From NCBI RefSeq assembly GCF_000981895.1, contig NZ_LATD01000020.1:1-64000 (forward strand): 64,000 bases of DNA, given 5' to 3'. The notes below the pieces were generated by a model. The model saw nothing but the letters and a program-made list of their open reading frames with translations, was not told the DNA's origin and made no database searches. Positions 1 through 64,000 of this stretch are shown piece after piece. The translations under genes and the position numbers were made by a program. This DNA comes from Streptomyces odonnellii. GTDB lineage: Bacteria > Actinomycetota > Actinomycetes > Streptomycetales > Streptomycetaceae. How positions within the stretch are numbered: the stretch's first letter is position 1; every line of letters starts with the position of its first letter.

Positions 1-19
1 GGGCTCGCGTGCCCGCAGT

Positions 20-183
20 GACATCAGCCGCTGCCGCGGCGGGCCGCGCCTCGCGGCGTTGTCGTCAGTCGCCTACTCCCCCACAGCCTTAAGGGCGTGG
101 GAGGTACCCCCTCCGCGTGGGCTCCCTCCTCCGCCTTGCGATCCACGGCACCAACGCAGACATCAGCCGCTCCCGCGGCGGGC
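20..183. repeat. 25-bp direct repeat pair flanking a hairpin
   Basis: A 25-bp sequence at 20-44 recurs at 159-183 with one mismatch. Between the copies, 76-103 forms a hairpin: an arm starting CTCCCCCAC, a TTAA loop and an arm ending GTGGGAG. It resembles short palindromic elements scattered between streptomycete genes. No gene is convincing at 1-217. Confidence 0.5.
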
Positions 184-217
184 GCTCCCTGACCCAGCCA
201 GACCCAAACGAAAGACC

Positions 218-421
218 CTAGCTGTTGTGATCCGCATCGCCGGACCCTTCCGCGCATGGACCGGTCTCGATGCCGTGCTCGCCGGCCACCCACAGGGCAT
301 CGTCCAACTCGTCCTGTGCGAGGGCGACTTCATACGCGTCCCCGCCTCCCACGGCGGTCTCCAGCGCCACCCGGGCCTGCCGCACCCGCTCCCGCACGGC
401 CGCGAAGAACTCCCCGCCCAC
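218..421 (-). CDS. Small acidic helical protein, start uncertain
   Basis: Unrecognised family. The 67-residue product is predicted to be mostly helical and acidic, with a segment rich in Arg, Ala, Glu and Asp. The GTG at 421 is the only standard start. The reading frame stays protein-like for about 19 codons upstream (to 478), but an in-frame TGA at 479-481 closes it and no ATG, GTG or TTG lies between. The gene may therefore have lost its true start, use a non-standard one, or be frameshifted near 450, where a nearby ATG reads in another frame. The Ser/Arg-rich longer frame on the same strand is a shadow. Function unknown. Confidence 0.45.
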   Translation of the reverse strand: MGGEFFAAVRERVRQARVALETAVGGGDAYEVALAQDELDDALWVAGEHGIETGPCAEGSGDADHNS

Positions 422-542
422 CTGATCCCCAATCCCGTACGCCGCGTACAGAGGGCCCGTACCGAGTTCATGATGTAGTCAATTGCAGAACTTTGCAATT
501 TACGTTGACCGGGGCTGTCGCAAGCCGTCACACTCGGTAGCT

Positions 543-1097
543 ATGGATGCTGGCTTGGCCGCTGTGTGCGGGGCGTTGGCCGGGGCGTTGGCCACCATCG
601 GGGCCGCGCTCACCGCCGGGAGGGCACAGCGGGAGGCGGCCAGGATCGCGGCACGGGCGGAGCATCAGCGGCAGCGGCGTCAGCCGCGGGAGGGCGCGTA
701 CAGGGAATTCATCGCCGCCACGGAAGCGCTGCGCAAGGCGATCGGACAACGGGATCTGGGCCCCTACAAGGTCAGCACCTTCACCAGCGCCTATGTGTAT
801 GAGTGCCGGACGCACGCCGCGAGCGTCGCGTCACTGTGGCTCGACATCGCGCTGGCCGGCCCCAAGGCCGCCTCCGCGGCGGCGGCCGAAGTCGCCCGTA
901 CGGCCAATGTGATCTCCAGCCTCTGTGCCGAACTCGAGGCCATACGAGAAGACCACGAAGCGAATCCGTCCCGGAAACCGCCGCCGGAGGCGGACGCCCT
1001 GCTGGCCGGATTCGAGCTGACGGTTCAGCCCATGGAACAGAGTCTCTCGAAGTTCATCGGCACGGCGCGGGACGCCCTGGACGACAACGGGTCATAG
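543..1097 (+). CDS. Hypothetical protein with one N-terminal membrane segment
   Basis: A 184-residue protein of unknown function. Residues about 2-25 are Ala/Gly/Leu-rich and hydrophobic, consistent with one membrane anchor. A strongly charged Arg/Glu/Gln helix follows (about 28-55), then a helical domain. This arrangement suggests a cytoplasmic helical bundle tethered to the membrane. I chose the ATG at 543 because the anchor begins there; an upstream ATG at 483 would add 20 non-conserved-looking residues. The next gene also starts with a membrane helix, so the two may work together, but nothing identifies a substrate. Confidence 0.7.
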   Translation: MDAGLAAVCGALAGALATIGAALTAGRAQREAARIAARAEHQRQRRQPREGAYREFIAATEALRKAIGQRDLGPYKVSTFTSAYVYECRTHAASVASLWLDIALAGPKAASAAAAEVARTANVISSLCAELEAIREDHEANPSRKPPPEADALLAGFELTVQPMEQSLSKFIGTARDALDDNGS

Positions 1098-1244
1098 CCA
1101 CCCGGCACACAGACACGAAGCGAACGGCAGGCAAACGACTTTCGAAGGAACACGGAAAGGTGTTCCAATGCGCTCCCCCGGCTCCTTATCGTGACGCGCC
1201 ATCACGTATACAAACGCGCGCGTGCGCGTACGGGGGACAAACAT

Positions 1245-2872
1245 ATGGATGAGTGGCTGACTGCCGACAATATATTGGCCACGATCTTCGCGGTGTTCAG
1301 TCTGGCCGCGTCGGCCGTTACGATCTGGTACCGGCCACGGGCCCAGCACCGTAAACGGATCGGGTACCGCGTCCAGATGGACACGCCTTTCGGCAAGAGC
1401 AACGACGACGGTGACGAAGCGGCGTTGACCACCGTCCGTATCGGCGCCTTCGGCAATTTCCTCGAAGGCATGGACGACGCCACCGTCGTGCTGATCCGTA
1501 TCGAGAACGACGGCGCGGAGACCATCGCCGAGTCCGACTACACCAGCCGGGACGCACTGCACGGCCTCACCGTCGTCTTCCGCGACCGCACCGTGCGCGG
1601 CGTCGCCGTCACCCAGCCCGATGTCCACGACGAGTATCTGCTGGAGCATTTCGTACCCGCGGGACCGGCGGGTCTCCACTCGTCGGGCAGGAAGATCTTC
1701 CTTCCCCCGGTCCCGCTCAACCGGAACCAGCACTTCAAGCTTCTGGTGCTGCTCACCGGCGGTCCGGTCAACTCCGACGTACGGATCACGGGCGGCCTTC
1801 AGGGCGGTGACGTCGTACGGAACAAGGGCGTGTCCATCGACGAGGAGCTGCCCCTCTTCAGCCGGCAAGCCAAATGGATCACCGCTGCACTCTCGCTCTC
1901 GGTGTCGGTGCTGGCGGCCACCATCGCATGGCCGCAGGCCATCGTCCCGCCGCGCGGCTGTGAGACGGGCAAGCTGACCGTGGTCGGCTCCACCGCCTCA
2001 ACCAGGCGGCGAAGGCCCTGAAGGCGGCGTACGAGAAGGACTGCCCCGGCTCGGAGATCGACCTCCGTATGACGGGTACCGCGGACGGGCTCGAAGCCCT
2101 GGCCAGGGCCGGCAAGAAGGCGAAGGACGGGTCCCCTGCCATGATCGCCTTCTCCGACGGGCTCAAGACCGAGGCTGACGATTACAGGGAGCTGGAGGAC
2201 AATTTCGTGGCGATCTCCACCTTCGCGCTCGTGGCGAATTCCTCCGCAGGGCTTCCGGAGAAGGGCCTGAAAAGCGAGCAGGTACGGCAGATCTTCACCG
2301 GTAAACTCACCGACTGGTCGCAGGTCGGCGGCCGCCCGGGCCCAATAAAACTGGTCACCAGGGAGGGCGACTCCGGCACCCAGGAGATCTTCGAACGGAA
2401 GATCCTCATGGGCGCGGAAACGGTCTCTGACAACTCGGTGGACTGCGAGACGCTCAAAGCGGCGGACAAGAACGACCCGATCATCCATTGCAAACAGGAC
2501 AGCACGGAAGAGATGCTGGACGCCGTGTCGCGGACCGAGGGTGCGCTCGGCTACAGCGAACTGAACTCCTTCGAGAAATTCCCGGACAAGAACGCCATGG
2601 GCGCGCTGTCCCTGGACGGGCAGAAGCCGCCCTCGACCGACGACATCGCCACCAGCTCATACATGTTCACCGAGGTCGAGTACGCCTACACATACCGGAA
2701 ACCGTCGATTGGATCACTCACCCAGAGTTTTCTGGACTTCGTGACCCTGGAGAGCGGGCAGTCCATCATCGAGCACGCGGGGCACGCCCCGTGCGAGCGT
2801 GCCGAGATGCGGGACGAGATGCAGGAAAGGTGCCAGCAGGAGAAGAACGAGCAACTGGAGGCGCTCGGGTAG
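1245..2872 (+). pseudogene. Membrane-anchored PstS-like substrate-binding protein, frameshifted
   Basis: The two halves read as one protein of about 540 residues. Part one (1245-2000) has an N-terminal membrane helix, a soluble domain and a second membrane helix at about residues 209-230. It then runs into the start of a phosphate-binding-type (PBP_like_2) domain with VVGSTA. At codon TCA 1998-2000 the frame is lost and stops at 2019-2021. The remainder continues in the next frame from AAC at 2000-2002, including the family hallmark IFTGKLTDWSQVGG and the GDSGTQE loop, to 2872. Inserting one base before 1999 (TCAAC to TTCAAC) restores an unbroken gene. Start ATG 1245 follows GGGGGAC. It is either a real pseudogene or a sequencing error. 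Confidence 0.75.
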
Positions 2873-2887
2873 GGACGGGGGCTTCGG

Positions 2888-3625
2888 TCAGGCGGTTTTC
2901 TCCCAGACCGACACATGCTGGCGGCTCTCGCCCGTGAACGGCTCCCGCGTCCAGCCGTCCCAGCGTTCCCGCAGCCGCAGTCCGGCGAGCTGAGCCATCA
3001 GGTCGAGTTCCGCCGGCCACACATACCGGAAGGGGACCGACCTGTACTCGCCGCGGCCGTCCATGACCTCGACATAGTTGGAACTCATCTCCTGGGTGGC
3101 GACGTCGTAGATGTCGTACGCCCATCCCGTCGGGCCCGTGTGGAACGGTACGACGGTCTGCCCGGGCGGGAGCTTGCGCAGTTCCGGGACCATGACCTCG
3201 ACGACGAAGCAGCCTCCTGGCCGGAGGTGGGCGGCGGCATTGCGGAAGCAGTCCACCTGCGCGGACTGGGTGGTCAGATTCATGATGGTGTTGAAGACGA
3301 GGTAGGTGACGGAGAAGGTCCCGTCCACCCTCGTCGTCGCGAAGTCCCCGATCGTCACACCGATCGCGTCGCCGCCCGGCTTGCCGCGGAGCCGGGCGAC
3401 CATCGCCCGCGACATGTCGATGCCATGCACCGGGACGCCCCGGTGTGACAACGGCACCGCGATACGTCCCGTACCGATGGCCAGTTCGAGCGCCCGGCCG
3501 TCCCCGGCGAGGCCTGCCAGGAAGTCGGTTGTCGTCTCGATGACACCGGGGTCGAACGCGCCGCCCGACGAGTCGTCGTACGTCGCCGCGACCCGCTCTC
3601 CGAAGTAACCGTCCTGATCGTCCAT
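2888..3625 (-). CDS. Class I SAM-dependent methyltransferase
   Basis: 245 residues with the seven-strand methyltransferase fold. Motif I is LELAIGTGRIAVPL (about residues 46-59), followed by an acidic residue at the end of strand 2 (VHGIDMS). A motif IV-like region lies near VTYLVFNTIMNL and a post-motif segment near LRPGGCFVVEV. The length and motifs fit small-molecule methyltransferases; the substrate cannot be read from sequence. It converges on the PstS-like pseudogene with only 15 bp between stops, so it is probably transcribed alone. Confidence 0.85.
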   Translation of the reverse strand: MDDQDGYFGERVAATYDDSSGGAFDPGVIETTTDFLAGLAGDGRALELAIGTGRIAVPLSHRGVPVHGIDMSRAMVARLRGKPGGDAIGVTIGDFATTRVDGTFSVTYLVFNTIMNLTTQSAQVDCFRNAAAHLRPGGCFVVEVMVPELRKLPPGQTVVPFHTGPTGWAYDIYDVATQEMSSNYVEVMDGRGEYRSVPFRYVWPAELDLMAQLAGLRLRERWDGWTREPFTGESRQHVSVWEKTA

Positions 3626-3776
3626 GGCCGGGACCGTACTGCAAACGCTGCCCGTGACACCCGTGATTTTCTCGGGGGCAACGGGCTCGGATCCGCACTC
3701 GCCTCCGATCCCCGACGGCCTCCGGCCCCGGAGCGGGCGGTACGACCGCTGCCCCAGGGCCTTGCCAGCAGAGGTT

Positions 3777-4568
3777 CTAGCCCACGGCGCCGCGCCGGAA
3801 GACCGCTCGTGCCCACAGATAGCCGACCAGGGTGAGGCCGGCGCACCAGGCGAGGGCGGCGGGCGCGCTGCCGCCGATCCCGGTGCCCATCAGCAGGCCC
3901 CGCAGGGTCTCGATGATCGGGGTGAAGGGCTGGTACTCCGCGAACCAGCGCACACCGGTCGGCATCGACTCCGTCGGGACGATGGCACTGCCGACGAACG
4001 GCAGGAACTGCAACGGTAGAGGCATGTTGCTGGCGGTTTCAGGGGTCTTGGCGACAAGGCCGATCGCCGCCGACAGCCAGGTGAGCGCCAGAATCAGCAG
4101 GACGAGAAGGCCGACGGCCGCGATCCACTCGACGGGCGTGGCGCTGGGCCTGAAGCCCATGAGCAGCGCGACACCGATGACAAGGGCGACGCTCACCAGG
4201 GTCTGTATCACCCCGCCGACGACATGCCCGGTCAGAAAGGACGCCCGGGAGATCGGCATCGTCCGGAAACGGTTGACGATGCCTTCGGTCTTGTCGACGC
4301 ACACTCCGACCGCGGTGACCAGGGCCCCGGATGTCGCGGCCATCAGGATGATGCCGGGGGCGACATAGTCGATGTAGTCGGTGGTACCCACGGCGGCGCC
4401 GCCGATTCCGCTGCCCAGGGCGCCGCCGAAGACATAGGTGAAGACCAGGAGCATCATCACGGGCAGCGCGACGACCGAGACCGTCATGGAGGGGTAGCGC
4501 TGTGCGTGCTTCAGATTGCGCCGCAGCATCGTCAGCGAATCGGTGACGGCATAGGACGGGGTGCTCAT
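3777..4568 (-). CDS. ABC-2 type transporter permease (DrrB-like)
   Basis: A 263-residue integral membrane protein with six predicted hydrophobic segments, for example VALPVMMLLVFTYVF and LLVLLILALTWLSAAIGLVA. It matches the ABC-2/DrrB exporter family in size and layout. It should form the membrane channel for the ATPase encoded just upstream: its ATG overlaps that gene's TGA by 4 bp (4565-4568), implying translational coupling. Such pairs export drugs, antibiotics or lipids. The actual substrate is unknown. Confidence 0.9.
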   Translation of the reverse strand: MSTPSYAVTDSLTMLRRNLKHAQRYPSMTVSVVALPVMMLLVFTYVFGGALGSGIGGAAVGTTDYIDYVAPGIILMAATSGALVTAVGVCVDKTEGIVNRFRTMPISRASFLTGHVVGGVIQTLVSVALVIGVALLMGFRPSATPVEWIAAVGLLVLLILALTWLSAAIGLVAKTPETASNMPLPLQFLPFVGSAIVPTESMPTGVRWFAEYQPFTPIIETLRGLLMGTGIGGSAPAALAWCAGLTLVGYLWARAVFRRGAVG

Positions 4569-5578
4569 CGGGCGTTCTCCTTAAGGGAGTTGGCCTCGTC
4601 ACCGGGCCGGGGGCTGCCGGTGAGGGTGAGGAAGACGTCGTCGAGGTCGGGGGTGTGCACCGTGAGCGCCTCGGCCTGCACCGACGCGTGGTCCAGTACG
4701 TCGAGGACGGCACGCAGGGTGGGAATGCTTCCGTCGCTCGGGATGTGCAGGGTGAGTGCCTCGCTGTCGCGTTTGACGGCGGGGAAGAGGGCCGCGGCCG
4801 AGTCGAGTCCGGTCTCGTCGGCGAACCGGAGACGGATATGGCCGCCGGGGATACGGCGCTTCAGCTCTTCCGCGGTGCCTTCCGCGACCAGCTTTCCATG
4901 GTCCAGTACGGCGATACGGTCGGCGAGTTGATCGGCCTCCTCCAGATACTGGGTGGTCAGGAAGATCGTGACACCTTCGTCGGCGACCAGCGCACGGATG
5001 ATCTCCCACATGGTGCGGCGGCTGCGCGGGTCGAGTCCGGTCGTCGGCTCGTCGAGGAAGATGATGCGCGGATCTCCGACCAGGGTCATCGCGAGATCGA
5101 GCTTGCGCCGCATCCCGCCCGAGAACGTGACGACGGACTTGGTGGCCGCCTCGGTCAGATCGAACCGGCGCAGCAACTCGGCGGTACGGCGCCGGCCTTC
5201 TCGGCGGTCGAGATGGAACAGGTCCGCCATGAGGAGCAGGTTCTCCTCGGCCGTGAGCAGGTTGTCCACCGCGGAGAACTGGCCGGTGACACCGATCAGG
5301 GCGCGTACGGCGTCGGCGTCGCGGGCCACGTCGTGCCCCGCGACCCGGGCCGTTCCGGCGTTCGCGGGGATGAGGGTGGAGAGAATCTGCACGGTGGTGG
5401 TCTTGCCCGCCCCGTTGGGTCCGAGAAGCGCGAAGACGGAGCCCTCGGCGATACGCAGGTCGACGCTGTCGAGCACCACCTTGTCACCGTAGGACTTGGA
5501 CAGGCCGGTGGCGGTGATCGCCGGGGCGAGGGCGGTGGACGAGCGGGCGGATACGGAGGACGCGGGAGGCGCGGTCAT
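4565..5578 (-). CDS. ABC transporter ATP-binding protein (DrrA-like)
   Basis: 337 residues. Walker A is GPNGAGKTTTVQ (about residues 55-66), the signature is FSGGMRRKLDLAM, Walker B is RIIFLDEPTTGLDPRSR, and an H-loop-like Gln/His region follows (TTQYLEEAD). A C-terminal extension of about 100 residues is typical of daunorubicin-resistance DrrA proteins. It energises the downstream permease. An operon with the DUF4097 gene is possible: the order on this strand is DUF4097 then ATPase then permease, with a 125-bp gap before the ATPase. Confidence 0.92.
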   Translation of the reverse strand: MTAPPASSVSARSSTALAPAITATGLSKSYGDKVVLDSVDLRIAEGSVFALLGPNGAGKTTTVQILSTLIPANAGTARVAGHDVARDADAVRALIGVTGQFSAVDNLLTAEENLLLMADLFHLDRREGRRRTAELLRRFDLTEAATKSVVTFSGGMRRKLDLAMTLVGDPRIIFLDEPTTGLDPRSRRTMWEIIRALVADEGVTIFLTTQYLEEADQLADRIAVLDHGKLVAEGTAEELKRRIPGGHIRLRFADETGLDSAAALFPAVKRDSEALTLHIPSDGSIPTLRAVLDVLDHASVQAEALTVHTPDLDDVFLTLTGSPRPGDEANSLKENAR

Positions 5579-5703
5579 GGCGTTGATGTCCTTGTCTGCG
5601 GTACGGAGTTCCGCGGTACGGCCGGCTCCGGTACGGGTGGTCCCGGTCAGCGGTACCGACGGTCGGGTACGCGGCGCGGCGCGGTACGGCTGATACGAAT
5701 TGG

Positions 5704-6540
5704 TCAGGGACGGCGGATCACGATGTCGCCGAGTCCGGTACGGGCGCGCACCTCGACGGTCTCGTCGGAGGCACCGGGGCCTTCGGACGGGGTGAGGGAG
5801 TTGCGTACCCGCCCGAGGCGGGTGTTCACGTCGAGCCAGGCGGCGGTGGACTCGGGGATCCCGACCTCAAGGTCGCCGGAGGCGGTCTGGAGCACGATCT
5901 GGCCGCGCGCCACCTCGCCGATCCGGATACCGCCGTTGGCGGACTTGGCCTCGACTCCGGCGTGCGCGACGCCCACGGAGATACGGCCGTTGGACGAGGA
6001 CGCGCGGAGATCGCCGGTGACCTCGCCGATCGTGGTCTCGCCGTTGAGGTTCTTGACCGTGGCGGTGCCGGTGACCGTACCGATGTCGACCCGGCCGGCC
6101 CCGGTGACTTCCGCGTCCCCGGCGGCGTGTGCCAGGTGGATGTCGCCGTGGCTGGTCTTCAGAGTCGCCGTCCCCGCCTCGTCGACCCGGATGTCGCCGG
6201 CCGAGGTCTTGAGCCCGCATGCCCCGAGCGGCCCCTCGCAGATGAAGTTCCCCAGGGGCGAGGTGCCACGGATGTCCGAGCCGGCCGGCAGTTCGATGGT
6301 CACGTCGATCGAACCGCTCCGGCCGAACAGGGCGCGGTTCTTGGGTCCCTTGACCCGCAACGTACCGCCCGAGCAGACCACTTCGACCTGGCGCGCGGCC
6401 CGTACGTCTGCGTCGTCGGCGCCGTCGCCGGGCAGGACCTCGACGACCGTGTCGGTGCGCTTGCTCGCGGTGATCCGGACGGACCCGATGTCGAATTCGA
6501 GAGTGACCGAGATCGGCTCGGGGGTGTCGAAAGTAGGCAT
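5704..6540 (-). CDS. DUF4097 family beta-strand repeat protein
   Basis: 278 residues dominated by short repeated strands with Gly/Asp/Thr turns (for example KTSAGDIRVDEAGT and KTSHGDIHLAHAAGD), the pattern of the DUF4097/adhesin-like beta-solenoid. No signal peptide or membrane helix is seen, so it is probably cytoplasmic. In streptomycetes these genes commonly sit between a small regulator and a DrrAB-type exporter, as here. The biochemical role is not established. The next gene upstream on this strand is the ribbon-helix-helix protein, 139 bp away. Confidence 0.85.
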   Translation of the reverse strand: MPTFDTPEPISVTLEFDIGSVRITASKRTDTVVEVLPGDGADDADVRAARQVEVVCSGGTLRVKGPKNRALFGRSGSIDVTIELPAGSDIRGTSPLGNFICEGPLGACGLKTSAGDIRVDEAGTATLKTSHGDIHLAHAAGDAEVTGAGRVDIGTVTGTATVKNLNGETTIGEVTGDLRASSSNGRISVGVAHAGVEAKSANGGIRIGEVARGQIVLQTASGDLEVGIPESTAAWLDVNTRLGRVRNSLTPSEGPGASDETVEVRARTGLGDIVIRRP

Positions 6541-6679
6541 GGCTGTACCGTCCTCATGGCTGTGGTGTGTTTTCCCGCCGTCCGAGGCGGGTGAGAATCC
6601 GTACGAAGTCGTTGTCGGCGAACAGGCCCGGTGCGGGCGAACAGACGCTGTACGGGCTAACAGGCGTGGTGCTGGGGTG

Positions 6680-7231
6680 CTAGCGCACCCAGCCCTTGTA
6701 GCCCTTCTGGCCCCGGGGGCGACCGCGGCCCGGGGTGCTGCCCGGCTCGGCGGGCGCGCCGGGCTCCAGGGCCGTGGCGACCGCCCGTACCAGCCAGGCG
6801 TTGACGGACAGGCCCTCTTGTCCCGCGACGTCCTCGACCCGGGCCTTGAGATGGGCGGGCAGACGGAAGTTGATCCGGGCCATACCGCCCTCGTCGCCGT
6901 CCGGGACGGCGGGAACGGCTACGGGAGCCGACACCGGCGCCGGCGCCACCGTGGCACCATGTGGCGCCTCCTCGTACGGTTCCGGCACCGGCGGTGGCGT
7001 CACCACGAACTCGGGGTCGAGCCCGCGCAGCCGTACGTCGACCGAGCCCGGCGCCAGCTCGCGGGTCACCTCCTCCATGGCGGCGGACAGCGCGTTGAGC
7101 AGGGTGAGCCGGGCGGCCGACTCCAGGGGCGCGGTGAGCCGCTCCGCCAGGGCGCGGGCTTCGTCTCCGCCCGCGTCCGCTGCGACGGCGAGTTCATGCC
7201 GGAGGTTGCCGACATACGGCGTGAGGTCCAT
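6680..7231 (-). CDS. Ribbon-helix-helix (HicB-antitoxin-like) regulator
   Basis: 183 residues. The N-terminal half is helical. A Pro/Ala-rich linker follows, then a C-terminal ribbon-helix-helix motif: strand ARINFRLPAHLK, helix ARVEDVAGQEG, helix SVNAWLVRAVATAL (about residues 118-155). The tail is basic and Arg/Gly/Lys-rich. Such proteins are often named HicB-family antitoxins, but no HicA toxin is nearby, so an autoregulatory DNA-binding role is more likely. Start ATG 7231 is preferred to the ATG at 7261, which would fall inside the repeat-rich promoter. It probably controls itself and DUF4097. Confidence 0.75.
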   Translation of the reverse strand: MDLTPYVGNLRHELAVAADAGGDEARALAERLTAPLESAARLTLLNALSAAMEEVTRELAPGSVDVRLRGLDPEFVVTPPPVPEPYEEAPHGATVAPAPVSAPVAVPAVPDGDEGGMARINFRLPAHLKARVEDVAGQEGLSVNAWLVRAVATALEPGAPAEPGSTPGRGRPRGQKGYKGWVR

Positions 7232-7234
7232 AAC

Positions 7235-7309
7235 GCCATCATGGCACACCATTGGCGCCATGTCGAGCCATCATGGCGCCAACGTGCGCCACAGGCGCCA
7301 TAGGCGCCA
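7235..7309. promoter_or_regulatory. GGCGCC repeat cluster, probable operator of the RHH gene
   Basis: Just upstream of the RHH start are TGGCGCCA at 7253-7260 and 7274-7281 (21 bp apart, two helical turns), TGCGCCA at 7285-7291, and AGGCGCCA at 7293-7300 and 7302-7309 (9 bp apart). GCCATCATGGC occurs at 7235-7245 and again at 7267-7277. Short, phased repeats like these are what RHH dimers usually bind. Assignment to the adjacent gene is inference. Confidence 0.55.
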
Positions 7310-7330
7310 CCCGGTGTCAGAGGTGTGCGC

Positions 7331-8785
7331 TCAGGCTTCGGCGGCCTCGAAGGCTTCGGAGGCCGGTTCCTGAGTGATCGGCAGCAGGACCTGGAAGCGG
7401 GTGTTCCCCGGCTGGGACTGCACTCGGATGTCGCCCCGGTGCTTGTTGACGACGATGCGGTACGAGATGTCCAGGCCGAGGCCGGTCCCCTCGCCCACGG
7501 ACTTGGTCGTGAAGAAGGGTTCGAAGATCCGGGGCCTGATCTCCGCGGGGATGCCGGGGCCGGTGTCGGCGACCTCCACCAGGAACTGCTCGCCGTCCCG
7601 GCGGGTGGCCAGGGTGAGGGTGCCCTCGTCGCCCATGGCGTCGACCGCGTTGTCGATCAGATTGGTCCACACCTGGTTGAGTTCCGCGCCGTACGCCGGG
7701 ATCTCCGGGAGGTCGCGGTCGTACTGCTTGACCACTCGGATCCCGGCGGGGATCTTGCCCTTCAGCATGGTCAGGGTGGCGTCGAGCAGGGTGTGCACAT
7801 CGACGGTCCGGTGCGGTGCCCGGTCGAGCTGGGAGTACTGCTTCGCCGCTCCGACCAGGTCCGAGACCCGGGTCACGGCGTCGTCGATCTCGCCCATCAG
7901 GAGTTCGGTGTCGATGGCGTACGCGAGCCAGCGCACCGCCGAGTCCAGATGGTCATCGCCGACCGTCTCGGCGACCGTGGACAGCCAGGGCACGCCCACC
8001 CCGCCCGACACCAGGACCGGTGCCAGGTCCCAGGGGTTCGCGACCTCGTGCTCCTCCAGCCAGTCGCCGATCTCGTCCTCGGCGTCGGCGGCGGCCAGCG
8101 CCGACAGTGGGGAGGCAGCCGCGGCCTGCTTGACCGCCGCGTCCTGGAGCTCCACCAGACCGCGCAGCCGGGTGCCGTCGAGACGGCCGTCGGCGATCAG
8201 GGCAAGCTTGTGGCGCATCCCGCCCACCCGCTCGCGCAGCGCCTCGGTGGCCCGAACCGCCGCCGCGGCCGGGTTGTTGAGTTCATGGGTGAGGCCGGCG
8301 GACAGCGCGCCGAGCGCGACCAGCCGTTCGCGTTCGCCCATGACGGTGTCCGCGGCGCGGGTGCCGAAGAACAGGCCTTCCAGCAGGTGGAGCGCCATCG
8401 GGAACCAGTCGCGCATCGCGTCCGCGAACTCCTCGGCCGGCAGGACGAAGAACTCGGCGTCGCTGACGGCCCGCATGGTGTTCGGATACACCTGGTTCAC
8501 CCGGTCGCCCAGATACGCCTGGGTGGCCCCGCCGTACACACCGCGCTTGTCGGTCCTGGTGACCTCGATGTCGTCCCCGTGCAGCCGCCTGCTGAGCGTC
8601 ACCGCACCGCTGAGCAGGACGAAGAAGCAGGTGGCCGGCTCGCCCTCCTGGTAGACGGCCGTGCCGCCCTGCCGTACTTCCACCCTGCCCCGCTCAGCCA
8701 GCCACCCGAGTTGGCTGTCGTCGAGCGACTCGAAAAGGAACAGGGTGCGCACCTGGTCCGGTGTCAACCGGTCAGAAGCTGTCAT
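7331..8785 (-). CDS. Histidine kinase with N-terminal cyclic-nucleotide-binding domain
   Basis: 484 residues. An N-terminal cNMP-binding/CRP-like beta-roll (about 15-130) is followed by a dimerisation/phosphoacceptor segment with the H-box LTHELNNPAA (His167). The C-terminal HATPase has the N-box NQVWTNLIDNAVDAM, G1 DTGPGIP, an F-box and G2 GTGLGLDIS. There is no membrane segment, so it is a soluble sensor. ATG 8785 is chosen because it begins the conserved part; an earlier in-frame ATG at 8869 would overlap the preceding gene. It lies 31 bp after the receiver-oxidoreductase fusion, its likely phosphotransfer partner. Confidence 0.9.
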   Translation of the reverse strand: MTASDRLTPDQVRTLFLFESLDDSQLGWLAERGRVEVRQGGTAVYQEGEPATCFFVLLSGAVTLSRRLHGDDIEVTRTDKRGVYGGATQAYLGDRVNQVYPNTMRAVSDAEFFVLPAEEFADAMRDWFPMALHLLEGLFFGTRAADTVMGERERLVALGALSAGLTHELNNPAAAAVRATEALRERVGGMRHKLALIADGRLDGTRLRGLVELQDAAVKQAAAASPLSALAAADAEDEIGDWLEEHEVANPWDLAPVLVSGGVGVPWLSTVAETVGDDHLDSAVRWLAYAIDTELLMGEIDDAVTRVSDLVGAAKQYSQLDRAPHRTVDVHTLLDATLTMLKGKIPAGIRVVKQYDRDLPEIPAYGAELNQVWTNLIDNAVDAMGDEGTLTLATRRDGEQFLVEVADTGPGIPAEIRPRIFEPFFTTKSVGEGTGLGLDISYRIVVNKHRGDIRVQSQPGNTRFQVLLPITQEPASEAFEAAEA

Positions 8786-8816
8786 GGCGCCTCCACAACG
8801 ACAGGCGCCTGAGCGT

Positions 8817-10475
8817 TCATTGCGCCTCCAGATAACGATGGACCAGCGAGATGGCCATCGCGCCGTCACCGACGGCCGAGGCGACCCGCTTCAGGGACGC
8901 GGCACGGACGTCGCCGGCCGCGAACACCCCCGGCACGCTGGACTCCAGGTGGTACGGGTCCCGGGGCAGCGTCCAGCCGGGCGGGCGCTGTCCGTCGGCG
9001 AGCAGGTCGGGGCCGGTGAGCACGAAACCCAGCGCGTCGCGCGCGACCACGCCGTCCAGCCATTCCGTGCGCGGCTCGGCGCCGATGAAGACGAACAGCC
9101 AGGAGGTGTCGACGGTCTCCTCGGCGCCCGAGCGGGCGTCCCGCAGTGTCAGCCGCTGGAGGTGCCCGTCACCCTCCCCGGCGATCACCTCGGTCCAGGG
9201 GTGGACGACGATATTGCCGATGTCGCGGATCTGCTCGATCAGATAGCTGGACATCGACCGGGAGAGATCGGCGCCTCTGATCAGCATGTGCACACGCTTG
9301 GCGTAGCGGGAGAAGTGCACGGCCGCCTGGCCGGCCGAGTTGGCGCCGCCGACCATGTACACCTCCTCGCCCGAGCAGGTGGGCGCCTCGGTGACGGCCG
9401 ATCCGTAGAAGACCCCGGCGCCCGTGAACTCCTCCAGGCTGGGCGCGGCCAGTCTGCGGTACGAGACGCCGGTGGCCAGTACGACCGTGTGCGCGGTGAT
9501 CGAGGAGCCCTCGCCGAACCGCAGGACCCGGCCCGCGCCGGCCGGTTCCAGAGCGACGACCTCGCGGGTGCTGAGGATCTCGGCGCCGAACTTCAGTGCC
9601 TGGCGGCGGGCCCGGTTGGTGAGCTGTGAGCCGGAGACACCGTCGGGGAAGCCGAGATAGTTCTCGATCCTGCTGCTCTGACCCGCCTGCCCGCCGGTCG
9701 CCTCGCGCTCCACCAGGACCGTACGCAGCCCCTCGGAGGCCCCGTACACCGCGGCGCCGAGACCGGCGGGTCCGCCGCCGACCACCACGAGATCGTAGAA
9801 GTCCGAGGTGGGGGTGGTGCTCAGCCCGACATGCGCGGCGAGTTCACCCTCGGCGGGCGCCACCATGGTCGTACCGTCCGGTGTGACCACCAGCGGTACG
9901 TCGGTGGCGGTGACCCCGGCGGCGGAGAGCAGCCGGGCGCCCTCGGGCTCGTCGGCCGGGAGCCAGCGGTACGGGACCAGATTGCGGGCGAGGAAGTCCC
10001 GTACGGCGAAGGACGGGGCGGACCAGCGGTGCCCCACCACCCGGGTCTCGGTGCAGCCCGGATCGGGCGTGGCCAGCCAGGTCTCCAGAAGCGAGTCGAT
10101 GACCGGGTAGAGGTGTTCCTCCGGCGGGTTCCACGGCTTGAGGAGATAGTGGTCGAGATCGACGACATTGATCGCGTCGATGGCGGCGCCGGTGTCCGCG
10201 TACGCCGTCAGCAGCACCCGCCGGGCCAGCGGGAAGAGGTCCATCGCCGCTTCGAGGAACTCGATGCCGTTCATCTTCGGCATCCGGTAGTCGGCGAGCA
10301 TCACCGCGAGCCGTTCGCCGCGCAGCTTGATCTCCTGGAGCGCTTCCAGTGCCTCCGCGCCGGAGACGGCGCGGACGACCCGGTACCGGTCGCCGTACCG
10401 GCGCCGGATGTCCCGGGCGACGGCCCGGGAGACCGCCGGATCGTCGTCGACCGTCAGGATCGTCGGATTCGCCAT
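8817..10475 (-). CDS. Receiver domain fused to thioredoxin-reductase-like FAD oxidoreductase
   Basis: 552 residues. Residues 1-125 are a response-regulator receiver with an acidic pocket (D10-D12), phospho-acceptor D62 in LADYRMPK and a conserved Lys in LLKPW. A middle alpha/beta region of about 140-215 resembles a thioredoxin-like fold. Residues about 225-552 are thioredoxin-reductase-like with the FAD motif VVVGGGPAGLGAA and an NAD(P) motif near MVGGANSAGQAA. The usual redox pair CxxC is absent; only APTCSG remains. It may pass electrons or signals in a non-canonical way. It is the first gene of a unit with the histidine kinase. Confidence 0.88.
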   Translation of the reverse strand: MANPTILTVDDDPAVSRAVARDIRRRYGDRYRVVRAVSGAEALEALQEIKLRGERLAVMLADYRMPKMNGIEFLEAAMDLFPLARRVLLTAYADTGAAIDAINVVDLDHYLLKPWNPPEEHLYPVIDSLLETWLATPDPGCTETRVVGHRWSAPSFAVRDFLARNLVPYRWLPADEPEGARLLSAAGVTATDVPLVVTPDGTTMVAPAEGELAAHVGLSTTPTSDFYDLVVVGGGPAGLGAAVYGASEGLRTVLVEREATGGQAGQSSRIENYLGFPDGVSGSQLTNRARRQALKFGAEILSTREVVALEPAGAGRVLRFGEGSSITAHTVVLATGVSYRRLAAPSLEEFTGAGVFYGSAVTEAPTCSGEEVYMVGGANSAGQAAVHFSRYAKRVHMLIRGADLSRSMSSYLIEQIRDIGNIVVHPWTEVIAGEGDGHLQRLTLRDARSGAEETVDTSWLFVFIGAEPRTEWLDGVVARDALGFVLTGPDLLADGQRPPGWTLPRDPYHLESSVPGVFAAGDVRAASLKRVASAVGDGAMAISLVHRYLEAQ

Positions 10476-10630
10476 GCCCTCACCATCGTCTGCGGACGAA
10501 ACAGCCTGAACACCGGCCCCTGAACATCAGTGTACGAGCGGCCGGGCGCCGGGTTCCGGCTCGGCCCGGCTCTCCGGGATGGCTCTCCGGGATGCCGCTT
10601 CCTCGCCGTCGGAGACCGCACGGAATCGCG

Positions 10631-10649
10631 ATGGTAGAATGGTATGACA
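10631..10649. promoter_or_regulatory. Candidate GntR half-sites upstream of ferredoxin reductase
   Basis: ATGGT at 10631-10635 and TGGTATGACA at 10640-10649 (a TGGT-N3-ACCA variant with two mismatches) lie about 115-130 bp before the ferredoxin reductase start. They are weaker than the other island operators. The rest of 10476-10762 shows no gene. Confidence 0.4.
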
Positions 10650-10762
10650 GTTTGGCCTCAGTTGGAGATCTTCGACCGGAGAGGACACCCGATGCCGCCC
10701 GAAGACCAGCGACGCAGCCCCCGGCGGGACATGGCACATGGCGTACCGCAAGCGGGGTACCG

Positions 10763-12049
10763 GTGAGCGGGGCGCCCACGAGCGGCGGCACGCTGATCGT
10801 CGGCGCGAGCCAAGCCGGCCTGCAACTCGCCGTATCCCTGAGGCAGTTGGGTGACAAGGCACCGATCACCCTGGTGGGCGAGGAACCCCATCCGCCCTAT
10901 CAGCGCCCGCCCCTGTCCAAGGAGTTCCTGGCCGGTGAGGCGGATCTCGCGTCGCTGGACTTCCGGGTTCCCGGCTTCTACGAGGCCGCGGGGATCGACC
11001 TCGTCCGTGGCGAGCGGGTCACCGATGTGTCGCTGAACGCCGGCGGCCGGCCCGGTTCCGGTGTCGCGGTGACGGCGGGCGGGCGCGCTCTGGCGTTCGA
11101 CCGGCTGGCCCTCACGGTGGGTTCCACTCCGCGACGGCTCACCCTGCCCGGCTCCGGCCTCGGCGGGATCTGCGTCCTGCGGGACCGCGACGACGCGGCC
11201 CATCTGCGGTCGCGGCTCCTGACCGCCGGACGGGTCGTGGTGGTGGGCGGCGGATTCATCGGTCTTGAGACGGCGGCGGTGGCCCGGGCACTCGGCAAGG
11301 AGGTCACCGTGGTCGAGGCGGCGCCCCGGCTGCTCGGGCGCGCCGTGGCTCCGGTCGTCTCCGACTTCTATCTGCGGGCACACCGGCGGCGCGGGGTCCG
11401 TGTCCTGCTGTCGGGCTCGGTGACCGGGTTCGACGGGGCGGCCGGGCAGGTGACAGCGGTGGGACTCGCCGACGGCACCCGTCTCCCGGCCGATCTGGTG
11501 CTCGTCGGTGTCGGCGCCGTTCCCCGTACCGAACTCGCCGAGCGGCTCGGGCTGGAGTGCGACCAGGGCATCGTCGTCGACGCCGAGGCCCGTACCAGCG
11601 ATCCCGCGATATGCGCCGCGGGCGACTGCACCGTACAGCCGCATCCCACGACGGGGGGCGGCAGGGTACGGCTGGAGTCCGTGCAGAACGCCGTCGCCCA
11701 GGCCACCGTGGCGGCCGCGACCCTGCTCGGGCAGCCGGCGGGGCCGCGGGCGGTTCCGTGGTTCTGGTCGTACCAAGGGGATCTGAAGCTCCAGATCGCC
11801 GGGCTCTCGACGGGTTACGACGAGTACGTGGTGCGCGGCGATCCGGACAGCGAGCGGTTCTCCGTCCTCTATTACCGGGACGGGCGGCTCCTGGCGGCGG
11901 ATTCCGTCAACAGCCCGGCCGACTACATGGCCGTGCGCGGGGCGCTCACCCGGGGCGCCACCGTCGAGCCCGCTGCGGCGGCCGATACGGCCACGTCCCT
12001 GAAGCTCCTGGTCACCGGCCCCCGCACCGACGCCGTACTGCCGACCTGA
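10763..12049 (+). CDS. NAD(P)H-dependent ferredoxin reductase (Rieske-system type)
   Basis: 428 residues. An N-terminal FAD-binding motif (LIVGASQAGLQ, about 11-21) is followed by the PPYQRPPLSKEFL signature of putidaredoxin-reductase-like enzymes. An NAD-binding motif VVVVGGGFIGLET and the second FAD motif ICAAGDC follow, then a C-terminal reductase domain with WFWSYQGDLKLQIAG. It would transfer electrons from NAD(P)H to the [2Fe-2S] ferredoxin encoded at 21.4-21.8 kb and on to the Rieske oxygenase. GTG 10763 is chosen because it directly precedes the FAD domain; the longer frame upstream is Arg/Pro junk. Confidence 0.92.
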   Translation: MSGAPTSGGTLIVGASQAGLQLAVSLRQLGDKAPITLVGEEPHPPYQRPPLSKEFLAGEADLASLDFRVPGFYEAAGIDLVRGERVTDVSLNAGGRPGSGVAVTAGGRALAFDRLALTVGSTPRRLTLPGSGLGGICVLRDRDDAAHLRSRLLTAGRVVVVGGGFIGLETAAVARALGKEVTVVEAAPRLLGRAVAPVVSDFYLRAHRRRGVRVLLSGSVTGFDGAAGQVTAVGLADGTRLPADLVLVGVGAVPRTELAERLGLECDQGIVVDAEARTSDPAICAAGDCTVQPHPTTGGGRVRLESVQNAVAQATVAAATLLGQPAGPRAVPWFWSYQGDLKLQIAGLSTGYDEYVVRGDPDSERFSVLYYRDGRLLAADSVNSPADYMAVRGALTRGATVEPAAAADTATSLKLLVTGPRTDAVLPT

Positions 12050-12090
12050 CGTCCGGATGTCCGGCGCCTGACAGCGGCCCGCACACAGCT

Positions 12091-12121
12091 CGGCCCCGTC
12101 CTCCCAGCGAGGACGGGGCCG
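12091..12121. terminator. Bidirectional hairpin terminator
   Basis: A perfect 13-bp stem, CGGCCCCGTCCTC (12091-12103) with its complement at 12109-12121 around a 5-nt loop, lies between convergent genes. It likely ends both transcripts. Confidence 0.85.
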
Positions 12122-12140
12122 GACTTCTGCCGGGCGGGCG

Positions 12141-13133
12141 TCAGATGACCGCCGCCTCCAGCGACTCCGGCGCGAACAGTTCCTCGGGCGTCCACAGCCG
12201 CGCCGAGAGCCCCTGTTCGTGGTGGTAGCGCAGGAAGGTGGACAGGGCCGCGTGATTGTCCTTGACCCCGTACGACCAGTAGTCCTTGCCCAGCAGGGTC
12301 CTGGCCTCCTCAAGCTGCGGAATCAGCCAGGGCAGCATGAAGCGCAGCGCCGAGGTGTCGTACAGATTCGCGTACGCCTCGTCCCTGGCGGTCAGCAGCG
12401 CCTTGTTGAGCGACTGCGCGACCCAGGGATACGCCTCGTACACATCGCGCCTGATCACCACCACATGCATGATCGGGAAGATGCCGGTCTCCCGGTGGTA
12501 CTCCTTCTCGCTGGCGACGACATCCGTGAACACCCGCCGCACCCGGGGATCCCCCGCGACGAACGGGCTCGGGACGCGTGGGGTGCAGAGCGCGTCGATC
12601 TCGCCCTCGGCGAGCATCGCGGCGAGCGTCCGGTCCTCGGCGATACGGCTGATCCGCACCGAGTCCGGCAGGTCGACGCCCGCCTTCTCCACCCGCCCCG
12701 CGGTCTCCTGTCCGCCGGTGAGATAGGTGACCGAGTCGTACGGAACGCCGTGCCGGTCGCCCAGGATGCCGCGCATCCACACGCACGCGGTGAGCTGGTA
12801 CTCCGGGGCGCCGACCCGCTTGCCGCGCAGGTCCTCGGGCGACGAGATCCCGGAGCCGGTGTGGCAGTACAGCGAGCCGTGCCGGAACATCCGGGAGGTG
12901 AAGACGGGCAGGGCCACAAAGGGCGAGGGGTCGGCGCGCAGCGACAGGACGTACGAGGACAGCGACATCTCCGCCACCTCGAACTCCTGGTGCCGCATCA
13001 TCCGGAAGAAGGTCTCCTCGACGGGCAGTCGGAGACAAGTCAGTTCGATACCGTCGGCGCGGACCGTCCCCTCGGCGAGGGCGCGGGTGCGGTCGTAGTC
13101 GCCGCAGGCGAAGGTGAGACGCAGTCGGGACAT
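12141..13133 (-). CDS. 4,5-dihydroxyphthalate decarboxylase-like protein (Pht5 family)
   Basis: 330 residues with a periplasmic-binding-protein-like fold but no signal peptide, so cytoplasmic. Features shared with Pht5/4,5-dihydroxyphthalate decarboxylases include the opening LRLTFACGDYDRTRAL, the EVAEMSLSSYVL stretch, LRGKRVGAPEYQLTACVWMRG and a late PWLIPQLEEAR segment. In phthalate degradation the family removes a ring carboxylate to give protocatechuate. It is the last gene of a four-gene minus-strand operon (dehydrogenase, LigK-like, LigJ-like, this) and starts 7 bp after the LigJ-like gene. The exact substrate is unknown. Confidence 0.82.
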   Translation of the reverse strand: MSRLRLTFACGDYDRTRALAEGTVRADGIELTCLRLPVEETFFRMMRHQEFEVAEMSLSSYVLSLRADPSPFVALPVFTSRMFRHGSLYCHTGSGISSPEDLRGKRVGAPEYQLTACVWMRGILGDRHGVPYDSVTYLTGGQETAGRVEKAGVDLPDSVRISRIAEDRTLAAMLAEGEIDALCTPRVPSPFVAGDPRVRRVFTDVVASEKEYHRETGIFPIMHVVVIRRDVYEAYPWVAQSLNKALLTARDEAYANLYDTSALRFMLPWLIPQLEEARTLLGKDYWSYGVKDNHAALSTFLRYHHEQGLSARLWTPEELFAPESLEAAVI

Positions 13134-13140
13134 GGATTGC

Positions 13141-14163
13141 CTACCTGCCTTCCGCGGTGAGCCGGGCGTCGAGTCGCGGATAGACCCGGCGGGCGTTGTC
13201 CTCGAAGACCTTGCGGCGCTGCTCCTCGGTCAGTCCCGTGCGGTCGAGATAGCGCTTGGTGTCGTCCCAGGCGATACCGGTCTCCGGATCGGCACCGCGT
13301 ACGGCGCCCAGCATCTCCGACGCGAAGAGCATGCTGTCGGCGCCGATCACCTGGTGGAGCAGGTCGATACCGGGCTGGTGGTAGACGCAGGTGTCGAAGA
13401 AGACGTTGCGCGCGAGCAGTTCGGCGGGGTCGGGACGGCCGAGCCGTACGGCGAGCCCGCGGTAGCGGCCCCAGTGGTACGGCACGGCGCCACCGCCGTG
13501 CGGGATGACGAACCGGAGCGCGGGGAAGCGGGCGAAGAGGTCGCCCTGGACGAACTGCATGAACACCGAGGTGTCCGCGTTCAGGTAATGGGCGCCGAGC
13601 GTATGGAAGTTCGGGTTGTGGGAGGTGGAGACATGGACCATCGCGGGGACGTCCAGCTCCACCATCGCCTCGTACAGCGGGAACCAGTACGGGTCGGTCA
13701 GCGGCGGCGAGTCCCAGTGGCCGCCGGACGGGTCGGGGTTCAGATTGCAGCCCACGAAGCCCAGTTCGGTGACACACCGGCGCAGTTCGGCGACCGAGTC
13801 GTCGAGCGGGCCGCCGGGGGTCTGGGGCAACTGGCACACCCCGGCGAAGTGGGCCGGGAACAGGCCGGTGATCCGGTGGACGAGATCGTTGTTCACCCGT
13901 GCCCAGGCGCGCGCCGTCGCCGGGTCGGGCACATGGTGCTCCATTCCGGAGGCCTTCGGGGAGAACAGCATGAGATCGCCGCCGCGCTGTCGGAGCACCT
14001 TGAGCTGGTTGTTCTCGACGCTCTCCCTGATCTCGTCGTCGCTCATGGCGGCGGGTCCGGGCAGCGGCAGGGCGGGGTCCCGGAGCCGGGCGAGCTGCGC
14101 GTCGCGGAACTCCTGGTGCCGGGGCGGGGCGGTGGTGTAGTGGCCGTGACAGTCGATGATCAT
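13141..14163 (-). CDS. ligJ: 4-oxalomesaconate hydratase-like amidohydrolase (LigJ family)
   Basis: 340 residues of the amidohydrolase superfamily. The start MIIDCHGHYTTAP carries the HxH metal pair (H6, H8). It matches my recollection of Sphingomonas LigJ along its length: NPDPSGGHWDSPPLTD, VIPHGGGAVPYHWGR, FFDTCVYHQPGIDLL, and a NARRVYPRLDA end. LigJ adds water to 4-oxalomesaconate, giving 4-carboxy-4-hydroxy-2-oxoadipate, in protocatechuate 4,5-cleavage and gallate degradation. The LigK-like aldolase for that product is the next gene upstream in the same operon, supporting the assignment. Substrate range may differ, since the earlier pathway enzymes are missing here. Confidence 0.88.
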   Translation of the reverse strand: MIIDCHGHYTTAPPRHQEFRDAQLARLRDPALPLPGPAAMSDDEIRESVENNQLKVLRQRGGDLMLFSPKASGMEHHVPDPATARAWARVNNDLVHRITGLFPAHFAGVCQLPQTPGGPLDDSVAELRRCVTELGFVGCNLNPDPSGGHWDSPPLTDPYWFPLYEAMVELDVPAMVHVSTSHNPNFHTLGAHYLNADTSVFMQFVQGDLFARFPALRFVIPHGGGAVPYHWGRYRGLAVRLGRPDPAELLARNVFFDTCVYHQPGIDLLHQVIGADSMLFASEMLGAVRGADPETGIAWDDTKRYLDRTGLTEEQRRKVFEDNARRVYPRLDARLTAEGR

Positions 14164-14244
14164 CGAATTGCGGTCCTCGTTCGTCGTCTGCCGGATCCGC
14201 CGGATCCGGCTTGCCTCATCGGCCCTTGTGTCATCGGCCGCGGC

Positions 14245-14946
14245 TCAGTGGTCCTGCGCCTGCTCGGCTTCCCTGTCGACATAGGTGAGCCCCTTGCGCG
14301 CCAGCCTTTCGCGCATGGCGTGGACGTCGAGGCTGAGTTCACCGGCCGTGTAGCGGGCGCGGGAGACGGCTTCCTTCTCCTCGCGGGCGCGGGAGGCCGC
14401 CAGCACCTGGGCCGCGCGGAGCCGGGGCACGACCACCACTCCGTCGTCGTCGGCCACGATCACATCGCCGGCCCGGACGCGCTGACCGGCGCAGACAACG
14501 GGGGTGTTGACATCGCCCAGGGTCTCCTTGACGGTGCCGTACGCGCAGATGTGGCGCGCCCAGACCGGGAAGCCCATCTTCTCCAGCTCGGCCACATCGC
14601 GGCAGCCGGCGTCGATGACCGCGCCCCTGACTCCTCGGGCGGCGACGGCGGTGGCGAGGAGTTCACCGAAGTAGCCCGCCTCGGACGGGGAGGTGGGGGC
14701 GACGACAAGGATGTCCCCCTCCCTGCACTGCTCCACCGCGACATGCAGCATCCAGTTGTCGGCGGGCGGCACACTGACCGTCACCGCGGTGCCCGCGACA
14801 TGCGCCCCGCGGTAGACCGGCCTGAGCGCGGGCGAGAGGAGCCCGGTGCGGCCCTGGGCCTCGTGCACGGTGGCGACACCGTACGCGCCGAGTCCGTCGG
14901 CGGTCGCCCGGTCCGTACGGAGCGGATCGCGCACCACAACGCTCAT
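14245..14946 (-). CDS. ligK: 4-carboxy-4-hydroxy-2-oxoadipate aldolase (LigK/RraA family)
   Basis: 233 residues of the RraA-like class II aldolase fold. Diagnostic segments are [15 protein letters not shown], the [24 protein letters not shown] loop with the metal/substrate Arg-Asp pair, and [16 protein letters not shown]. LigK/ProA aldolases split 4-carboxy-4-hydroxy-2-oxoadipate into pyruvate and oxaloacetate with a divalent metal. The start ATG at 14946 overlaps the dehydrogenase stop (ATGA, 14943-14946), so the two are translationally coupled. The LigJ-like hydratase gene follows 81 bp downstream. A longer open frame on this strand running back to 16101 is a shadow of the dehydrogenase. 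Confidence 0.87.
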
Positions 14947-16064
14947 ACCGCCGCCTCCGCCCAGGGCAGCAGGGAGACATGGACGGCATCCTCGCCGTAC
15001 TCCCCGCCCACGGTCCGGATGGCACGGTCGGTGTCGCGGAGGCCGAAGCTGTGGGTGCTCAGCTTCTCCAGCGGGAAGCGTCCCGAGGCGAGCTGTTCCA
15101 GGGCGAGTTCGCAGGAGCGGAAGCTGTGGCCGCGGGCGCTCAGGACGCTGATGGACTTCTCGGCGATCTTCTTCAGCGGGAAGTCGGGGAAGGCCGCCAG
15201 CTCGCCCTGGACCACCATCGTGCCCTCGCGGCGCTTGAGCGCGTCGACGCCGAGCAGTACGGGGGCGGTGCCGGCGCCCGCGGTGCAGTCCAGCACCACG
15301 TCGACGCCCCGGCCGCCGGTGATCTCCAGCACCCGGGCGAGCGCGTCCTCGCGCCGTACGTCGATGACGTCGTCGGCGCCGAGTTCCCTGGCGAGGGCCA
15401 GCCGGGCGGCGTCCCGGGTGGTGCCCGTGACGATGATCCGGGAGGCGCCCGCCTGCTTGCAGGCGACGACCTGGGAGAGGCCCTGCTGTCCCGGGCCCTG
15501 GATGAGCACCGTCGACGCGTAACCGACACCGGCGGTGACCAGGGCCCATTCGATGCCGTTCGACAAGGGTGTGACCAGGCCGGCGAGTTCGGCGGAGACC
15601 CCGTCCGGCACCCGGTGGATCACCGCGTTCCAGGGCAGGTACAGATACTGCGAGAAGCCGCCCCACAGGTGGTACGGGTTGCTCGCCGAGGTGTAGCCGT
15701 AGCGGCGGGCGTCGGGGTTGGTGCGCCAGTCGGTGGCCTCGCAGTGGCGGTATTCGCCCTGGTGGCACCACTCGCAGCGGAAGCACCCGACATAGTGCTC
15801 GACGAAGACGCGGTCGCCCTCGGCGAGTCCCCTGCGCTCGGTGAAGGTACGGCCGGCCCGGGCGATGACCCCGACATTCTCGTGCCCCATGATCACCGGG
15901 TCGGTGAACGGCGGCTTCGCGTACATCTTCACGTCCGTGCCGCAGATTCCGGCGACCTCGACCTTGAGCAGCGCTCCGTCGTCGGGAATGTCCGGCATCG
16001 GGAACTCGCGCAGCTCGGTCGTGCCCGGCGCGGTCCTGACCGCCGCCAGCACCTGCTCCGCCAT
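14943..16064 (-). CDS. Zinc-dependent alcohol dehydrogenase family protein
   Basis: 373 residues of the medium-chain dehydrogenase family. Catalytic-zinc residues are in GICGTDV and GHENVG (GHE motif). Structural zinc is the four-Cys cluster [15 protein letters not shown] (about 94-108). The nucleotide-binding glycine motif is degenerate ([14 protein letters not shown]). It is first in the ADH-ligK-ligJ-pht5-like operon, behind a GntR-type palindrome at 16118-16130. A role oxidising a diol or hydroxy-acid intermediate, for example after the Rieske reaction, is plausible but inferred. Confidence 0.88.
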
Positions 16065-16117
16065 GGCTTCTCCTCACCCTCGGGGGCTGTCGGGCCGCCA
16101 CACTACTCTATGGACTG

Positions 16118-16130
16118 ATGGACTGACCAT
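16118..16130. promoter_or_regulatory. GntR-type palindrome in divergent promoter
   Basis: ATGGACTGACCAT differs from the strong island site ATGGTTAGACCAT at three positions. It sits between the divergent dehydrogenase operon (start 16064) and the 16188 gene. TGGACTGA is directly repeated at 16111-16118 and 16119-16126. Confidence 0.6.
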
Positions 16131-16187
16131 GGTACCTTTCGGGCGTCAGGACGCAGTGTGTGAGCCGAAGAAAGCCGAGCAGACACC

Positions 16188-17144
16188 ATGGCCGCCGTAC
16201 CTCAGCTCAGGACCGTGACCCGCACCCAGGGCAACAACGAGGCACTCAAGACCGGCGAGGTGGTTCCGCACGGTTTCCGCTTCGCCTTCGAGGAGGTGCC
16301 CGTACTCGTCGACGCCTTCCGGCGCATGGTGCGCGGGCTGGAGTTCGACATCAGCGAGATGGCGCTGACCACCTATCTGGTGGCGAAGGCGCACGGCGTA
16401 CGGTTCACGGCGCTGCCGGTGTTCCTGGTACGCGGCTTCCACCACGGTGCGATCCTGCGCGACCCCGCGTCGGACATCCGGGTCCCCAGGGATCTGGAGG
16501 GCCGCCGGGTCGGTGTGCAGCGCGGCTATACGGTCACCACCGGGGTCTGGGCGCGGGCGGTGCTGCGCGAGGAGTACGGGGTCGATCTCGACCGGGTGCG
16601 GTGGGTGCTGTCAGGTGACGAGCATGTGAGCGCGTACCGGCCGCCGGCCAATGTCGAACCGATGGACGGGGAGCGCTCATTGGCCGAGCGGGTGCTCGAC
16701 GGCGAACTCGCCGCGGTGATCGGCGCTGTCTCCGGCCCGGGTACGGAGCGGCTGACACCGCTGATCCCGCACCCCGAGGAGGCGGGCTTCACCGCCTTGC
16801 GCGAGCGCGGTTTCTATCCCGTCAACCATCTCGTGGTGGTACGGGACGAGCTGCTGGCCGAGCGGCCCGAGCTGGGCGCGGAGGTCTTCGACGCGTTCGC
16901 CCGGGCGAAGCGGCTGTATGTCGACCGGCTGCGCGAGGGGGTCCCGGCGAAGCCCACCGCGACGGACCTGATGTACGGACGGGTCATGGAGCTGACCGGC
17001 GCCGATCCGCTCCCGTACGGCATCGGGCCGAACCGGGCGTTGCTGGAGACGCTGGTACGGCACGCGGTCGACCAGCGGATCCTCGACCGGGCGCCGGTGC
17101 TCGAAGAGCTCTTCGCCGAGAGCACGCTCGGTCTGGAGGGCTAG
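16188..17144 (+). CDS. Second 4,5-dihydroxyphthalate decarboxylase-like protein
   Basis: 318 residues, without signal peptide, of the same PBP-fold family as the 12141-13133 product but clearly divergent. Shared marks are EFDISEMALTTYLVAKAHG, DLEGRRVGVQRGYTVTTGVWARAVL, and a late NHLVVVRDELL segment. A decarboxylase acting on an aromatic acid, or a cytoplasmic ligand-binding paralogue, are both possible; the family contains both. ATG 16188 follows the divergent promoter with the GntR-like site. The RpiB-type isomerase gene lies 76 bp downstream on the same strand, so they probably form a two-gene operon. Confidence 0.75.
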   Translation: MAAVPQLRTVTRTQGNNEALKTGEVVPHGFRFAFEEVPVLVDAFRRMVRGLEFDISEMALTTYLVAKAHGVRFTALPVFLVRGFHHGAILRDPASDIRVPRDLEGRRVGVQRGYTVTTGVWARAVLREEYGVDLDRVRWVLSGDEHVSAYRPPANVEPMDGERSLAERVLDGELAAVIGAVSGPGTERLTPLIPHPEEAGFTALRERGFYPVNHLVVVRDELLAERPELGAEVFDAFARAKRLYVDRLREGVPAKPTATDLMYGRVMELTGADPLPYGIGPNRALLETLVRHAVDQRILDRAPVLEELFAESTLGLEG

Positions 17145-17220
17145 ATCCTGGCGGTCCCCCGGCCCCTACCGCCCGACGCCCCGTATCTCTGAAGCCGCAC
17201 TCGCCACTGGAGGAGAGAGC

Positions 17221-17703
17221 ATGCACATCGTCATCGCCGCGGACCACAACGGCGTGGTACTCAAAGGCCACCTGGCGGTATGGCTGGCGGCGCACGGCCA
17301 CACCGTCGACGACCGCGGCGCCTACGGGGACGCCGAGCAGACGGTGGACTATCCGCCGCTCTGCGCCGATGTCTGCTGGCAGGTGACCGACGGGCCGGCG
17401 GACCGCGGGATCGTCCTGGGCGGCAGCGGACTGGGCGAGACCATCGCCTGCAACAAGTTCCCCGGGGTACGGGCCGGGCTCTGCCACGATCTGTGGAGCA
17501 CCAGGATCTCGCGCGGCAACAACGACTCCAATGTCCTGGTGCTGGCCGCGAAGGTGGTGGCGCCGGCGGCGGCCGAGGAGATCGTGGCCGCGTGGCTGGA
17601 CACCCCGTTCAAGGGCGGGGTGCACAGGAGGCGGCTCGACCAGATCGCGGCGATCGAACGCGGTGGCGGGGCACGGGCGCTCCGGGACGGCGGGGCGCGC
17701 TGA
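17221..17703 (+). CDS. RpiB/LacA/LacB-family isomerase
   Basis: 160 residues with the sugar-phosphate isomerase fold: IVIAADHNGVVLKGHL, DYPPLCADVCWQV, and IVLGGSGLGETIACNKFPGVRAGL. Like mycobacterial RpiB it lacks the Cys base of the E. coli type and instead has GGSGLGE with a Glu (E73) in the catalytic position, so the enzyme looks intact. Ribose-5-phosphate isomerase would be the default call. In a catabolic island it could instead isomerise or tautomerise a keto-acid intermediate; that is inference. The RBS GGAGGAGAG lies just before ATG 17221. Confidence 0.85.
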   Translation: MHIVIAADHNGVVLKGHLAVWLAAHGHTVDDRGAYGDAEQTVDYPPLCADVCWQVTDGPADRGIVLGGSGLGETIACNKFPGVRAGLCHDLWSTRISRGNNDSNVLVLAAKVVAPAAAEEIVAAWLDTPFKGGVHRRRLDQIAAIERGGGARALRDGGAR

Positions 17704-17724
17704 GACGGCCGGCCGCCGCGGTCA

Positions 17725-17760
17725 CCGCGCCCCGCGCACAGCAGTGCGTCCGGGGCGCGG
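17725..17760. terminator. Bidirectional hairpin terminator
   Basis: CCGCGCCCCG (17725-17734) pairs with CGGGGCGCGG (17751-17760), and an inner stem CGCAC/GTGCG continues the helix to an AGCA loop. It lies between convergent rpiB-like and hydrolase genes. Confidence 0.75.
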
Positions 17761-17810
17761 CTCCCGTACCGCGGCCGGAAGCCGGACCCGTATCCCTGCT
17801 CCCGTACCCT

Positions 17811-18665
17811 CTACTCCCGTACCCCGTCCAGGAATTCGAGCACTCGCGCCGGCGCGCTGCGCTCCGTCTGCTCGGTCACGGGGACGCCCCAGTACTCCGC
17901 CAGCGGCAGGCATTCCTGGAGGTAGCGGGCGGCGGACGGGGCATGCGAGTCGTCCTGGCCCGGCACCACGAGCGCCGGGACATCGAGCGTCAGCAGGTCC
18001 TCGGGCTCGGGGCCGGGCACCGTGTCGCGGTCGAAGAGCAGCCGGGCCATCCCGCCGACCGTCGCCTGGTACCGGCCGGCGTCGGTCCGCGCGTACCGCT
18101 CGGCGAACTCGTCGTCCCGCCGGATGACACGCGCCCAGGGGCCGACCCGGGGATCTGCGGTGAAGCCCGCGTCGGTGCTCCGCGCCAGTTCCACCACCCC
18201 GGCCGGGCCGTGTTCCTCGGCATGGGCGAGGTGCCGCAGGAACCGGGCGTGCTGTTTCATCCGGTACTTGACCCCGCCCGCGGGCGAGTAGAGCACCATG
18301 CTCAGCACCCGGTCGGGGTGGGCCACGGCGAGCACCGCCGCGGTCGAGCAGCCGACGCAGCCGCCCATCAGATGCACCCGGCCGATTCCCAGGTGGTCGA
18401 GAAGGCCCACGCCCTGGGCGGCGTAGTCGGTCCAGGAGATCCGTTCCAGCCGGCCTCCGGACCGGCCGGACTCACGGCGGTCGAAGGTGATGCAGGTGTA
18501 CCGCTCGGTGAGCCGGTCGAGCAGACGCAGCCGCCGGTAGACACCGACCTCGCGCCAGCCTTCGAGCGAGGAGTCGAAGCCGCCGGGGGAGAACATCAGC
18601 AGCGGCGGGCCGTCGCCGGCCACCTCGTACCGGGTGGGAATCCCGTCGATGACGGCGGTGGGCAT
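17811..18665 (-). CDS. Alpha/beta hydrolase with Cys nucleophile position
   Basis: 284 residues of the alpha/beta-hydrolase fold. The oxyanion region is MFSPGGFDSS and the FDRRESGRS loop is typical. The nucleophile elbow reads MGGCVGCST, so Cys103 stands where Ser normally does. The acid is plausibly in VVPGQDDSHAP. The usual catalytic His near the C-terminus is not evident; the only close His follows the Asp loop. Cys-dependent relatives include dienelactone hydrolases, so C-C or lactone hydrolysis of a ring-cleavage product is conceivable. It is the most distal gene of the minus-strand ferredoxin-Rieske group. Confidence 0.8.
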   Translation of the reverse strand: MPTAVIDGIPTRYEVAGDGPPLLMFSPGGFDSSLEGWREVGVYRRLRLLDRLTERYTCITFDRRESGRSGGRLERISWTDYAAQGVGLLDHLGIGRVHLMGGCVGCSTAAVLAVAHPDRVLSMVLYSPAGGVKYRMKQHARFLRHLAHAEEHGPAGVVELARSTDAGFTADPRVGPWARVIRRDDEFAERYARTDAGRYQATVGGMARLLFDRDTVPGPEPEDLLTLDVPALVVPGQDDSHAPSAARYLQECLPLAEYWGVPVTEQTERSAPARVLEFLDGVRE

Positions 18666-18707
18666 GGCGCGGTTCCTCTCGTATGGGCCCGGCTCGGCGG
18701 GTGGTGT

Positions 18708-19559
18708 TCAGTCCGTGGCGGGAGGCGGTACGGGGATGCCTCCGGCGATCTGCCGCGCGGCCCGGACATCCCCCGAGTAGGCCGTGATCGCGTCGAGCGT
18801 GGTCCGGGCGACGTTGGCATAGGTGTCGGGCGGGTCGTCGAGGGCCGAAGCGGCGTAGCCGATGGCCGCGTTGACCATGCGCATCCGGCCGTCGAGCCAG
18901 GGGCCGCCGCCGAAGCCGCCGACGACCGGAACGGAGACCGCCTCGGTGACGGCGGCTCCGACGACCGGGCCCGAGTTGGTGAAGTTCAGCAGCGCGGCGC
19001 CCGCCTCCTCCAGCCGTCTGGCCTCGGCGACGAGGGCGTCCTTCATCGCCTCGGGCACCTGGTCGGCGGCGGAGGGGATCGCGCGGTACTCGACGCCGTA
19101 CCGCAGGGCGGTCTGCGGGGTGATGCCGAACTGCGCGCACACCGGGATGCCCGCGCGGGTGATGGCCGTGACCGCCTCGGGGAAGTCCGAGGCGCCGTCT
19201 AGCTTGACCATGTCGGCGCCCGCCTCCTTGACGAACCGGATCGCGGCGCGCACCGCGCTGTCGGTGCCCTCCTGAAGCGGTCCGAACGGGAAGTCCGCGC
19301 TGACCAGCGCACGGCGCACCCCGCGCCGTACCGCCCGGGTCACCACGAGCATCTCGTCCATGGTGACCTCGAAGGGGTTCGACTGCCCCCAGAGATTGAC
19401 GCCGACCGTGTCGCCGACCGAGACGAGGTCGACCCCGGCCCGGTCCACGATCCGCGCCATCTGGTAGTCCCAGGCCACCACGCCGACGATCTTGCGGCCG
19501 TCCTCCTTCATCCGCTGGAGCGTGCGCGGACTGATCCTTTCGGTCGTGCTGTCGGTCAT
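18708..19559 (-). CDS. PanB-like (ketopantoate hydroxymethyltransferase family) protein, altered active site
   Basis: 283 residues of the PEP/pyruvate-type TIM barrel closest to PanB: VSVGDTVGVNLWG, the ALVSADFPFG segment, AGADMVKLDGASD and GITPQTALRYG. The metal-binding Asp residues appear kept (VGD, SAD, with the third Glu as Asp in KLDG). The catalytic Glu of PanB is replaced (ALLNFTNSG), and the HIGLTPQ histidine is Gln (QFGITPQ). Pantothenate synthesis is therefore unlikely. A lyase or aldolase role on a keto acid fits the island. It sits 45 bp after the 19605-20111 gene. Confidence 0.75.
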   Translation of the reverse strand: MTDSTTERISPRTLQRMKEDGRKIVGVVAWDYQMARIVDRAGVDLVSVGDTVGVNLWGQSNPFEVTMDEMLVVTRAVRRGVRRALVSADFPFGPLQEGTDSAVRAAIRFVKEAGADMVKLDGASDFPEAVTAITRAGIPVCAQFGITPQTALRYGVEYRAIPSAADQVPEAMKDALVAEARRLEEAGAALLNFTNSGPVVGAAVTEAVSVPVVGGFGGGPWLDGRMRMVNAAIGYAASALDDPPDTYANVARTTLDAITAYSGDVRAARQIAGGIPVPPPATD

Positions 19560-19604
19560 GTGGTACTCGTCTTCCCGGTCGTCTGGAGGAAGGCCGCCCA
19601 GGAT

Positions 19605-20111
19605 CTAGACCCTGAGGGCCGTGAGCAGTTCGGACACATCGCTCTCGTCGGCGGACAGCAGCAGCACACGGGCGTACGGGCGGAGCGCGGCGACCGCGTC
19701 ACCCGCCTCGAAGCCGTCGCCTAGCACCACCCCCGCGGTGGTGATGCCGTACTTCCAGCAGTGCCGCCCGATGGCGGCGGCGGTGGCCCGGCCGCCGTCC
19801 TCGGTGGCGAGGACGACCACCACATCGGTGTCCGTCAGCACCTGTTCGAGCGGCGCGGGCGGACCGTCGATCTCGCGCAGCAGCACCGCGCCGCCGGACG
19901 TGTCCGTACCTCCGGGGCCGAGGTTCACATAGAAGCGCGCGTTGGTCCACGGCCCCCCGGCGAGCCGGTGTGCGACCCCTTCGGCCCGCTCGTCCAGGGC
20001 GATTACCCGCGCGGCCCGGGCGGGCGCGATGCGCGCCCGGATCCGGAACCGTGACTCGCCGGGCGCGGTCGCCCGCGCGCATTCGCTGGGATACGCCGTC
20101 GCCGCCGGCAT
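19605..20111 (-). CDS. Unrecognised Rossmann-like protein of the Rieske operon
   Basis: 168 residues with no family I can name. After an Arg/Ala-rich N-terminus come a strand-helix alternation and a hydrophobic strand VLTDTDVVVVLATEDGG. An alpha/beta pattern with WKYGITTAGVVLGDG follows and it ends in VLLLSADESDV. This looks like a nucleotide-binding or flavodoxin/FtsZ-like alpha/beta domain. ATG 20111 lies next to the Rieske stop (20113-20115), giving almost direct coupling. Its constant company with the Rieske gene would be informative. Possibly an accessory or assembly factor; unproven. Confidence 0.65.
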   Translation of the reverse strand: MPAATAYPSECARATAPGESRFRIRARIAPARAARVIALDERAEGVAHRLAGGPWTNARFYVNLGPGGTDTSGGAVLLREIDGPPAPLEQVLTDTDVVVVLATEDGGRATAAAIGRHCWKYGITTAGVVLGDGFEAGDAVAALRPYARVLLLSADESDVSELLTALRV

Positions 20112-20112
20112 G

Positions 20113-21399
20113 TCAGACCGACGACTGCGGTACGCCGGGCACCGACTTGACCGCGTCACGGCACGAGTCGAGGAAGGACTCGGCCTGCGGCAGGACCACC
20201 GCGGCCGACCGCACCCTGTGGTGCGCGGGATCCACCCCGGGCGGGGTCACTCCCTCGTCCCGCAGGGCTGTCGCGGCCTTGCGGAGCTTCTGGCGGGCCT
20301 TGATGATCCCGCTGTCGGCGGGGACGAGACGCTCCCGGGTACGGTCCACGATCGGCCCCATGCTCTCCTGGAGCGAGGCGTCCTGCATGGCGATGCCCGC
20401 GACCCCCGAATAGGTGTCGCCGCGCTTCTGGGCCTCGCGGTCGATCAGATAGTCGTTGTCCATATTGGCCTCGGGCCGGTAGGTGCCCGGGATGTTCTTG
20501 CTGTGGACGCCGTGCCCGTCCATCATCGCCTGGCGCTCCGTGTCCGTGAGCGCGCGGACCGGGTGGTAGTCGAACGAGTAGGTCCAGCAGTTCTCGTCGT
20601 CGATCGGCACCCAGAAGTGGCCGTGGATCGGGTGGTCGCCGCGCGGGGGCACCATGGTGAAGTTGGGCATCACCCAGGGCGTTATCCGCCAGTAGTACGT
20701 GCCTTCCTCCGCGTTGCGCCGGGCGCCCACGAAGAGTCCGCCGTCGCTGTCGGCGACCTCGAAGAACGGCTTGGTGTCGTTCATGTTGTACTCGTTGCCC
20801 TTGGCGCCCCGGAACAACGGATCGGTCTTCAGCCCGCCGGAGTGCAGGAAGGTGACATGGCTGGAGTCGATACCGCCCTCGAACGCCTGGAGCCAGTTGC
20901 ACTGCTGCCAGCGCTTGGAGGTGTAGGTCTGCTCCGGCGGCACCAGGGCGAATTCGAACTCGGGCAGCGCGGGCCGGGTGGCCGCGTCCCCCATGTGGGT
21001 CCACAGCACATCGCCGATCTTCACCAGCGGATACGCGGTGAGCTGCACGTTCTGGCAGAAGCTGCTGTTGTCCGCCTCCGAGGGCACCTCGACGCACTGT
21101 CCGGTGACGTCGTACTTCCAGCCGTGGTACGGACAGCGCAGCCCGGATCCCTCGTTGCGGCCGAACCACAGCGAGGCACCGCGGTGCGCGCAGAACTCGT
21201 CGACCAGGCCGTACCGTCCCTCGCTGTCGCGGAAGGCGACCATGCGCTCCGAGAGAAGCTTGACGCGTACGGGCGGGGAGTCGTTCTCCGGAAGCTCCTC
21301 GGCCAGCAGCGCGGGGATCCAGTACTGCCGGAACAGCTCCCCCATGGGTGTCCCGGGGCCGGTCTGCGTGAGCAGCTCGTTGATGTCTTGTCTTAGCAC
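20113..21399 (-). CDS. Rieske non-heme iron aromatic oxygenase, phthalate 4,5-dioxygenase type
   Basis: 428 residues. The Rieske [2Fe-2S] site is C70-x-H72 (EFCAHRGA) with C89-x2-H92 (LRCPYHGWKYD). The mononuclear iron site is in EGGIDSSHVTFLH, giving the D/H-x4-H facial triad. The PMGELFRQYWIPALL opening and overall layout resemble single-component phthalate 4,5-dioxygenases (OphA2/Pht3) and vanillate-type oxygenases. It would hydroxylate or dihydroxylate an aromatic acid. GTG 21399 is chosen because AAAGGGAAA precedes it; the longer upstream frame is a ferredoxin shadow. The partner ferredoxin gene ends 41 bp upstream. Confidence 0.9.
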   Translation of the reverse strand: MLRQDINELLTQTGPGTPMGELFRQYWIPALLAEELPENDSPPVRVKLLSERMVAFRDSEGRYGLVDEFCAHRGASLWFGRNEGSGLRCPYHGWKYDVTGQCVEVPSEADNSSFCQNVQLTAYPLVKIGDVLWTHMGDAATRPALPEFEFALVPPEQTYTSKRWQQCNWLQAFEGGIDSSHVTFLHSGGLKTDPLFRGAKGNEYNMNDTKPFFEVADSDGGLFVGARRNAEEGTYYWRITPWVMPNFTMVPPRGDHPIHGHFWVPIDDENCWTYSFDYHPVRALTDTERQAMMDGHGVHSKNIPGTYRPEANMDNDYLIDREAQKRGDTYSGVAGIAMQDASLQESMGPIVDRTRERLVPADSGIIKARQKLRKAATALRDEGVTPPGVDPAHHRVRSAAVVLPQAESFLDSCRDAVKSVPGVPQSSV

Positions 21400-21440
21400 A
21401 GCCGTTTCCCTTTCAAGTACTGACCACGGGTACTGAGCGC

Positions 21441-21764
21441 TCAGGGCTGCTCGGGCGGGATGTCGACGGTCAGCCCGTCCAGCTCCGGGGTGACACGGAT
21501 CTGGCAGGAGAGACGGCTGGTGCTCCTGCGGTCGGACACCCCCATGTCGAGCAGGTCGTCCTCCATGTCGCCCGGCGGGCCGACGAGCGGCGCGAACTCC
21601 TCCCGTACCCACACATGGCAGGTGGCGCAGGAGCAGTTGCCCCCGCACTCCGCCACGATCCCCGGGACGCCGTTCCTGACCGCTGCCGCCATCACCGAAT
21701 CCCCGGCCGTCGCGTCGACGGTGTACGAGGAGCCGGCGCTGCCGACGAAGATCACCTTGGGCAA
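21441..21764 (-). CDS. [2Fe-2S] ferredoxin (adrenodoxin/putidaredoxin type)
   Basis: 107 residues starting at TTG 21764, with a GGGAGTAG ribosome-binding site just upstream. Cluster ligands fit C40-x5-C46-x2-C49 and C87 in AECGGNCSCATCHVW and RLSCQIRV; C44 is an extra Cys. It is the electron carrier between the reductase (10.8 kb) and the Rieske oxygenase encoded immediately downstream. It is the first gene of the minus-strand operon, whose promoter region contains TGGTCCGACCAT (21849-21860). Longer ATG starts on this strand would include unrelated basic sequence. Confidence 0.9.
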   Translation of the reverse strand: MPKVIFVGSAGSSYTVDATAGDSVMAAAVRNGVPGIVAECGGNCSCATCHVWVREEFAPLVGPPGDMEDDLLDMGVSDRRSTSRLSCQIRVTPELDGLTVDIPPEQP

Positions 21765-21848
21765 GGTCCTACTCCCTCTCCGGGCTTCTGTCTCTTCAGG
21801 GCTGGTCTCTTCCGAAGCGACGGACGCGGCACCGAGCCATCCCGCCCT

Positions 21849-21867
21849 TGGTCCGACCATTAGACCA
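21849..21867. promoter_or_regulatory. GntR-type operator between ferredoxin operon and gpm
   Basis: TGGTCCGACCAT (21849-21860) is a TGGT-N3-ACCA palindrome. It is followed at once by TTAGACCA, which repeats the right half of the strong island site. It lies 85 bp upstream of the ferredoxin start and 64 bp before the gpm gene, so it could serve both. Confidence 0.65.
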
Positions 21868-21930
21868 GATTGCTGAGGGGTGAACAAGAAGGTGGCGCGA
21901 CCGCCGTCGCGCGTGCTCACAATCGGGCCC

Positions 21931-22689
21931 ATGCACACGCTGATCCTGCTCCGCCACGGCGAGAGCGAGTGGAACTCCAGAAACCTCTTCACCGGCTGGG
22001 TCGATGTGGATCTCACCCCGCACGGCGAGGAACAGGCACGCCGGGCCGGCCAACTGCTCCGTACCGCCGGACTGTTCCCGGACGTCGCGCACACCTCCGT
22101 ACTGCGCCGCTCCGTCCGCACCGGCACCCTCGCGCTGGCGGCGCTCGGCCGCCCCGGGGCGCCGCTCACCCGGAGCTGGCGGCTCAACGAACGGCATTAC
22201 GGCGCGCTTCAGGGCAAGGACAAGAGCGCGGTGCTGCGGGAGTACGGCGAGGAGCGCTTCCGGCTCTGGCGCAGGTCGTACGAGGTGGCTCCGCCACCGC
22301 TCACCCATGACGAGGACGAGCCGGGCCTCGCGGGCGCCGATGGCGAGCGGGTGCCGCGGACCGAATCCCTCGCCGATGTCAGCGCCCGTCTGCTCCCCCA
22401 CTGGCACGAGGCCGTCGCCCCCGATCTGCGCGCCGGGCGGACCGTCCTGGTCGTGGCGCACAGCAACTCGCTCCGCGCGCTGGCCGCGCATCTCGACGGG
22501 CTGGACCGCGACGAGCTGATGGAGCTGAACATCCCCACCGGCATCCCGCTGCTCTACACCCTCGACGAGCGGCTCACGCCGATCGCCCGCGGGGGCCGCT
22601 ATCTCGACCCGGTCACCGCCGCCGAGGCCGCCCGCGCGGTGGCCCGGGAGGGGCACCGGAGCACGCCGGCGACCGGCCCAAGGCTCTGA
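21931..22689 (+). CDS. gpmA: 2,3-bisphosphoglycerate-dependent phosphoglycerate mutase
   Basis: 252 residues of the histidine phosphatase superfamily. The phospho-His motif is LILLRHGESEWN; then come LFTGWVDVDLTPHGEEQA, the LNERHYGALQGKDKSA stretch, and the second catalytic His in VVAHSNSLRAL. These are full dPGM hallmarks, so a functional glycolytic/gluconeogenic mutase is likely. ATG 21931 is chosen at the conserved start; 17 residues upstream in frame look non-coding. Its place inside the catabolic island, beside a GntR site, is unusual for this housekeeping enzyme. It might help route pyruvate/oxaloacetate carbon into gluconeogenesis (inference). Confidence 0.9.
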   Translation: MHTLILLRHGESEWNSRNLFTGWVDVDLTPHGEEQARRAGQLLRTAGLFPDVAHTSVLRRSVRTGTLALAALGRPGAPLTRSWRLNERHYGALQGKDKSAVLREYGEERFRLWRRSYEVAPPPLTHDEDEPGLAGADGERVPRTESLADVSARLLPHWHEAVAPDLRAGRTVLVVAHSNSLRALAAHLDGLDRDELMELNIPTGIPLLYTLDERLTPIARGGRYLDPVTAAEAARAVAREGHRSTPATGPRL

Positions 22690-22717
22690 CCTGCGCGCTC
22701 GGATCCCGTATGACTCG

Positions 22718-22754
22718 TTGACACCAAAAAAGTAGTGGCCTTATGGTTCTACCA
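22718..22754 (+). promoter_or_regulatory. Promoter overlapped by GntR-type operator
   Basis: A -35-like TTGACA (22718-22723) and, 18 bp on, a -10-like TATGGT (22742-22747) precede the bicupin-eutA operon. TGGTTCTACCA (22744-22754), a TGGT-N3-ACCA palindrome, covers the -10, so a bound repressor would block RNA polymerase. Confidence 0.6.
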
Positions 22755-22799
22755 ATCCAGATGCGCGTGGCAGAGAAGCCGACCAGGAAAGGCCGTGGT

Positions 22800-23936
22800 A
22801 TGGCCCAGGACGCAATCGTCGACGACAAGCTGGCGGCAAAGTTCGCCACCGAGAAGGACTCCCCCTACACGCGCTGGGTGGCCGCGGAGGGGCTGGACAT
22901 CATCGCCGCCCACTATGTACCCGACCTGCGTACGGTCGAGCTGAAGCCGTGGGAGCGGCGGGGCGGCCGGGGCGTGTTCATCAACCACGAGGCCACCCGC
23001 ACCTCGAACGACTGCTATGTGTGCGAGATCCCCGCGGGCGGCCAACTGGCGCCCCAGCGGCAGCTCTTCGAGGAGATGATCCTCGTCCTCGACGGGCAGG
23101 GCTCGACGACGGTGTGGAACGACGCCGGAGCCCGGGTCACCTTCGAATGGCAGGCCGGATCGATCTTCGCCATCCCGCTCAACGCCCATCACCAGCACTT
23201 CAACGGCTCCGGGCTGAAGACCGCGCGCTTCGTCTCCTCGACGAACATGCCACCGGTCATCAATCTCTACGACGACGTGGACTTCGTCTTCGGCACCGCG
23301 CACGACTTCCCGGACCGCTTCAACGGCGAGCCCGACTACTTCTCCCCCAGGGGCGAGCAGAAGGGCCTGCTGCTGGACACCAACTTCGTCGCCGACGCGG
23401 TCAGTCTGCCGCTGATCGAGGCGAAGGAGCGCGGCGCGGGCGGCGGCCACATCCGCTTCGCGATGGCCAAGGGATCGATGAACAGCCATATCTCGCAGTT
23501 CCCGACCGCCACGTACAAGAAGGGGCACCGGCACGGTCCCGGCGCCCATGTGATCATCCTGTCGGGCGAGGGGTACAGCCTGATGTGGCCGGAGGGCGAG
23601 GAGCCGCGGCGCTACGAATGGGGCCCCGGCTCGCTGATCGTGCCGCCGAACATGTGGTTCCACCAGCACTTCAACACCGGCCCCGAGCCGGGCCGCTATC
23701 TCGCCTTCAAGCACGAGGTGGTCTCCATCCGCAACGCGCAGGGCGTGCCGAAGGCCTGGATCAGCCGGCGCGTCGGTGGCGACCAGATCGACTACGCCGA
23801 CGAGTCGCCGCTGGTACGGGAGACCTTCCGCGAGGCACTGGCCAAGCACGGCATGGAGCCGCGGATGGACGAGGTGTACGCGGCGGAGCTGCCCACCCTC
23901 GCGCCCCTGCCGGAGGGCACCAAGGTCACCGGCTGA
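22800..23936 (+). CDS. Bicupin protein 1 (EutA-associated)
   Basis: 378 residues with two cupin barrels. The first shows FEEMILVLDGQGSTTVW and a metal-site-like HHQHFN. The second shows GHRHGPGAHVIILSGEGYSLMW and NMWFHQHFNTG, so both barrels keep His residues for a metal. Relatives next to eutA-like genes are often labelled ethanolamine ammonia-lyase-activating protein, but gentisate- or other ring-cleavage-dioxygenase-like activity is equally possible. ATG 22800 follows AGGAAAGG. It starts a likely operon with the EutA-like gene (110-bp gap) behind the promoter/operator at 22718-22754. Confidence 0.82.
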   Translation: MAQDAIVDDKLAAKFATEKDSPYTRWVAAEGLDIIAAHYVPDLRTVELKPWERRGGRGVFINHEATRTSNDCYVCEIPAGGQLAPQRQLFEEMILVLDGQGSTTVWNDAGARVTFEWQAGSIFAIPLNAHHQHFNGSGLKTARFVSSTNMPPVINLYDDVDFVFGTAHDFPDRFNGEPDYFSPRGEQKGLLLDTNFVADAVSLPLIEAKERGAGGGHIRFAMAKGSMNSHISQFPTATYKKGHRHGPGAHVIILSGEGYSLMWPEGEEPRRYEWGPGSLIVPPNMWFHQHFNTGPEPGRYLAFKHEVVSIRNAQGVPKAWISRRVGGDQIDYADESPLVRETFREALAKHGMEPRMDEVYAAELPTLAPLPEGTKVTG

Positions 23937-24046
23937 GGTCCGGCTTCCCCCAGGTGTGCGGCCCGGCCTCCCGGGGCCGCACACCCTCGTACGGGCGCGG
24001 ACTCGGCCGCCCGAGCCGTGCCGCGATCACGACGAGGAGCGTCATC

Positions 24047-25663
24047 GTGAGCCACGCCGGGCCGCACAACGCCGACCATCCCGACCATCACACTCACCAT
24101 CACCATCACAACGAACACACCGCGGCACACACGCACGGACACACGCACGCACACACGCATGACGACCATGCCGACGAGGAGCCCGGCGCGCTGGAGGACA
24201 ACCCGATCTGGCAGCAGGACAATGTCACGCTGCACAGCGTCGGGATGGACATCGGGTCCTCCGGCACCCAGGTCGTCTTCTCCCGGCTGCTGCTGCGGCG
24301 CATCGGCGAGGACCTGACCAGCCGGTACATCGTCGTGCGACGGGAGACCGTCTACCGCTCCCCCGTCGCTCTCACCCCGTACGCGAGTGCCGAGCGCATC
24401 GACGCCGAGGCGCTGGGTTCGGTCATCGACCGGGCGTACCGGGACGCGGCCGTGGATCCCGGCACGGTCGACACCGGGGTGGTGATCCTCACCGGTGAGG
24501 CGCTGCGCCGCCGCAACGCCGAGGCCATCGCGGGGGTGCTCGCCGAGCGGGGCGGCGATCTCGTCACCGCGACCGCGGGGCACACCATGGAGGCCATGCT
24601 CGCCGCGTACGGTTCGGGCGCGGCGAAGGTCTCGTACGACACCGGCCTGCGTGTCCTCAATATCGACATCGGCGGCGGCACGACCAAGCTGGCGGTCCTC
24701 GACCGGGGCGAGGTGGTGTCGACCGCCGCCGTCCACATCGGCGGGCGGCTCCAGGTCATGGACGGCGCGGGCCGGATCGTACGGCTCGATCCGGCCGGCC
24801 GGCGCCATGCCGCGCGGGCGGGGTTCGACTGGGCGCCCGGCGATCTCGCGCGCCCCGAGGAGACGGAGCGGGTCGCGGAGGCGATGGCGGACGCGCTGGT
24901 CGCGGCCGTCACCGGCGGTCCTCCGCCGCCCGAGGTCGCGGAGCTGTTGCTGACGGCGCCGCTCATGGTGCCGGAACCCGTCGACGGGGTGATGTTCTCG
25001 GGCGGGGTCGCCGAGTATGTGTACGGGCGGCAGAGCGAGGCGTTCGGCGATCTCGGGCTGCCGCTCGGCCGGGCGGTGCGCCGCCGGATCGACTCCGGCG
25101 CGCTGCCCTTCCCGCTGCTGCCCGCGGGCGAGTGCATCCGCGCGACCGCGCTGGGCGCCTCGGAGTACAGCGTCCAGCTCAGCGGGAACACCGGCTTCGT
25201 CTCCGACCCGGGCGCCCTGCTGCCACGCCGTGATCTGCGGGTCGTACGGCCGGTCCTGGCGCTCGGGGAGAGTGTCGACGCTGCCGCCGTCGAGGCCGCC
25301 GTACGCCACCGGCTGGCCGCCGTCGAAGAGGTGGCGGCCGATACGGACGTGGCGGTCGCGCTGTCGTGGAGCGGGCCCCCGAGCCATCGGCGGCTGCTGG
25401 CCTTCGCCCGGGGACTGCGGGACGCGCTCGCCGAGCGCACCGCGCGGGGCAGAGCCGTGCTGGTCGTGCTCGACGGCGATGTCGCCCTGACCCTCGGCAG
25501 GCTGCTCAGGGACGAACTCGGGGTCACCGGACCGCTCCTGGTCATCGACGGGCTGCGGCTGCGGGACTTCGACCACATCGACATCGGACGCGTCCGCCGG
25601 CCCTCCAACACCGTGCCCGTCACCATCAAGTCCCTTGTCTTCGGCGAGGATCCCCGTCTCTGA
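24047..25663 (+). CDS. eutA: EutA-like reactivating ATPase with histidine-rich N-terminus
   Basis: 538 residues. Residues 1-41 contain 18 His in runs like HTHHHHHNEH and THGHTHAHTHDDH. From about residue 65 the ASKHA/EutA ATPase fold is clear: VGMDIGSSGTQVVFSRLLL, TVYRSPVALTP, NIDIGGGTTKLAVLDRGE and MFSGGVAEYVYG. EutA exchanges damaged cobalamin on ethanolamine ammonia-lyase, but no eutB or eutC occurs in the window. The His-rich head suggests Ni, Zn, Co or Fe handling, so reactivation of a different metalloenzyme, such as the neighbouring bicupin, is conceivable. GTG 24047 follows GACGAGGAG. Confidence 0.85.
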   Translation: MSHAGPHNADHPDHHTHHHHHNEHTAAHTHGHTHAHTHDDHADEEPGALEDNPIWQQDNVTLHSVGMDIGSSGTQVVFSRLLLRRIGEDLTSRYIVVRRETVYRSPVALTPYASAERIDAEALGSVIDRAYRDAAVDPGTVDTGVVILTGEALRRRNAEAIAGVLAERGGDLVTATAGHTMEAMLAAYGSGAAKVSYDTGLRVLNIDIGGGTTKLAVLDRGEVVSTAAVHIGGRLQVMDGAGRIVRLDPAGRRHAARAGFDWAPGDLARPEETERVAEAMADALVAAVTGGPPPPEVAELLLTAPLMVPEPVDGVMFSGGVAEYVYGRQSEAFGDLGLPLGRAVRRRIDSGALPFPLLPAGECIRATALGASEYSVQLSGNTGFVSDPGALLPRRDLRVVRPVLALGESVDAAAVEAAVRHRLAAVEEVAADTDVAVALSWSGPPSHRRLLAFARGLRDALAERTARGRAVLVVLDGDVALTLGRLLRDELGVTGPLLVIDGLRLRDFDHIDIGRVRRPSNTVPVTIKSLVFGEDPRL

Positions 25664-25672
25664 CACCGGTCG

Positions 25673-25702
25673 TGCCGGGCGCCGTTCCCGGGCGCCCCGG
25701 CA
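25673..25702 (+). terminator. Hairpin terminator after eutA-like gene
   Basis: TGCCGGGCGCC (25673-25683) pairs, with a bulge, with GGCGCCCCGGCA (25691-25702), 10 bp after the stop. The 25664-25961 gap otherwise holds the GntR operator and no gene. Confidence 0.55.
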
Positions 25703-25792
25703 GGCCCGTCGGAGACCTGACGAGATGTCCGAAACGTAGCTGGTCAATCTCCCGATAATCCGTCGGTAACAATGAGATAACACCGACGTCGC

Positions 25793-25805
25793 ATGGTTAG
25801 ACCAT
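25793..25805. promoter_or_regulatory. Strong GntR-type operator upstream of ABC importer
   Basis: ATGGTTAGACCAT is a perfect palindrome apart from the central three bases. It matches, as its reverse complement, the site at 35938-35950 except for one end base. It precedes the four-gene importer operon by 157 bp. Confidence 0.7.
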
Positions 25806-25961
25806 AAGACCGAACCTGGTGTTTCATGCAGGGACCCAAGCGGCAACGCTCGGACATCTCAACCGCACGAACAGCCCGCTGCCCGGTCTCCCTCCCTTAA
25901 CGCCCGCGCCCCACTCGCCCGCCAACGAGGGCCCGCGACCGGCTTCGCCCAGGAGTGTGCG

Positions 25962-27068
25962 ATGCGACATGGTGCTCTTACGGCCGGCCTCGTGGCCGCC
26001 GGATTGATCCTCACGGGTTGCGGTTCTTCTCCCACGACCCAGTCCCCCGGCGGCCAGGCCGCCGACACCGACCCCTACGCCCCCTACGCCTCGCTGACCG
26101 GCCAGGCACGGACGGACAAGCTGCTCGCCGACGCGAAGAAGGACGGCGCGCAGATCGACCTCTACACCTCGAACACCGATATCCAGGACCTCGTCGACGG
26201 CTTCAAGAAGGCCTATCCGGAGATCAAGGTCAACGCGTTCCGCGCCAACTCCGAGACGGTCCTCCAGCGGATATCCCAGGAGAACCAGGCCAACAAGCCG
26301 CAGAACGACGTAGTCGACACCAATGACATCGAACTGCGCGCACTGGACTCGCAGGGCCTGCTCAAGCCGTACACGGGACCGGCCGCGGCCGGCCTCAAGG
26401 ACGCGGCGAAAGGGCTCGGTGGCTGGACCGCGGAGCGTTTCAACGCGTTCGTCATCGGCTGGAACACCAACCTCGTCAAGAAGGGCCAGGAGCCGAAGAG
26501 CTTCGCCGACCTGGCCGATCCCCGCTGGAAGGGCCGGTTGTCCGTCGAGATCGGCGACTGGGACTGGTACGCGTCGATGCATACGTACCTCACCGAAGAG
26601 CAGGGAATGAGCCAATCCGATGCCGACGACCTCTTCAAAAGGATCGCCGCCAATGTCAAGGTGACGAAGGGCCACACGGTGCAGGGCGAACTCCTCAGTG
26701 CGGGACAGTTCGCCGTAGCCCTGTCCGTATACAGCCACACCGTCGACAAGGCCGCCAAGAAGGGCGCGCCCGTGGCATGGCGGCCCGTGGTGGAACCAGT
26801 GATCCTGCGACCCAACGGAGTCGGCCTCATGTCCCATCCCCGGCACCCCGCCGCAGCGCTGCTGTGGACGGACTGGGTGCTCGGCGACGGGCAGAAGGCG
26901 ATCGCCGAGTCCCTTCGCATCCCGGCGGCCACATCCGTACCGGGGTTCCAGGACCCCATCCCGGCCGGCACCACCACCTACAGCTTCTCGAAGTCCGCAG
27001 AGACGGACGGCAAGCGGTGGAGCGCCGACTACGACGCCCTGCTGCGCGGCGTGCCCAAGGCCGGCTGA
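25962..27068 (+). CDS. ABC importer lipoprotein, solute-binding (AfuA/FbpA type) 1
   Basis: 368 residues. A lipoprotein signal ends in LILTGCGSS (lipid-modified C20), so it is exported and membrane-tethered. The mature part has the type II periplasmic binding fold with IDLYTSNTDIQDLVDGF, NAFRANSETVLQRI, TERFNAFVIGWNTN-like segments and DPRWKGRLSVEIGDWDWY. Although the family is usually called iron-binding, I see no adjacent Tyr-Tyr ligand pair as in FbpA, so an organic anion ligand is likely. It is first in the operon SBP1-SBP2-permease-ATPase and has a GntR operator upstream. Confidence 0.85.
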   Translation: MRHGALTAGLVAAGLILTGCGSSPTTQSPGGQAADTDPYAPYASLTGQARTDKLLADAKKDGAQIDLYTSNTDIQDLVDGFKKAYPEIKVNAFRANSETVLQRISQENQANKPQNDVVDTNDIELRALDSQGLLKPYTGPAAAGLKDAAKGLGGWTAERFNAFVIGWNTNLVKKGQEPKSFADLADPRWKGRLSVEIGDWDWYASMHTYLTEEQGMSQSDADDLFKRIAANVKVTKGHTVQGELLSAGQFAVALSVYSHTVDKAAKKGAPVAWRPVVEPVILRPNGVGLMSHPRHPAAALLWTDWVLGDGQKAIAESLRIPAATSVPGFQDPIPAGTTTYSFSKSAETDGKRWSADYDALLRGVPKAG

Positions 27069-27108
27069 CCCACTCACCGTTTGCACCTCTTCACAGGAGC
27101 GCACCCGT

Positions 27109-28215
27109 ATGAGGACCCGTAACTTCACTTTCTCCGTGTCCGGTCTGCTGGCCGCGACGCTCGTCGCGGGGTGCGGCGGCATGCCGGGCCAGGCCGGCGC
27201 GGGCTCGGACGAGGTCTACGGCCGGCTCCGGGGACTGGCCGGCACCGAGCAACGCGCGCAGGCGGAGGAGCTGGCCGGGAAGGAGGGGAAGACCCTCTCC
27301 CTGTACACCTCGATGACCGCCGACATAGCGACCCCGATCGCCGAGGCCTTCGAGAAGGAGTACGGCATCCGTGTCAGCGTCTTCCGCGGCAACTCGGAGA
27401 CGGTCCTCCAGCGGACCCTTCAGGAACAGGAGGCCGGCCGTCCGGGGGCCGATGTCATCGAGACCAACTTCGCGGAGATGGCCATCCTCGCCGGCAAGGG
27501 GCATCTCGCCGACTACAACGGCTCCGCTCTCGACAAGGTCGAGCCGGCCGGGAAGTTCGACCACTGGACGGCCACCCGTTTCAATGTGTTCCAGCCCGCC
27601 TGGAACACCACGAAGATCAAGCCCGGTGACGAGCCCAGGAGCTGGGAGGACCTGGCCCTGCCCAAGTACCGCGGCAAGATCACCATGGAGATCAGCGACA
27701 GCGACTGGTACGAGAACGTCACCAAGTACTGGCTGGACCACGGAAAGTCACAGGCCGAGGTGGACACCCTCTGGAAGGGCATCGCGGCCAACTCCAAGGT
27801 CGCCAAGGGACACACCACGATGATGCAGTTCCTGACCGCGGGCCAGACCTCGATGGAGGCGATGAACTACACGTACATCACCGCCAGGGCCGCCAAGGAC
27901 GGGGCGCCGGTGACCCATCTGCCGGCGAGCGGGGTCTCCACCGTTCCCGCGTTCGCACGGCCCAACGGAGTCGGCATGATCAAGGGCGCCCAGCACCCGG
28001 CCGCGGCCTGGCTGTTCTACGACTGGCTGCTCACCGGCGGCCAGCAGACCCTGGTCGATCTGGGCCTCACCCCGTCCACCAAGGTCCCCGGCGACAAGAG
28101 CGTCGCCGGGCTCACCCTCGTACCGTTCGATGTCGAGGGCCTGACGAAGGACGACACGGTCTGGGACAAGAAGTACGACGCGCTGCTCCGCGGCGCCGAC
28201 ACGGTGGGGCGGTGA
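27109..28215 (+). CDS. ABC importer lipoprotein, solute-binding (AfuA/FbpA type) 2
   Basis: 368 residues and a clear paralogue of the preceding lipoprotein: the same length, lipobox VAGCGGM (C22), VFRGNSETVLQRTLQ, and YRGKITMEISDSDWYENV. The genes are 40 bp apart, a tandem duplication giving one transporter two receptors. As in its sister, no Tyr-Tyr pair is visible. Sequence differences around ITARAAKDGAPVTHLP imply a different ligand preference or a second conformer. The permease starts 6 bp after this stop, so coupling is tight. Confidence 0.85.
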   Translation: MRTRNFTFSVSGLLAATLVAGCGGMPGQAGAGSDEVYGRLRGLAGTEQRAQAEELAGKEGKTLSLYTSMTADIATPIAEAFEKEYGIRVSVFRGNSETVLQRTLQEQEAGRPGADVIETNFAEMAILAGKGHLADYNGSALDKVEPAGKFDHWTATRFNVFQPAWNTTKIKPGDEPRSWEDLALPKYRGKITMEISDSDWYENVTKYWLDHGKSQAEVDTLWKGIAANSKVAKGHTTMMQFLTAGQTSMEAMNYTYITARAAKDGAPVTHLPASGVSTVPAFARPNGVGMIKGAQHPAAAWLFYDWLLTGGQQTLVDLGLTPSTKVPGDKSVAGLTLVPFDVEGLTKDDTVWDKKYDALLRGADTVGR

Positions 28216-28221
28216 CGCGCG

Positions 28222-30018
28222 ATGGCACTCGCCTCCACCGCCACCGCTCCGCAGGGCGGCCAGGGGACTCCGGGCACGGGGGCCTCCCCCGAGCCCGCGT
28301 CCCCCGGCCGGTTCGCGGGGCTGCTGCGGCGACTGCTCTCCTTCCAGGGCCTCCTGGTCGGCGGCGCCGTGGTGATCGTCGGCTATCTCGCCCTCGTACC
28401 GCTGGGCTATCTCATCCATGACACCTTTCTGAACAGCACCGGCACCGGTGTCTCGTTCGGCGCGTTCAGCCGTGCCTACGGAGGCAACTCCCAGGCCGGC
28501 TCGATGATGCTCAACTCGCTGGGCTTCGCGCTCGGTTCGGCGGCGCTCGCGCTGGTGCTCGGTACGGTCCTGGCCTATATCCAGGTCCGTACCGACACCC
28601 CCTTCAAGGGGCTGTTCTTCGCGGCCTCGCTGGTGCCGCTGATCGTGCCCGGCATCCTGTACGCGACCTCGTGGATCTTCCTCGGCGACCCGTCGAGCGG
28701 CGTCATCAACACCCTGATCTTCCAGCCGCTGTTCGGCACCGCACCGGTCAACATCTTCAGTGTGTGGGGCATGATCTGGGTGCAGGGGCTGCATCTGGCC
28801 CCCGTCACCTTCCTGCTCATGGTCGCCGCGTTCCGGGCGATGGACCCCTCGCTGGAGGAGTCCGCGGCGATGTCCGGCGCCCGGCGGCTCACCGTACTGC
28901 GGCGGATCACCGTCCCGCTGCTGCGCCCGGCGATGATCTCGGCCTCGCTGCTGATGTTCGTCCAGTCCCTGGAGAGCTTCGAGGTACCCGGCCTGCTGGG
29001 ACTCCAGAACGGCATCTACGTCTTCACCAGCCGGATCTACTTCGTCCTGCGCGCCTATCCGATCGACTACGGCGCCGCGGGCGCGCTGGCCATCGGGCTG
29101 CTGGTGATCGCGGCGGCCGGGGTGCTGCTCTCCGGCTGGCTCCAGCGCTCCTCGCGCAACTTCCAGACCGTGACCGGCAAGGCGTTCCGGCCCCGGCCGG
29201 TGGACCTGGGCCGGGCACGGCCCTGGGTGGGCGCCGGGGTGATCGTGTACTTCCTGGTCACGGTGGTCCTGCCGGTCGCGGTCCTCGTCTACGCGTCCCT
29301 GCTCAAGTACTACGCCGCGCCCTCCCGCAAGACGCTCAGCTCGATGTCGCTGGAGAACTACAGCGAGGTGCTGCACATGCCCCTCGCCTTCACCGCGCTG
29401 AAGAACTCACTGATCGTCGGCATCGGCGCGGCCACCGCGGTCATGCTGCTGACCTCGATCGTCTCCTGGGTGGTGCTGCGCACCAGGGCACCGGGGCGGC
29501 GGGTGCTCGACCTGCTCGCCTTCACCCCCATCGTGATCCCCGGGCTGGTCCTCGGCCTGGCGCTGTCCTTCGTCTATCTGCGGATGCCGCTGCCGATCTA
29601 CGGCACGCTGCTGATCCTGCTCGTGTCGTACTGCACCCGCTATCTGCCGTACGGGATGCGCTACTCGTCCGCGGCGATGGCCCAGATGTCGCCGGAGCTG
29701 GAGGAGTCGGCGGCGGTCTCGGGCGCCTCGTGGTTCCAGACCTTCCGGCGGGTGCTGCTGCCGCTGATGAGCAGCGGCATCCTGGCCGGCTGGGTCTACA
29801 TCCTCGTGGTGTCCTTCCGCGAACTGTCGAGCACGATCCTGCTCTACAGCCCCGGCAAGGAAGTGCTCTCGGTCCTGATCTGGGAGCAGTTCGAGAACGG
29901 CCAGTTCACCACGCTCGCCGCGCTCGGTGTCTGCATGGTCCTGATCCTTGTCCTGCTCGTCTCCATCGCCTACCGCCTGGGAGCCCGCTTCGGGCTGCAG
30001 GGCGACTCGTCGAACTAG
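28222..30018 (+). CDS. ABC importer permease, fused two-half type (FbpB/AfuB)
   Basis: 598 residues, about 12 membrane helices in two similar halves, each with an EAA-type loop: MDPSLEESAAMSGARRL (first half) and SPELEESAAVSGASWF (second half). This duplicated layout is typical of FbpB-like permeases, which form the whole channel from one chain. An N-terminal tail of about 35 residues is cytoplasmic and Pro/Gly-rich. It sits between the two lipoprotein genes and the ATPase gene (24-bp gap). Confidence 0.9.
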   Translation: MALASTATAPQGGQGTPGTGASPEPASPGRFAGLLRRLLSFQGLLVGGAVVIVGYLALVPLGYLIHDTFLNSTGTGVSFGAFSRAYGGNSQAGSMMLNSLGFALGSAALALVLGTVLAYIQVRTDTPFKGLFFAASLVPLIVPGILYATSWIFLGDPSSGVINTLIFQPLFGTAPVNIFSVWGMIWVQGLHLAPVTFLLMVAAFRAMDPSLEESAAMSGARRLTVLRRITVPLLRPAMISASLLMFVQSLESFEVPGLLGLQNGIYVFTSRIYFVLRAYPIDYGAAGALAIGLLVIAAAGVLLSGWLQRSSRNFQTVTGKAFRPRPVDLGRARPWVGAGVIVYFLVTVVLPVAVLVYASLLKYYAAPSRKTLSSMSLENYSEVLHMPLAFTALKNSLIVGIGAATAVMLLTSIVSWVVLRTRAPGRRVLDLLAFTPIVIPGLVLGLALSFVYLRMPLPIYGTLLILLVSYCTRYLPYGMRYSSAAMAQMSPELEESAAVSGASWFQTFRRVLLPLMSSGILAGWVYILVVSFRELSSTILLYSPGKEVLSVLIWEQFENGQFTTLAALGVCMVLILVLLVSIAYRLGARFGLQGDSSN

Positions 30019-30042
30019 CACCTGCCCGAAGGGACACCAGGG

Positions 30043-31179
30043 ATGCTGACTGTCGAATCCCTCGCCAAGAGCTATGAATCGTCCGCGGGCTCCGCGCGCC
30101 GCCGCAAGTCCGCCGACAGCACCCGTGTCTTCGCCGTCGACGGAGTCGACTTCGACGTACGCGACGGTGAGCTGTTCACCCTGCTCGGCCCGTCCGGCTG
30201 CGGCAAGACCACCACCCTGCGCTCCATCGCGGGCCTCGAACACCCCACGGCCGGCCGGGTCAGCCTCGGCGACCGGGTGCTGTTCGACTCCGCGAAGGGG
30301 ATCAATCTGCGGGCCAACCGCCGTGGTTTCGGCATGGTCTTCCAGTCGTACGCGATCTGGCCGCACATGTCGGTCTTCAAGAACGTCTCGTTCCCGCTCG
30401 ATGTGATGCCCCGCGCCAAGCGGCCCGGGCGCAAGGAGATCGAGGAGCGTGTCCAGCAGGTGCTCGACGTGATCGAGCTGGGCGCGTACGCCTCCCGGCC
30501 GGCCACCAAGCTCTCCGGCGGCCAGCAGCAGCGCCTCGCGCTGGCCCGGGCGCTGGTGACCCAGCCGGAGCTGATGCTGCTCGACGAGCCGCTCTCCAAT
30601 CTCGACGCCAAGCTGCGCGAGAGCATGCGCTTCGAACTCAAGCGGCTCCAGCGGGAGCTGAACCTCACCGCGATCTATGTGACCCATGACCAGTCCGAGG
30701 CGCTGGTGATGTCCAACCGGATAGCGGTGATGAACGAGGGACGCATCGAGCAGATCGGCAAGCCGCGCGAGATCTACACCAAGCCGGCCACCCGGTTCGT
30801 CGCCGAGTTCATCGGTACGTCCAACTTCATCGAGGCCAGGGTGGTGTCGGTGACGGGCGACGAGGTGACCGTCGAGACCACGCAGGGGCGGCTGGTGGCG
30901 CGGGAGTGTCCGAGGACGCCCGCCGCCGGGGACTCGGTCCTGCTGTCGATCCGGCCGGAGTCGATCGACGTCTCCACCACGCCGCGGGGCGACGTTCCCA
31001 ACGAGTGGTCGGGGAAGGTCCGTACGCGCGCGTTCCTCGGCGACGCCATCGACCACATCACCGGGGTCGGCGATCTGGAGATCCGCAGCCGCTCCAACCC
31101 GACGGTGTCGATACCGCCGGGCACCGAGGTGCATCTCACCGTGGCTCCGGAGAAGGTCACGCTCGTACCGGTCGACTGA
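30043..31179 (+). CDS. ABC importer ATP-binding protein (FbpC/PotA type)
   Basis: 378 residues. Walker A is LLGPSGCGKTTTLRS, the Q-loop is near MVFQSYAIWPHM, the signature is LSGGQQQRLALAR, Walker B is LMLLDEPLSNLDA, and the H-loop is TVTHDQ-like (AIYVTHDQSEAL). The C-terminal about 130 residues form a TOBE/regulatory domain, usual in importers of this class. It powers the preceding permease. A GGGCC-rich hairpin follows at 31195-31237. Confidence 0.92.
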   Translation: MLTVESLAKSYESSAGSARRRKSADSTRVFAVDGVDFDVRDGELFTLLGPSGCGKTTTLRSIAGLEHPTAGRVSLGDRVLFDSAKGINLRANRRGFGMVFQSYAIWPHMSVFKNVSFPLDVMPRAKRPGRKEIEERVQQVLDVIELGAYASRPATKLSGGQQQRLALARALVTQPELMLLDEPLSNLDAKLRESMRFELKRLQRELNLTAIYVTHDQSEALVMSNRIAVMNEGRIEQIGKPREIYTKPATRFVAEFIGTSNFIEARVVSVTGDEVTVETTQGRLVARECPRTPAAGDSVLLSIRPESIDVSTTPRGDVPNEWSGKVRTRAFLGDAIDHITGVGDLEIRSRSNPTVSIPPGTEVHLTVAPEKVTLVPVD

Positions 31180-31194
31180 GATGTACGGGCCTCC

Positions 31195-31237
31195 GGGCCG
31201 CTCTTCCTGGGCCGGTCAGGACCCGGAAGAGCGGCCC
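31195..31237 (+). terminator. Hairpin terminator after importer operon
   Basis: GGGCCGCTCTTCC (31195-31207) pairs perfectly with GGAAGAGCGGCCC (31225-31237), starting 15 bp after the ATPase stop, with a 17-nt loop. Confidence 0.75.
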
Positions 31238-31340
31238 GGTCACCACGGGCCCGGTCACAAGCGGCCCGGTCACGAGCGGCCCGGTCACAAGCCGCCCGTC
31301 ACAACAAGCCCGTCACCGCCGGCCCGGTCACAACGGCCCG
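31231..31340. repeat. Degenerate GGCCCGGTCAC tandem repeat
   Basis: About seven units of 13-16 bp share the core GGCCCGGTCAC, with AAGC, CACG or GAGC linkers, between the importer terminator and the MFS gene. There is no spacer diversity or CRISPR layout. It is probably a slippage-prone minisatellite. Confidence 0.7.
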
Positions 31341-31371
31341 GGAACGGACACCGGAACCAGGGAGAGGCGTA

Positions 31372-32610
31372 GTGTCCCGCATGGCGATACCCGAGGTGCT
31401 GCGCAACCGTGACTTCACCCTCTACTGGGGCGGTGTGATCCTGTCCCAGATCGGGACACGGGGAGCCGTCGCCGCCAATCTCTACCAGGTCTACGAACTC
31501 ACCGGCTCCACCGCGCAGGTGGGCCTCGTCGGCCTCGCGCAGGCCGTCGCCCTGCTGGTGCTGTCTCCGCTCGGCGGTATCTACGCCGACCGGCTCGACC
31601 GGCGGCGCCTGCTCCAGGTGACCCAGTGTCTGGCGCTCGTCGTGTCGGCCGGGCTCGCCGCCGTCACCCTCGCCGACGCGGCCACGGTCTGGACGGTCGT
31701 CGTCTCCTCGCTGCTGGCGACGGCGGCGGCTACCTTCGACCAGCCGGCCCGCCAGGCGCTGATCCCCGCGATGGTGCCGAGGGAGCGGCTCGTCGACGCC
31801 TTCGCCCTGCTCAACCCCTCGCGCGAACTGGCGGTTCTGGTGGGCCCCGCGCTCGCGGGTCTGCTCATCGCGGCCGGCGGCCCCGGCGCGGTCTATGTCT
31901 TCGACACCGTGACGTACGGGGCGCTCGTCGCCGTCCTCGCCGTGCTGCGGGTTCCGCCGCTGGCCGTGGCCGACGAGCGGACGTCGCTGCTGGAGAGCCT
32001 GCGCGAAGGCGTGGCGTATGTCGGCGGCAAGCCGCTGGTACGGCAGCTCATGGGGCTCGATCTGGCGGCCACGGTGTTCGGCGCGTACCGGGTGCTGCTG
32101 CCCGCGTTCGCCGCGGACGTGCTGCACACCGGGGCCACCGGGTACGGCCTGCTCGCCGCCGCTCCCTCGGCGGGGGCGCTGATCGGTTCCGTGTGGGTCT
32201 TCAAGCTGGTGCGTACCGCGCGTTCGGGCCGGATCGTCCTGTGGGCCACGGCCGCGTACGGGCTGGCCGTGGCGGGTCTCGCGCAGTCACGGGTGTTCCC
32301 GGTGGCGATCGTGATGGCCCTGGCCCTCGGGGCCGCGGACGCGCTCGCCACCACCGTCCGGCATGCCGCGGTGCAGGTGGAGACACCGGACACACTGCGC
32401 GGACGGGTCTCCGCCATCTACCAGATGTGCTCACGGGGCGGTCCCGCGATCGGGGACTCCGTGATCGGCGCGCTCGCCGGAGTGGCGGGTCCCGTGCTCG
32501 CGCTCACGCTCGGCGGTCTGGTCCCCACCGCCGTGTCCGGGCTGAGCGCCCTCGGCAGCCGTACGGTCCGCGACTACAGCGTGCCGAAGGCGCAGCCCGC
32601 CTCCACCTGA
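31372..32610 (+). CDS. Major facilitator superfamily transporter (EntS-like)
   Basis: 412 residues with about 12 membrane helices. The MFS loop signature is seen as GGIYADRLDRRRLL between helices 2 and 3, and a LVDAFALLNPSRELAVLVGPALAG segment is typical of the EntS/MFS_3 subfamily. It could export or import an organic acid, siderophore or drug. GTG 31372 is taken as start, following GGGAGAGGCGTA; an ATG three codons later is possible. It lies inside the island but its own promoter shows no clear GntR palindrome. Confidence 0.85.
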   Translation: MSRMAIPEVLRNRDFTLYWGGVILSQIGTRGAVAANLYQVYELTGSTAQVGLVGLAQAVALLVLSPLGGIYADRLDRRRLLQVTQCLALVVSAGLAAVTLADAATVWTVVVSSLLATAAATFDQPARQALIPAMVPRERLVDAFALLNPSRELAVLVGPALAGLLIAAGGPGAVYVFDTVTYGALVAVLAVLRVPPLAVADERTSLLESLREGVAYVGGKPLVRQLMGLDLAATVFGAYRVLLPAFAADVLHTGATGYGLLAAAPSAGALIGSVWVFKLVRTARSGRIVLWATAAYGLAVAGLAQSRVFPVAIVMALALGAADALATTVRHAAVQVETPDTLRGRVSAIYQMCSRGGPAIGDSVIGALAGVAGPVLALTLGGLVPTAVSGLSALGSRTVRDYSVPKAQPAST

Positions 32611-32711
32611 CCCGGCGCGTGTCCTCCCTCTCGTACACACTCCCCGCCTGTACCCCTCTCGCCGGCCCCTCTCGTCGTACAACTCCCGCCCGCCGACAGC
32701 CGGAAGGAACC

Positions 32712-33788
32712 ATGAGTACGCACACCACGACCGAAACCACCCACTACCACGTACAGAAACGCCGCCGCGCCCAGTTCATCGAGGACTGGCGCAAGAACCA
32801 CCGCACCGTCGTCGCACACGAGGACGTCGAGACACATCCCACCGCGCGCGGCAGCCGGGTGGGGGTGTACGTCGGCGCCGACGGCGACCGGCCGACCCGC
32901 ACCATGGACGCCCTGGTCCATGAACTCGGTCCGGGGACGACGACCACAACACACCGCCACTCGTGGGACGCCATGGTGTTCGTGGTGGCCGGGCACGGCT
33001 GGTCCGAGATCGACGGGGAGCGCGTCGAGTGGGGGCCGGGCGACTCCCTGCACTTCCCTGCCTGGTCCTGGCACCGCAGTGGCAATGCCGGCGAACCGGG
33101 GGCCGCGACAGCGCGCTATCTGACGTTCTCCAGCGAACCGCTCCTGGAGACCATGGGCATGGCCGTCATCGAGGACGCGGGACACGCTTCCTGGGACACA
33201 CTCCCGCCGCGGCCGCCGTACTCCGAGGGACACGACGGGGCCGATCCGTACGCCGCGCGGCTGCGCCGGCTCGCCCGCGACCAGCGGGCCCGCCGCTCGG
33301 GACGGCTGCACACGAGCTGGGACGAGCTGGAACTGCGCAACACTCCGCGCGGTACCCGTACCACTTTCCTGCTCGACCAGGCCATCGGCTACCAGGCCTC
33401 CGGCATCACCATGGCCATGTTCGAAATCGGTCCCGGCCGCGCCCAGTCGATGCACCGGCACCCGGGCGAGGCCTGGCTGTACGTGGTGGAGGGCTCGGGC
33501 GAGAGCTATCTGGGCACCGAGCCGGAGGGCGGCGAGCGGCACCCCTGGAAGAAGGGCGATCTGATCGTCGTCGACCACTTCCTGTGGCACCAGCACATCA
33601 ACACCGACCCGTCGCGTACGGCGAAGGTGGTGCGCATCCATATGTTCGACAGTCTGCTGGAGACCATGCGGGCGCTGTGCGATCCGCTGGTGCTGTTCGA
33701 GGAGCCGCCGGACCACATCCGGGACGCGCAGGCCGGTGACCCGTCGACCGTCGAGTGGCCGCCGCTCCGGCGGCCCACCTGGCCATGA
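32712..33788 (+). CDS. Bicupin protein 2
   Basis: 358 residues with two cupin domains. The first has TTTTHRHSWDAMVFVVAGHG and AWSWHRSGN; the second has AQSMHRHPGEAWLYVVEGSG and FLWHQHINTD. Both keep HxH-type pairs that bind Fe, Mn or Ni in cupins. The acidic partner of motif 1 is Glu in barrel two and Asp in barrel one. It is close in plan to the products at 22800 and 34883, so the island holds three paralogues. ATG 32712 follows GGAAGGAACC. The TRIP13-like ATPase gene starts 98 bp after its stop. Confidence 0.82.
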   Translation: MSTHTTTETTHYHVQKRRRAQFIEDWRKNHRTVVAHEDVETHPTARGSRVGVYVGADGDRPTRTMDALVHELGPGTTTTTHRHSWDAMVFVVAGHGWSEIDGERVEWGPGDSLHFPAWSWHRSGNAGEPGAATARYLTFSSEPLLETMGMAVIEDAGHASWDTLPPRPPYSEGHDGADPYAARLRRLARDQRARRSGRLHTSWDELELRNTPRGTRTTFLLDQAIGYQASGITMAMFEIGPGRAQSMHRHPGEAWLYVVEGSGESYLGTEPEGGERHPWKKGDLIVVDHFLWHQHINTDPSRTAKVVRIHMFDSLLETMRALCDPLVLFEEPPDHIRDAQAGDPSTVEWPPLRRPTWP

Positions 33789-33885
33789 GCGGTGGCGCCA
33801 TGAGCTGTCGCGCCACGCGCGCTCGTGCTGTGCGCGGTTGTGCCACGGACGGGAGCGCGGTGGGATCGCACGGAAGGTGTACGAG

Positions 33886-34800
33886 GTGACCGTAGCTCTG
33901 CCGCACGGTGTGGCGGGGATCCATGCCCTGCCCGCCGGTCACCACGACGGCCCGTGGGACGCGGTGATCACCGGTCCCCGGGTCAAGGAACGGCTGCTCG
34001 CGACCGCCGTCCTCGTGCTCCGGCACGGGGCGCGGCTCGCGGGCTCCGCCGTGGCGCCGCACGGTCTGATCGTCCTCGCGGGACCGCCGGGCACCGGCAA
34101 GTCGACCCTGGCCCAAGGGCTGGCGCAGGCCGCCGCGCGGACCCTGGCACCGCACGGCGCGACCACCCTCGTCGAGGTCGATCCGCATGCCTTCCCCAGC
34201 GAGATGCTGGGCGAGAGCCAGCGCTCGGTCTCCCGGCTCTTCCGGGAGACCCTGCCGGAACTGGCCGCGCGCCGTCCGCACACGCTGGTTCTCGTGGACG
34301 AGGTCGAGGCGCTGGCGGTGCGCCGGCAGGCCGCCTCGTTCGACACCAATCCCGTCGATGTCCACCGGGCGACCGATGCCGTGCTCAGCGGGCTGGACGC
34401 GCTGCGCGCCGAGCGTCCCGGCACCCTGCTGGTGGTCACGACGAACTTCGCCGAGGCGGTCGACGACGCGTTTCTGTCCCGCGCCGACCTGGTCGTAAGG
34501 ACCGCTCTGCCGGACGAGTCCGTGATCCCGCTGATCGTGGCGGACTCGTTGCGCGAACTGGCGTCCCAGTGGCCCGCGTTGGGAGCGCTGGCCGAGGACA
34601 CCGCGGTGCACCGGCGGGTGGGGAAGCTGCTCGCCGGTCTGGACGGGCGGCGGATACGCAAGACGGTGCACGGCGCCCTCGCACTGCGGCTGGAAACCGC
34701 GCGCGACCCGTCCCTGCTGGGGGCGGACGATCTGATCGCGGCGGCGGAGGAGAGCTCGGCGGGCGGGCCCCGGGCCGAGTGTGAGCGGGCCGGAGCGTGA
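33886..34800 (+). CDS. Pch2/TRIP13-like AAA+ ATPase
   Basis: 304 residues of one AAA+ module. Walker A is GPPGTGKST (66-74), Walker B is TLVLVDEVEAL (D138, E139), sensor 1 is Asn187 in VVTTNF, SRADLVV carries a candidate arginine-finger region, and sensor 2 is GLDGRRIRKT. The segments DEVEAL, NPVDVHRATDAVLSGLDAL and GLDGRRIRK match eukaryotic TRIP13/Pch2 and bacterial Cap6-like remodellers. No HORMA gene or cyclase is adjacent, so this is not a CBASS unit. GTG 33886 is chosen because GGAAGG lies 8 nt upstream; GTG 33877 is an alternative. It possibly remodels a neighbouring enzyme. Confidence 0.83.
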   Translation: MTVALPHGVAGIHALPAGHHDGPWDAVITGPRVKERLLATAVLVLRHGARLAGSAVAPHGLIVLAGPPGTGKSTLAQGLAQAAARTLAPHGATTLVEVDPHAFPSEMLGESQRSVSRLFRETLPELAARRPHTLVLVDEVEALAVRRQAASFDTNPVDVHRATDAVLSGLDALRAERPGTLLVVTTNFAEAVDDAFLSRADLVVRTALPDESVIPLIVADSLRELASQWPALGALAEDTAVHRRVGKLLAGLDGRRIRKTVHGALALRLETARDPSLLGADDLIAAAEESSAGGPRAECERAGA

Positions 34801-34827
34801 AACGTACGGCGAGTGTGAACGTACGAC

Positions 34828-34859
34828 GAGGCCGCGTCCCCGGTCGGGGGCGCGGCCTC
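34828..34859. terminator. Bidirectional hairpin terminator
   Basis: GAGGCCGCGTCCCC (34828-34841) pairs with GGGGGCGCGGCCTC (34846-34859), with one G-T pair and a 4-nt loop. It lies between the convergent AAA+ and bicupin 3 genes. Confidence 0.85.
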
Positions 34860-34882
34860 GTGCGCGGCGGGTGCCGGGACCT

Positions 34883-35884
34883 CTACCGCGCGCTGTACTC
34901 GGGAGCGTCCTCCAGGAAGTGGACGTTGTCGTAACCGAGGTGCTTGAACACACGGTTCTGCGAGGAGAAGAGACGCAGCGGTGTGCCGTCGGCGGCGAAG
35001 AGCTGGCAGATGTGGTTCTGCGGTACGTAGAGGGTGTCGCCCTGGGTGATCTCGTACCGGGTGGGCTCCAGGGCGATCCGCGCGTAGTACTTCTCGGCGA
35101 TCTCGGCCTCGACCTCCCACTGGAGCGCGTAGCCGCCGCCTTCGAGGACGTAGAAGACCTCGTCGGCCATCTTCCAGTACTTGCCGGAGCGGCTGCCCGC
35201 GGGGATGTCGAGCTCGAAGGCGTCGACGGAGAAGATCCGGGCGTCGGTGCGCTCCGGGGAGGACATCACCCGGACCCGGCCGAGCGGGGTGTTCTCCCAC
35301 TTGGTGTCCGCCGGGCTGATGACCTTCTTGCGGTCCAGGACACCCGGGGTCCAGATGCTGGACCAGTCCTCGCGGGGCCCGAACTCGGCCTCACGCTTCA
35401 CCGGGCCGCTGCGGCCCTGCTGCCACAGGCCCATGAACATCCAGGTGCTCTTGGCCTTGACGACGAGTGCGGTGGCCGTCTCGCCGTACGGGTTGAAGTG
35501 GCGGTGGACGGAGTCGGTGTGGACGAAGACGAGGTCGTCCTTGGCCCAGTCGTAGCGCTGGTCGTCGTGGATCTCGTAACCGCGCCCGCGCAGGATGTAG
35601 AAGGCCGCCTCGTTCTGGTGGCCGTGTCCGTGGTTGCTGGACTCGGGCGGGAGTTCCACGAAGTGGACCTGGATCGTCTGGGTGAGGAAGTCCTCGTCAC
35701 CGGGGCCGACACGCCACCAGGTACGGGACTGCTCGCTGTCGCCGGAGTGGCCGACCTTGGCGTCGTCGACGACCACCGAGTCGTCGCGCACTCTGTCCAC
35801 CGCGAGCTGCTGCCGGCGGAATTCGTCGAGACCGTAGGTCTCGGACGTCAGGCCGCGGACGAAGACGCGCCCTTTCGCTCCCAT
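34883..35884 (-). CDS. Bicupin protein 3
   Basis: 333 residues with two cupin domains. The first is His-rich: SSNHGHGHQNEAAFYILRG with SVHRHFNPYG. The second (MADEVFYVLEGGGYALQW and VPQNHICQL) keeps few metal-type His residues, so perhaps only one barrel is catalytic. It differs from bicupins 1 and 2 in this asymmetry. ATG 35884 follows GGAGGACCC. The promoter carries GTGGTCTAACCAT at 35938-35950, marking it as a GntR target and a single-gene transcript. Confidence 0.82.
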   Translation of the reverse strand: MGAKGRVFVRGLTSETYGLDEFRRQQLAVDRVRDDSVVVDDAKVGHSGDSEQSRTWWRVGPGDEDFLTQTIQVHFVELPPESSNHGHGHQNEAAFYILRGRGYEIHDDQRYDWAKDDLVFVHTDSVHRHFNPYGETATALVVKAKSTWMFMGLWQQGRSGPVKREAEFGPREDWSSIWTPGVLDRKKVISPADTKWENTPLGRVRVMSSPERTDARIFSVDAFELDIPAGSRSGKYWKMADEVFYVLEGGGYALQWEVEAEIAEKYYARIALEPTRYEITQGDTLYVPQNHICQLFAADGTPLRLFSSQNRVFKHLGYDNVHFLEDAPEYSAR

Positions 35885-35937
35885 GGGTCCTCCTGTGCTG
35901 TGCGGGCATAGTGGTGCGGCATCTACAGTTCGGTTCA

Positions 35938-35950
35938 GTGGTCTAACCAT
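35938..35950. promoter_or_regulatory. Strong GntR-type operator before bicupin 3
   Basis: GTGGTCTAACCAT reads on the other strand as ATGGTTAGACCAC, matching 12 of 13 bases of the importer site at 25793-25805. It lies 53 bp upstream of the bicupin 3 start. Confidence 0.7.
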
Positions 35951-36090
35951 AATACCTGCGCGTGTCGTCCGTCACCCCTTGGGACGATTCGGCCTCCGGG
36001 AACAACCGCCGGGAACAACCACGCGCGGCGAAAGCACGCGGCGTAAAGCACGCCACTCACCGGGGAGCACATAGAAGGAGCACACAGAAA

Positions 36091-36124
36091 GGCGCCCCAT
36101 GACGAGGAGTCGTCATGGGGCGCC
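36091..36124 (-). terminator. Hairpin terminator after GntR gene
   Basis: A perfect 15-bp stem, GGCGCCCCATGACGA (36091-36105) with its complement at 36110-36124 and a 4-nt loop, lies just beyond the regulator stop. It is followed on the minus strand by TTTCTGTGTG. Confidence 0.85.
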
Positions 36125-36141
36125 GGTGGGGCTCGACAGTG

Positions 36142-36948
36142 TCAGCCTGTGGCCGGGCCGCCTTCCGCGTGCTCGTCCTTGACCCGGGACGCCGTCCGCT
36201 GGAGGTGGGCGTTCATGGTCGCGGTCGCGGCGTCGAGGTCGCGCGCGGCGACGGCCTCGACGAAGTCCCGGTGTTCCTTCGAACCGAGCAGGCCCATCTG
36301 CGGCTCGACGGTCTGGGCCTGCCGCAGGCTCATCAGCAGGGGGCCATGGAAGGACTCGACCAGCATCTTGATCGCGGCGTTGTGCGTACAGGCCGCGACA
36401 CGGGTGTGGAAGTCCGCGGACAGTTCCATGGTGTACTCGCCGCGCTCCAGCGCCTCGGCGTGCTCGTCGCACATCGCCCGCAGGTCGTCCAGGTCCTCCT
36501 GTGTCGCCCGTTCGACGATCAGGGGGACGATGCCCAACTCGACGACGAGCCGCGCCTCTGTGACCTCGGCGGCGGTGAGCGGCGACAGCGACAGCAGGGT
36601 GGCGAGACCCTCCCCCACCTGGCGCGCGTCGGGCGTGGTGACGAAGGCGCCGCCGCGGGCACCGACCCGGATCTCCACGAGCCCGCTGGCCTCAAGGATG
36701 CGCAGCGCTTCGCGCACGGTCACCCGGCTGACCCCGAAGTGCACGCACAGCTCGCGCTCACTCGGCAGCCGGTCGCCGGGTTTGAGCCGCTCCTCCTTCA
36801 GCAGCAGCCGGATCTGATCGACGATGACCTGCGAGACACGGCTGGAGGAAACGGTCTTGAACAGCTCTTCGGGCACGGGAAGTCGCCCGGCAGGCGTCTC
36901 GCCACCGGTCTGCGCTGCCGGAGGCTGGCTCCTGGGTCGGGTTGGCAT
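36142..36948 (-). CDS. FadR-subfamily GntR transcriptional regulator
   Basis: 268 residues. The winged helix at about 45-105 carries GDRLPSERELCVHFGVSRVTVREALRILEASGLVEIR, here best read as PSERELCVHFGVS, VTVREALRILE and the wing VGARGGAFV. The C-terminal FCD domain has the family's acidic/His ligand residues (ADFHTRV, SKEHRDFVEAVAARD). Such proteins typically release DNA when an organic acid binds. It is divergent from the class II aldolase gene, 99 bp away, over a candidate autoregulatory site. I infer it controls the TGGT-N3-ACCA sites throughout the island. ATG 36948 follows GGGAC. Confidence 0.9.
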   Translation of the reverse strand: MPTRPRSQPPAAQTGGETPAGRLPVPEELFKTVSSSRVSQVIVDQIRLLLKEERLKPGDRLPSERELCVHFGVSRVTVREALRILEASGLVEIRVGARGGAFVTTPDARQVGEGLATLLSLSPLTAAEVTEARLVVELGIVPLIVERATQEDLDDLRAMCDEHAEALERGEYTMELSADFHTRVAACTHNAAIKMLVESFHGPLLMSLRQAQTVEPQMGLLGSKEHRDFVEAVAARDLDAATATMNAHLQRTASRVKDEHAEGGPATG

Positions 36949-36978
36949 GCGCACAGTGTCCCACGGCGGGACGCTCGT

Positions 36979-37014
36979 TTGACGGCCCTCAGACCAATGG
37001 TTTAAGGTCATACC
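36979..37014 (+). promoter_or_regulatory. Divergent regulator/aldolase promoter with GntR half-sites
   Basis: A -35-like TTGACG (36979-36984) and -10-like TAAGGT (37003-37008) are 18 bp apart. Half-sites AGACCA (36991-36996), ATGGT (36997-37001) and ATACCA (37010-37015) cover this stretch. They are a looser arrangement than elsewhere in the island. Confidence 0.5.
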
Positions 37015-37047
37015 AAAATACCAGGAAGATCGCCGGAAGGGCACCCG

Positions 37048-37845
37048 ATGACCGACCGTGCGCCCGGCGGCGGAGCACCGCGCGACGAGCAGGGGTACGA
37101 GGCGCTGCGCGAGCGGGTGGCCATGGCGTGCCGAGTGCTGGCCGTCACGGGGCTGGTCGAGCACATCCTCGGCCATGTCGGCGCGCGTGTGGGTGCGGAC
37201 AGGCTGCTGATACGGGGACGGGGCCCCCGGGAACGCGGGCTGGCCTTCACCGTCGTCGACGATGTCCAGGAAGTCGACCTCGACGGCCGTCGTACGGGCG
37301 AAGGCGGCGCCGACGGATGGGCGCCGCCCAACGAACTGCCCCTCCACACCGAGATCCTGCGCGCCCGGCCGGAGGTCACCGCGGTCGTGCACGCGCATCC
37401 GCCGGCGGTCGTCGCGGCCTCGGCCGCCGGGCTCCCCTGGCTTCCGCTGGTCGGCTCGTACGACATCCCCGCCGCCCGCCTCGCCCGCGACGGCATCCCG
37501 GTCTGGCCCCGCTCGGCCCTGATCCGCCGCCGCGACCTGGCCGCGCCGATGACCGCCGCGCTGGGCGACCGCCCGGTGGTGGTGCTCAAGGGGCACGGCC
37601 TGGTGACCGTGGGCACCGGCGACCCGGCGGACGCCGTGGCCACGGCCGTCACCCTGGCCCTGGCGGTGGACTCACTGGCGAAAATGACCCTCTCCATAGC
37701 CGCCGTCGGCGCCCCTCTCCACCCGATCAGCGACGAGGACCTGGCCGAACTCCCCGACCTGGGCCCCTCGTTCACCACCACGACGATGTGGCAGCACCTG
37801 GAAGCACGGGCCACCCACGAGGGCCCTCACACCCCACTGCGCTGA
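37048..37845 (+). CDS. Class II aldolase/adducin family decarboxylase (3,4-dihydroxyphthalate type)
   Basis: 265 residues of the class II aldolase/adducin fold. Metal-binding His residues are seen in NELPLHTEILRARPEV and VVHAHPPAVVAAS, and a later His in LKGHGLVTVG. The family includes fuculose-phosphate aldolase and 3,4-dihydroxyphthalate 2-decarboxylase (PhtC) of Gram-positive phthalate degraders. Given two Pht5-like proteins and a phthalate-type Rieske oxygenase nearby, a decarboxylase role is the better guess. It marks the right edge of the island, converging on the 37875 gene with 29 bp between. Confidence 0.8.
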   Translation: MTDRAPGGGAPRDEQGYEALRERVAMACRVLAVTGLVEHILGHVGARVGADRLLIRGRGPRERGLAFTVVDDVQEVDLDGRRTGEGGADGWAPPNELPLHTEILRARPEVTAVVHAHPPAVVAASAAGLPWLPLVGSYDIPAARLARDGIPVWPRSALIRRRDLAAPMTAALGDRPVVVLKGHGLVTVGTGDPADAVATAVTLALAVDSLAKMTLSIAAVGAPLHPISDEDLAELPDLGPSFTTTTMWQHLEARATHEGPHTPLR

Positions 37846-37874
37846 CCACCGGCGAAGCACCTCGTGATGGCGCG

Positions 37875-39548
37875 TCAGGCCGTGACAGGTTTGGTCTGGG
37901 TGCAGTTCTTCCATTCGACCCAGGGGCGGGTGCCGCCGCTTTTGGGGCCCGTGGCGTAGGTCGGATTGCCGGTGATGGTCTGTTCCTTGTGCTCGTGGGT
38001 GATGTCGATGCCGAAGAGCTTGAAACCCACGGTGACCTGTCCGGCGGAGATACCGAAGCCGATGCCGAGCGAGGCGTTCCACCAGTCGGTGTTGGCCTTG
38101 TAGTCCAGCTTGGAGAGCTTGCCCTTGTCGTGCAGCAGCCGCTCCAGCGGGCCCGTGTCCGCGTCCGGCGCCTCCGCCGCGTCCGACGGCGTCGGCAGCG
38201 CGTCACTGGCCGGGAAGTCACCGCGCCCGCGCAGCCAGTCCTCCACCAGCGTGCTGTCCGCGTCGTTGTCGAGGACCAGTTCGGCGGACTCGGTGTGGAT
38301 CTGCGACTCGATCTCCCCGCCGCCCCCGCCGACATCGATCGTGACAGGTCCCGCGTTGGCCCCGGCCCCGACATTGATCCCAGGCCCGTCCCCGGACTCC
38401 TGGCTGGTCGTGATCACCATCTTCTGCGGATGGTGCGGCCGTCCGTTCTTCTCCTCCTCGTCGTACATGGCCGCGTCATAGGTGACCGCCACCTGCTGCA
38501 TCCGCGTGCCGGTCGCCTGGCCCACCTCGCCGGCCTTGCCGCTCACCGAGAAGGTGTAGACGAAGGTGATCTTCCCGGCGTCCGGTCCCGTCTTGTTCCG
38601 CAGGACCACCACGTCCTCGGTCATCGAGCCCGAGAACGTCTCGCCGGAGATGCTGCCGAGGTCCTTGGGCTTGCCGTCCTTGCCGCCCTCCCCGCTGCCC
38701 TTCTTGAACGACTTGCCGAAGCTCACCCCGCCCGACACCTCGGTACTCGTCTTGGTGATGTCGACGTCCGGCGCGCGCTCCGGTTCGAGGTCGGGCTTCT
38801 TCTTGCCCGCGTGGTAGCCGCAGATCATTCCGAGTTCGGAGGAACGGGGGCCCGCCGGACGGCTGTTGCAGTCGTCCATGGCCTTCAGATACTCGGCGAA
38901 CTGCTTGGCGTCCGCCAGATTGGCCTCAAGGTCGGCCTGGGGGTTGTCGCTCTTGTTCCCGTTGAACAGCCACTGACCGCCGCTGCCGCTGCCCGCCACA
39001 TAGGAACCGCTCAGCGAGGCGCTGCCGCCCCAGTCCTTCAACCCCGGGATACCCGCCGAGATGCTCGCCGTGACCCCGGCCCCGGACTCCGTCACCCGCT
39101 CCAGCGTCACCGTACCGTCGGACCACTGCTGGAGCTTCACCGTCTCCGAGCTGCTGATCTTGATGAAGAGGATCTGGATGACCACGGTGTCCTTGGTCTG
39201 ATCCTGCGACAGCAGACACTTGGCGGGCTGGAACGGATCGCCGGGCGGTACGGCGGGCCCCTCGCCGTCGCCTCCGCCACCGTCGTCCCCGCCGCCACCG
39301 CCACCCTTGTTGCCCGAATCGCACCCGGAGTCGCCGTCGGCGGCATGAACGATCCGGCAGACCGCGTCCTTGAGCCCCACCGCCTCGTCCTCGGGCACGG
39401 TCAGTCCCACGATCGCCGCGACGATCAGCGCGACCACCCCGGCCACGGCGACGTACTCGACGCCGCCCTGACCCCGGTCCTCCCGCATCGCGACGGCCCT
39501 ATCGGCATGGGCATGCCAATCCGATATATCCCCGGCGCTCTCCACCAT
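37875..39548 (-). CDS. Surface protein with prepilin-like N-terminus
   Basis: 557 residues, no named family. Residues about 20-46 read REDRGQGGVEYVAVAG plus a hydrophobic helix, the G-x4-E pattern of Flp/TadE-type class III prepilin signals. A Gly/Asp-rich linker follows, then a large beta-rich domain (about 115-557) with Gly/Ser/Thr-rich stretches and several Cys (DDCNSRP, ICGYHAG). It would be a membrane-anchored outer-surface protein, perhaps processed by a prepilin peptidase. ATG 39548 follows TGAGGAGCGG; an ATG 20 codons on begins at the RGQGG motif itself. Confidence 0.72.
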   Translation of the reverse strand: MVESAGDISDWHAHADRAVAMREDRGQGGVEYVAVAGVVALIVAAIVGLTVPEDEAVGLKDAVCRIVHAADGDSGCDSGNKGGGGGGDDGGGGDGEGPAVPPGDPFQPAKCLLSQDQTKDTVVIQILFIKISSSETVKLQQWSDGTVTLERVTESGAGVTASISAGIPGLKDWGGSASLSGSYVAGSGSGGQWLFNGNKSDNPQADLEANLADAKQFAEYLKAMDDCNSRPAGPRSSELGMICGYHAGKKKPDLEPERAPDVDITKTSTEVSGGVSFGKSFKKGSGEGGKDGKPKDLGSISGETFSGSMTEDVVVLRNKTGPDAGKITFVYTFSVSGKAGEVGQATGTRMQQVAVTYDAAMYDEEEKNGRPHHPQKMVITTSQESGDGPGINVGAGANAGPVTIDVGGGGGEIESQIHTESAELVLDNDADSTLVEDWLRGRGDFPASDALPTPSDAAEAPDADTGPLERLLHDKGKLSKLDYKANTDWWNASLGIGFGISAGQVTVGFKLFGIDITHEHKEQTITGNPTYATGPKSGGTRPWVEWKNCTQTKPVTA

Positions 39549-40118
39549 CCGCTCCTCACCCCATGTCGTGAACGTCCCCCGAACGCAGAGCAGCGTAAGA
39601 ACAACCCGAGCCCCAACAGCAGGGTCCACAGGCCCAGTCCAGGACCCACGGCAGGGCCCAGACAGGGGCCCAAATCGCTCCAGGCCGTGAATCGGGCACG
39701 CCACATGCCCGCATCCGCCAGCTTTTTACCTGGGGGGCCTATCTTTTGACGGATCATGAGAAAGTTCCGGAGATTTCATCCGAACCTCTGGACAGCCCCC
39801 ACACGTCGCCCTAATGTCTCGGCCCAACCAGGCAAGTGTTTCGTCGCGGTAACACCCACACCGCTCAACCGCACCACGACCTACCGGCGCTCCCGCGAAC
39901 GCCGTACAGCACCTCTGTCTCAGTTCGTCCTTGTCTTTGTTCGTCTCCCCCCACGGCCGGGCCCCGCCCGACCCTAGGCGCTGCGCGTCAGCCGTCGCGA
40001 CGGCCGCACGCTCGCGCACTGTGCAGGACCTCGTCGGCACACGCCGGCGAACGTCGTCATACGGGGTATCGGACCGCGCCGACCCGCGCGGTCGTGACCG
40101 CAGCAGAAGGGAAGCGAT
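39549..40118. other. 570-bp region without a convincing gene
   Basis: Short frames here are Pro/Arg-rich or Ser-rich and lack ribosome-binding sites. Near 39605-39700 two minus-strand frames carry fragments of a hydrophobic segment, possibly the remnant of a short upstream membrane-protein gene. The rest would hold the promoters of the divergent flanking genes. Confidence 0.5.
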
Positions 40119-41078
40119 ATGAAGATCCGCACGTTCGTCGCCACGGCCTCGTTGGTGGCCTCCGGAAGTCTCGTCGCGTTCGCGGGATCCGCGCAGGCGG
40201 CCCTCTACACCACCTGTGTGGGTGATGGCGGGGCCGTCACCGTCGGCGGCGATCTGGTCGTACCGGCCGGGCAGTCGTGCACCCTGACGGGTACGAAGGT
40301 CAAGGGCACCGTGACGGTGCAGGCCGGGGCCGACCTCGTCGCCTCGGGCGCCACCCTCAACGGCGGGCTCAGCGTGGGCGAGAACGCCTATGCCGATCTC
40401 ACCGACACCTCGGTGAAGGGTGCGCTGACCGCGCAGGGCGCTTTCGGTACCCATCTGCAGGGCACCACCGTCAAGGGCGCGATCACCGCCAACCAGGGTT
40501 TCCTGTACGCCGTCGACTCGACGCTCGACGGCAATGTCAGAGCCCAGGCCGGCGAACTGTACGTCTCCGGCAGCACCGTGGACGGCAGTCTGACCGGCGA
40601 GGCGAACCAGTACTCCGACGTCTACGACAGCACCGTCGACGGAAAGCTGACCGTGAACGGCAACGCGCTCGGCGGAGTCCTGTGCGCCAGCGAGGTGTAC
40701 GGCGACACGGTGTACAAGGCGAACTCCGACACGCTCCAGCTCGGCGGCGAGGGGCTGCTCGGCTCCTGCTCGGGAGCCACGTACCTGGACGGGAACCTGG
40801 CGGTCACCGACAACACCGCGACCGCCGTACTGGACAACGCGATCGTCCGGGGCAAGCTGACCGCCACCAACAACTCGCCCGTGCTCCAGGTCGGTGAACT
40901 GGCCCGGATCCGCGGCGGCATAACCGGCGAGACGACCGCGGCCGGTGCCGCATCGGCCGCCGCGCGCTCCTTCAAGGCGGCGCCGCAGGACCGCGGGGAC
41001 GGCCTCGCCGAGAAGGCCGCGGAGCGGGCCGCCGAGGCCAGGGCCGAGGCCAAGGCCGCCGGCGCGACCCGTCTGTAA
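40119..41078 (+). CDS. Secreted beta-solenoid-like protein
   Basis: 319 residues with a Sec signal: MKIRTFVATASLVASG through a cleavage near AGSAQA-ALY. The mature region is built of short repeats of roughly 18-20 residues with Gly/Asp/Thr turns (for example GTKVKGTVTVQAGADLVA, DTSVKGALTAQGAFG, STVDGSLTGEANQ), suggesting a right-handed beta-solenoid. Two Cys pairs could form disulfides. The last about 45 residues are an Ala/Glu/Lys/Arg-rich helix. It resembles streptomycete cell-wall-surface proteins; the function is unknown. The RBS GAAGGGAAGCG precedes ATG. Confidence 0.75.
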   Translation: MKIRTFVATASLVASGSLVAFAGSAQAALYTTCVGDGGAVTVGGDLVVPAGQSCTLTGTKVKGTVTVQAGADLVASGATLNGGLSVGENAYADLTDTSVKGALTAQGAFGTHLQGTTVKGAITANQGFLYAVDSTLDGNVRAQAGELYVSGSTVDGSLTGEANQYSDVYDSTVDGKLTVNGNALGGVLCASEVYGDTVYKANSDTLQLGGEGLLGSCSGATYLDGNLAVTDNTATAVLDNAIVRGKLTATNNSPVLQVGELARIRGGITGETTAAGAASAAARSFKAAPQDRGDGLAEKAAERAAEARAEAKAAGATRL

Positions 41079-41328
41079 CCAGCCGGCACCGGTCAACGCG
41101 GCGGCCACGCGGGGTCATCGGCCTGTCATGGCACCCCCGCGACGGCCACCGTCGCAGCGCGGCACCCCGCCGAAGGACCACCGGTCCCGGCGCGCCGCCA
41201 CCGCGGCACCGCCCCACTGCCACGCACCTTCAGCACACCTCGACCGGCCGTCGCCGACCGGGCGGCGTGGCACGGGCGGCGCAGCGCCCCCGAGCGTTCT
41301 CACCTTCTTTCCTCCCTCAGGAGTGGCC

Positions 41329-42297
41329 ATGGGCCATCTGCACAAGTCCTTCGACCGCAGGGACTTCCTGCGCGCCACCGTCGGCACCACCGTGGCGCTC
41401 GCCGCCGCCTCGGTCACCGGAGCGACGGCGGCGAACGCCTCCGCCGCGACCCGCGGCCTGTCCATCCCCAAGGACCGCATCGGCATCCAGCTCTACAGCA
41501 TCCGCGACAAGGTCAGCGCGCTCGGCTTCGGCGTCGTGCTGCCGGAGCTGGCCCGTATCGGTTACAAGGAGATCGAGTTCGCCGGATACACCCAGAACAC
41601 CTCGATCCTGGGCCGGCAGATCACCCTCCCCGAGATCCGGCGGCTCCTCGACGACAACGGGCTGCGCGCGGTGGGCAGCCACGTCGGCATCGGCAATCTG
41701 CGCAACAACATCCAGGGCGAACTCGACGCGGCCGAGATCCTCGGCATGCCGCATGTCGGAACCGCCAACGCCCCGACGAATGTGAACACGGTCGCGGGCT
41801 ATCTCGCCGCCGCCGAGGAGTTCAACACCTGGGGCGCGGCGGCCACCGCCCGCGGTCTCAAGCTCTACCAGCACAACCACGCGGGCGAGTTCGCCTTCGC
41901 CACCGACCAGCCGTCGGTACGGCTGTACGACGTGTTCCTCCGGAACACCGATCCGCGCCATGTCTATCTGGAGATGGACGTCTACTGGGCGTATGTCGGC
42001 CAGTACCGCTGGCCCGGCTTCGACCCGGCGGCGTATGTGCGCAACCAGCCGTACCGCTACCCGCTGTTCCACATGAAGGACGGCGACAGCAATCCGTCGA
42101 AGGCGGACGGCTACGACATCGTCGAGTTCGGCGCGGGCGATCTGCCGTACGAGAAGTTCGTCCGTGACATCGGTCCCCGCGAGTCCCACATCGGTATCTG
42201 GGAGCAGGACACCGCGCCCAACACCCAGCCGAATCCGCCGGGTTCGCTCGGTGCCGCCGAGCGGAGCTTCACGGCGCTGAAGGGTCTGCTCGCCTAG
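41329..42297 (+). CDS. Tat-exported sugar phosphate isomerase/epimerase-like TIM-barrel protein
   Basis: 322 residues. The twin-arginine signal (FDRRDFLRATVG, then an Ala-rich hydrophobic core) indicates export of a folded protein. The mature part has the xylose-isomerase-like TIM barrel with GIQLYSIRDKV, IGYKEIEFAGY, a HNHAGEF metal-type segment and LEMDVYWAY. Such secreted epimerase-like proteins usually accompany sugar dehydrogenases, and the next gene encodes one. Start ATG 41329 follows CAGGAGTGGCC; GTG 41323 is possible. Substrate unknown. Confidence 0.86.
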   Translation: MGHLHKSFDRRDFLRATVGTTVALAAASVTGATAANASAATRGLSIPKDRIGIQLYSIRDKVSALGFGVVLPELARIGYKEIEFAGYTQNTSILGRQITLPEIRRLLDDNGLRAVGSHVGIGNLRNNIQGELDAAEILGMPHVGTANAPTNVNTVAGYLAAAEEFNTWGAAATARGLKLYQHNHAGEFAFATDQPSVRLYDVFLRNTDPRHVYLEMDVYWAYVGQYRWPGFDPAAYVRNQPYRYPLFHMKDGDSNPSKADGYDIVEFGAGDLPYEKFVRDIGPRESHIGIWEQDTAPNTQPNPPGSLGAAERSFTALKGLLA

Positions 42298-42419
42298 CTC
42301 GCACACCGACCGGGCCCGGCCCGCCGGAACCGCCGTACCGGCGTATCGCCGTTACGGTAGGCCGGACGGGCCCGGTCGCGCACCCTCCCGCCCGTCAGCG
42401 ACCAAGGAGACGCATCCCC

Positions 42420-45400
42420 GTGCACCGTTCCCTCAGACGCCTGATCTCGGGTGTCCTGCTCGCGGCGCTGCCCGCGCTCGGCATGGTGGCCGTCGCGCCC
42501 GCGGCTCAAGCACACGAGAACCATGAACACGCCCTGGACTGGGCGAACTACGAGAAGGTCACCCTCACCAAGGACACCGGCGAGCCGATCGATCTCGCCG
42601 TACTGCCCGACAACCGGGTCCTGCACACCGCGCGCAACGGTGATCTGCGGCTCACCGATCCCGGCAGCGGTGTGACCAAGGTCGTCAACCACATCGACGT
42701 GTACCAGAACTCGGAGATGGGGCTCCAGACCGTCACCCTGGACCCGGACTTCGCCTCCAACAAGTGGGTCTACCTCTACTACTCGCCGCCCCTGAACACT
42801 CCGGCCGGCTCGGCGCCGCTCCAGTTGCCCGCGGGCGAGACCGACTCGTACTGGGACCGGTGGAAGGGGTACGACTCCCTCACCCGCTTCAAGTGGACCG
42901 GGGACAAGCTGGATCTGTCCACCGCCCAGGAGATCATCCGGGTCGACTCCAACCGCGGCCAGTGCTGCCATGTCGCGGGAGACGTGGACTTCGACGCGGA
43001 CGGCAATCTCTATCTCGCCACCGGCGGCAACACACCGGCGTCGGGCCCCAATGTCAACGGCTACACCCCGATCAACGACGCCGCCACCTACAACCCGGGG
43101 CTCGACGAGCGCCGTGGTTCCGGCAACACCAACGACCTGCGCGGCAAGATCCTCCGTATCAAGGTCGGGGAGGACGGCTCGTACACCGTTCCGGAAGGGA
43201 ACCTGTTCCCGCCCGGTACGGACAGGACGCGGCCCGAGATCTTCGTGATGGGTCTGCGCAATCCCTTCCGGCTGGCGGTGGACCAGGCGACCGGCGCCGT
43301 GATGTGGGGCGACTACGGCCCCGACGCGGGCACGGCCGATCCGAACCGCGGGCCGATGGGGTATGTCGAGTGGCAGACCACCACCAAGGCCATGAACAGC
43401 GGCTGGCCGTTCTGCACGGGTGACAACACCAAGCCGTACCGTGACTTCGACTTCGCCACGCTCACCCCGGGCCCGGCCTTCGACTGTGCCAAGCCGGTCA
43501 ACGACTCGCGCTGGAACACCGGTCTGACCGAGCTGCCCCCGTCCGTCCCGGCCACACTGTGGTACGGAGACCGTGACACCGACCAGCCGTGGCCCGAGCT
43601 GACCGCGTTCCGCGGCCCGGGCGGACCCGGCGGCCAGGCCCCGATGGGCGGTCCGGTCTACCACTACGACGCGGACAACCCGTCCCCGGGCAAGTTCCCG
43701 GAGTACTGGGACGGCAAGGCGTTCCTCGGGGAGTTCTCCCAGGACTATGTGGCCGCCCTGACCCTCGCGGGACCGGACGGGCCCGTCACCAAGCTGGAGA
43801 ACGTCCTGCCCAACAGCGAGCGGTCCGCGAACGGCATTCCGCCCTGGGACAACCCGATGGACCTGGAGTTCGGCCCGGACGGCGCGCTCTACGTCCTCGA
43901 CTACGGTGACGGTTTCTTCCGGCAGAACCCCGACGCGGGCCTCTACCGGATCGACTACGCCGAGGGCAACAAGGCGCCCACCGCGGTGATCAAGGCCGAT
44001 CGCACCTCCGGCCAGGCTCCGCTCGCGGTCTCCTTCGACGCCACCTCCTCCAGCGACCCCGAGGGCGGCGCGCTGACGTATCAGTGGGACCTCGACGGCG
44101 ACGGCACCTTCGACGCCACCGGCCCCCGGGTCAGCCGTACGTATCCGGACAACGGCCAGTTCCAGGCCCGGCTCAAGGTCACCGATCCGCAGGGCAAGAC
44201 CGGTCTGTCGAGCCGTCAGATCACCGTCGGCAACACCGCTCCGACGGTCGGGATCACCTCGCCGCCCAACGGCGGGTTCTTCAACTGGGGCGACGCCGTG
44301 CCGTACGGGGTCCGGGTCGAGGACGTCGAGGACGGCAATACGGCCGACTGCGCCAAGGTCGCCTGGACCTTCGGTCTCGGGCACAACCAGCACGGCCACC
44401 CGGTCAACAGCGGTACGGGCTGCTCGGGCGCGGTCGTCACACCCACCGACGCCGGACACGGTGACACCGAGAACGTCTTCGGTGTGCTCGGTATCACCTA
44501 CACCGACAAGGGCGCGGGCGGTGTGCCTCCGGCCACCGGCGACGCCCAGGTGGTGCTCAACCCCGCGCTGATGCAGGCCGAGCACTACGACACCGCGGAG
44601 GGCGTCACCGTCACCGACGACGCCGGGGCGTCCGGTCAGCGCACGGTGACCTCCTTCGACGCCGGGGACTGGATCTCGTACGACCCGGTCTCGTTCACCG
44701 GTATCACCGGGGTGAAGACCCTCGCCTCGGGCGCCGGCACCCTGTCGCTGCGCTGGAACGCCGCGGACGCGGAGCCGTTCGCGACCGTGACCGTACCGGC
44801 CGGTGAGGGTCCGAAGACCGTCACCACTCCGCTCCCCGGCGCGCCTTCGGGGACCGGGCAGCTCTATGTCACCAGCACGGGCGGTGTGGATCTGGACGCG
44901 CTGACCTTCCAGGGTCCCGGTGTCGCAGACAAGACACCGCCGAAGGTGTCCGCGGCGCTCAACCCGGCGCAGCCCAACGGCGGCGACGGCTGGTACACGA
45001 GCAATGTGTCCCTGAGTGTCACCGCCACCGACAACGGCACGGTCAGCAGCCGTCAGTACTCGGTCAACGGTGGTACGACCTGGCTGGCGGCCAACTCGGC
45101 CGTCACCCTCTCCACCGAGGGCACCACCACCGTCCTGTACCGGGCGACCGACAGCGGCGGCAATGTCTCGGAGGTCGGCACCCTCACCGTACGGATCGAC
45201 CGGACCGGTCCTTCGGTGACGGTCGCCGGTGTGGACGCGGACGCCGCCTATGGCGACTCCAAGCAGCCCACGCCGGTGATCAGCACCACCGACGCGGTCT
45301 CCGGCGCTGCCACCGCGACCGTCACCCTGGACGGCGCGGCGATCACCTCGGGGCAGCCCGTACAGCTCTGGCGGCTGCCGCTGGGAGGCCATGACCTCAC

Positions 45401-45719
45401 GGTCACGGCCAAGGACAAGGCCGGCAACACCACCGTCAGGACCGTCCGCTTCACCACGACCACGTCGTTCGCCGACCTCGACGCGCTGCTCCCCCGGCTC
45501 CGTGCCGCGGGGCTCATCACGGCGCAGGGCGAGCAGCGGCTGACGGTCCGGCTCGGCCAGGCGCGCGCGCACGCCGAGGCCGGACGGATCAGCCAGGCGG
45601 CCTCCGTGCTGGAGTCGTTCGCGACCTCGGCGGGCGACTCCGCGCTGGTGACCGACGCGGCGGCGAGATCCGCCCTCGCGCGGGACGCCCGGGACGTCAA
45701 GGGAGGGCTGACCGACTGA
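42420..45719 (+). CDS. Secreted multidomain sorbosone/glucose dehydrogenase-like protein with PKD and carbohydrate-binding domains
   Basis: 1099 residues with a Sec signal ending near AVAPAAQAHE. Residues about 40-515 form a quinoprotein-dehydrogenase-type six-bladed propeller: IDLAVLPDNRVLHTARNGDL, GLQTVTLDPDF, DLRGKILRIKV, VMGLRNPFRLAVD and MDLEFGPDGALYVLDYGDGFF. Then comes a PKD domain (PLAVSFDATSSSDPEGG), a second Ig-like region and a CBM6-type beta-sandwich near MQAEHYDTAEGV. A bacterial Ig-like/chitobiase-like domain and a C-terminal helical FIVAR-like segment close the protein. It likely oxidises or binds polysaccharide sugars outside the cell. GTG 42420 follows AAGGAGA. Confidence 0.88.
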   Translation: MHRSLRRLISGVLLAALPALGMVAVAPAAQAHENHEHALDWANYEKVTLTKDTGEPIDLAVLPDNRVLHTARNGDLRLTDPGSGVTKVVNHIDVYQNSEMGLQTVTLDPDFASNKWVYLYYSPPLNTPAGSAPLQLPAGETDSYWDRWKGYDSLTRFKWTGDKLDLSTAQEIIRVDSNRGQCCHVAGDVDFDADGNLYLATGGNTPASGPNVNGYTPINDAATYNPGLDERRGSGNTNDLRGKILRIKVGEDGSYTVPEGNLFPPGTDRTRPEIFVMGLRNPFRLAVDQATGAVMWGDYGPDAGTADPNRGPMGYVEWQTTTKAMNSGWPFCTGDNTKPYRDFDFATLTPGPAFDCAKPVNDSRWNTGLTELPPSVPATLWYGDRDTDQPWPELTAFRGPGGPGGQAPMGGPVYHYDADNPSPGKFPEYWDGKAFLGEFSQDYVAALTLAGPDGPVTKLENVLPNSERSANGIPPWDNPMDLEFGPDGALYVLDYGDGFFRQNPDAGLYRIDYAEGNKAPTAVIKADRTSGQAPLAVSFDATSSSDPEGGALTYQWDLDGDGTFDATGPRVSRTYPDNGQFQARLKVTDPQGKTGLSSRQITVGNTAPTVGITSPPNGGFFNWGDAVPYGVRVEDVEDGNTADCAKVAWTFGLGHNQHGHPVNSGTGCSGAVVTPTDAGHGDTENVFGVLGITYTDKGAGGVPPATGDAQVVLNPALMQAEHYDTAEGVTVTDDAGASGQRTVTSFDAGDWISYDPVSFTGITGVKTLASGAGTLSLRWNAADAEPFATVTVPAGEGPKTVTTPLPGAPSGTGQLYVTSTGGVDLDALTFQGPGVADKTPPKVSAALNPAQPNGGDGWYTSNVSLSVTATDNGTVSSRQYSVNGGTTWLAANSAVTLSTEGTTTVLYRATDSGGNVSEVGTLTVRIDRTGPSVTVAGVDADAAYGDSKQPTPVISTTDAVSGAATATVTLDGAAITSGQPVQLWRLPLGGHDLTVTAKDKAGNTTVRTVRFTTTTSFADLDALLPRLRAAGLITAQGEQRLTVRLGQARAHAEAGRISQAASVLESFATSAGDSALVTDAAARSALARDARDVKGGLTD

Positions 45720-45725
45720 TGTGTC

Positions 45726-45812
45726 CACGCGGCAGTGCCTGACAGCACTGCCGCGTGCACCGTCCGACAGCACTGCCCGAAGCGCTGCCCCCTGTGGTGG
45801 GGCAGCGCTTCG
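45726..45812 (+). terminator. Two consecutive hairpin terminators
   Basis: CACGCGGCAGTGC (45726-45738) pairs with 45745-45757. CGAAGCGCTGCCCC (45778-45791) pairs perfectly with 45799-45812 around a 7-nt loop, with TTTTAG 9 bp beyond (45819-45824). Confidence 0.85.
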
Positions 45813-45902
45813 GCCAACTTTTAGCGGGATGAGCAGAAGTTCCGTACGATCGGACAGTAAGGGTCGGTGTGACCGCGCCGACGCCTTGGGGAGTCTGGGG
45901 AA

Positions 45903-47078
45903 GTGGAGCCCGTGAGCGTTCAGTACCGTGTATTGAGCATGCTGCGCGACAACGGCCCACTGTCCCGGGCCCAGTTGTCGGACAGACTGGAGGTGCCGCG
46001 CCCACGGCTCCTCGCCGAGCTCGACCGGATGGTCGCCACCGGCATGGTCCTGGAGGCGGGGCCCGCGGCCTCGCGCGGCGGCCGCCGCTCCACCCTCGTC
46101 CAGCTCGACCCGGGCCTGCGGTTCGCGGCCGTCGACCTCGGCGCCAGCTCGATCGACATCGAGATCACCGACGGCGGCCTCGAACCGGTGGCCGCCTACG
46201 CGGAGGCCGCCGACATCCGCTCGGGCCCGGTCGCCGTACTGGACCGGGTCAGCGAGATCCTGCACAAGCTGCGCGCCCAGGGCCACTACACCCGTCTCGA
46301 CGCCATCGGCATCGGTCTGCCGGGACCGGTCAGCTTCCGCAGCGGTGTGCCCGTCTCCCCACCGATCATGGTCGGCTGGAACCGCTATCCCGTACGGGAC
46401 ACCCTCGCCCAGGAGCACGGCTGCCCGGTGGTCGTTGACAACGACGTCAATGTGATGGCGCTCGGCGAGGCACACTGCGGAGTCGCCAGGTCCGTCGACC
46501 ATCTGCTCTTCGTCAAGATCGGCAGTGGGATCGGCTCCGGCATGCAGCACCACGGCCGGATATACCGGGGCGCGGAGGGCTGCGCCGGGGACATCGGCCA
46601 TATCCAGGTCGAGGCCGACGGACCGGTCTGCTCCTGCGGCAACACGGGCTGTCTGGAGGCGTACTTCGGCGGTGTGGCCCTGGCCCGTGACGCCCTGGAG
46701 GCCGCACGCTCCGGACAGTCCCCCGCCCTCGCCGAGCGGCTCGCCGAGCAGGGGACGCTCACGGCCGTCGATGTGGCCGAGTGTGCCACGGGCGGTGACA
46801 ACGCCTCCGTCAATCTCATCCGGGCGGGCGGCCACCGGGTCGGGCAGGTGCTCGCCACCCTGGTCAGCTTTATGAACCCGTCGATGATAGTCATCGGCGG
46901 CGGCCTGTCGGGGCTGGGCTATCTGCTGCTCGCCGAGATCCGCAGTGTGGTCTACAAGCGGTCACTGCCACTGGCCACGGGCAATCTGCCGATCGTCATG
47001 TCCGAACTCGGCCCCCGCGCGGGCGTCGTCGGAGCGGCGCTGCTGGCCAGCGAACTCGCGTACGGCGGGCATTCCTGA
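45903..47078 (+). CDS. ROK family transcriptional regulator/sugar kinase-like protein
   Basis: 391 residues. An N-terminal winged helix (about 5-65, RVLSMLRDNGPLSRAQLSDRL shown in part as PLSRAQLSDRLEVPR) binds DNA. The ROK domain follows with AVDLGASSIDIEI, the VDNDVNVMALGE signature and the zinc motif CSCGNTGCLEAY. ROK regulators respond to sugars and commonly repress glycan-use genes, matching the neighbouring secreted dehydrogenase, epimerase and beta-helix proteins. GTG 45903 is taken as the start; GTG 45912 is equally possible. Two hairpins follow the gene. Confidence 0.88.
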   Translation: MEPVSVQYRVLSMLRDNGPLSRAQLSDRLEVPRPRLLAELDRMVATGMVLEAGPAASRGGRRSTLVQLDPGLRFAAVDLGASSIDIEITDGGLEPVAAYAEAADIRSGPVAVLDRVSEILHKLRAQGHYTRLDAIGIGLPGPVSFRSGVPVSPPIMVGWNRYPVRDTLAQEHGCPVVVDNDVNVMALGEAHCGVARSVDHLLFVKIGSGIGSGMQHHGRIYRGAEGCAGDIGHIQVEADGPVCSCGNTGCLEAYFGGVALARDALEAARSGQSPALAERLAEQGTLTAVDVAECATGGDNASVNLIRAGGHRVGQVLATLVSFMNPSMIVIGGGLSGLGYLLLAEIRSVVYKRSLPLATGNLPIVMSELGPRAGVVGAALLASELAYGGHS

Positions 47079-47107
47079 CCGCACTCGGCGACGAGCGCCG
47101 ACTAGGC

Positions 47108-47193
47108 CCTGTCCGGCGGATCTTCGCCGGACAGGACCCAGCGGTCGGCCCGGCCGGCCGCCCATGACTCCTGGGGCGGCCGACCGGGCCGGC
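47108..47193. terminator. Paired hairpin terminators between convergent genes
   Basis: CCTGTCCGGCG (47108-47118) pairs with 47125-47135. A 20-bp stem with two G-T pairs, 47144-47163 with 47174-47193, follows. Confidence 0.8.
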
Positions 47194-47222
47194 TCTTCAG
47201 TGACCGCGCGATCGCGGCAGTG

Positions 47223-49337
47223 TCACCACGCGGACGGCGCGGACGGCGCGATCACCGGTGGGCGGTCGTCGCAGGTGATGGTGTTGGGGAGTTCCCAGGG
47301 GGCGAGCCAGGGCCCTGTGGTGCCGCCTCCGTCGTTGCCGCCGAGGTCGGTCAGCGAGAACTCCGAGCCCGTGGCCGGGAAGTTGAACGAACCGCAGTTG
47401 TTCACCCCGACCGCCCCGACATTGCGGGCGTCCACATTCTCGAAGGACGCCGAGCCCGCCACCCGCGCGCTCACCACCGAGGTGCCCGTACCGTCGACCC
47501 TCATGTCCTTGAAGCGGACATTCCTGATCGAGTACAGGTCCTTCACCGGCCAGTCGCTGACCAGCATGATGGCGTTGTAGGTGTTGTCGAGGAAGTGGTC
47601 GCCGGTCACCTGGATGTCGGCGTCGATGTTCTTCTCCAGGGCGTAGAACCAGATGGCACCGAGGCCGATGTTCCAGTTCAGCTCGTACGTTCCGGCGCGG
47701 ACCGTGGTGTTGTCGGCGATCCGCAGATATCCGGTGAACGCCTCGGCGCCGAAGCGCGATCCGACCTGGATGGCGCTGCCTTCCCGGATCGGGTCGGCGA
47801 TCAGATTGCTGGAGACGGTGTTGTCCTTGCCGCCGTAGACGGCGATGCCATTGGCGAGGACCGGGGTCTGCACGGTGTTGTGGTCGAAGGTGTTACGGGT
47901 GTTGGCCGTCTTCTCGGACCACATGGCGAGGCCGTCGTCACCCGAGTTGCGGACAAAGTTGTTCGACACGACCGAATCGGTCACACCTGTATGGAAGTTG
48001 AGGCCGTCGGCGATCTGGTCGACGATGACATTGTTCGTGATCCGCACATTGGACATCGGTCCGTCGAACCACAGGCCCACCTTGGTGTGCCGGATGTGCA
48101 GGCCGTCGATGGTCGAGTCGCTCATCGCGCCGCCGATGCCGTTCACCTGGTCGGTGTCGATGCGCTCGCGGACATCGCCCTCGATGGCGAACCCGGAGAG
48201 ATGGACATTGGTACTGCCGCCGTCCGCCGCGTCCTTGCCGTAGAAGCCGACTCCGGTGTGGACGGAACCGTCGGGGGCCGGGGTGTCGAGGGAAATCTGG
48301 CGTCCCTTGATGATGGTGTACCAGTTGCCGGCGCCCACGATCGTCACGTCGTCGACGATGATGTGACGGTTCACCTGGTAGGTGCCCGGCGGTATGTAGA
48401 CCTTGAGATGCTTGCGCTGCGCGAAGGCGATCGCCCTGTCGAGCGCGTCGGCGGAGTCGCGCCGCCCGGACGGATCGGCGCCAAAGGCCAGTACGTTGGC
48501 GGCGACGGGCTCGATGTGCGGCAGGCCGACGCGGTGCGAGTCGAGCAGGTCGACGACCGTCCACGCGGCGCGGCTTCCGGCCGGGACCGTCAGCCGTACG
48601 GTGTCGCCCGCGCGGTAGGTCCTGCCGAGGAGCAGCCGCTGCTCGTCGTAGAAGTGGTTCGGCCGGAACGGCTTGTCGATGACCGGGGCCGGTGTGGTGG
48701 CGTCCGGTACACAGGAGCACTCGGTGATCCACCAGTCCGGGTGCAGCAGACCGGCGTTGGGGTCGTTCGAGAACGGGTACTGGTTGTAAAGCCACGCGTA
48801 CTGCGAGGTGAGGGTCATGGTGGAGCGGTCCCTGCCGTTCACCGTGACATCGAGTGGGGCGGTGATGCCGCCGCCGTCCGGCGCGTCGGGAATGCTGTAG
48901 CGCACGGTGATGGCGTTGGCCGCGCTCGGCAGGGTGAACTCGACGTGCTGGCCCGGGGTGAGGCGGACGGCTTTCCGTCCCGAGGCCTCGGCGGGCAGGG
49001 TGTACGCGGTACGGTCCGGGCCGATGACCGAGCCGTTCGTCGTGGCGTTCTCCGCCTCCTGCTCGACGAAGCCCAGGTTCGCGCCCCTGCCCGCGACAAG
49101 TGTCGGATCGAGGGCGGCGCGGGTCACCACCGGTCCTGACTTCCCGTCAGCGGGGTTGCGGGCAAGGGCGGTTCCACCGGTCAGCAGACCGAGACCGGCG
49201 GCGGCCGCGGTCACCGCCGCGACCACCGCGGCGGCTCTTCGTGCGGGTCTGCCGGAGCTGCTCGATCTACGCGGTCTGCCGGGGCCACCGGAACTGCCGG
49301 ACCGTCCGGTGACGGCTCCTGTGATGCTCCATGACAT
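47223..49337 (-). CDS. Secreted parallel beta-helix glycan-active protein (GH87/GH28-related)
   Basis: 704 residues. A long signal region has a basic Ser/Arg/Gly-rich start and hydrophobic core AAVVAAVTAAAAGLGLL. Residues about 90-160 look like a CBM35/CBM6 module (VEQEAENATTNG, RKAVRLTPGQHVEFTLP). From about 285 on, a right-handed beta-helix starts at NVLAFGADPSGRRDSADALD, typical of pectate-lyase/GH28-like and GH87 mycodextranase proteins, with many Asn/Asp-rich coils. It is probably a secreted polysaccharide hydrolase or lyase; I cannot name its bond. An earlier methionine start choice would only lengthen the basic head. Confidence 0.82.
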   Translation of the reverse strand: MSWSITGAVTGRSGSSGGPGRPRRSSSSGRPARRAAAVVAAVTAAAAGLGLLTGGTALARNPADGKSGPVVTRAALDPTLVAGRGANLGFVEQEAENATTNGSVIGPDRTAYTLPAEASGRKAVRLTPGQHVEFTLPSAANAITVRYSIPDAPDGGGITAPLDVTVNGRDRSTMTLTSQYAWLYNQYPFSNDPNAGLLHPDWWITECSCVPDATTPAPVIDKPFRPNHFYDEQRLLLGRTYRAGDTVRLTVPAGSRAAWTVVDLLDSHRVGLPHIEPVAANVLAFGADPSGRRDSADALDRAIAFAQRKHLKVYIPPGTYQVNRHIIVDDVTIVGAGNWYTIIKGRQISLDTPAPDGSVHTGVGFYGKDAADGGSTNVHLSGFAIEGDVRERIDTDQVNGIGGAMSDSTIDGLHIRHTKVGLWFDGPMSNVRITNNVIVDQIADGLNFHTGVTDSVVSNNFVRNSGDDGLAMWSEKTANTRNTFDHNTVQTPVLANGIAVYGGKDNTVSSNLIADPIREGSAIQVGSRFGAEAFTGYLRIADNTTVRAGTYELNWNIGLGAIWFYALEKNIDADIQVTGDHFLDNTYNAIMLVSDWPVKDLYSIRNVRFKDMRVDGTGTSVVSARVAGSASFENVDARNVGAVGVNNCGSFNFPATGSEFSLTDLGGNDGGGTTGPWLAPWELPNTITCDDRPPVIAPSAPSAW

Positions 49338-49727
49338 CGAAAAGCTCTCGTTTCTGTCGGAAGGTCGGGAGGTCGGAAGGGGTGAACGCCTGCGACGCTC
49401 GGCGGAGCGGACGCCATGAGGTGAGGCGACATTAGGTCCCGCGCGGTTCGTTCCACAAGGCTCCTGCGAACTGATTTCATCTCATTGCCGCTGAACTGCA
49501 CGCAGACGTCAGGTTTTTGCGCACGAGCGTAAACCCGGAAGCACGCGGGGCCGCAAGGACAGGGACTGCCGATCCCCGGCCGGGCGCCGTGGGCGCATGC
49601 GCCCGCCCGTCCCCGCGCGTCCGCCCGTCCCCGCGTCCCCGCGTCCCCGGCGGACGGGCGGGGACCGGCCCGCGGCGTGACAATTGCGCCTGGGGGCGAC
49701 GGCAAGATTCGGAGGAGGTGCCGGCTC
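49338..49727. other. 390-bp intergenic region
   Basis: Lies between the divergent beta-helix and SDR genes and should hold both promoters. The stretch 49605-49670 is a run of short CGTCCCCGC-like direct repeats. I see no gene; the open frames here are low-complexity Arg/Pro. Confidence 0.5.
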
Positions 49728-50489
49728 ATGAGTGCGACACCGAGCGCTCCGGGGGCCGGGGACGCGGCCGACTTGGCGGGGCAGACCGTGGTGGTGATCG
49801 GCGGCAGCGCCGGGATGGGGCTGGAGACCGCCCGCCTCGCCCGTTCCCGCGGTGCCGACGTGGTGCTGGCCGGCCGTGACCCCGAGCGGCTGGCGCGGGC
49901 CGCGGCCGAAGTCGGCCCCGTCAGCACGGCGGCCTTCGACGCCACCGACGCCGACAGCCTCCGGACGTTCTTCGAGGAGCTGCCCGGCCCCGTCGACCAC
50001 GTCATGAGCACCGCCGGCGCCCCCTCGTACATGCCACTGGACGGCATGGACCTCGCCGAGGCGGTCCACGGCTTCGACGAGCGCATGGCGCTGACGCTCG
50101 GCATCGCCCTGTACAGCCGTGCCAAGGTCCGCGCCGGAGGCACGTTGCTCTTCGTCGGCGGCACGGGCGGCCGGCGCCCCGGCGTCGGGATGTCCGTCGT
50201 GTCGGCCATGACAGCGGCGCTGCCACCCCTGGTCGCGAATCTGGCACTGGAGATGGCCCCGGTCCGGGTGAACCTCATCGCCGCCGGATTCGTCGACACG
50301 CCCCTGTCGGCCTCGCTCCTGGGCGATCAACTGGAGGCACGGCGGGAGGAGTTGCGCACGAAGCTGCCGATCCGCCGGGTGGTCGGCCCCGGCGACGTCG
50401 CCGCCCTGGCCGTGCACATCATGGTGAACGAGGCGCTCACCGGCGCGACGTACGACATCGACGGCGGTCAGCAACTCATCGGGGGCTGA
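49728..50489 (+). CDS. Short-chain dehydrogenase/reductase-like protein, atypical active site
   Basis: 253 residues. The Rossmann motif is VVVIGGSAGMGLETA (about 21-35), followed by LAGRDPERL for cofactor choice, a STAGAPSY segment in place of NNAG, and a C-terminal GATYDIDGGQQLI ending typical of SDRs. The usual catalytic Tyr-x3-Lys is not present where expected: the stretch after FVGGTGGRRP reads GVGMSVVSAMTAAL. It may reduce by another residue set or be a binding protein. ATG 49728 follows GGAGGAGG. Monocistronic. Confidence 0.85.
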   Translation: MSATPSAPGAGDAADLAGQTVVVIGGSAGMGLETARLARSRGADVVLAGRDPERLARAAAEVGPVSTAAFDATDADSLRTFFEELPGPVDHVMSTAGAPSYMPLDGMDLAEAVHGFDERMALTLGIALYSRAKVRAGGTLLFVGGTGGRRPGVGMSVVSAMTAALPPLVANLALEMAPVRVNLIAAGFVDTPLSASLLGDQLEARREELRTKLPIRRVVGPGDVAALAVHIMVNEALTGATYDIDGGQQLIGG

Positions 50490-50597
50490 CCGGGCCGGCC
50501 GGGCACAACACCCGGGACGGAGAGTTACCGGAAGCTTCAGCTCCTCTCCGCCCTGGGGAACCGGCAGCCGCATGCGCAGGCGCGGTTCAGCCTCGGG

Positions 50598-50819
50598 TCA
50601 GTCCCAGGTGTAGCCGTCCCCGAACAGCAGGGTGTGCTCCAGTACGTCCTCCATCGGGTCGTCGATCTGGCCGGTGGAGATCAGGGACACATTCGGCCCG
50701 TTGTGCGAGTTGCTGTGGGTCTCGTCGGCGGTCGCCGTCCCGACCGGCAGCCCGGCCGCCATCGCCGTGGCTGTGATCCCGACCGCCCACCGGGAAACCG
50801 TCCGCGTCGTGCGCTTCAT
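50598..50819 (-). CDS. Small secreted protein of unknown function
   Basis: 73 residues. A basic start (MKRTTRTVSR), a hydrophobic core (WAVGITATAMAAGLPVG) and a cleavage site near TATA-DE give a Sec signal. The mature peptide is about 41 residues, His/Asn-rich then acidic, with SLISTGQIDDPMEDVLEH. No Cys is present, so it is not lantibiotic-like. I recall similar short secreted proteins in streptomycetes but cannot name the family. ATG 50819 is preferred to a longer frame from 50945 that adds non-signal sequence. Confidence 0.65.
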   Translation of the reverse strand: MKRTTRTVSRWAVGITATAMAAGLPVGTATADETHSNSHNGPNVSLISTGQIDDPMEDVLEHTLLFGDGYTWD

Positions 50820-50993
50820 CTCTGGCTCCTGCCCCTTGTGTTGCGCGTGTGATCCGCTGTGTTCCGCCGCGTTATGCGAGCAGATGAACTTCTCACCGTG
50901 CTTATCCGATGGAAGGACCGAGAAGTCACGCAAGATCACCGTCATGAGGTGGGGGCCGGTCGCAATGGGCCTCTCAACTGCCCGGTGGACCTC

Positions 50994-51452
50994 TCAACTG
51001 CCTTCGGCGGGTGGCCTGTCGGCGAAGACACCGCGTAGCATCCCGGTCGCCTGGCCCACCTCGACCAGATATCCGTCGGGATCGCGCAGATAGCAGCGGA
51101 GTTCCGCCTTGCGGTCGAGCGGTTCGGTCAGGAAGTGCGCGCCCTTCGCGGTGGCCTGCTCGTAGAACGCCGTCAGATCGGCGACCCGTACGTTCAGGAA
51201 CGACGACACCGGGTCGCCCGGGGCGGGCGGGGTGAGCACCACATCGGGCTTGTCCGGGGTGGGTCCGCCGCCCGGGTTCATGATGATCCAGCCGTTGGCG
51301 ACCTTCACGATCCCGGGGTTCTCGGGGAGTACGACTTCACCGCCGAGGATGTCCGCGTAGAAACGGCACGACGCATGGACGTCGCGCACGGTGAGGAAGT
51401 GGGTCAGGACCAGCCCTTGCGACGGTGCCGGAAGGTCGTCTCGCTGCGCCAT
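50994..51452 (-). CDS. VOC/glyoxalase superfamily protein
   Basis: 152 residues with the vicinal-oxygen-chelate beta-alpha-beta-beta-beta repeat: THFLTVRDVHASCRFYADILGG in the first half (quoted in part as VRDVHASCRFYADILG) and SFLNVRVADLTAFYEQAT then LRDPDGYLVEVGQ in the second. Metal ligands are plausible at His/Glu ends of these strands. The family covers glyoxalases, dioxygenases and drug-binding resistance proteins; the substrate cannot be chosen. ATG 51452 begins MAQRDDLP. Confidence 0.85.
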   Translation of the reverse strand: MAQRDDLPAPSQGLVLTHFLTVRDVHASCRFYADILGGEVVLPENPGIVKVANGWIIMNPGGGPTPDKPDVVLTPPAPGDPVSSFLNVRVADLTAFYEQATAKGAHFLTEPLDRKAELRCYLRDPDGYLVEVGQATGMLRGVFADRPPAEGS

Positions 51453-51597
51453 CGCTGTCTCCCTGTGTCCTTCTGCCGACCGTGTACGGAACACACGTAA
51501 CCCGCCGGCGGGGTGCGGCAGGGTGCGTGACCACTCCCCCCTACGCCCACTCTGCTGGCACCGGGACACCCGGGCAACTCAGCCGGACGACCGGCTC

Positions 51598-52016
51598 TCA
51601 GAAGTCCAGCTCGATGTAGTCGATGTCCGTGAACTCCACGAGCAGGCCGTCCGCGCGGCGGCCACGGTCCTTGAAGTAGATCTCCTGGAGGCCTTCGGCC
51701 GCGATGTCCCGGAGCTGCTGCTCGGACGCGCCGGTGGCCCGGGCGTCGAAGAGGCGCGCCGCGTAGGCGGGGGGAAGTGCCTGGGTGATGAGGCGGATCC
51801 GGCTGTCGTCGGTGGTGCCGGGGGCCGCGGTGAACCCGAATCTCGCGCGGGTCTCAATTCCCAGCTCGCCAGTGTGGCCCGGCGCACCTTGAGCGCCGTG
51901 GCGACCTGGTCCTGGCTCAGACCGTGCGCCTTCCGCAGCCGCTCCCGCTCCGCCGGGGGAGGAAGCGGCGACTGCCCGGCGATCAGGGCATCGACCGCGT
52001 CGAACAACTCGGACAT
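51598..52016 (-). pseudogene. HTH-type regulator remnant, fusion or frameshift
   Basis: The N-terminal frame from ATG 52016 (RBS GGGAGGT) encodes a helix-turn-helix similar to Tap/Xre-like proteins: PLPPPAERERLRKAHGLS, DQVATALKVRRATLASWE. Near 51860 the frame turns into Pro/Arg junk. The next frame from about there reads FGFTAAPGTTDDSRIRLITQ and a credible C-terminus ending DIDYIELDF at 51598. The two sensible parts do not align with one known protein, so a deletion fusing two genes, or a frameshift, is likely. No function assigned. Confidence 0.55.
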
Positions 52017-52161
52017 GGAGCACCTCCCACCCACAGCCATCGCCGGAACAGACTTCCGGCGTACCGGCCGCCGTACATTCCGCGCACATCTTACGCACGC
52101 GGCGCGATCACCCGGAGACCCCCGGATCCGGGCCGACAGCGCGCCCGGACAGCCGCGCCGG

Positions 52162-52431
52162 TCACGGTATGTCGCCCGCCCAGTCCCAGTGGGCCGGGGC
52201 CGCTGGTCTCGGGGCGTACAGCGTATGGCCGCCGGAGCCATGGGCGCCGATTTCGGTGGGCAGCACGGCCCCCTCCCGGAGCTGCTGGTCACTCCAGCCG
52301 GTGACGTCCAGGAGCAGGCCGTCCAGCGGTCCGGCCACCAGTTCGCGGTAGACATGGCCGGGCCGCGGTCCCGGGTCGGGATCGTCGTGGTCGGCTCCGT
52401 ACACGCGCCGTCGCCGTAGTAGTTCGTCCAT
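52162..52431 (-). CDS. Small conserved-looking hypothetical protein
   Basis: 89 residues starting MDELLRRRRVYGADHDD at ATG 52431. The centre VYRELVAGPLDGLLLDVTGW and the end HTLYAPRPAAPAHWDWAGDIP are compact and non-repetitive, with a Gly-Pro-Leu-Asp-Gly core. I believe similar small proteins recur in streptomycetes but cannot name a family or role. It sits 48 bp before the aminotransferase stop on the same strand and 145 bp upstream of the HTH remnant. Confidence 0.6.
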   Translation of the reverse strand: MDELLRRRRVYGADHDDPDPGPRPGHVYRELVAGPLDGLLLDVTGWSDQQLREGAVLPTEIGAHGSGGHTLYAPRPAAPAHWDWAGDIP

Positions 52432-52479
52432 GACCGGCAGCATCGCACCCGCCACTGACAATGCCCCGGACGGCCGTCG

Positions 52480-53685
52480 TCAGCTACCCAGTTCCGCGAC
52501 CGCTGACAGCAGGCGGTCGACGTCGGAGCGGTCGTTGTAATGGACGAGACCGGCGCGGACCGCGCCGCCCGTGTCGCGCAGTCCCAGCGCACCGGTCAGC
52601 TCCCAGGCGTAGCAGTGACCGCTCCAGACGTTCACCCGGCGGGCCGCGAGGTGCTCGGCGACCTCCGCCGGGGTGTGGCCCGCCACCCGGAAGTAGGCGG
52701 TCGCGGTGCGCCGCGCGGGCTTGCCGTACAGGGTGACGCCGGGCAGTTCCTCCAGCCCGCGCAGCATGACCGCGAACAGCTCGCTCTCGTACGACTCGAC
52801 CGCGCCCATGGCGGCGAGCAGCCGCTCGCGCCGGCTTCCCGCCCCGGGGCCGGCCAGTCCGGCCAGGTGGTCGACGGCGGCGGCGACCCCGGCGAAGTCG
52901 GCGAAGGGCGGTGTTCCGGTCTCGAAGCGGAGCGGTACGGACCGGGGCGAGCAGGCCAGTTGGTCGGGGTGCAGTGTCTCCAGCAGCGCCGGGTCCGCGG
53001 CGACCGCGCCGATGTGCGGACCGGACCACTTGTACGCGCTGGTGGCGTAGAAGTCGGCGCCGAGCGCGGTGACGTCGACCGGGCCGTGCGGGGTGGCGTG
53101 CACCCCGTCCACGTAGGTCAGGGCGCCGGCCGCGTGCGCCTTGGCGGTGATGGCGGCGACATCGGGGCGGGTGCCCAGGATGTTGCTGGCCGCCGTGACC
53201 GCCACCAGCCGGGTGCGCTCGCCGAGCAGGGTGTCGTACTGCTCCACCGGTAGTTCGCCCGTCGCCGGGTCGGCCTCCGCCCACCGTACGGTCGCGCCCG
53301 CGCGGTCCGCGGCCTGCACCCAGGGCCGGATGTTCGCGTCGTGGTCGAGCCGGGAGACCACGATCTCGTCGCCGGGCCGCCAAGCCGCGGAGAGTATCTG
53401 GGAGAAGCGGTAGACGAGCGAGGTGGTGTTCTGGCCGAGGACGATGCCCTCCGGGACTCCGCCCACCAGATCGGCGACCGCCCGTCGGCACTCGCCGACG
53501 ATCTCGCCCGCGTACCGGCTCGCCGGGAAGGCACCACCCGCGTTGCCGATGCCCGCCCGATAGGCATCGGTGACGGCGTCGATGACCGCGGTGGGCACCT
53601 GGGTGCCGGCCGCGCCGTCGAGATAGGCCGTGCCGTCGTGGAGCGCGGGGTAGAGCGCGCGTACCGAGGCCACATCAAAGGTCAT
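52480..53685 (-). CDS. Class V aminotransferase (cysteine desulfurase-like)
   Basis: 401 residues of the PLP fold type I, class V. The N-terminus (MTFDVASVRALYPALHDG) and the YLDGAAGTQVP opening are typical; GQNTTSLVYRFSQIL binds the cofactor phosphate, an Asp in YVDGVHATPHGP contacts the pyridine, and the PLP Lys is in ATSAYKWSGPH. No C-terminal active-site Cys loop like NifS is obvious; WSGHCYAW contains a Cys that could serve. It may be a desulfurase, selenocysteine lyase or kynureninase-like enzyme. ATG 53685 chosen. Confidence 0.85.
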   Translation of the reverse strand: MTFDVASVRALYPALHDGTAYLDGAAGTQVPTAVIDAVTDAYRAGIGNAGGAFPASRYAGEIVGECRRAVADLVGGVPEGIVLGQNTTSLVYRFSQILSAAWRPGDEIVVSRLDHDANIRPWVQAADRAGATVRWAEADPATGELPVEQYDTLLGERTRLVAVTAASNILGTRPDVAAITAKAHAAGALTYVDGVHATPHGPVDVTALGADFYATSAYKWSGPHIGAVAADPALLETLHPDQLACSPRSVPLRFETGTPPFADFAGVAAAVDHLAGLAGPGAGSRRERLLAAMGAVESYESELFAVMLRGLEELPGVTLYGKPARRTATAYFRVAGHTPAEVAEHLAARRVNVWSGHCYAWELTGALGLRDTGGAVRAGLVHYNDRSDVDRLLSAVAELGS

Positions 53686-53925
53686 CGCCGGTTTCCTCTC
53701 ACTGATTCCTCGCGCCGCGGCGGATCGCACCGCACCGCACCAGAAGCGCAAGCGCGTCCGCCTCCGCGCCCACGGCCACGTCCGCGCGCACCCATGATGG
53801 ATCCCGGCCCGGTCCCCGCGCCATGGCGCCCCCGTCCGGTCGAGCCGCGGACCCCGCCGCGCCGAACAGTGGCCGGGCCTACGACCGACATCCGCTCTCC
53901 GCCCGGCGGCAGTTGGTCCGGGGGC

Positions 53926-54708
53926 TCAGATCACGCCCAGACCCCGGGCCCGCGTCACCGCCTCGGACAGACCGTGGACCATGGGCTCTCCATGCCCGGG
54001 GAAGAGCGTCGGATCGCCGCCCTGCCCGGCGCCCGCGGCGAGTTCGGAGAGCCGGTCGAGCGAGGCGAGCGCCCCGGCGCTGTCGTGGCTGAAGCCCCGG
54101 CACATCAGCCGGGGTCCGCGGGCGCCGGTGAGCCCGTCGTACGTCACGAGCGCGTCGCCGGTGAAGACCGCGCCGTGCCCGGGGAAGACATACGCGGCGC
54201 TGCCGGGGGTGTGGCCGGGCAGCGGCACCGCTTCCGGCGCGCCGGGCACCCCGGTGAGGACGAGCCGGCTCTGGAAGGTGCCCGGCCGGGGCACGGGTGC
54301 GGGCCGGAAGCCGCCCCGGCGCGCCAGGTGCAGGGGCAGCGCGAGCGCCGCGGGCCGGCGGAGCAGATACGGCACGATGGCGCGCTCCGGCTTCGGGCCG
54401 GCCAGCGCCGGATTGGGGGCCGCCAGGGTCGGGGCGTCGGCGCGGTGGATCCATACCGCGGCGCCCGCCTCGCGCTGGAGCCTGGCCGCGAGACCGAGAT
54501 GATCGGGATGGGCATGGGTGAGCAGCACCGCCCTGATGTCGGTGACGGACGCGCCGAGGCCGGTGAGGGCATCGACGAGCATCGTCCAGTGCCCGGGAAG
54601 CCCCGCGTCCACGAGGACCAGTCCCTCCGGTTCCTCGACCGCGTAGAAGTTGACCAGGCTGTCGCCCAGACGGTGGACGCCCGGCGGGCCTTGCGGGGTC
54701 TGCTCCAC
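53926..54708 (-). CDS. MBL-fold metallo-hydrolase
   Basis: 260 residues of the metallo-beta-lactamase fold with the HAHPDHLG zinc motif (about residues 65-72), a third His in LPGHTPGSAAY, an Asp in FTGDAL and a final His in LFPGHGEP. All zinc ligands appear present, so it should be active as a hydrolase. Substrates in this family range from thioesters and lactones to glutathione adducts. It is divergent from the TetR gene over a 30-bp palindrome, so that regulator probably controls it. Confidence 0.88.
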   Translation of the reverse strand: MEQTPQGPPGVHRLGDSLVNFYAVEEPEGLVLVDAGLPGHWTMLVDALTGLGASVTDIRAVLLTHAHPDHLGLAARLQREAGAAVWIHRADAPTLAAPNPALAGPKPERAIVPYLLRRPAALALPLHLARRGGFRPAPVPRPGTFQSRLVLTGVPGAPEAVPLPGHTPGSAAYVFPGHGAVFTGDALVTYDGLTGARGPRLMCRGFSHDSAGALASLDRLSELAAGAGQGGDPTLFPGHGEPMVHGLSEAVTRARGLGVI

Positions 54709-54773
54709 GGCTGCTCCCAGATGTCCGGTCCGGCTGTGGCGACCGGACAGATGTGCGGACCGATTTCGACAGC

Positions 54774-54803
54774 GATTTCGATAGAATCGATTATACCGAA
54801 ATC
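54774..54803. promoter_or_regulatory. 30-bp palindrome, likely TetR operator
   Basis: Outer arms GATTTCG (54774-54780) and CGAAATC (54797-54803) flank a central AATCGATT (54785-54792), giving a palindrome with four mismatched positions between the divergent MBL and TetR genes. Confidence 0.65.
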
Positions 54804-54820
54804 AAGGGAGAGGCAGAGGC

Positions 54821-55459
54821 ATGCCCGAACCGGACCGGCCGCGGCGCGGCTACGACAGCAGCGGCAGACGGGAGGCGGCGGCCCGCAGCCGTGCCGCGAT
54901 CCTGGACGCCTGCCGGGAACTGCTGCTGTGCGACGGCTACCGGGCCGCCTCGGTCCAGGCCGTCGCCCGGCGCGCGGGGGTCTCCGTGCCGACGGTGTAC
55001 AAGGCGTTCGGCAGCAAGCAGGAGCTGGTGAAGGCCGTCTACGACACCACTCTGGCCGAGGACGACGCCCCGGTCCCGATGCATGCCAGACCGGAGCTAC
55101 GCGCCGTACTCGCGGAGCCCGACCCGGGCAGGAAGCTCGCCGGGTACGCGCGTTTCGTGGCGGGCGTCCATGAGCGGCTGGCCGGGCTGCTGCCCGTGCT
55201 GTCGGCGGCCGATCCGGAACTGGCCGAACTGGCGGCCGTCACCGACCGGGAACGGCTGGCCGGAACCGCCGCGTTCACCGGCCATCTGCTGGCGGCCGGG
55301 CTGCTGCGCCCCGGCCTGGACCCGGCCAGGGCGGCCGACGCCTGCTGGCTGCTGACATCCCCTCAGGTCCATGAGCGACTGACCCGCGAGCGCGGCTGGG
55401 CGAGGGCCGAGTACGAGGGGTGGCTGGCCCAGATGCTCACAGCCGCGCTGCTGCCGTGA
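54821..55459 (+). CDS. TetR family transcriptional regulator
   Basis: 212 residues. The N-terminal HTH is at about 20-65 with VQAVARRAGVSVPTVYKAFGSKQELV, here best recognised as ARRAGVSVPTVYKAFG. The C-terminal ligand domain is helical and Ala/Leu-rich. The divergent palindrome at 54774-54803 suggests autoregulation and control of the MBL-fold gene. It is not the obvious regulator of paa genes, since its palindrome differs from the 18-bp sites upstream of the thiolase and paaA. ATG 54821 follows GGGAGAGG. Confidence 0.88.
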   Translation: MPEPDRPRRGYDSSGRREAAARSRAAILDACRELLLCDGYRAASVQAVARRAGVSVPTVYKAFGSKQELVKAVYDTTLAEDDAPVPMHARPELRAVLAEPDPGRKLAGYARFVAGVHERLAGLLPVLSAADPELAELAAVTDRERLAGTAAFTGHLLAAGLLRPGLDPARAADACWLLTSPQVHERLTRERGWARAEYEGWLAQMLTAALLP

Positions 55460-55522
55460 CACGGCGAGGGCCAACGGCGCGCTGTGTGGCCGGTACCGGT
55501 CAGCGGGCGCAGGCCGTACCGG

Positions 55523-56866
55523 TCAGCCGGCGCGCAGATCCTTGACGCGGCGGATCTTGCCCACCGAGCGTTCCAGGGTGTCGGGGTCGACGACCAGGAC
55601 CTCGGCGCTCACCCCCACACCGTCCTTGATCCCCTGGGCGATCTCTCCCGCTGCGGCCTCGCGCCGTCCGCTCCCGGTGTCCGGGCGCGCTTCGACGCGT
55701 ACGGTCATATGGTCCAGCCTGCCCCTGCGCGACAGTTCGAGCTGGAAGTGCGGGGCGACACCGGGCGTACGCAGCACGATCTCCTCGATCTGGGTCGGAA
55801 AGAGATTCACCCCGCGCAGAATGAGCATGTCGTCGCTGCGGCCGGTGATCTTCTCGATGCGCCGGAACGCAGGACGGGCCGTGCCGGGCAGCAGCCGGGT
55901 CAGATCGCGGGTGCGGTAGCGGATGACGGGCAGCGCCTCCTTGGTGAGGGAGGTGAGCACGAGTTCACCGCTCCCGCCCTCGGCCACCGGTTCGTCGCCG
56001 AGGGGATCCACGGTCTCGGGCAGGAAGTGGTCCTCCCACACATGCAGCCCGTCCTTGGTGTCGACGCACTCCTGCGCCACACCGGGCCCGATCACCTCGG
56101 ACAGTCCGTAGATGTCGACGGCGTGGAGGTCCGCGCGCTCCTCTATCTCCCGGCGCATCTCCTCCGTCCACGGTTCGGCGCCGAAGATGCCGACCTTCAG
56201 GGAGCTGGTACGGGGATCGACGCCCTGCCGTTCGAACTCGTCGAGCAGGGTGAGCATGTACGAGGGCGTGACCATGATGATCTCGGGCCGGAAGTCCTGG
56301 ATGATCTGGACCTGGCGGGCGGTCATCCCGCCGGACGCGGGGATGACCGTGCACCCGGCCCGTTCCGCCCCGTAGTGCGCGCCGAGGCCTCCGGTGAACA
56401 GGCCGTATCCGTAAGAGATGTGCACCTTGTGCCCGGGCCGGCCGCCGGCGGCGCGGATCGAGCGGGCGATGACGTCGGCCCATACGGACAGGTCGTTCTC
56501 CGTGTAGCCGACCACCGTGGGGCGGCCGGTGGTGCCGCTGGAGGCGTGGATGCGGCGCACATCCGCCATGGGTACGGCGAACATGCCGAAGGGGTAGGTG
56601 TCGCGCAGATCCGCCTTGGTGGTGAAGGGGAAACGGGCGAGATCCGCCAGGGTGCGGCAGTCGTCGGGGCCGACTCCGGCCTCGTCGAACTTCTTCCGGT
56701 ACAGCTCCACATGGTCGTAGGCGTGCCGCAGGGTCGCCCGCAGCCGGGTGAGCTGAAGCGCCCTCAGCTCGTCGCGGGTCAACCGCTCGCCGTCGTCGAG
56801 CAGTTCGTACGGGAGCGGCTCGCCCCGGCGGATCCCCGCACCCGCCCGGCTCGTCGGACTGCCCAT
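55523..56866 (-). CDS. paaK: Phenylacetate-CoA ligase
   Basis: 447 residues of the adenylate-forming family. The ATP-binding motif is [15 protein letters not shown], the aromatic pocket and [12 protein letters not shown]-type segment are present, then [17 protein letters not shown], the RYRTRDL motif, and [18 protein letters not shown]. It activates phenylacetate with CoA and ATP, the first step of the pathway whose oxygenase is encoded downstream. ATG 56866 is chosen because GAAGGAGACACG precedes it. It is divergent from the thiolase gene. Confidence 0.95.
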
Positions 56867-56964
56867 CGTGTCTCCTTCGCGCATCGGTCGCCGCCGGGAC
56901 CCGGACCGGGCGTGCGCCGTGGACGCCGCCAGTGACCCGCGTCACCATTTCCGCCGTCTTGTGA

Positions 56965-56982
56965 ACCGACCGAACATTCGGT
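56965..56982. promoter_or_regulatory. PaaR-type palindrome between paaK and thiolase
   Basis: ACCGACCGAACATTCGGT is an 18-bp imperfect palindrome in the divergent paaK-thiolase promoter. It matches the reverse complement of the site before paaA except for a few central bases. Confidence 0.65.
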
Positions 56983-57071
56983 TAGCGTCGGCCTTGTCAA
57001 GGAATCAAGCATCGCCCTCGGCTGTCAAGAGGGGCGACGCATGCCCCGGAAACCCGCCGAGGAGCGCACCG

Positions 57072-58283
57072 ATGTCCGACGAGGTCTATCTGATCGACGG
57101 GGCCCGCACCCCGCAGGGCCGCTACGGCGGCGCCCTGGCCACCGTACGGCCGGACGATCTGGCGGCCCTCGTGGTCGGCGAGGCCGTCCGGCGCTCCGGG
57201 ATTCCGGGCGAGGCCGTGGACGAGGTGATCCTCGGCGCGGCCAACCAGGCCGGCGAGGACAACCGCGATGTGGCCCGGATGGCCGTACTGCTGGCCGGAC
57301 TTCCGCACACCGTGCCCGGGTACACCGTCAACCGGCTCTGTGCCTCGGGCCTGACCGCCGTGGCTTCCGCCGCGCAGTCCATCAGGTCCGGCGAGGCGGA
57401 GCTGGTGGTCGCGGGCGGCGCGGAGTCGATGACCCGTGCCCCCTGGGTGATGGCGAAGCCCGGCACGCCCTGGGCCAAGCCGGGCGAGATGTTCGACACC
57501 TCGCTGGGCTGGCGCTTCACCAATCCGCGCTTCGCCGCGGCCGACGCCGACGCCGGTTCCGAAGCGGCGAAGGTGACCCTGTCCATGGGCGAGACCGCCG
57601 AGGAGGTCGCCGCCCTCGACGGCATCACGCGCGCCGAGTCCGACGCCTTCGCGCTGCGCAGCCATCAGCGGGCCGTCGCGGCGCAGCGGGCGGGCCGCTT
57701 CGACCGGGAGATCGTGCCGGTCCCGGTCAAGGGCGGCGAGGTGACGGTCGACGAGGGCCCACGTCCCGGCACCACCCTGGAGAAGCTCGCCGGTCTGCGT
57801 ACGGTCTTCCGCAAGGACGGCATCGTCACCGCGGGCTCCTCCTCACCCCTGTCGGACGGGGCCGCGGCCCTGGTCGTGGCGAGCGCGGAGGCCGTCGAGC
57901 GGTACGGGCTCACCCCCCGGGCCCGGATCGTCACCGCCGCGTCGGCCGGCGTCCGGCCCGCCCTGATGGGCCTCGGCCCGGTGTCCGCCACCGAGAAGGC
58001 ACTCGCCCGCGCGGGCTGGCAGGCCGCCGAGCTGGGCGCGGTCGAGCTGAACGAGGCCTTCGCCGCGCAGGCCCTGGCCGTCGTACGGCGGCTGAAGCTC
58101 GACGAGGAGACCGTCAACGCGGACGGCGGCGCCATCGCCCTCGGCCATCCGCTCGGCTGTTCCGGGGCCCGTATCCTGCTCACGCTGCTGGGCCGCCTGG
58201 AGCGCGAGGACGTCCGCCGAGGCCTGGCCACCCTGTGCGTGGGCGTCGGCCAGGGCGTGGCGATGCTGGTGGAGCGGGTGTGA
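57072..58283 (+). CDS. Acetyl-CoA C-acyltransferase (thiolase), probably beta-ketoadipyl-CoA type
   Basis: 403 residues with all thiolase catalytic elements: [11 protein letters not shown] (nucleophile Cys), [13 protein letters not shown], the [17 protein letters not shown] His motif and [11 protein letters not shown] (second Cys). In the phenylacetate pathway the last step cleaves beta-ketoadipyl-CoA, so PaaJ is the natural reading. General beta-oxidation thiolase is the alternative. The ATG 57072 context is GGAGCGCACCG. A PaaR-type palindrome is 90 bp upstream; the paaABCDE genes start 116 bp after its stop. Confidence 0.9.
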
Positions 58284-58365
58284 ACGACGGCCCGCACTTG
58301 CCCGAGGCCATCGACAACCCTCTTGGCGGGGCTCGTACCCCCGCAGTAAACTCGTCGTATCACAT

Positions 58366-58383
58366 ACCGAACGAACGGTCGGT
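58366..58383. promoter_or_regulatory. PaaR-type palindrome before paaA
   Basis: ACCGAACGAACGGTCGGT, whose reverse complement ACCGACCGTTCGTTCGGT closely matches the 56965-56982 site. It ends 16 bp before the paaA start. Confidence 0.7.
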
Positions 58384-58399
58384 TGGGAAGCTGGTAGCG

Positions 58400-59455
58400 A
58401 TGACCACGACAGACTCCGTCCCGCCCGCGGGCGCCGCTCCGTCCGCCGCGGCCGAGGCCGGTCCGGCCGGACCGGACCTCCAGGCGCACTTCGACGCGAC
58501 GATCGCACGGGATCAGCGGATCGAACCGCGCGACTGGATGCCCGACGGCTATCGCAAGACCCTGATCAGGCAGATCGCGCAACACGCCCACTCGGAGATC
58601 ATCGGCATGCAGCCGGAGGGCGAGTGGATCACCCGCGCGCCGTCGCTGCGCCGCAAGGCCATCCTCTTCGCCAAGGTCCAGGACGAGGCAGGCCACGGCC
58701 TCTATCTGTACTCCGCGGCCGAGACCCTGGGCGCCGACCGCGCGGATCTGACCGAGCGGCTGATCGAGGGGCGCCAGAAGTACTCCTCGATCTTCAACTA
58801 TCCGACGCCCAGCTTCGCCGATGTCGGGGTGATCGGCTGGTTCGTGGACGGCGCGGCGATCTGCAACCAGGTTCCGCTGTGCCGCAGTTCGTACGGTCCC
58901 TACGCGCGCGCCATGGTGCGGATCTGCAAGGAGGAGTCCTTCCATCAGCGGCAGGGCTACGAACTGCTGATGACGATGATGCGCGGCACCGACGCCCAGC
59001 GCGCGATGGTGCAGGACGCGGTGGACCGGTGGTGGTGGCCGTCACTGATGATGTTCGGCCCGCCCGACGGCGACTCCCCCAACTCGGCCGCGTCGATGGC
59101 CTGGAAGATCAAGCGGCACAGCAATGACGAGCTGCGCCAGCGGTTCGTCGACATGACCGTGCCGCAGGCCGAGAAGCTCGGTGTCACGCTGCCCGACCCG
59201 GAGCTGCGCTGGAACGAGGAGCGCGGACGCCATGACTTCGGCACCCCCGACTGGTCGGAGCTCCAGCGGGTGATCCGCGGCGACGGGCCGTGCAACGCGC
59301 AGCGCGTGGAGCGGCGGCGCGCCGCGCACGAAGAGGGCGCCTGGGTCCGCGAGGCCGCCACCGCGCACGCGGCCAGGCGCGCCGCCCGCGCGGCTGAAGC
59401 CGTCGGCACAGAAGCTCGTGGCGAAGTTCGTACGGAGAAGGGGACAGCGGCGTGA
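58400..59455 (+). CDS. paaA: Phenylacetyl-CoA epoxidase subunit PaaA
   Basis: 351 residues, the catalytic di-iron subunit of the multicomponent phenylacetyl-CoA 1,2-epoxidase. Iron ligands fit the ExxH-type pairs in [15 protein letters not shown] and [14 protein letters not shown]. The N-terminal 35 residues are Ala/Pro/Gly-rich and the C-terminus is a basic Ala/Arg helix, a longer tail than the E. coli protein. Its GTGA overlap with paaB begins a tightly coupled five-gene operon. ATG 58400 lies 16 bp after the operator, GGTAGCG being a weak ribosome site. Confidence 0.95.
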
Positions 59456-59769
59456 CCGGCACCGAGGGGACGACGGCCGAGGAGGCCCCGCGCGAGTGGC
59501 CACTGTACGAGGTGTTCGTACGGGGCAAGCGCGGCCTCAACCATGTCCATGTCGGCTCGCTCCACGCGGCCGACGACGCCATGGCGCTCACCCATGCCCG
59601 TGACCTCTACACCCGGCGCAACGAGGGGGTCAGCATCTGGGTCGTACGGTCCCAGCACATCGCGGCCTCCACCCGCGACGAGAAGGATCCCTTCTTCGCA
59701 CCGAGCGCGGACAAGGTCTACCGCCACCCCACCTTCTACGACATCCCCGACGATGTCCCGCATATCTAG
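59452..59769 (+). CDS. paaB: Phenylacetyl-CoA epoxidase subunit PaaB
   Basis: 105 residues. It matches the small PaaB family: [31 protein letters not shown] and [14 protein letters not shown] followed by the [22 protein letters not shown] end. PaaB joins the PaaA and PaaC pairs into the active complex. GTG 59452 overlaps the paaA stop by 4 bp; the next gene starts 9 bp later. Confidence 0.95.
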
Positions 59770-59778
59770 GAGCCGGGC

Positions 59779-60642
59779 ATGAGCGACGACCACGTCTATC
59801 TGTCCCTGGCCGAGGGACATGACGACAGCGATGCCCGGTGGGCGTTCGGCACCGGCTTCGAGGATCCGCTGCACGGTGTGGACACGGCCGTGCCGGACGG
59901 CGTCGACGCGCGCGAGCTGGCCGCGCGCTGTCTGGCGCTCGCCGACGACGCGCTGGTCGAGGCGCAGCGCCTCGCCGAGTGGTGCACCCGCGCTCCGGAG
60001 CTGGAGGAGGAGGTGGCGCTCGCCAATATCGGGCTCGACCTCCTGGGCCAGGCCCGGCTGCTCTACGCGCGGGTGGGGCAGGTGGACGGCACCGGGCGCG
60101 ACGAGGACGCGTACGCCTACTTCCGGGACGCCGAGGACTTCCGCAATGTGCGCCTCGCCGAACTGCCCAACGGCGACTTCGCGTTCTCGATCGTGCGGCT
60201 GCTCGTGCTGTCCTGCTGGCGGCTGGCGCTGTTCGGGCGGCTCGCGTCCGCCGCGCCGGATCCGGTGCTGGCCGCCGTCGCGGCCAAGGGGGTCAACGAA
60301 CTCGCGTACCACCGCCAGTTCGCCGCCGACTGGACCCTGCGGCTGGGGGACGGTACGGACGAGTCGCACCGCAGAATGACCGCCGCGCTGCGGGAGATCG
60401 CCCCGTACGTCGGTGAACTCCTCGCCGTCGAGCCGGGGTTCGGGATCGACGCCGGGTCCGTACGGGACGAGGTGACGGAGGTGCTGGGCCAGGTCCTCGA
60501 CGCCGCGGGGCTCAGCCTTCCGGCGGACGGTGCCCAACCCCTCGGCGGCAGTGGCCGGGAGGGGGATCACACCGCTCATCTGGCGCCCCTGCTGGCCGAG
60601 TTGCAGAGCGTGGCCCGTGCCCTTCCGGAGGCGACATGGTGA
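59779..60642 (+). CDS. paaC: Phenylacetyl-CoA epoxidase subunit PaaC
   Basis: 287 residues of the ferritin-like fold, the structural partner of PaaA. Recognisable segments are EEEVALANIGLDLLGQARLLY, the DAEDFRNVRLAELPNGDFAFSIVRLL region and LAYHRQFAADWTLRLGDGTDES. It lacks a full di-iron ligand set, as expected for PaaC. It overlaps paaD by 7 bp (60636-60642). The GAGCCGGGC site precedes ATG 59779. Confidence 0.94.
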   Translation: MSDDHVYLSLAEGHDDSDARWAFGTGFEDPLHGVDTAVPDGVDARELAARCLALADDALVEAQRLAEWCTRAPELEEEVALANIGLDLLGQARLLYARVGQVDGTGRDEDAYAYFRDAEDFRNVRLAELPNGDFAFSIVRLLVLSCWRLALFGRLASAAPDPVLAAVAAKGVNELAYHRQFAADWTLRLGDGTDESHRRMTAALREIAPYVGELLAVEPGFGIDAGSVRDEVTEVLGQVLDAAGLSLPADGAQPLGGSGREGDHTAHLAPLLAELQSVARALPEATW

Positions 60643-61160
60643 CCACCGAGACCTCCGATCTTGTGGCGCGCCGGGCCCGTCGGGTCGCCGAGCGGGTCGC
60701 CGATCCCGAGCTGCCCATGCTCACCCTGGCCGACCTGGGTGTGCTGCGCGGCGTCGAGGTCGGGGCGGACGGTACGGTCGTCGCACGGCTGACGCCCACC
60801 TACTCGGGCTGCCCGGCGATGGCCGAGATGCGCGCCGATGTGGCCGCGCGGCTGCGGGAGGCGGGATTCGAACGGGTGGAGATCCGTACCGAGCTGGATC
60901 CACCCTGGACCACCGAGTGGATCACCCCGGCCGGCCGCCGGAAGCTGGCCGAGCACGGCATCGCACCACCCGGCCCGGTGCGCAGACGGCCCGCCGGGCC
61001 GGTCCCGCTGGAGCTGTCGGTCACCCGGCGGGCGGTCACCTGCCCGCGCTGCGGCTCGGCCGACACCGAGGAGACCTCGCGCTTCGCCTCCACCTCGTGC
61101 AAGGCGCTGTGGCGCTGCCGGGGCTGTCTGGAACCGTTCGAATACGTCAAGGAGATCTGA
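60636..61160 (+). CDS. paaD: Phenylacetyl-CoA epoxidase maturation subunit PaaD
   Basis: 174 residues. The N-terminus is a DUF59/MIP18-type domain (DPELPMLTLADLGVLRGV). The C-terminus has a four-Cys zinc ribbon, CPRCGSADTEETSRF and CKALWRCRGC, followed by the end FEYVKEI. The family assists assembly of the iron centre. Start and stop overlap both neighbours (paaC by 7 bp, paaE by 1 bp), showing translational coupling. Confidence 0.94.
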   Translation: MVTTETSDLVARRARRVAERVADPELPMLTLADLGVLRGVEVGADGTVVARLTPTYSGCPAMAEMRADVAARLREAGFERVEIRTELDPPWTTEWITPAGRRKLAEHGIAPPGPVRRRPAGPVPLELSVTRRAVTCPRCGSADTEETSRFASTSCKALWRCRGCLEPFEYVKEI

Positions 61161-62314
61161 TGGGCCCGACCACCGCCGGGAAGACCGGCCGGGCGGCCGC
61201 GACCGCCCCGGACGACGGGCCCGGTGTGTCCGTGACCGCCGGAGGCACGCGCCGCAGGCCGGTGTTCCACCGGCTGCGGGTGGCCTCGGTCGAGCCGCTG
61301 TGCGAGGACGCCGCCGCGATCGCTTTTGACATCCCCGCCGAACTGGCCGGGGAGTTCACGCACCGGGCCGGCCAGACGCTGACACTGCGCCGGGAGACGG
61401 AGGGCCGGGACGAGCGCCGCTCGTACTCCATCTGCTCCCCCGAGGGCACGCCCCCGCGCATCGGTGTCCGTATGGTGCCCGGGGGGCTCTTCTCGTCCTG
61501 GCTGGTGCACGACGTACGTCCCGGGGACACGGTCGAGGTGATGGCGCCCACCGGCTCCTTCACCCCCGACCTCGCCACGCCGGGCCACCATGTCCTGATC
61601 GCGGCGGGCTCCGGCATCACACCGATGCTGTCGATCGCCGAGTCGGTCCTGGCCGCCGACGACCGCTCGCGGGTGACGCTCTTCTACGGGAACCGGCGTA
61701 CGGACACGGTGATGTTCGCCGACGAACTGGCGGACCTCAAGGATCTCTACCCCGCGCGGCTCCAGCTCGGGCATGTGCTGTCCCGTGAGCCTCGCGAGGC
61801 GGATCTGCTCTCCGGCCGACTGGACGCCGAGCGGCTCACCGCGCTCATCGACGGGCTGGTGGATGTGGCGGGGACGGACCACTGGTGGCTGTGCGGCCCG
61901 CATCTGATGGTCCAGGAGGCCCAGCGGCTGCTCGCCGCGCTGGACGTACCGGCCGGGCGGGTCCATCGGGAGCTGTTCTACGCCGACGACCAGCCGGTAC
62001 GGTCGGTCCGCCACGAGGACGCGGTGGCGGAGGGCCCGGTCAGCCAGGTCACCATCACCCTCGACGGCCGCTCCACCACCGCCCCGCTCCCGCGCGGCAC
62101 ATCCATCCTCGACGCCGCCCAGCGCACTCGCCCGGATCTCCCGTTCGCCTGCAAGGGCGGGGTCTGCGGCACCTGCCGCGCCCGGATCACGCACGGCGAG
62201 GGCGACATGCGCCGCAACTTCGCGCTGGAGGAGTCCGAGGTGGCCGAGGGCTATGTCCTGACCTGCCAGACCTATCCGGTGTCCGAGACCCTGGCGGTCG
62301 ACTTCGACAGCTAG
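61160..62314 (+). CDS. paaE: Phenylacetyl-CoA epoxidase reductase PaaE
   Basis: 384 residues. An FNR-type FAD domain (about 30-150, RRSYSICSPEG) and an NAD-binding region (IAAGSGITPMLSI) precede a plant-type [2Fe-2S] domain with CKGGVCGTCRARI and the last Cys in YVLTCQTYP. It feeds NADPH electrons to the PaaABC complex. The N-terminal 30 residues are a flexible Ala/Thr/Gly tail. Its ATG shares an A with the paaD stop. A hairpin follows at 62318-62369. Confidence 0.95.
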   Translation: MGPTTAGKTGRAAATAPDDGPGVSVTAGGTRRRPVFHRLRVASVEPLCEDAAAIAFDIPAELAGEFTHRAGQTLTLRRETEGRDERRSYSICSPEGTPPRIGVRMVPGGLFSSWLVHDVRPGDTVEVMAPTGSFTPDLATPGHHVLIAAGSGITPMLSIAESVLAADDRSRVTLFYGNRRTDTVMFADELADLKDLYPARLQLGHVLSREPREADLLSGRLDAERLTALIDGLVDVAGTDHWWLCGPHLMVQEAQRLLAALDVPAGRVHRELFYADDQPVRSVRHEDAVAEGPVSQVTITLDGRSTTAPLPRGTSILDAAQRTRPDLPFACKGGVCGTCRARITHGEGDMRRNFALEESEVAEGYVLTCQTYPVSETLAVDFDS

Positions 62315-62317
62315 TGC

Positions 62318-62369
62318 CTCTCGTTCGGACCTTGCTGGGCTTGCGGGCCCCGGCAGATCCGAACGAGAG
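62318..62369 (+). terminator. Long-loop inverted repeat after paaE
   Basis: CTCTCGTTCGGA (62318-62329) pairs perfectly with TCCGAACGAGAG (62358-62369) over a 28-nt GC-rich loop. It starts 4 bp after the paaE stop and likely terminates the operon and the convergent SUKH gene. Confidence 0.65.
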
Positions 62370-62400
62370 ACGCTGGGCCGTGTCCGCGCTGTGGGGCCGC

Positions 62401-63672
62401 TCAGGCGTACAGGCCGCCGCCGACCTCGTCGAGGAAGGCCTCCGGCCAGTACTGCCAGAGGTCGCCGTCGTCGCCGGAGCGGGCGACCGGGTCGACGGCG
62501 GCGAGGACGGCGGTGGTCGTGGCGGCCAGGTTGGGGTAGTCGTCGGTGATCTGGTGCTCGTGGTCGAAGGCCCTCACACGGGCGATCAGCCACTGGGTGA
62601 ACGCGAGCGTGGAGACATCGGCGTTGACGGACTGGAGCCGGGCGTCCGGGATGAACCAGCCCCTCACCCGGCCGGTCGCGCCGTCGATCACCAGGTCGGT
62701 GTCCTCCACGAGGTAGCCGATACGGATCAGCCCCTCGGCCCCGGGCGCCGGCTCGCCCGGCGTTTCGTCGCCGTCCTCGCCGTCCGCCCGATGCTCGTCG
62801 GCCAGTGTCACCAGCGGGCCCTCGTCCAGGGACACCCAGCCGGACTCGCGGACCAGTCCCGTGTCACGGAGGAAGACGCGGGTGGGCTCATGGGTGAGGA
62901 CCTCGGGCAGATCCTCGTCGCCGAACCGCACCACCGCGTCCGCGCCGTACTCCTCCTCCAGCAGCCCCTCGGGCAGGGCGAGCGCGAGCCCGTCCCCGCC
63001 GCCCGGCGCGGCGATCCGGCTCAGCGGGCCCAGCAGGAAGGACAGCCGCCAGAAAGGGGACACTTCCATGCCTTCGTACTCGGTGCCGAGCAGCGCCGGA
63101 TCGTGGTCCCGTATCAGGCCCAGCAGCGTCCCGGTCGACTCGGCCACGGCTTCGGGACCGTACCGTCCGGCGGACTCCTCGAAGGTCTCGCGGCCGGTGC
63201 GCAGCCATTCGAGGGCGAGCGCGAAGAGCGTGAAGGAGTGGAGGCCTGAGGCGAGCAGCCTGCTGCCGGACGGGTCGTCGAGGGCATGGACACGGCCGGT
63301 GCGGCCGTCCAGGACGATGTACTCCTCGTACGAGTCGTGCTCGTCGTCCCCGCCGTCCCCCTCCTTCTCGGTGTGCTCGTCCCGCCCCTCCGCCGCGAAC
63401 CTGCCGAGCACCACGAACTCCCCGGTGTCCTCGGCCTCCTCGTCGTCCGGGAACAGGTCGGACACCTGGCGCGCGCCGCCCTCCGGGTCCGGGTTGAGCC
63501 GGAGCAGTCCCGCCCGGCGTATCAGACCGGTGCCGGTGAGGAAGGCCCTCGTCGGCTCGTGCGTGATCGCCGGATGCAGGCGCTCCGGATCGACCCGTAC
63601 CACCTGGTCCGCCCCGAAGGCCTCGTTCAGGAGCCGCGCCGCCTCCGTGCCGCCTGCCTGACCCTCAGTCAT
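62401..63672 (-). CDS. Duplicated SUKH-like immunity protein
   Basis: 423 residues consisting of two related halves. Both contain a version of THEPTRxFLxxTGLxRxxG (about 38-55 in the first half, near 265 in the second), a SUKH-4-type nucleotide-like beta-sheet with EEYIVLDGRTGRVHAL or TDLVIDGATGRVRGWF, and a helical FTLFALALEW or FTQWLIARV segment. A charged Asp/Glu linker with HTEKEGDGGDDEH separates strands. SUKH proteins usually neutralise contact toxins; no toxin gene is in the window. The last 100 bp of its neighbour region contain no promoter I recognise. Confidence 0.8.
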   Translation of the reverse strand: MTEGQAGGTEAARLLNEAFGADQVVRVDPERLHPAITHEPTRAFLTGTGLIRRAGLLRLNPDPEGGARQVSDLFPDDEEAEDTGEFVVLGRFAAEGRDEHTEKEGDGGDDEHDSYEEYIVLDGRTGRVHALDDPSGSRLLASGLHSFTLFALALEWLRTGRETFEESAGRYGPEAVAESTGTLLGLIRDHDPALLGTEYEGMEVSPFWRLSFLLGPLSRIAAPGGGDGLALALPEGLLEEEYGADAVVRFGDEDLPEVLTHEPTRVFLRDTGLVRESGWVSLDEGPLVTLADEHRADGEDGDETPGEPAPGAEGLIRIGYLVEDTDLVIDGATGRVRGWFIPDARLQSVNADVSTLAFTQWLIARVRAFDHEHQITDDYPNLAATTTAVLAAVDPVARSGDDGDLWQYWPEAFLDEVGGGLYA

Positions 63673-63780
63673 GATCTGCCGCCCCGCTTCCGCCGCCCCT
63701 TGTCACGCCGGGGAGCATACGACGACGGATTTCCCGGCGTGTCGGCGGTTCCCGCCCCCAACCGCTGCCGCGAGGGGCTA

Positions 63781-63822
63781 TAGTCATGGCAGATCGCGGG
63801 TACAAATCCCGCCGTCAGCACC
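63781..63822 (+). other. tRNA-like 3' end sequence
   Basis: GCGGGTACAAATCCCGC (63796-63812) folds as a T-arm-like hairpin with loop TACAAAT, followed by an acceptor-like GTCAGCACC. No matching 5' half (a GCTGACG-type stem) lies upstream, so it is not a complete tRNA. It could be an integration-site remnant. GGGGCTATAG at 63775-63784 resembles a tRNA-Ile 5' end but does not pair with the 3' end. The rest of 63673-64000 has no gene I trust. Confidence 0.3.
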
Positions 63823-63879
63823 GTCTGACGTGGTTGAGCTGACGTTGTCGAGTGAAGCTGACGAAGTCGAGCAGTGATA

Positions 63880-63906
63880 CGCCCCCTCCGATGGAGGGGG
63901 CGTTCT
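63880..63906. terminator. Strong hairpin terminator
   Basis: CGCCCCCTCC (63880-63889) pairs perfectly with GGAGGGGGCG (63893-63902) around GAT, followed by TTCTT. Confidence 0.85.
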
Positions 63907-64000
63907 TGTGTGCCTTTGTGTGCCCTGTTACGTCCGCCGCGATCGCTGCCCGTCAAGGCCCGTCAGGCGCGGGGATCCGTCCTCAACCGCAGGTCGGGGT

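Follow-up and report, generated by a model that had tools for sequence, protein, structure and literature searches.

What does a TRIP13-like AAA+ ATPase do when its gene lies between two bicupin genes? To our knowledge, TRIP13/Pch2 proteins are regarded as specialists for HORMA proteins, and we know of no TRIP13 without a HORMA client and no AAA+ activase of a cupin enzyme. The gene that raises the question lies in a window of 64,000 nucleotides, which is the whole stretch of DNA analysed here and comprises positions 1-64000 of contig C113 in an 8.28-Mb assembly; the nearest loci are from Streptomyces. The ATPase gene and its immediate neighbors are as follows:

32712..33788, + strand: bicupin 1 (cupA), 358 aa, gentisate/salicylate 1,2-dioxygenase-like by sequence profile and predicted fold, the proposed client
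32712..32741, + strand: Thr-rich N-terminal tail MSTHTTTETT of bicupin 1, predicted to be disordered, the proposed handle
33886..34800, + strand: AAA+ ATPase of the TRIP13/Cap6 clade, 304 aa, placed by sequence and profile matches, predicted fold and phylogeny
34081..34104, + strand: Walker A, GPPGTGKS, by alignment
34186..34221, + strand: pore loop 1, HAFPSEMLGESQ, aligned with human HSLFSKWFSESG
34285..34308, + strand: Walker B, LVLVDEVE, by alignment
34477..34488, + strand: arginine-finger-like SRAD, by alignment
34883..35950, - strand: bicupin 2 (cupB), downstream of the ATPase and convergent with it, not universal in the neighborhood

The ATPase reading frame is real. It begins with a GTG at 33886, preceded by GGAAGG, and ends with a stop at 34800. 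Its dN/dS was 0.10-0.15 relative to eight Streptomyces orthologues and 0.24-0.37 relative to four distant ones, implying purifying selection on the gene. The 304-residue product is missing the N-terminal adaptor domain. Walker A, the DE of Walker B, sensor 1, the arginine finger, and sensor 2 were invariant or nearly so in the alignment, with roles assigned by homology. The S and R of SRAD, which by homology we take to be the arginine finger, were invariant in the same alignment. Locus L011 was omitted from this and one further alignment because its reference ran beyond a stop at codon 296, near the normal end.

An earlier note on this DNA had called the protein a Pch2/TRIP13-like AAA+ ATPase, and comparisons of sequence, profile, structure, and phylogeny all favored TRIP13 over other AAA families. 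The top five PDB sequence matches were TRIP13/PCH-2 (best 2.4e-25, 92.9 bits), versus 72 bits for Cdc48, and with a family profile the scores were 173 versus 132 bits. The PADLOC TRIP13 model (PDLC00915) matched 289 residues at 307 bits (E 2.6e-92), and the best NCBIfam model was that of another antiphage ATPase, at 50 bits. Searching with an AlphaFold model of the protein (mean pLDDT 87.3, pTM 0.84) resulted in TRIP13, PCH-2, and E. coli Trip13 occupying rows 1-16 of Foldseek (best 1.3e-13), followed by spastin. The same proteins took ranks 1-7 of VIA-align, from Z 22.4 (6p8v_A, 3.2 Å over 256 residues) to Z 20.2 (6pb3), with proteasomal ATPases beginning at Z 20.0, tied with the lowest TRIP13 rows.

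Trees gave the same placement. With three outgroup AAA proteins (two from the window's own genome and one from G683), the TRIP13 clade had support of 100/100. Support was lower (96/91) with six outgroups, namely L002, L003, L004, L006, L072, and L073, of which the three-outgroup tree drops L002, L006, and L073. Decayed, remnant, repeated, or further related sequences (L001, L048-L059, L064, L065, and L069-L071) were omitted, and the row for L011 extends seven residues beyond its stop, where the tree tool treats the asterisk as a gap. The ATPase belongs to the TRIP13 clade. Like eukaryotic TRIP13/Pch2, it has a large and a small AAA domain, which align to residues ~105-120 to 430; unlike it, the ATPase has no N-terminal domain and no pore-loop W-F, and no HORMA gene was found in its genome. 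Two further proteins were placed along the way. A second AAA protein about 30 kb off, shortly beyond the end of the window (L002, C113:65321-65833, 38% over 190 residues) fell outside the TRIP13 clade in the six-outgroup tree. A haloarchaeal plasmid ATPase (L087:5908-6912, 28-31% identity) fell within it in both trees, on a long branch, and no annotated HORMA or cyclase gene adjoins it.

Beyond its two bicupins, the ATPase gene is surrounded by genes of transport and metabolism:

22800..23936, + strand: bicupin 3 (cupC), followed by the EutA-like gene
24047..25663, + strand: EutA-like reactivase (PF06277)
25962..31179, + strand: ABC importer, consisting of two solute-binding proteins, a fused permease and an ATPase
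31372..32610, + strand: MFS transporter
36142..36960, - strand: GntR/FCD regulator
37048..37845, + strand: class II aldolase fold, 3,4-dihydroxyphthalate decarboxylase family (NF053537, 306 bits, cut-off 200)

Positions 10763-23936 encode a Rieske oxygenase (LigXa_C), a ferredoxin, a reductase, a LigK-type aldolase, an amidohydrolase, and hydrolase-like genes, ending with bicupin 3. This island looks like a catabolic one, probably for an aromatic acid. PanB-like and RpiB-like genes also lie within 10763-21755, and other actinobacteria have some of these genes close to the ATPase and bicupin 1.

We next considered which neighbor the ATPase might act upon. Searching with the ATPase sequence alone gathered 42 loci, and tblastn located bicupin 1 in 40 of them, always as the next gene upstream and on the same strand. 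Grouping by gene caller counted 37 loci for each of the two genes, versus 40 by tblastn. The two exceptions were a 65-residue ATPase remnant (L049) and a 28% match from outside the family (L050), and one of the 40 paired loci (L048) is a broken pair. A script set the starts of both genes, and individual gaps may therefore be misjudged, but the gap was -4 to 22 nt in 38 of the 40 loci, with a 4-nt overlap in seven; the two deviating gaps (L026 and L038) stem from start choice or a bicupin frameshift. In the window the spacer (33789-33885) is 97 nt versus 16 nt in most Streptomyces relatives, about 80 nt extra. Hosts of the pair come from many actinobacterial families and include Streptomyces, Kibdelosporangium, Mycobacterium, Arthrobacter, Actinomadura, Pseudonocardia, Nocardioides, and Micromonospora, as well as one acidobacterial metagenome-assembled genome (MAG), making two phyla in all. 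The other families represented in the 42 loci were the solute-binding protein (29), importer permease (29), MFS transporter (26), bicupin 2 (24), and EutA (20). An ABC-ATPase group was counted in 30, but it mixes different ABC ATPases. The pairing of the ATPase with bicupin 1 is therefore well supported as real and conserved.

The pair is sparsely distributed, as only 6 of 297 Streptomycetaceae genomes have the ATPase, all six paired with bicupin 1 and of species partly overlapping the 42 loci. This patchiness suggests that the pair spreads with a horizontally moving island, as would be expected if the linkage were neutral and an ordinary AAA protein were carried along. We find that explanation scarcely credible given a dN/dS of 0.10-0.15 and the persistence of the pair across two phyla where other neighbors differ. 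Protein distances of the ATPase and the bicupin were correlated across 38 loci (r = 0.775, omitting L038 for its bicupin frameshift) and across 22 non-Streptomyces loci (r = 0.676), with 0 of 2000 permutations reaching either value, and shared transfer can explain part of this correlation.

Close relatives of bicupin 1 are also rare. Among 396 genomes of the phylum, relatives with E up to 1e-50 occurred in three: the window's own genome, G732, and G594. The G594 bicupin is 58% identical and has similar importer and TPP genes, with no ATPase within the 16 kb read; the phylum search returned no TRIP13 match from G594, which was presumably part of the sample. In a class sample of 296 genomes, close bicupins were present in four (the window's, G095, G345, and G361), all with the ATPase adjacent, and G335 and G352 had bicupin relatives of 45-50% with no ATPase adjacent. 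The bicupins of G594, G335, and G352 imply that the fold does not require an activase in general. In a midpoint-rooted tree, the ATPase-linked bicupins, together with an unlinked copy from G932, constituted a single clade (91/94), which suggests that the partnership was probably formed once.

Three loci depart from the usual arrangement in an instructive manner. In Streptomyces carpinensis (L048:9600-10760), a deletion of about 650 nt removes the end of bicupin 1 together with the start of the ATPase gene. The leftover bicupin has a stop, and the leftover ATPase has a frameshift. The flanks remain 93% (9 kb) and 92% (4.8 kb) identical to S. spiralis L020. Since one deletion touches both genes, this is a joint loss rather than two independent losses. 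In G732 (L075), the ATPase and bicupin genes are convergent yet adjacent. In G932, a MAG with 6% contamination, an ATPase 74% identical to that of G732 lies behind an ABC gene on a contig without a bicupin. A different contig of this MAG carries TPP, GntR, and bicupin 2 genes and, next to them, a bicupin sharing 81% identity with the one in G732. Hence, G932 keeps both genes though they are unlinked.

The earlier note had suggested that the ATPase was recruited to act on an enzyme, with bicupin 2 as the client. Recruitment is plausible, but the choice of bicupin 2 did not hold up: it was present in only 24 of the 42 loci and is on the opposite strand in the window. Bicupin 1 is the likelier client because it is directly upstream in 40 of 42, and on this comparative evidence we consider it the likely one. 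Alternatively, the target of the ATPase could lie elsewhere in the pathway (bicupin 2, bicupin 3, the TPP enzyme, or a transporter), its link to bicupin 1 being no more than co-transcription. The importer permease family, found in 29 of 42 loci, and the G932 ATPase, which follows an ABC gene rather than a bicupin, are in keeping with this idea. However, the permease family is missing from the other 13 loci, and 11 of these retain both genes of the pair intact, several of them read over 20 kb. Bicupin 1 occurs in 40 of the 42 loci, and the joint loss in L048 affects only bicupin 1 and the ATPase. We therefore regard a different client as quite unlikely.

Where the ATPase came from is suggested by its relatives. 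A plasmid collection contained 13 of them at 28-46% identity, the thirteenth being the haloarchaeal protein. The remaining 12 (40-46% identity) have a CBASS-type HORMA gene one gene further on, and an annotated CBASS cyclase follows the HORMA gene in 10 of these records, the other two having no usable annotation. The nearest relatives beyond the bicupin-linked group are type III CBASS Trip13/Cap6 proteins on plasmids. The bicupin-linked ATPases formed one group (96/99 with three outgroups, 83/84 with six) nested among CBASS Cap6 proteins, and in the three-outgroup tree this group adjoined two actinobacterial CBASS proteins with moderate support (89/73). Such nesting makes a direction from CBASS to catabolism the simpler reading of the history, although the placement of the deepest bicupin-linked member (L075) is loose, as grouping it with the CBASS rows had a p-AU of 0.457.

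The ATPase resembles the Trip13/Cap6 of type III CBASS (E. coli MS115-1, 6p8v) in clade, length, ATPase motifs, and the lack of an N-terminal domain, and differs in having a bicupin neighbor and no HORMA or cyclase found. Ten alignment columns set 28 bicupin-linked ATPases apart from 10 CBASS proteins, and L075 shares seven of the ten. Three of these columns (P104, E106, and E110) fall in pore loop 1, which contains SEMLGES in the ATPase versus S-(A/S/G)-x-(M/H/L)-G-(K/Q)-(T/S) in CBASS Trip13/Cap6. Residues W221/F222 of the TRIP13 pore loop are replaced by M107/L108, a point against our main reading below, and are also absent from the 10 aligned CBASS proteins. Judging by this alignment, the aromatic pair is a mark of the eukaryotic TRIP13 branch only.

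We looked for a HORMA partner using a profile built from nine plasmid HORMA proteins, which replaced PF02301 because a search with the latter gave no control match. The new profile found solved bacterial HORMA structures and, in an independent CBASS genome (G900), a HORMA gene just behind that genome's own Cap6 (E 1.3e-33). With this CBASS-HORMA profile, which proteins very unlike CBASS HORMA could escape, no HORMA gene was found in nine genomes having a bicupin-linked ATPase. The sole match in the window's own genome covered 36 residues at E 0.035, which is chance level, and at 1e-5 the only match among 396 genomes of the phylum was in G900. Run on 10 island proteins, also at 1e-5, PADLOC matched no model for a CBASS cyclase or effector; its only matches were three other defence-ATPase models, all on the ABC-transporter ATPase. 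A DNA search of E. coli genomes for the CBASS row gave no match. Because HORMA and cyclase features were searched for and not found, the ATPase is not part of type III CBASS, and we file it in the TRIP13 clade rather than as a HORMA remodeller. This agrees with the earlier description of a gene outside any CBASS or HORMA context, with no HORMA gene found nearby or elsewhere in the genome.

The locus might still be a defence module, with the bicupin as a new effector or sensor under the control of the TRIP13 protein. We consider this very improbable. The 307-bit match to the PADLOC TRIP13 model and the CBASS identity of the closest outside relatives speak for it, but they are outweighed by the missing HORMA, cyclase, and effector genes and by the nature of the neighbors, which are importers, a decarboxylase, a Rieske oxygenase, and aromatic-pathway genes. 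Moreover, phages yielded no match to the ATPase at 1e-6, and plasmids yielded none to bicupin 1 at 1e-20 and none to the ATPase above 46%.

What kind of enzyme bicupin 1 might be was approached through its fold. It has two invariant sets of three histidines, one per cupin domain (H81, H83, and H121; H248, H250, and H293), which by homology are presumably metal sites. Its best sequence-profile match was gentisate 1,2-dioxygenase (3bu7, 2.8e-23). Salicylate 1,2-dioxygenase (2phd) held the first rows of VIA-align (Z 23.6, 4.9 Å over 283 residues), tied with oxalate decarboxylase (Z 22.9), and Foldseek placed oxalate decarboxylases first (1.2e-18 versus 1.2e-16). Identity to gentisate and salicylate 1,2-dioxygenases is 17-21%. 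Equivalog scores fall far short of their cut-offs, with the gentisate 1,2-dioxygenase model TIGR02272 at 56.1 bits against 442.1. The bicupin fold with a 3-His site is present in bicupin 1, and the same features occur in oxalate decarboxylases. These comparisons relate bicupin 1 to gentisate 1,2-dioxygenase at the superfamily level only, and a decarboxylase would also be possible.

The N-terminus of bicupin 1 offers a candidate point of attack. Residues 1-9 have pLDDT below 50 in the AlphaFold model, and T5 and T7 in the tail, along with H11 and Y12 behind it, were invariant in 22 bicupin sequences. The pattern [RHK]-T-x-T-x-x-[TSA]-H-[YWH] was present in 38 of 39 linked loci (L009-L047) and, in the 39th (L038), sits in the frameshifted first piece of the bicupin. 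It was found in none of four bicupin loci without the ATPase (L060-L063). Within the bicupin tree, a Thr-rich tail was present in all 24 linked bicupins (23 beside the ATPase and the unlinked G932 copy), and shortened or missing in G594, G335, and G352 (three copies). Part of it also occurs in another G932 bicupin, one that is not associated with the ATPase. The tail is suggestive, but not diagnostic. Disorder combined with conservation, in a tail encoded next to a pore-loop ATPase, would be the expected look of an unfoldase handle.

Two related ideas were set aside. Mimicry of a HORMA N-terminal tail was considered as the two look alike (Thr-rich, e.g., MSTSTST and MSTRTTT), but the likeness was weak relative to background: 10 linked bicupins scored in the top ~0.5-5%, with 4 to 40 of 780 background genes scoring as high, and the unlinked G594 bicupin equalled some linked ones. 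A C-terminal RPTWP motif was considered as the handle. Most linked bicupins retain it, but L039 and L075, which are also linked, lack it, and the motif is predicted to be ordered.

A second ATP-driven factor may be encoded in the same island. The EutA-like gene matched PF06277 at 360.6 bits (cut-off 27), and NCBIfam EutA models reached at most 291 against a cut-off of 598. Bicupin 3 precedes it in 20 of 21 loci, the window included, with 8 copies complete and 12 truncated at the end of the locus but identified through tblastn; most of these loci are Streptomyces and not independent. In the 21st, the preceding gene is wholly cut off by the locus edge. EutB, a subunit of the usual EutA client, was found in none of five genomes searched, including the window's own, using a control that matches E. 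coli. EutA is a reactivase of ethanolamine ammonia-lyase, and the kind of role suggested here for the AAA ATPase is the same. The two are not homologous, as the EutA fold is actin-like and unrelated to AAA. By analogy, a EutA-like gene beside bicupin 3 without EutB can be taken as an independent hint of reactivation in the island. Bicupin 3 and the EutA-like gene form a second ATPase-bicupin pair.

The clade, the intact ATPase motifs, the near-obligate pairing, the joint loss in one species, and the lack of any HORMA gene found are direct observations. From here we infer bicupin 1 as the client, its tail as the handle, and activation as the outcome. Our main reading, to which we assign a probability of roughly 0.55, is that the ATPase derives from a type III CBASS-like ancestor and has turned into a dedicated partner of bicupin 1, remodelling or reactivating it via the N-terminal tail. 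The ATPase, a hexamer by homology, would dock on bicupin 1, and its pore loops would grip the disordered Thr-rich tail. One or a few power strokes could then locally open the bicupin barrel or oligomer, releasing an inactive state (an oxidised metal, a wrong metal, or a stuck ligand) and leaving the enzyme active again. Fe(II) dioxygenases can lose activity through metal oxidation, and we therefore favor an activase or reactivase, with an assembly factor as its first rival.

The proposed action would resemble that of CbbX, the activase of red-type Rubisco. There, cbbX lies directly downstream of rbcL-rbcS and the CbbX pore pulls the C-terminal tail of RbcL (PMC5385338). In both systems the AAA+ gene immediately follows that of the enzyme, and tail pulling, as proposed here, would be a further shared feature. 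They differ in AAA family, as the CbbX model TIGR02880 scored 14.6 bits against a cut-off of 459.25. In TRIP13 itself, the pore loop couples hydrolysis to the client and a client N-terminal region is needed for binding, though which client end is pulled is disputed (PMC5717197).

Under that first rival, the ATPase would serve in assembly or as a negative switch, converting oligomeric or folded states of the bicupin (assembly, disassembly, or one-time metal loading) with no repair. The same pairing in 40 of 42 loci fits it, and TRIP13 converts client conformers and does not repair catalysis (PMC4439613, PMC5717197). Against it, repair is favored by the catabolic surroundings and by the presence of an EutA-like gene in the island, though neither separates the two directly. 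On balance we judge this rival unlikely, though well above negligible. A bolder version of the reactivation reading, which we place just short of even odds, is that a bacterial TRIP13 branch was recruited once from antiphage CBASS as the dedicated activase of a non-HORMA bicupin, gripping its Thr-rich tail, so that the island with its EutA-like gene would hold two unrelated ATP-driven cupin reactivases.

In the titles and abstract openings of the open-licence literature, we found no description of a TRIP13-type ATPase with a cupin enzyme. If true, reactivation of bicupin 1 would be the first case known to us of a TRIP13 whose client is not a HORMA protein and of a cupin enzyme with an AAA+ activase, and would reveal an unsuspected need for ATP-driven upkeep of cupin enzymes. 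A conserved TRIP13 branch with a different client would mean that the fold itself does not dictate a preference for HORMA proteins, and the pair, with only two genes, would be a simple system for studying how specificity is set by pore loop and client tail. There is also a practical implication, as defence models such as the PADLOC TRIP13 model would flag such ATPases as parts of CBASS and could mislead.

More distant bicupin relatives without the ATPase occur at L066:7275-8972 and L068:7795-9452. Each lies ~90-130 nt from a same-strand gene, which is a peroxiredoxin (AhpC/TSA) in L066 and a gene of equal size in L068.
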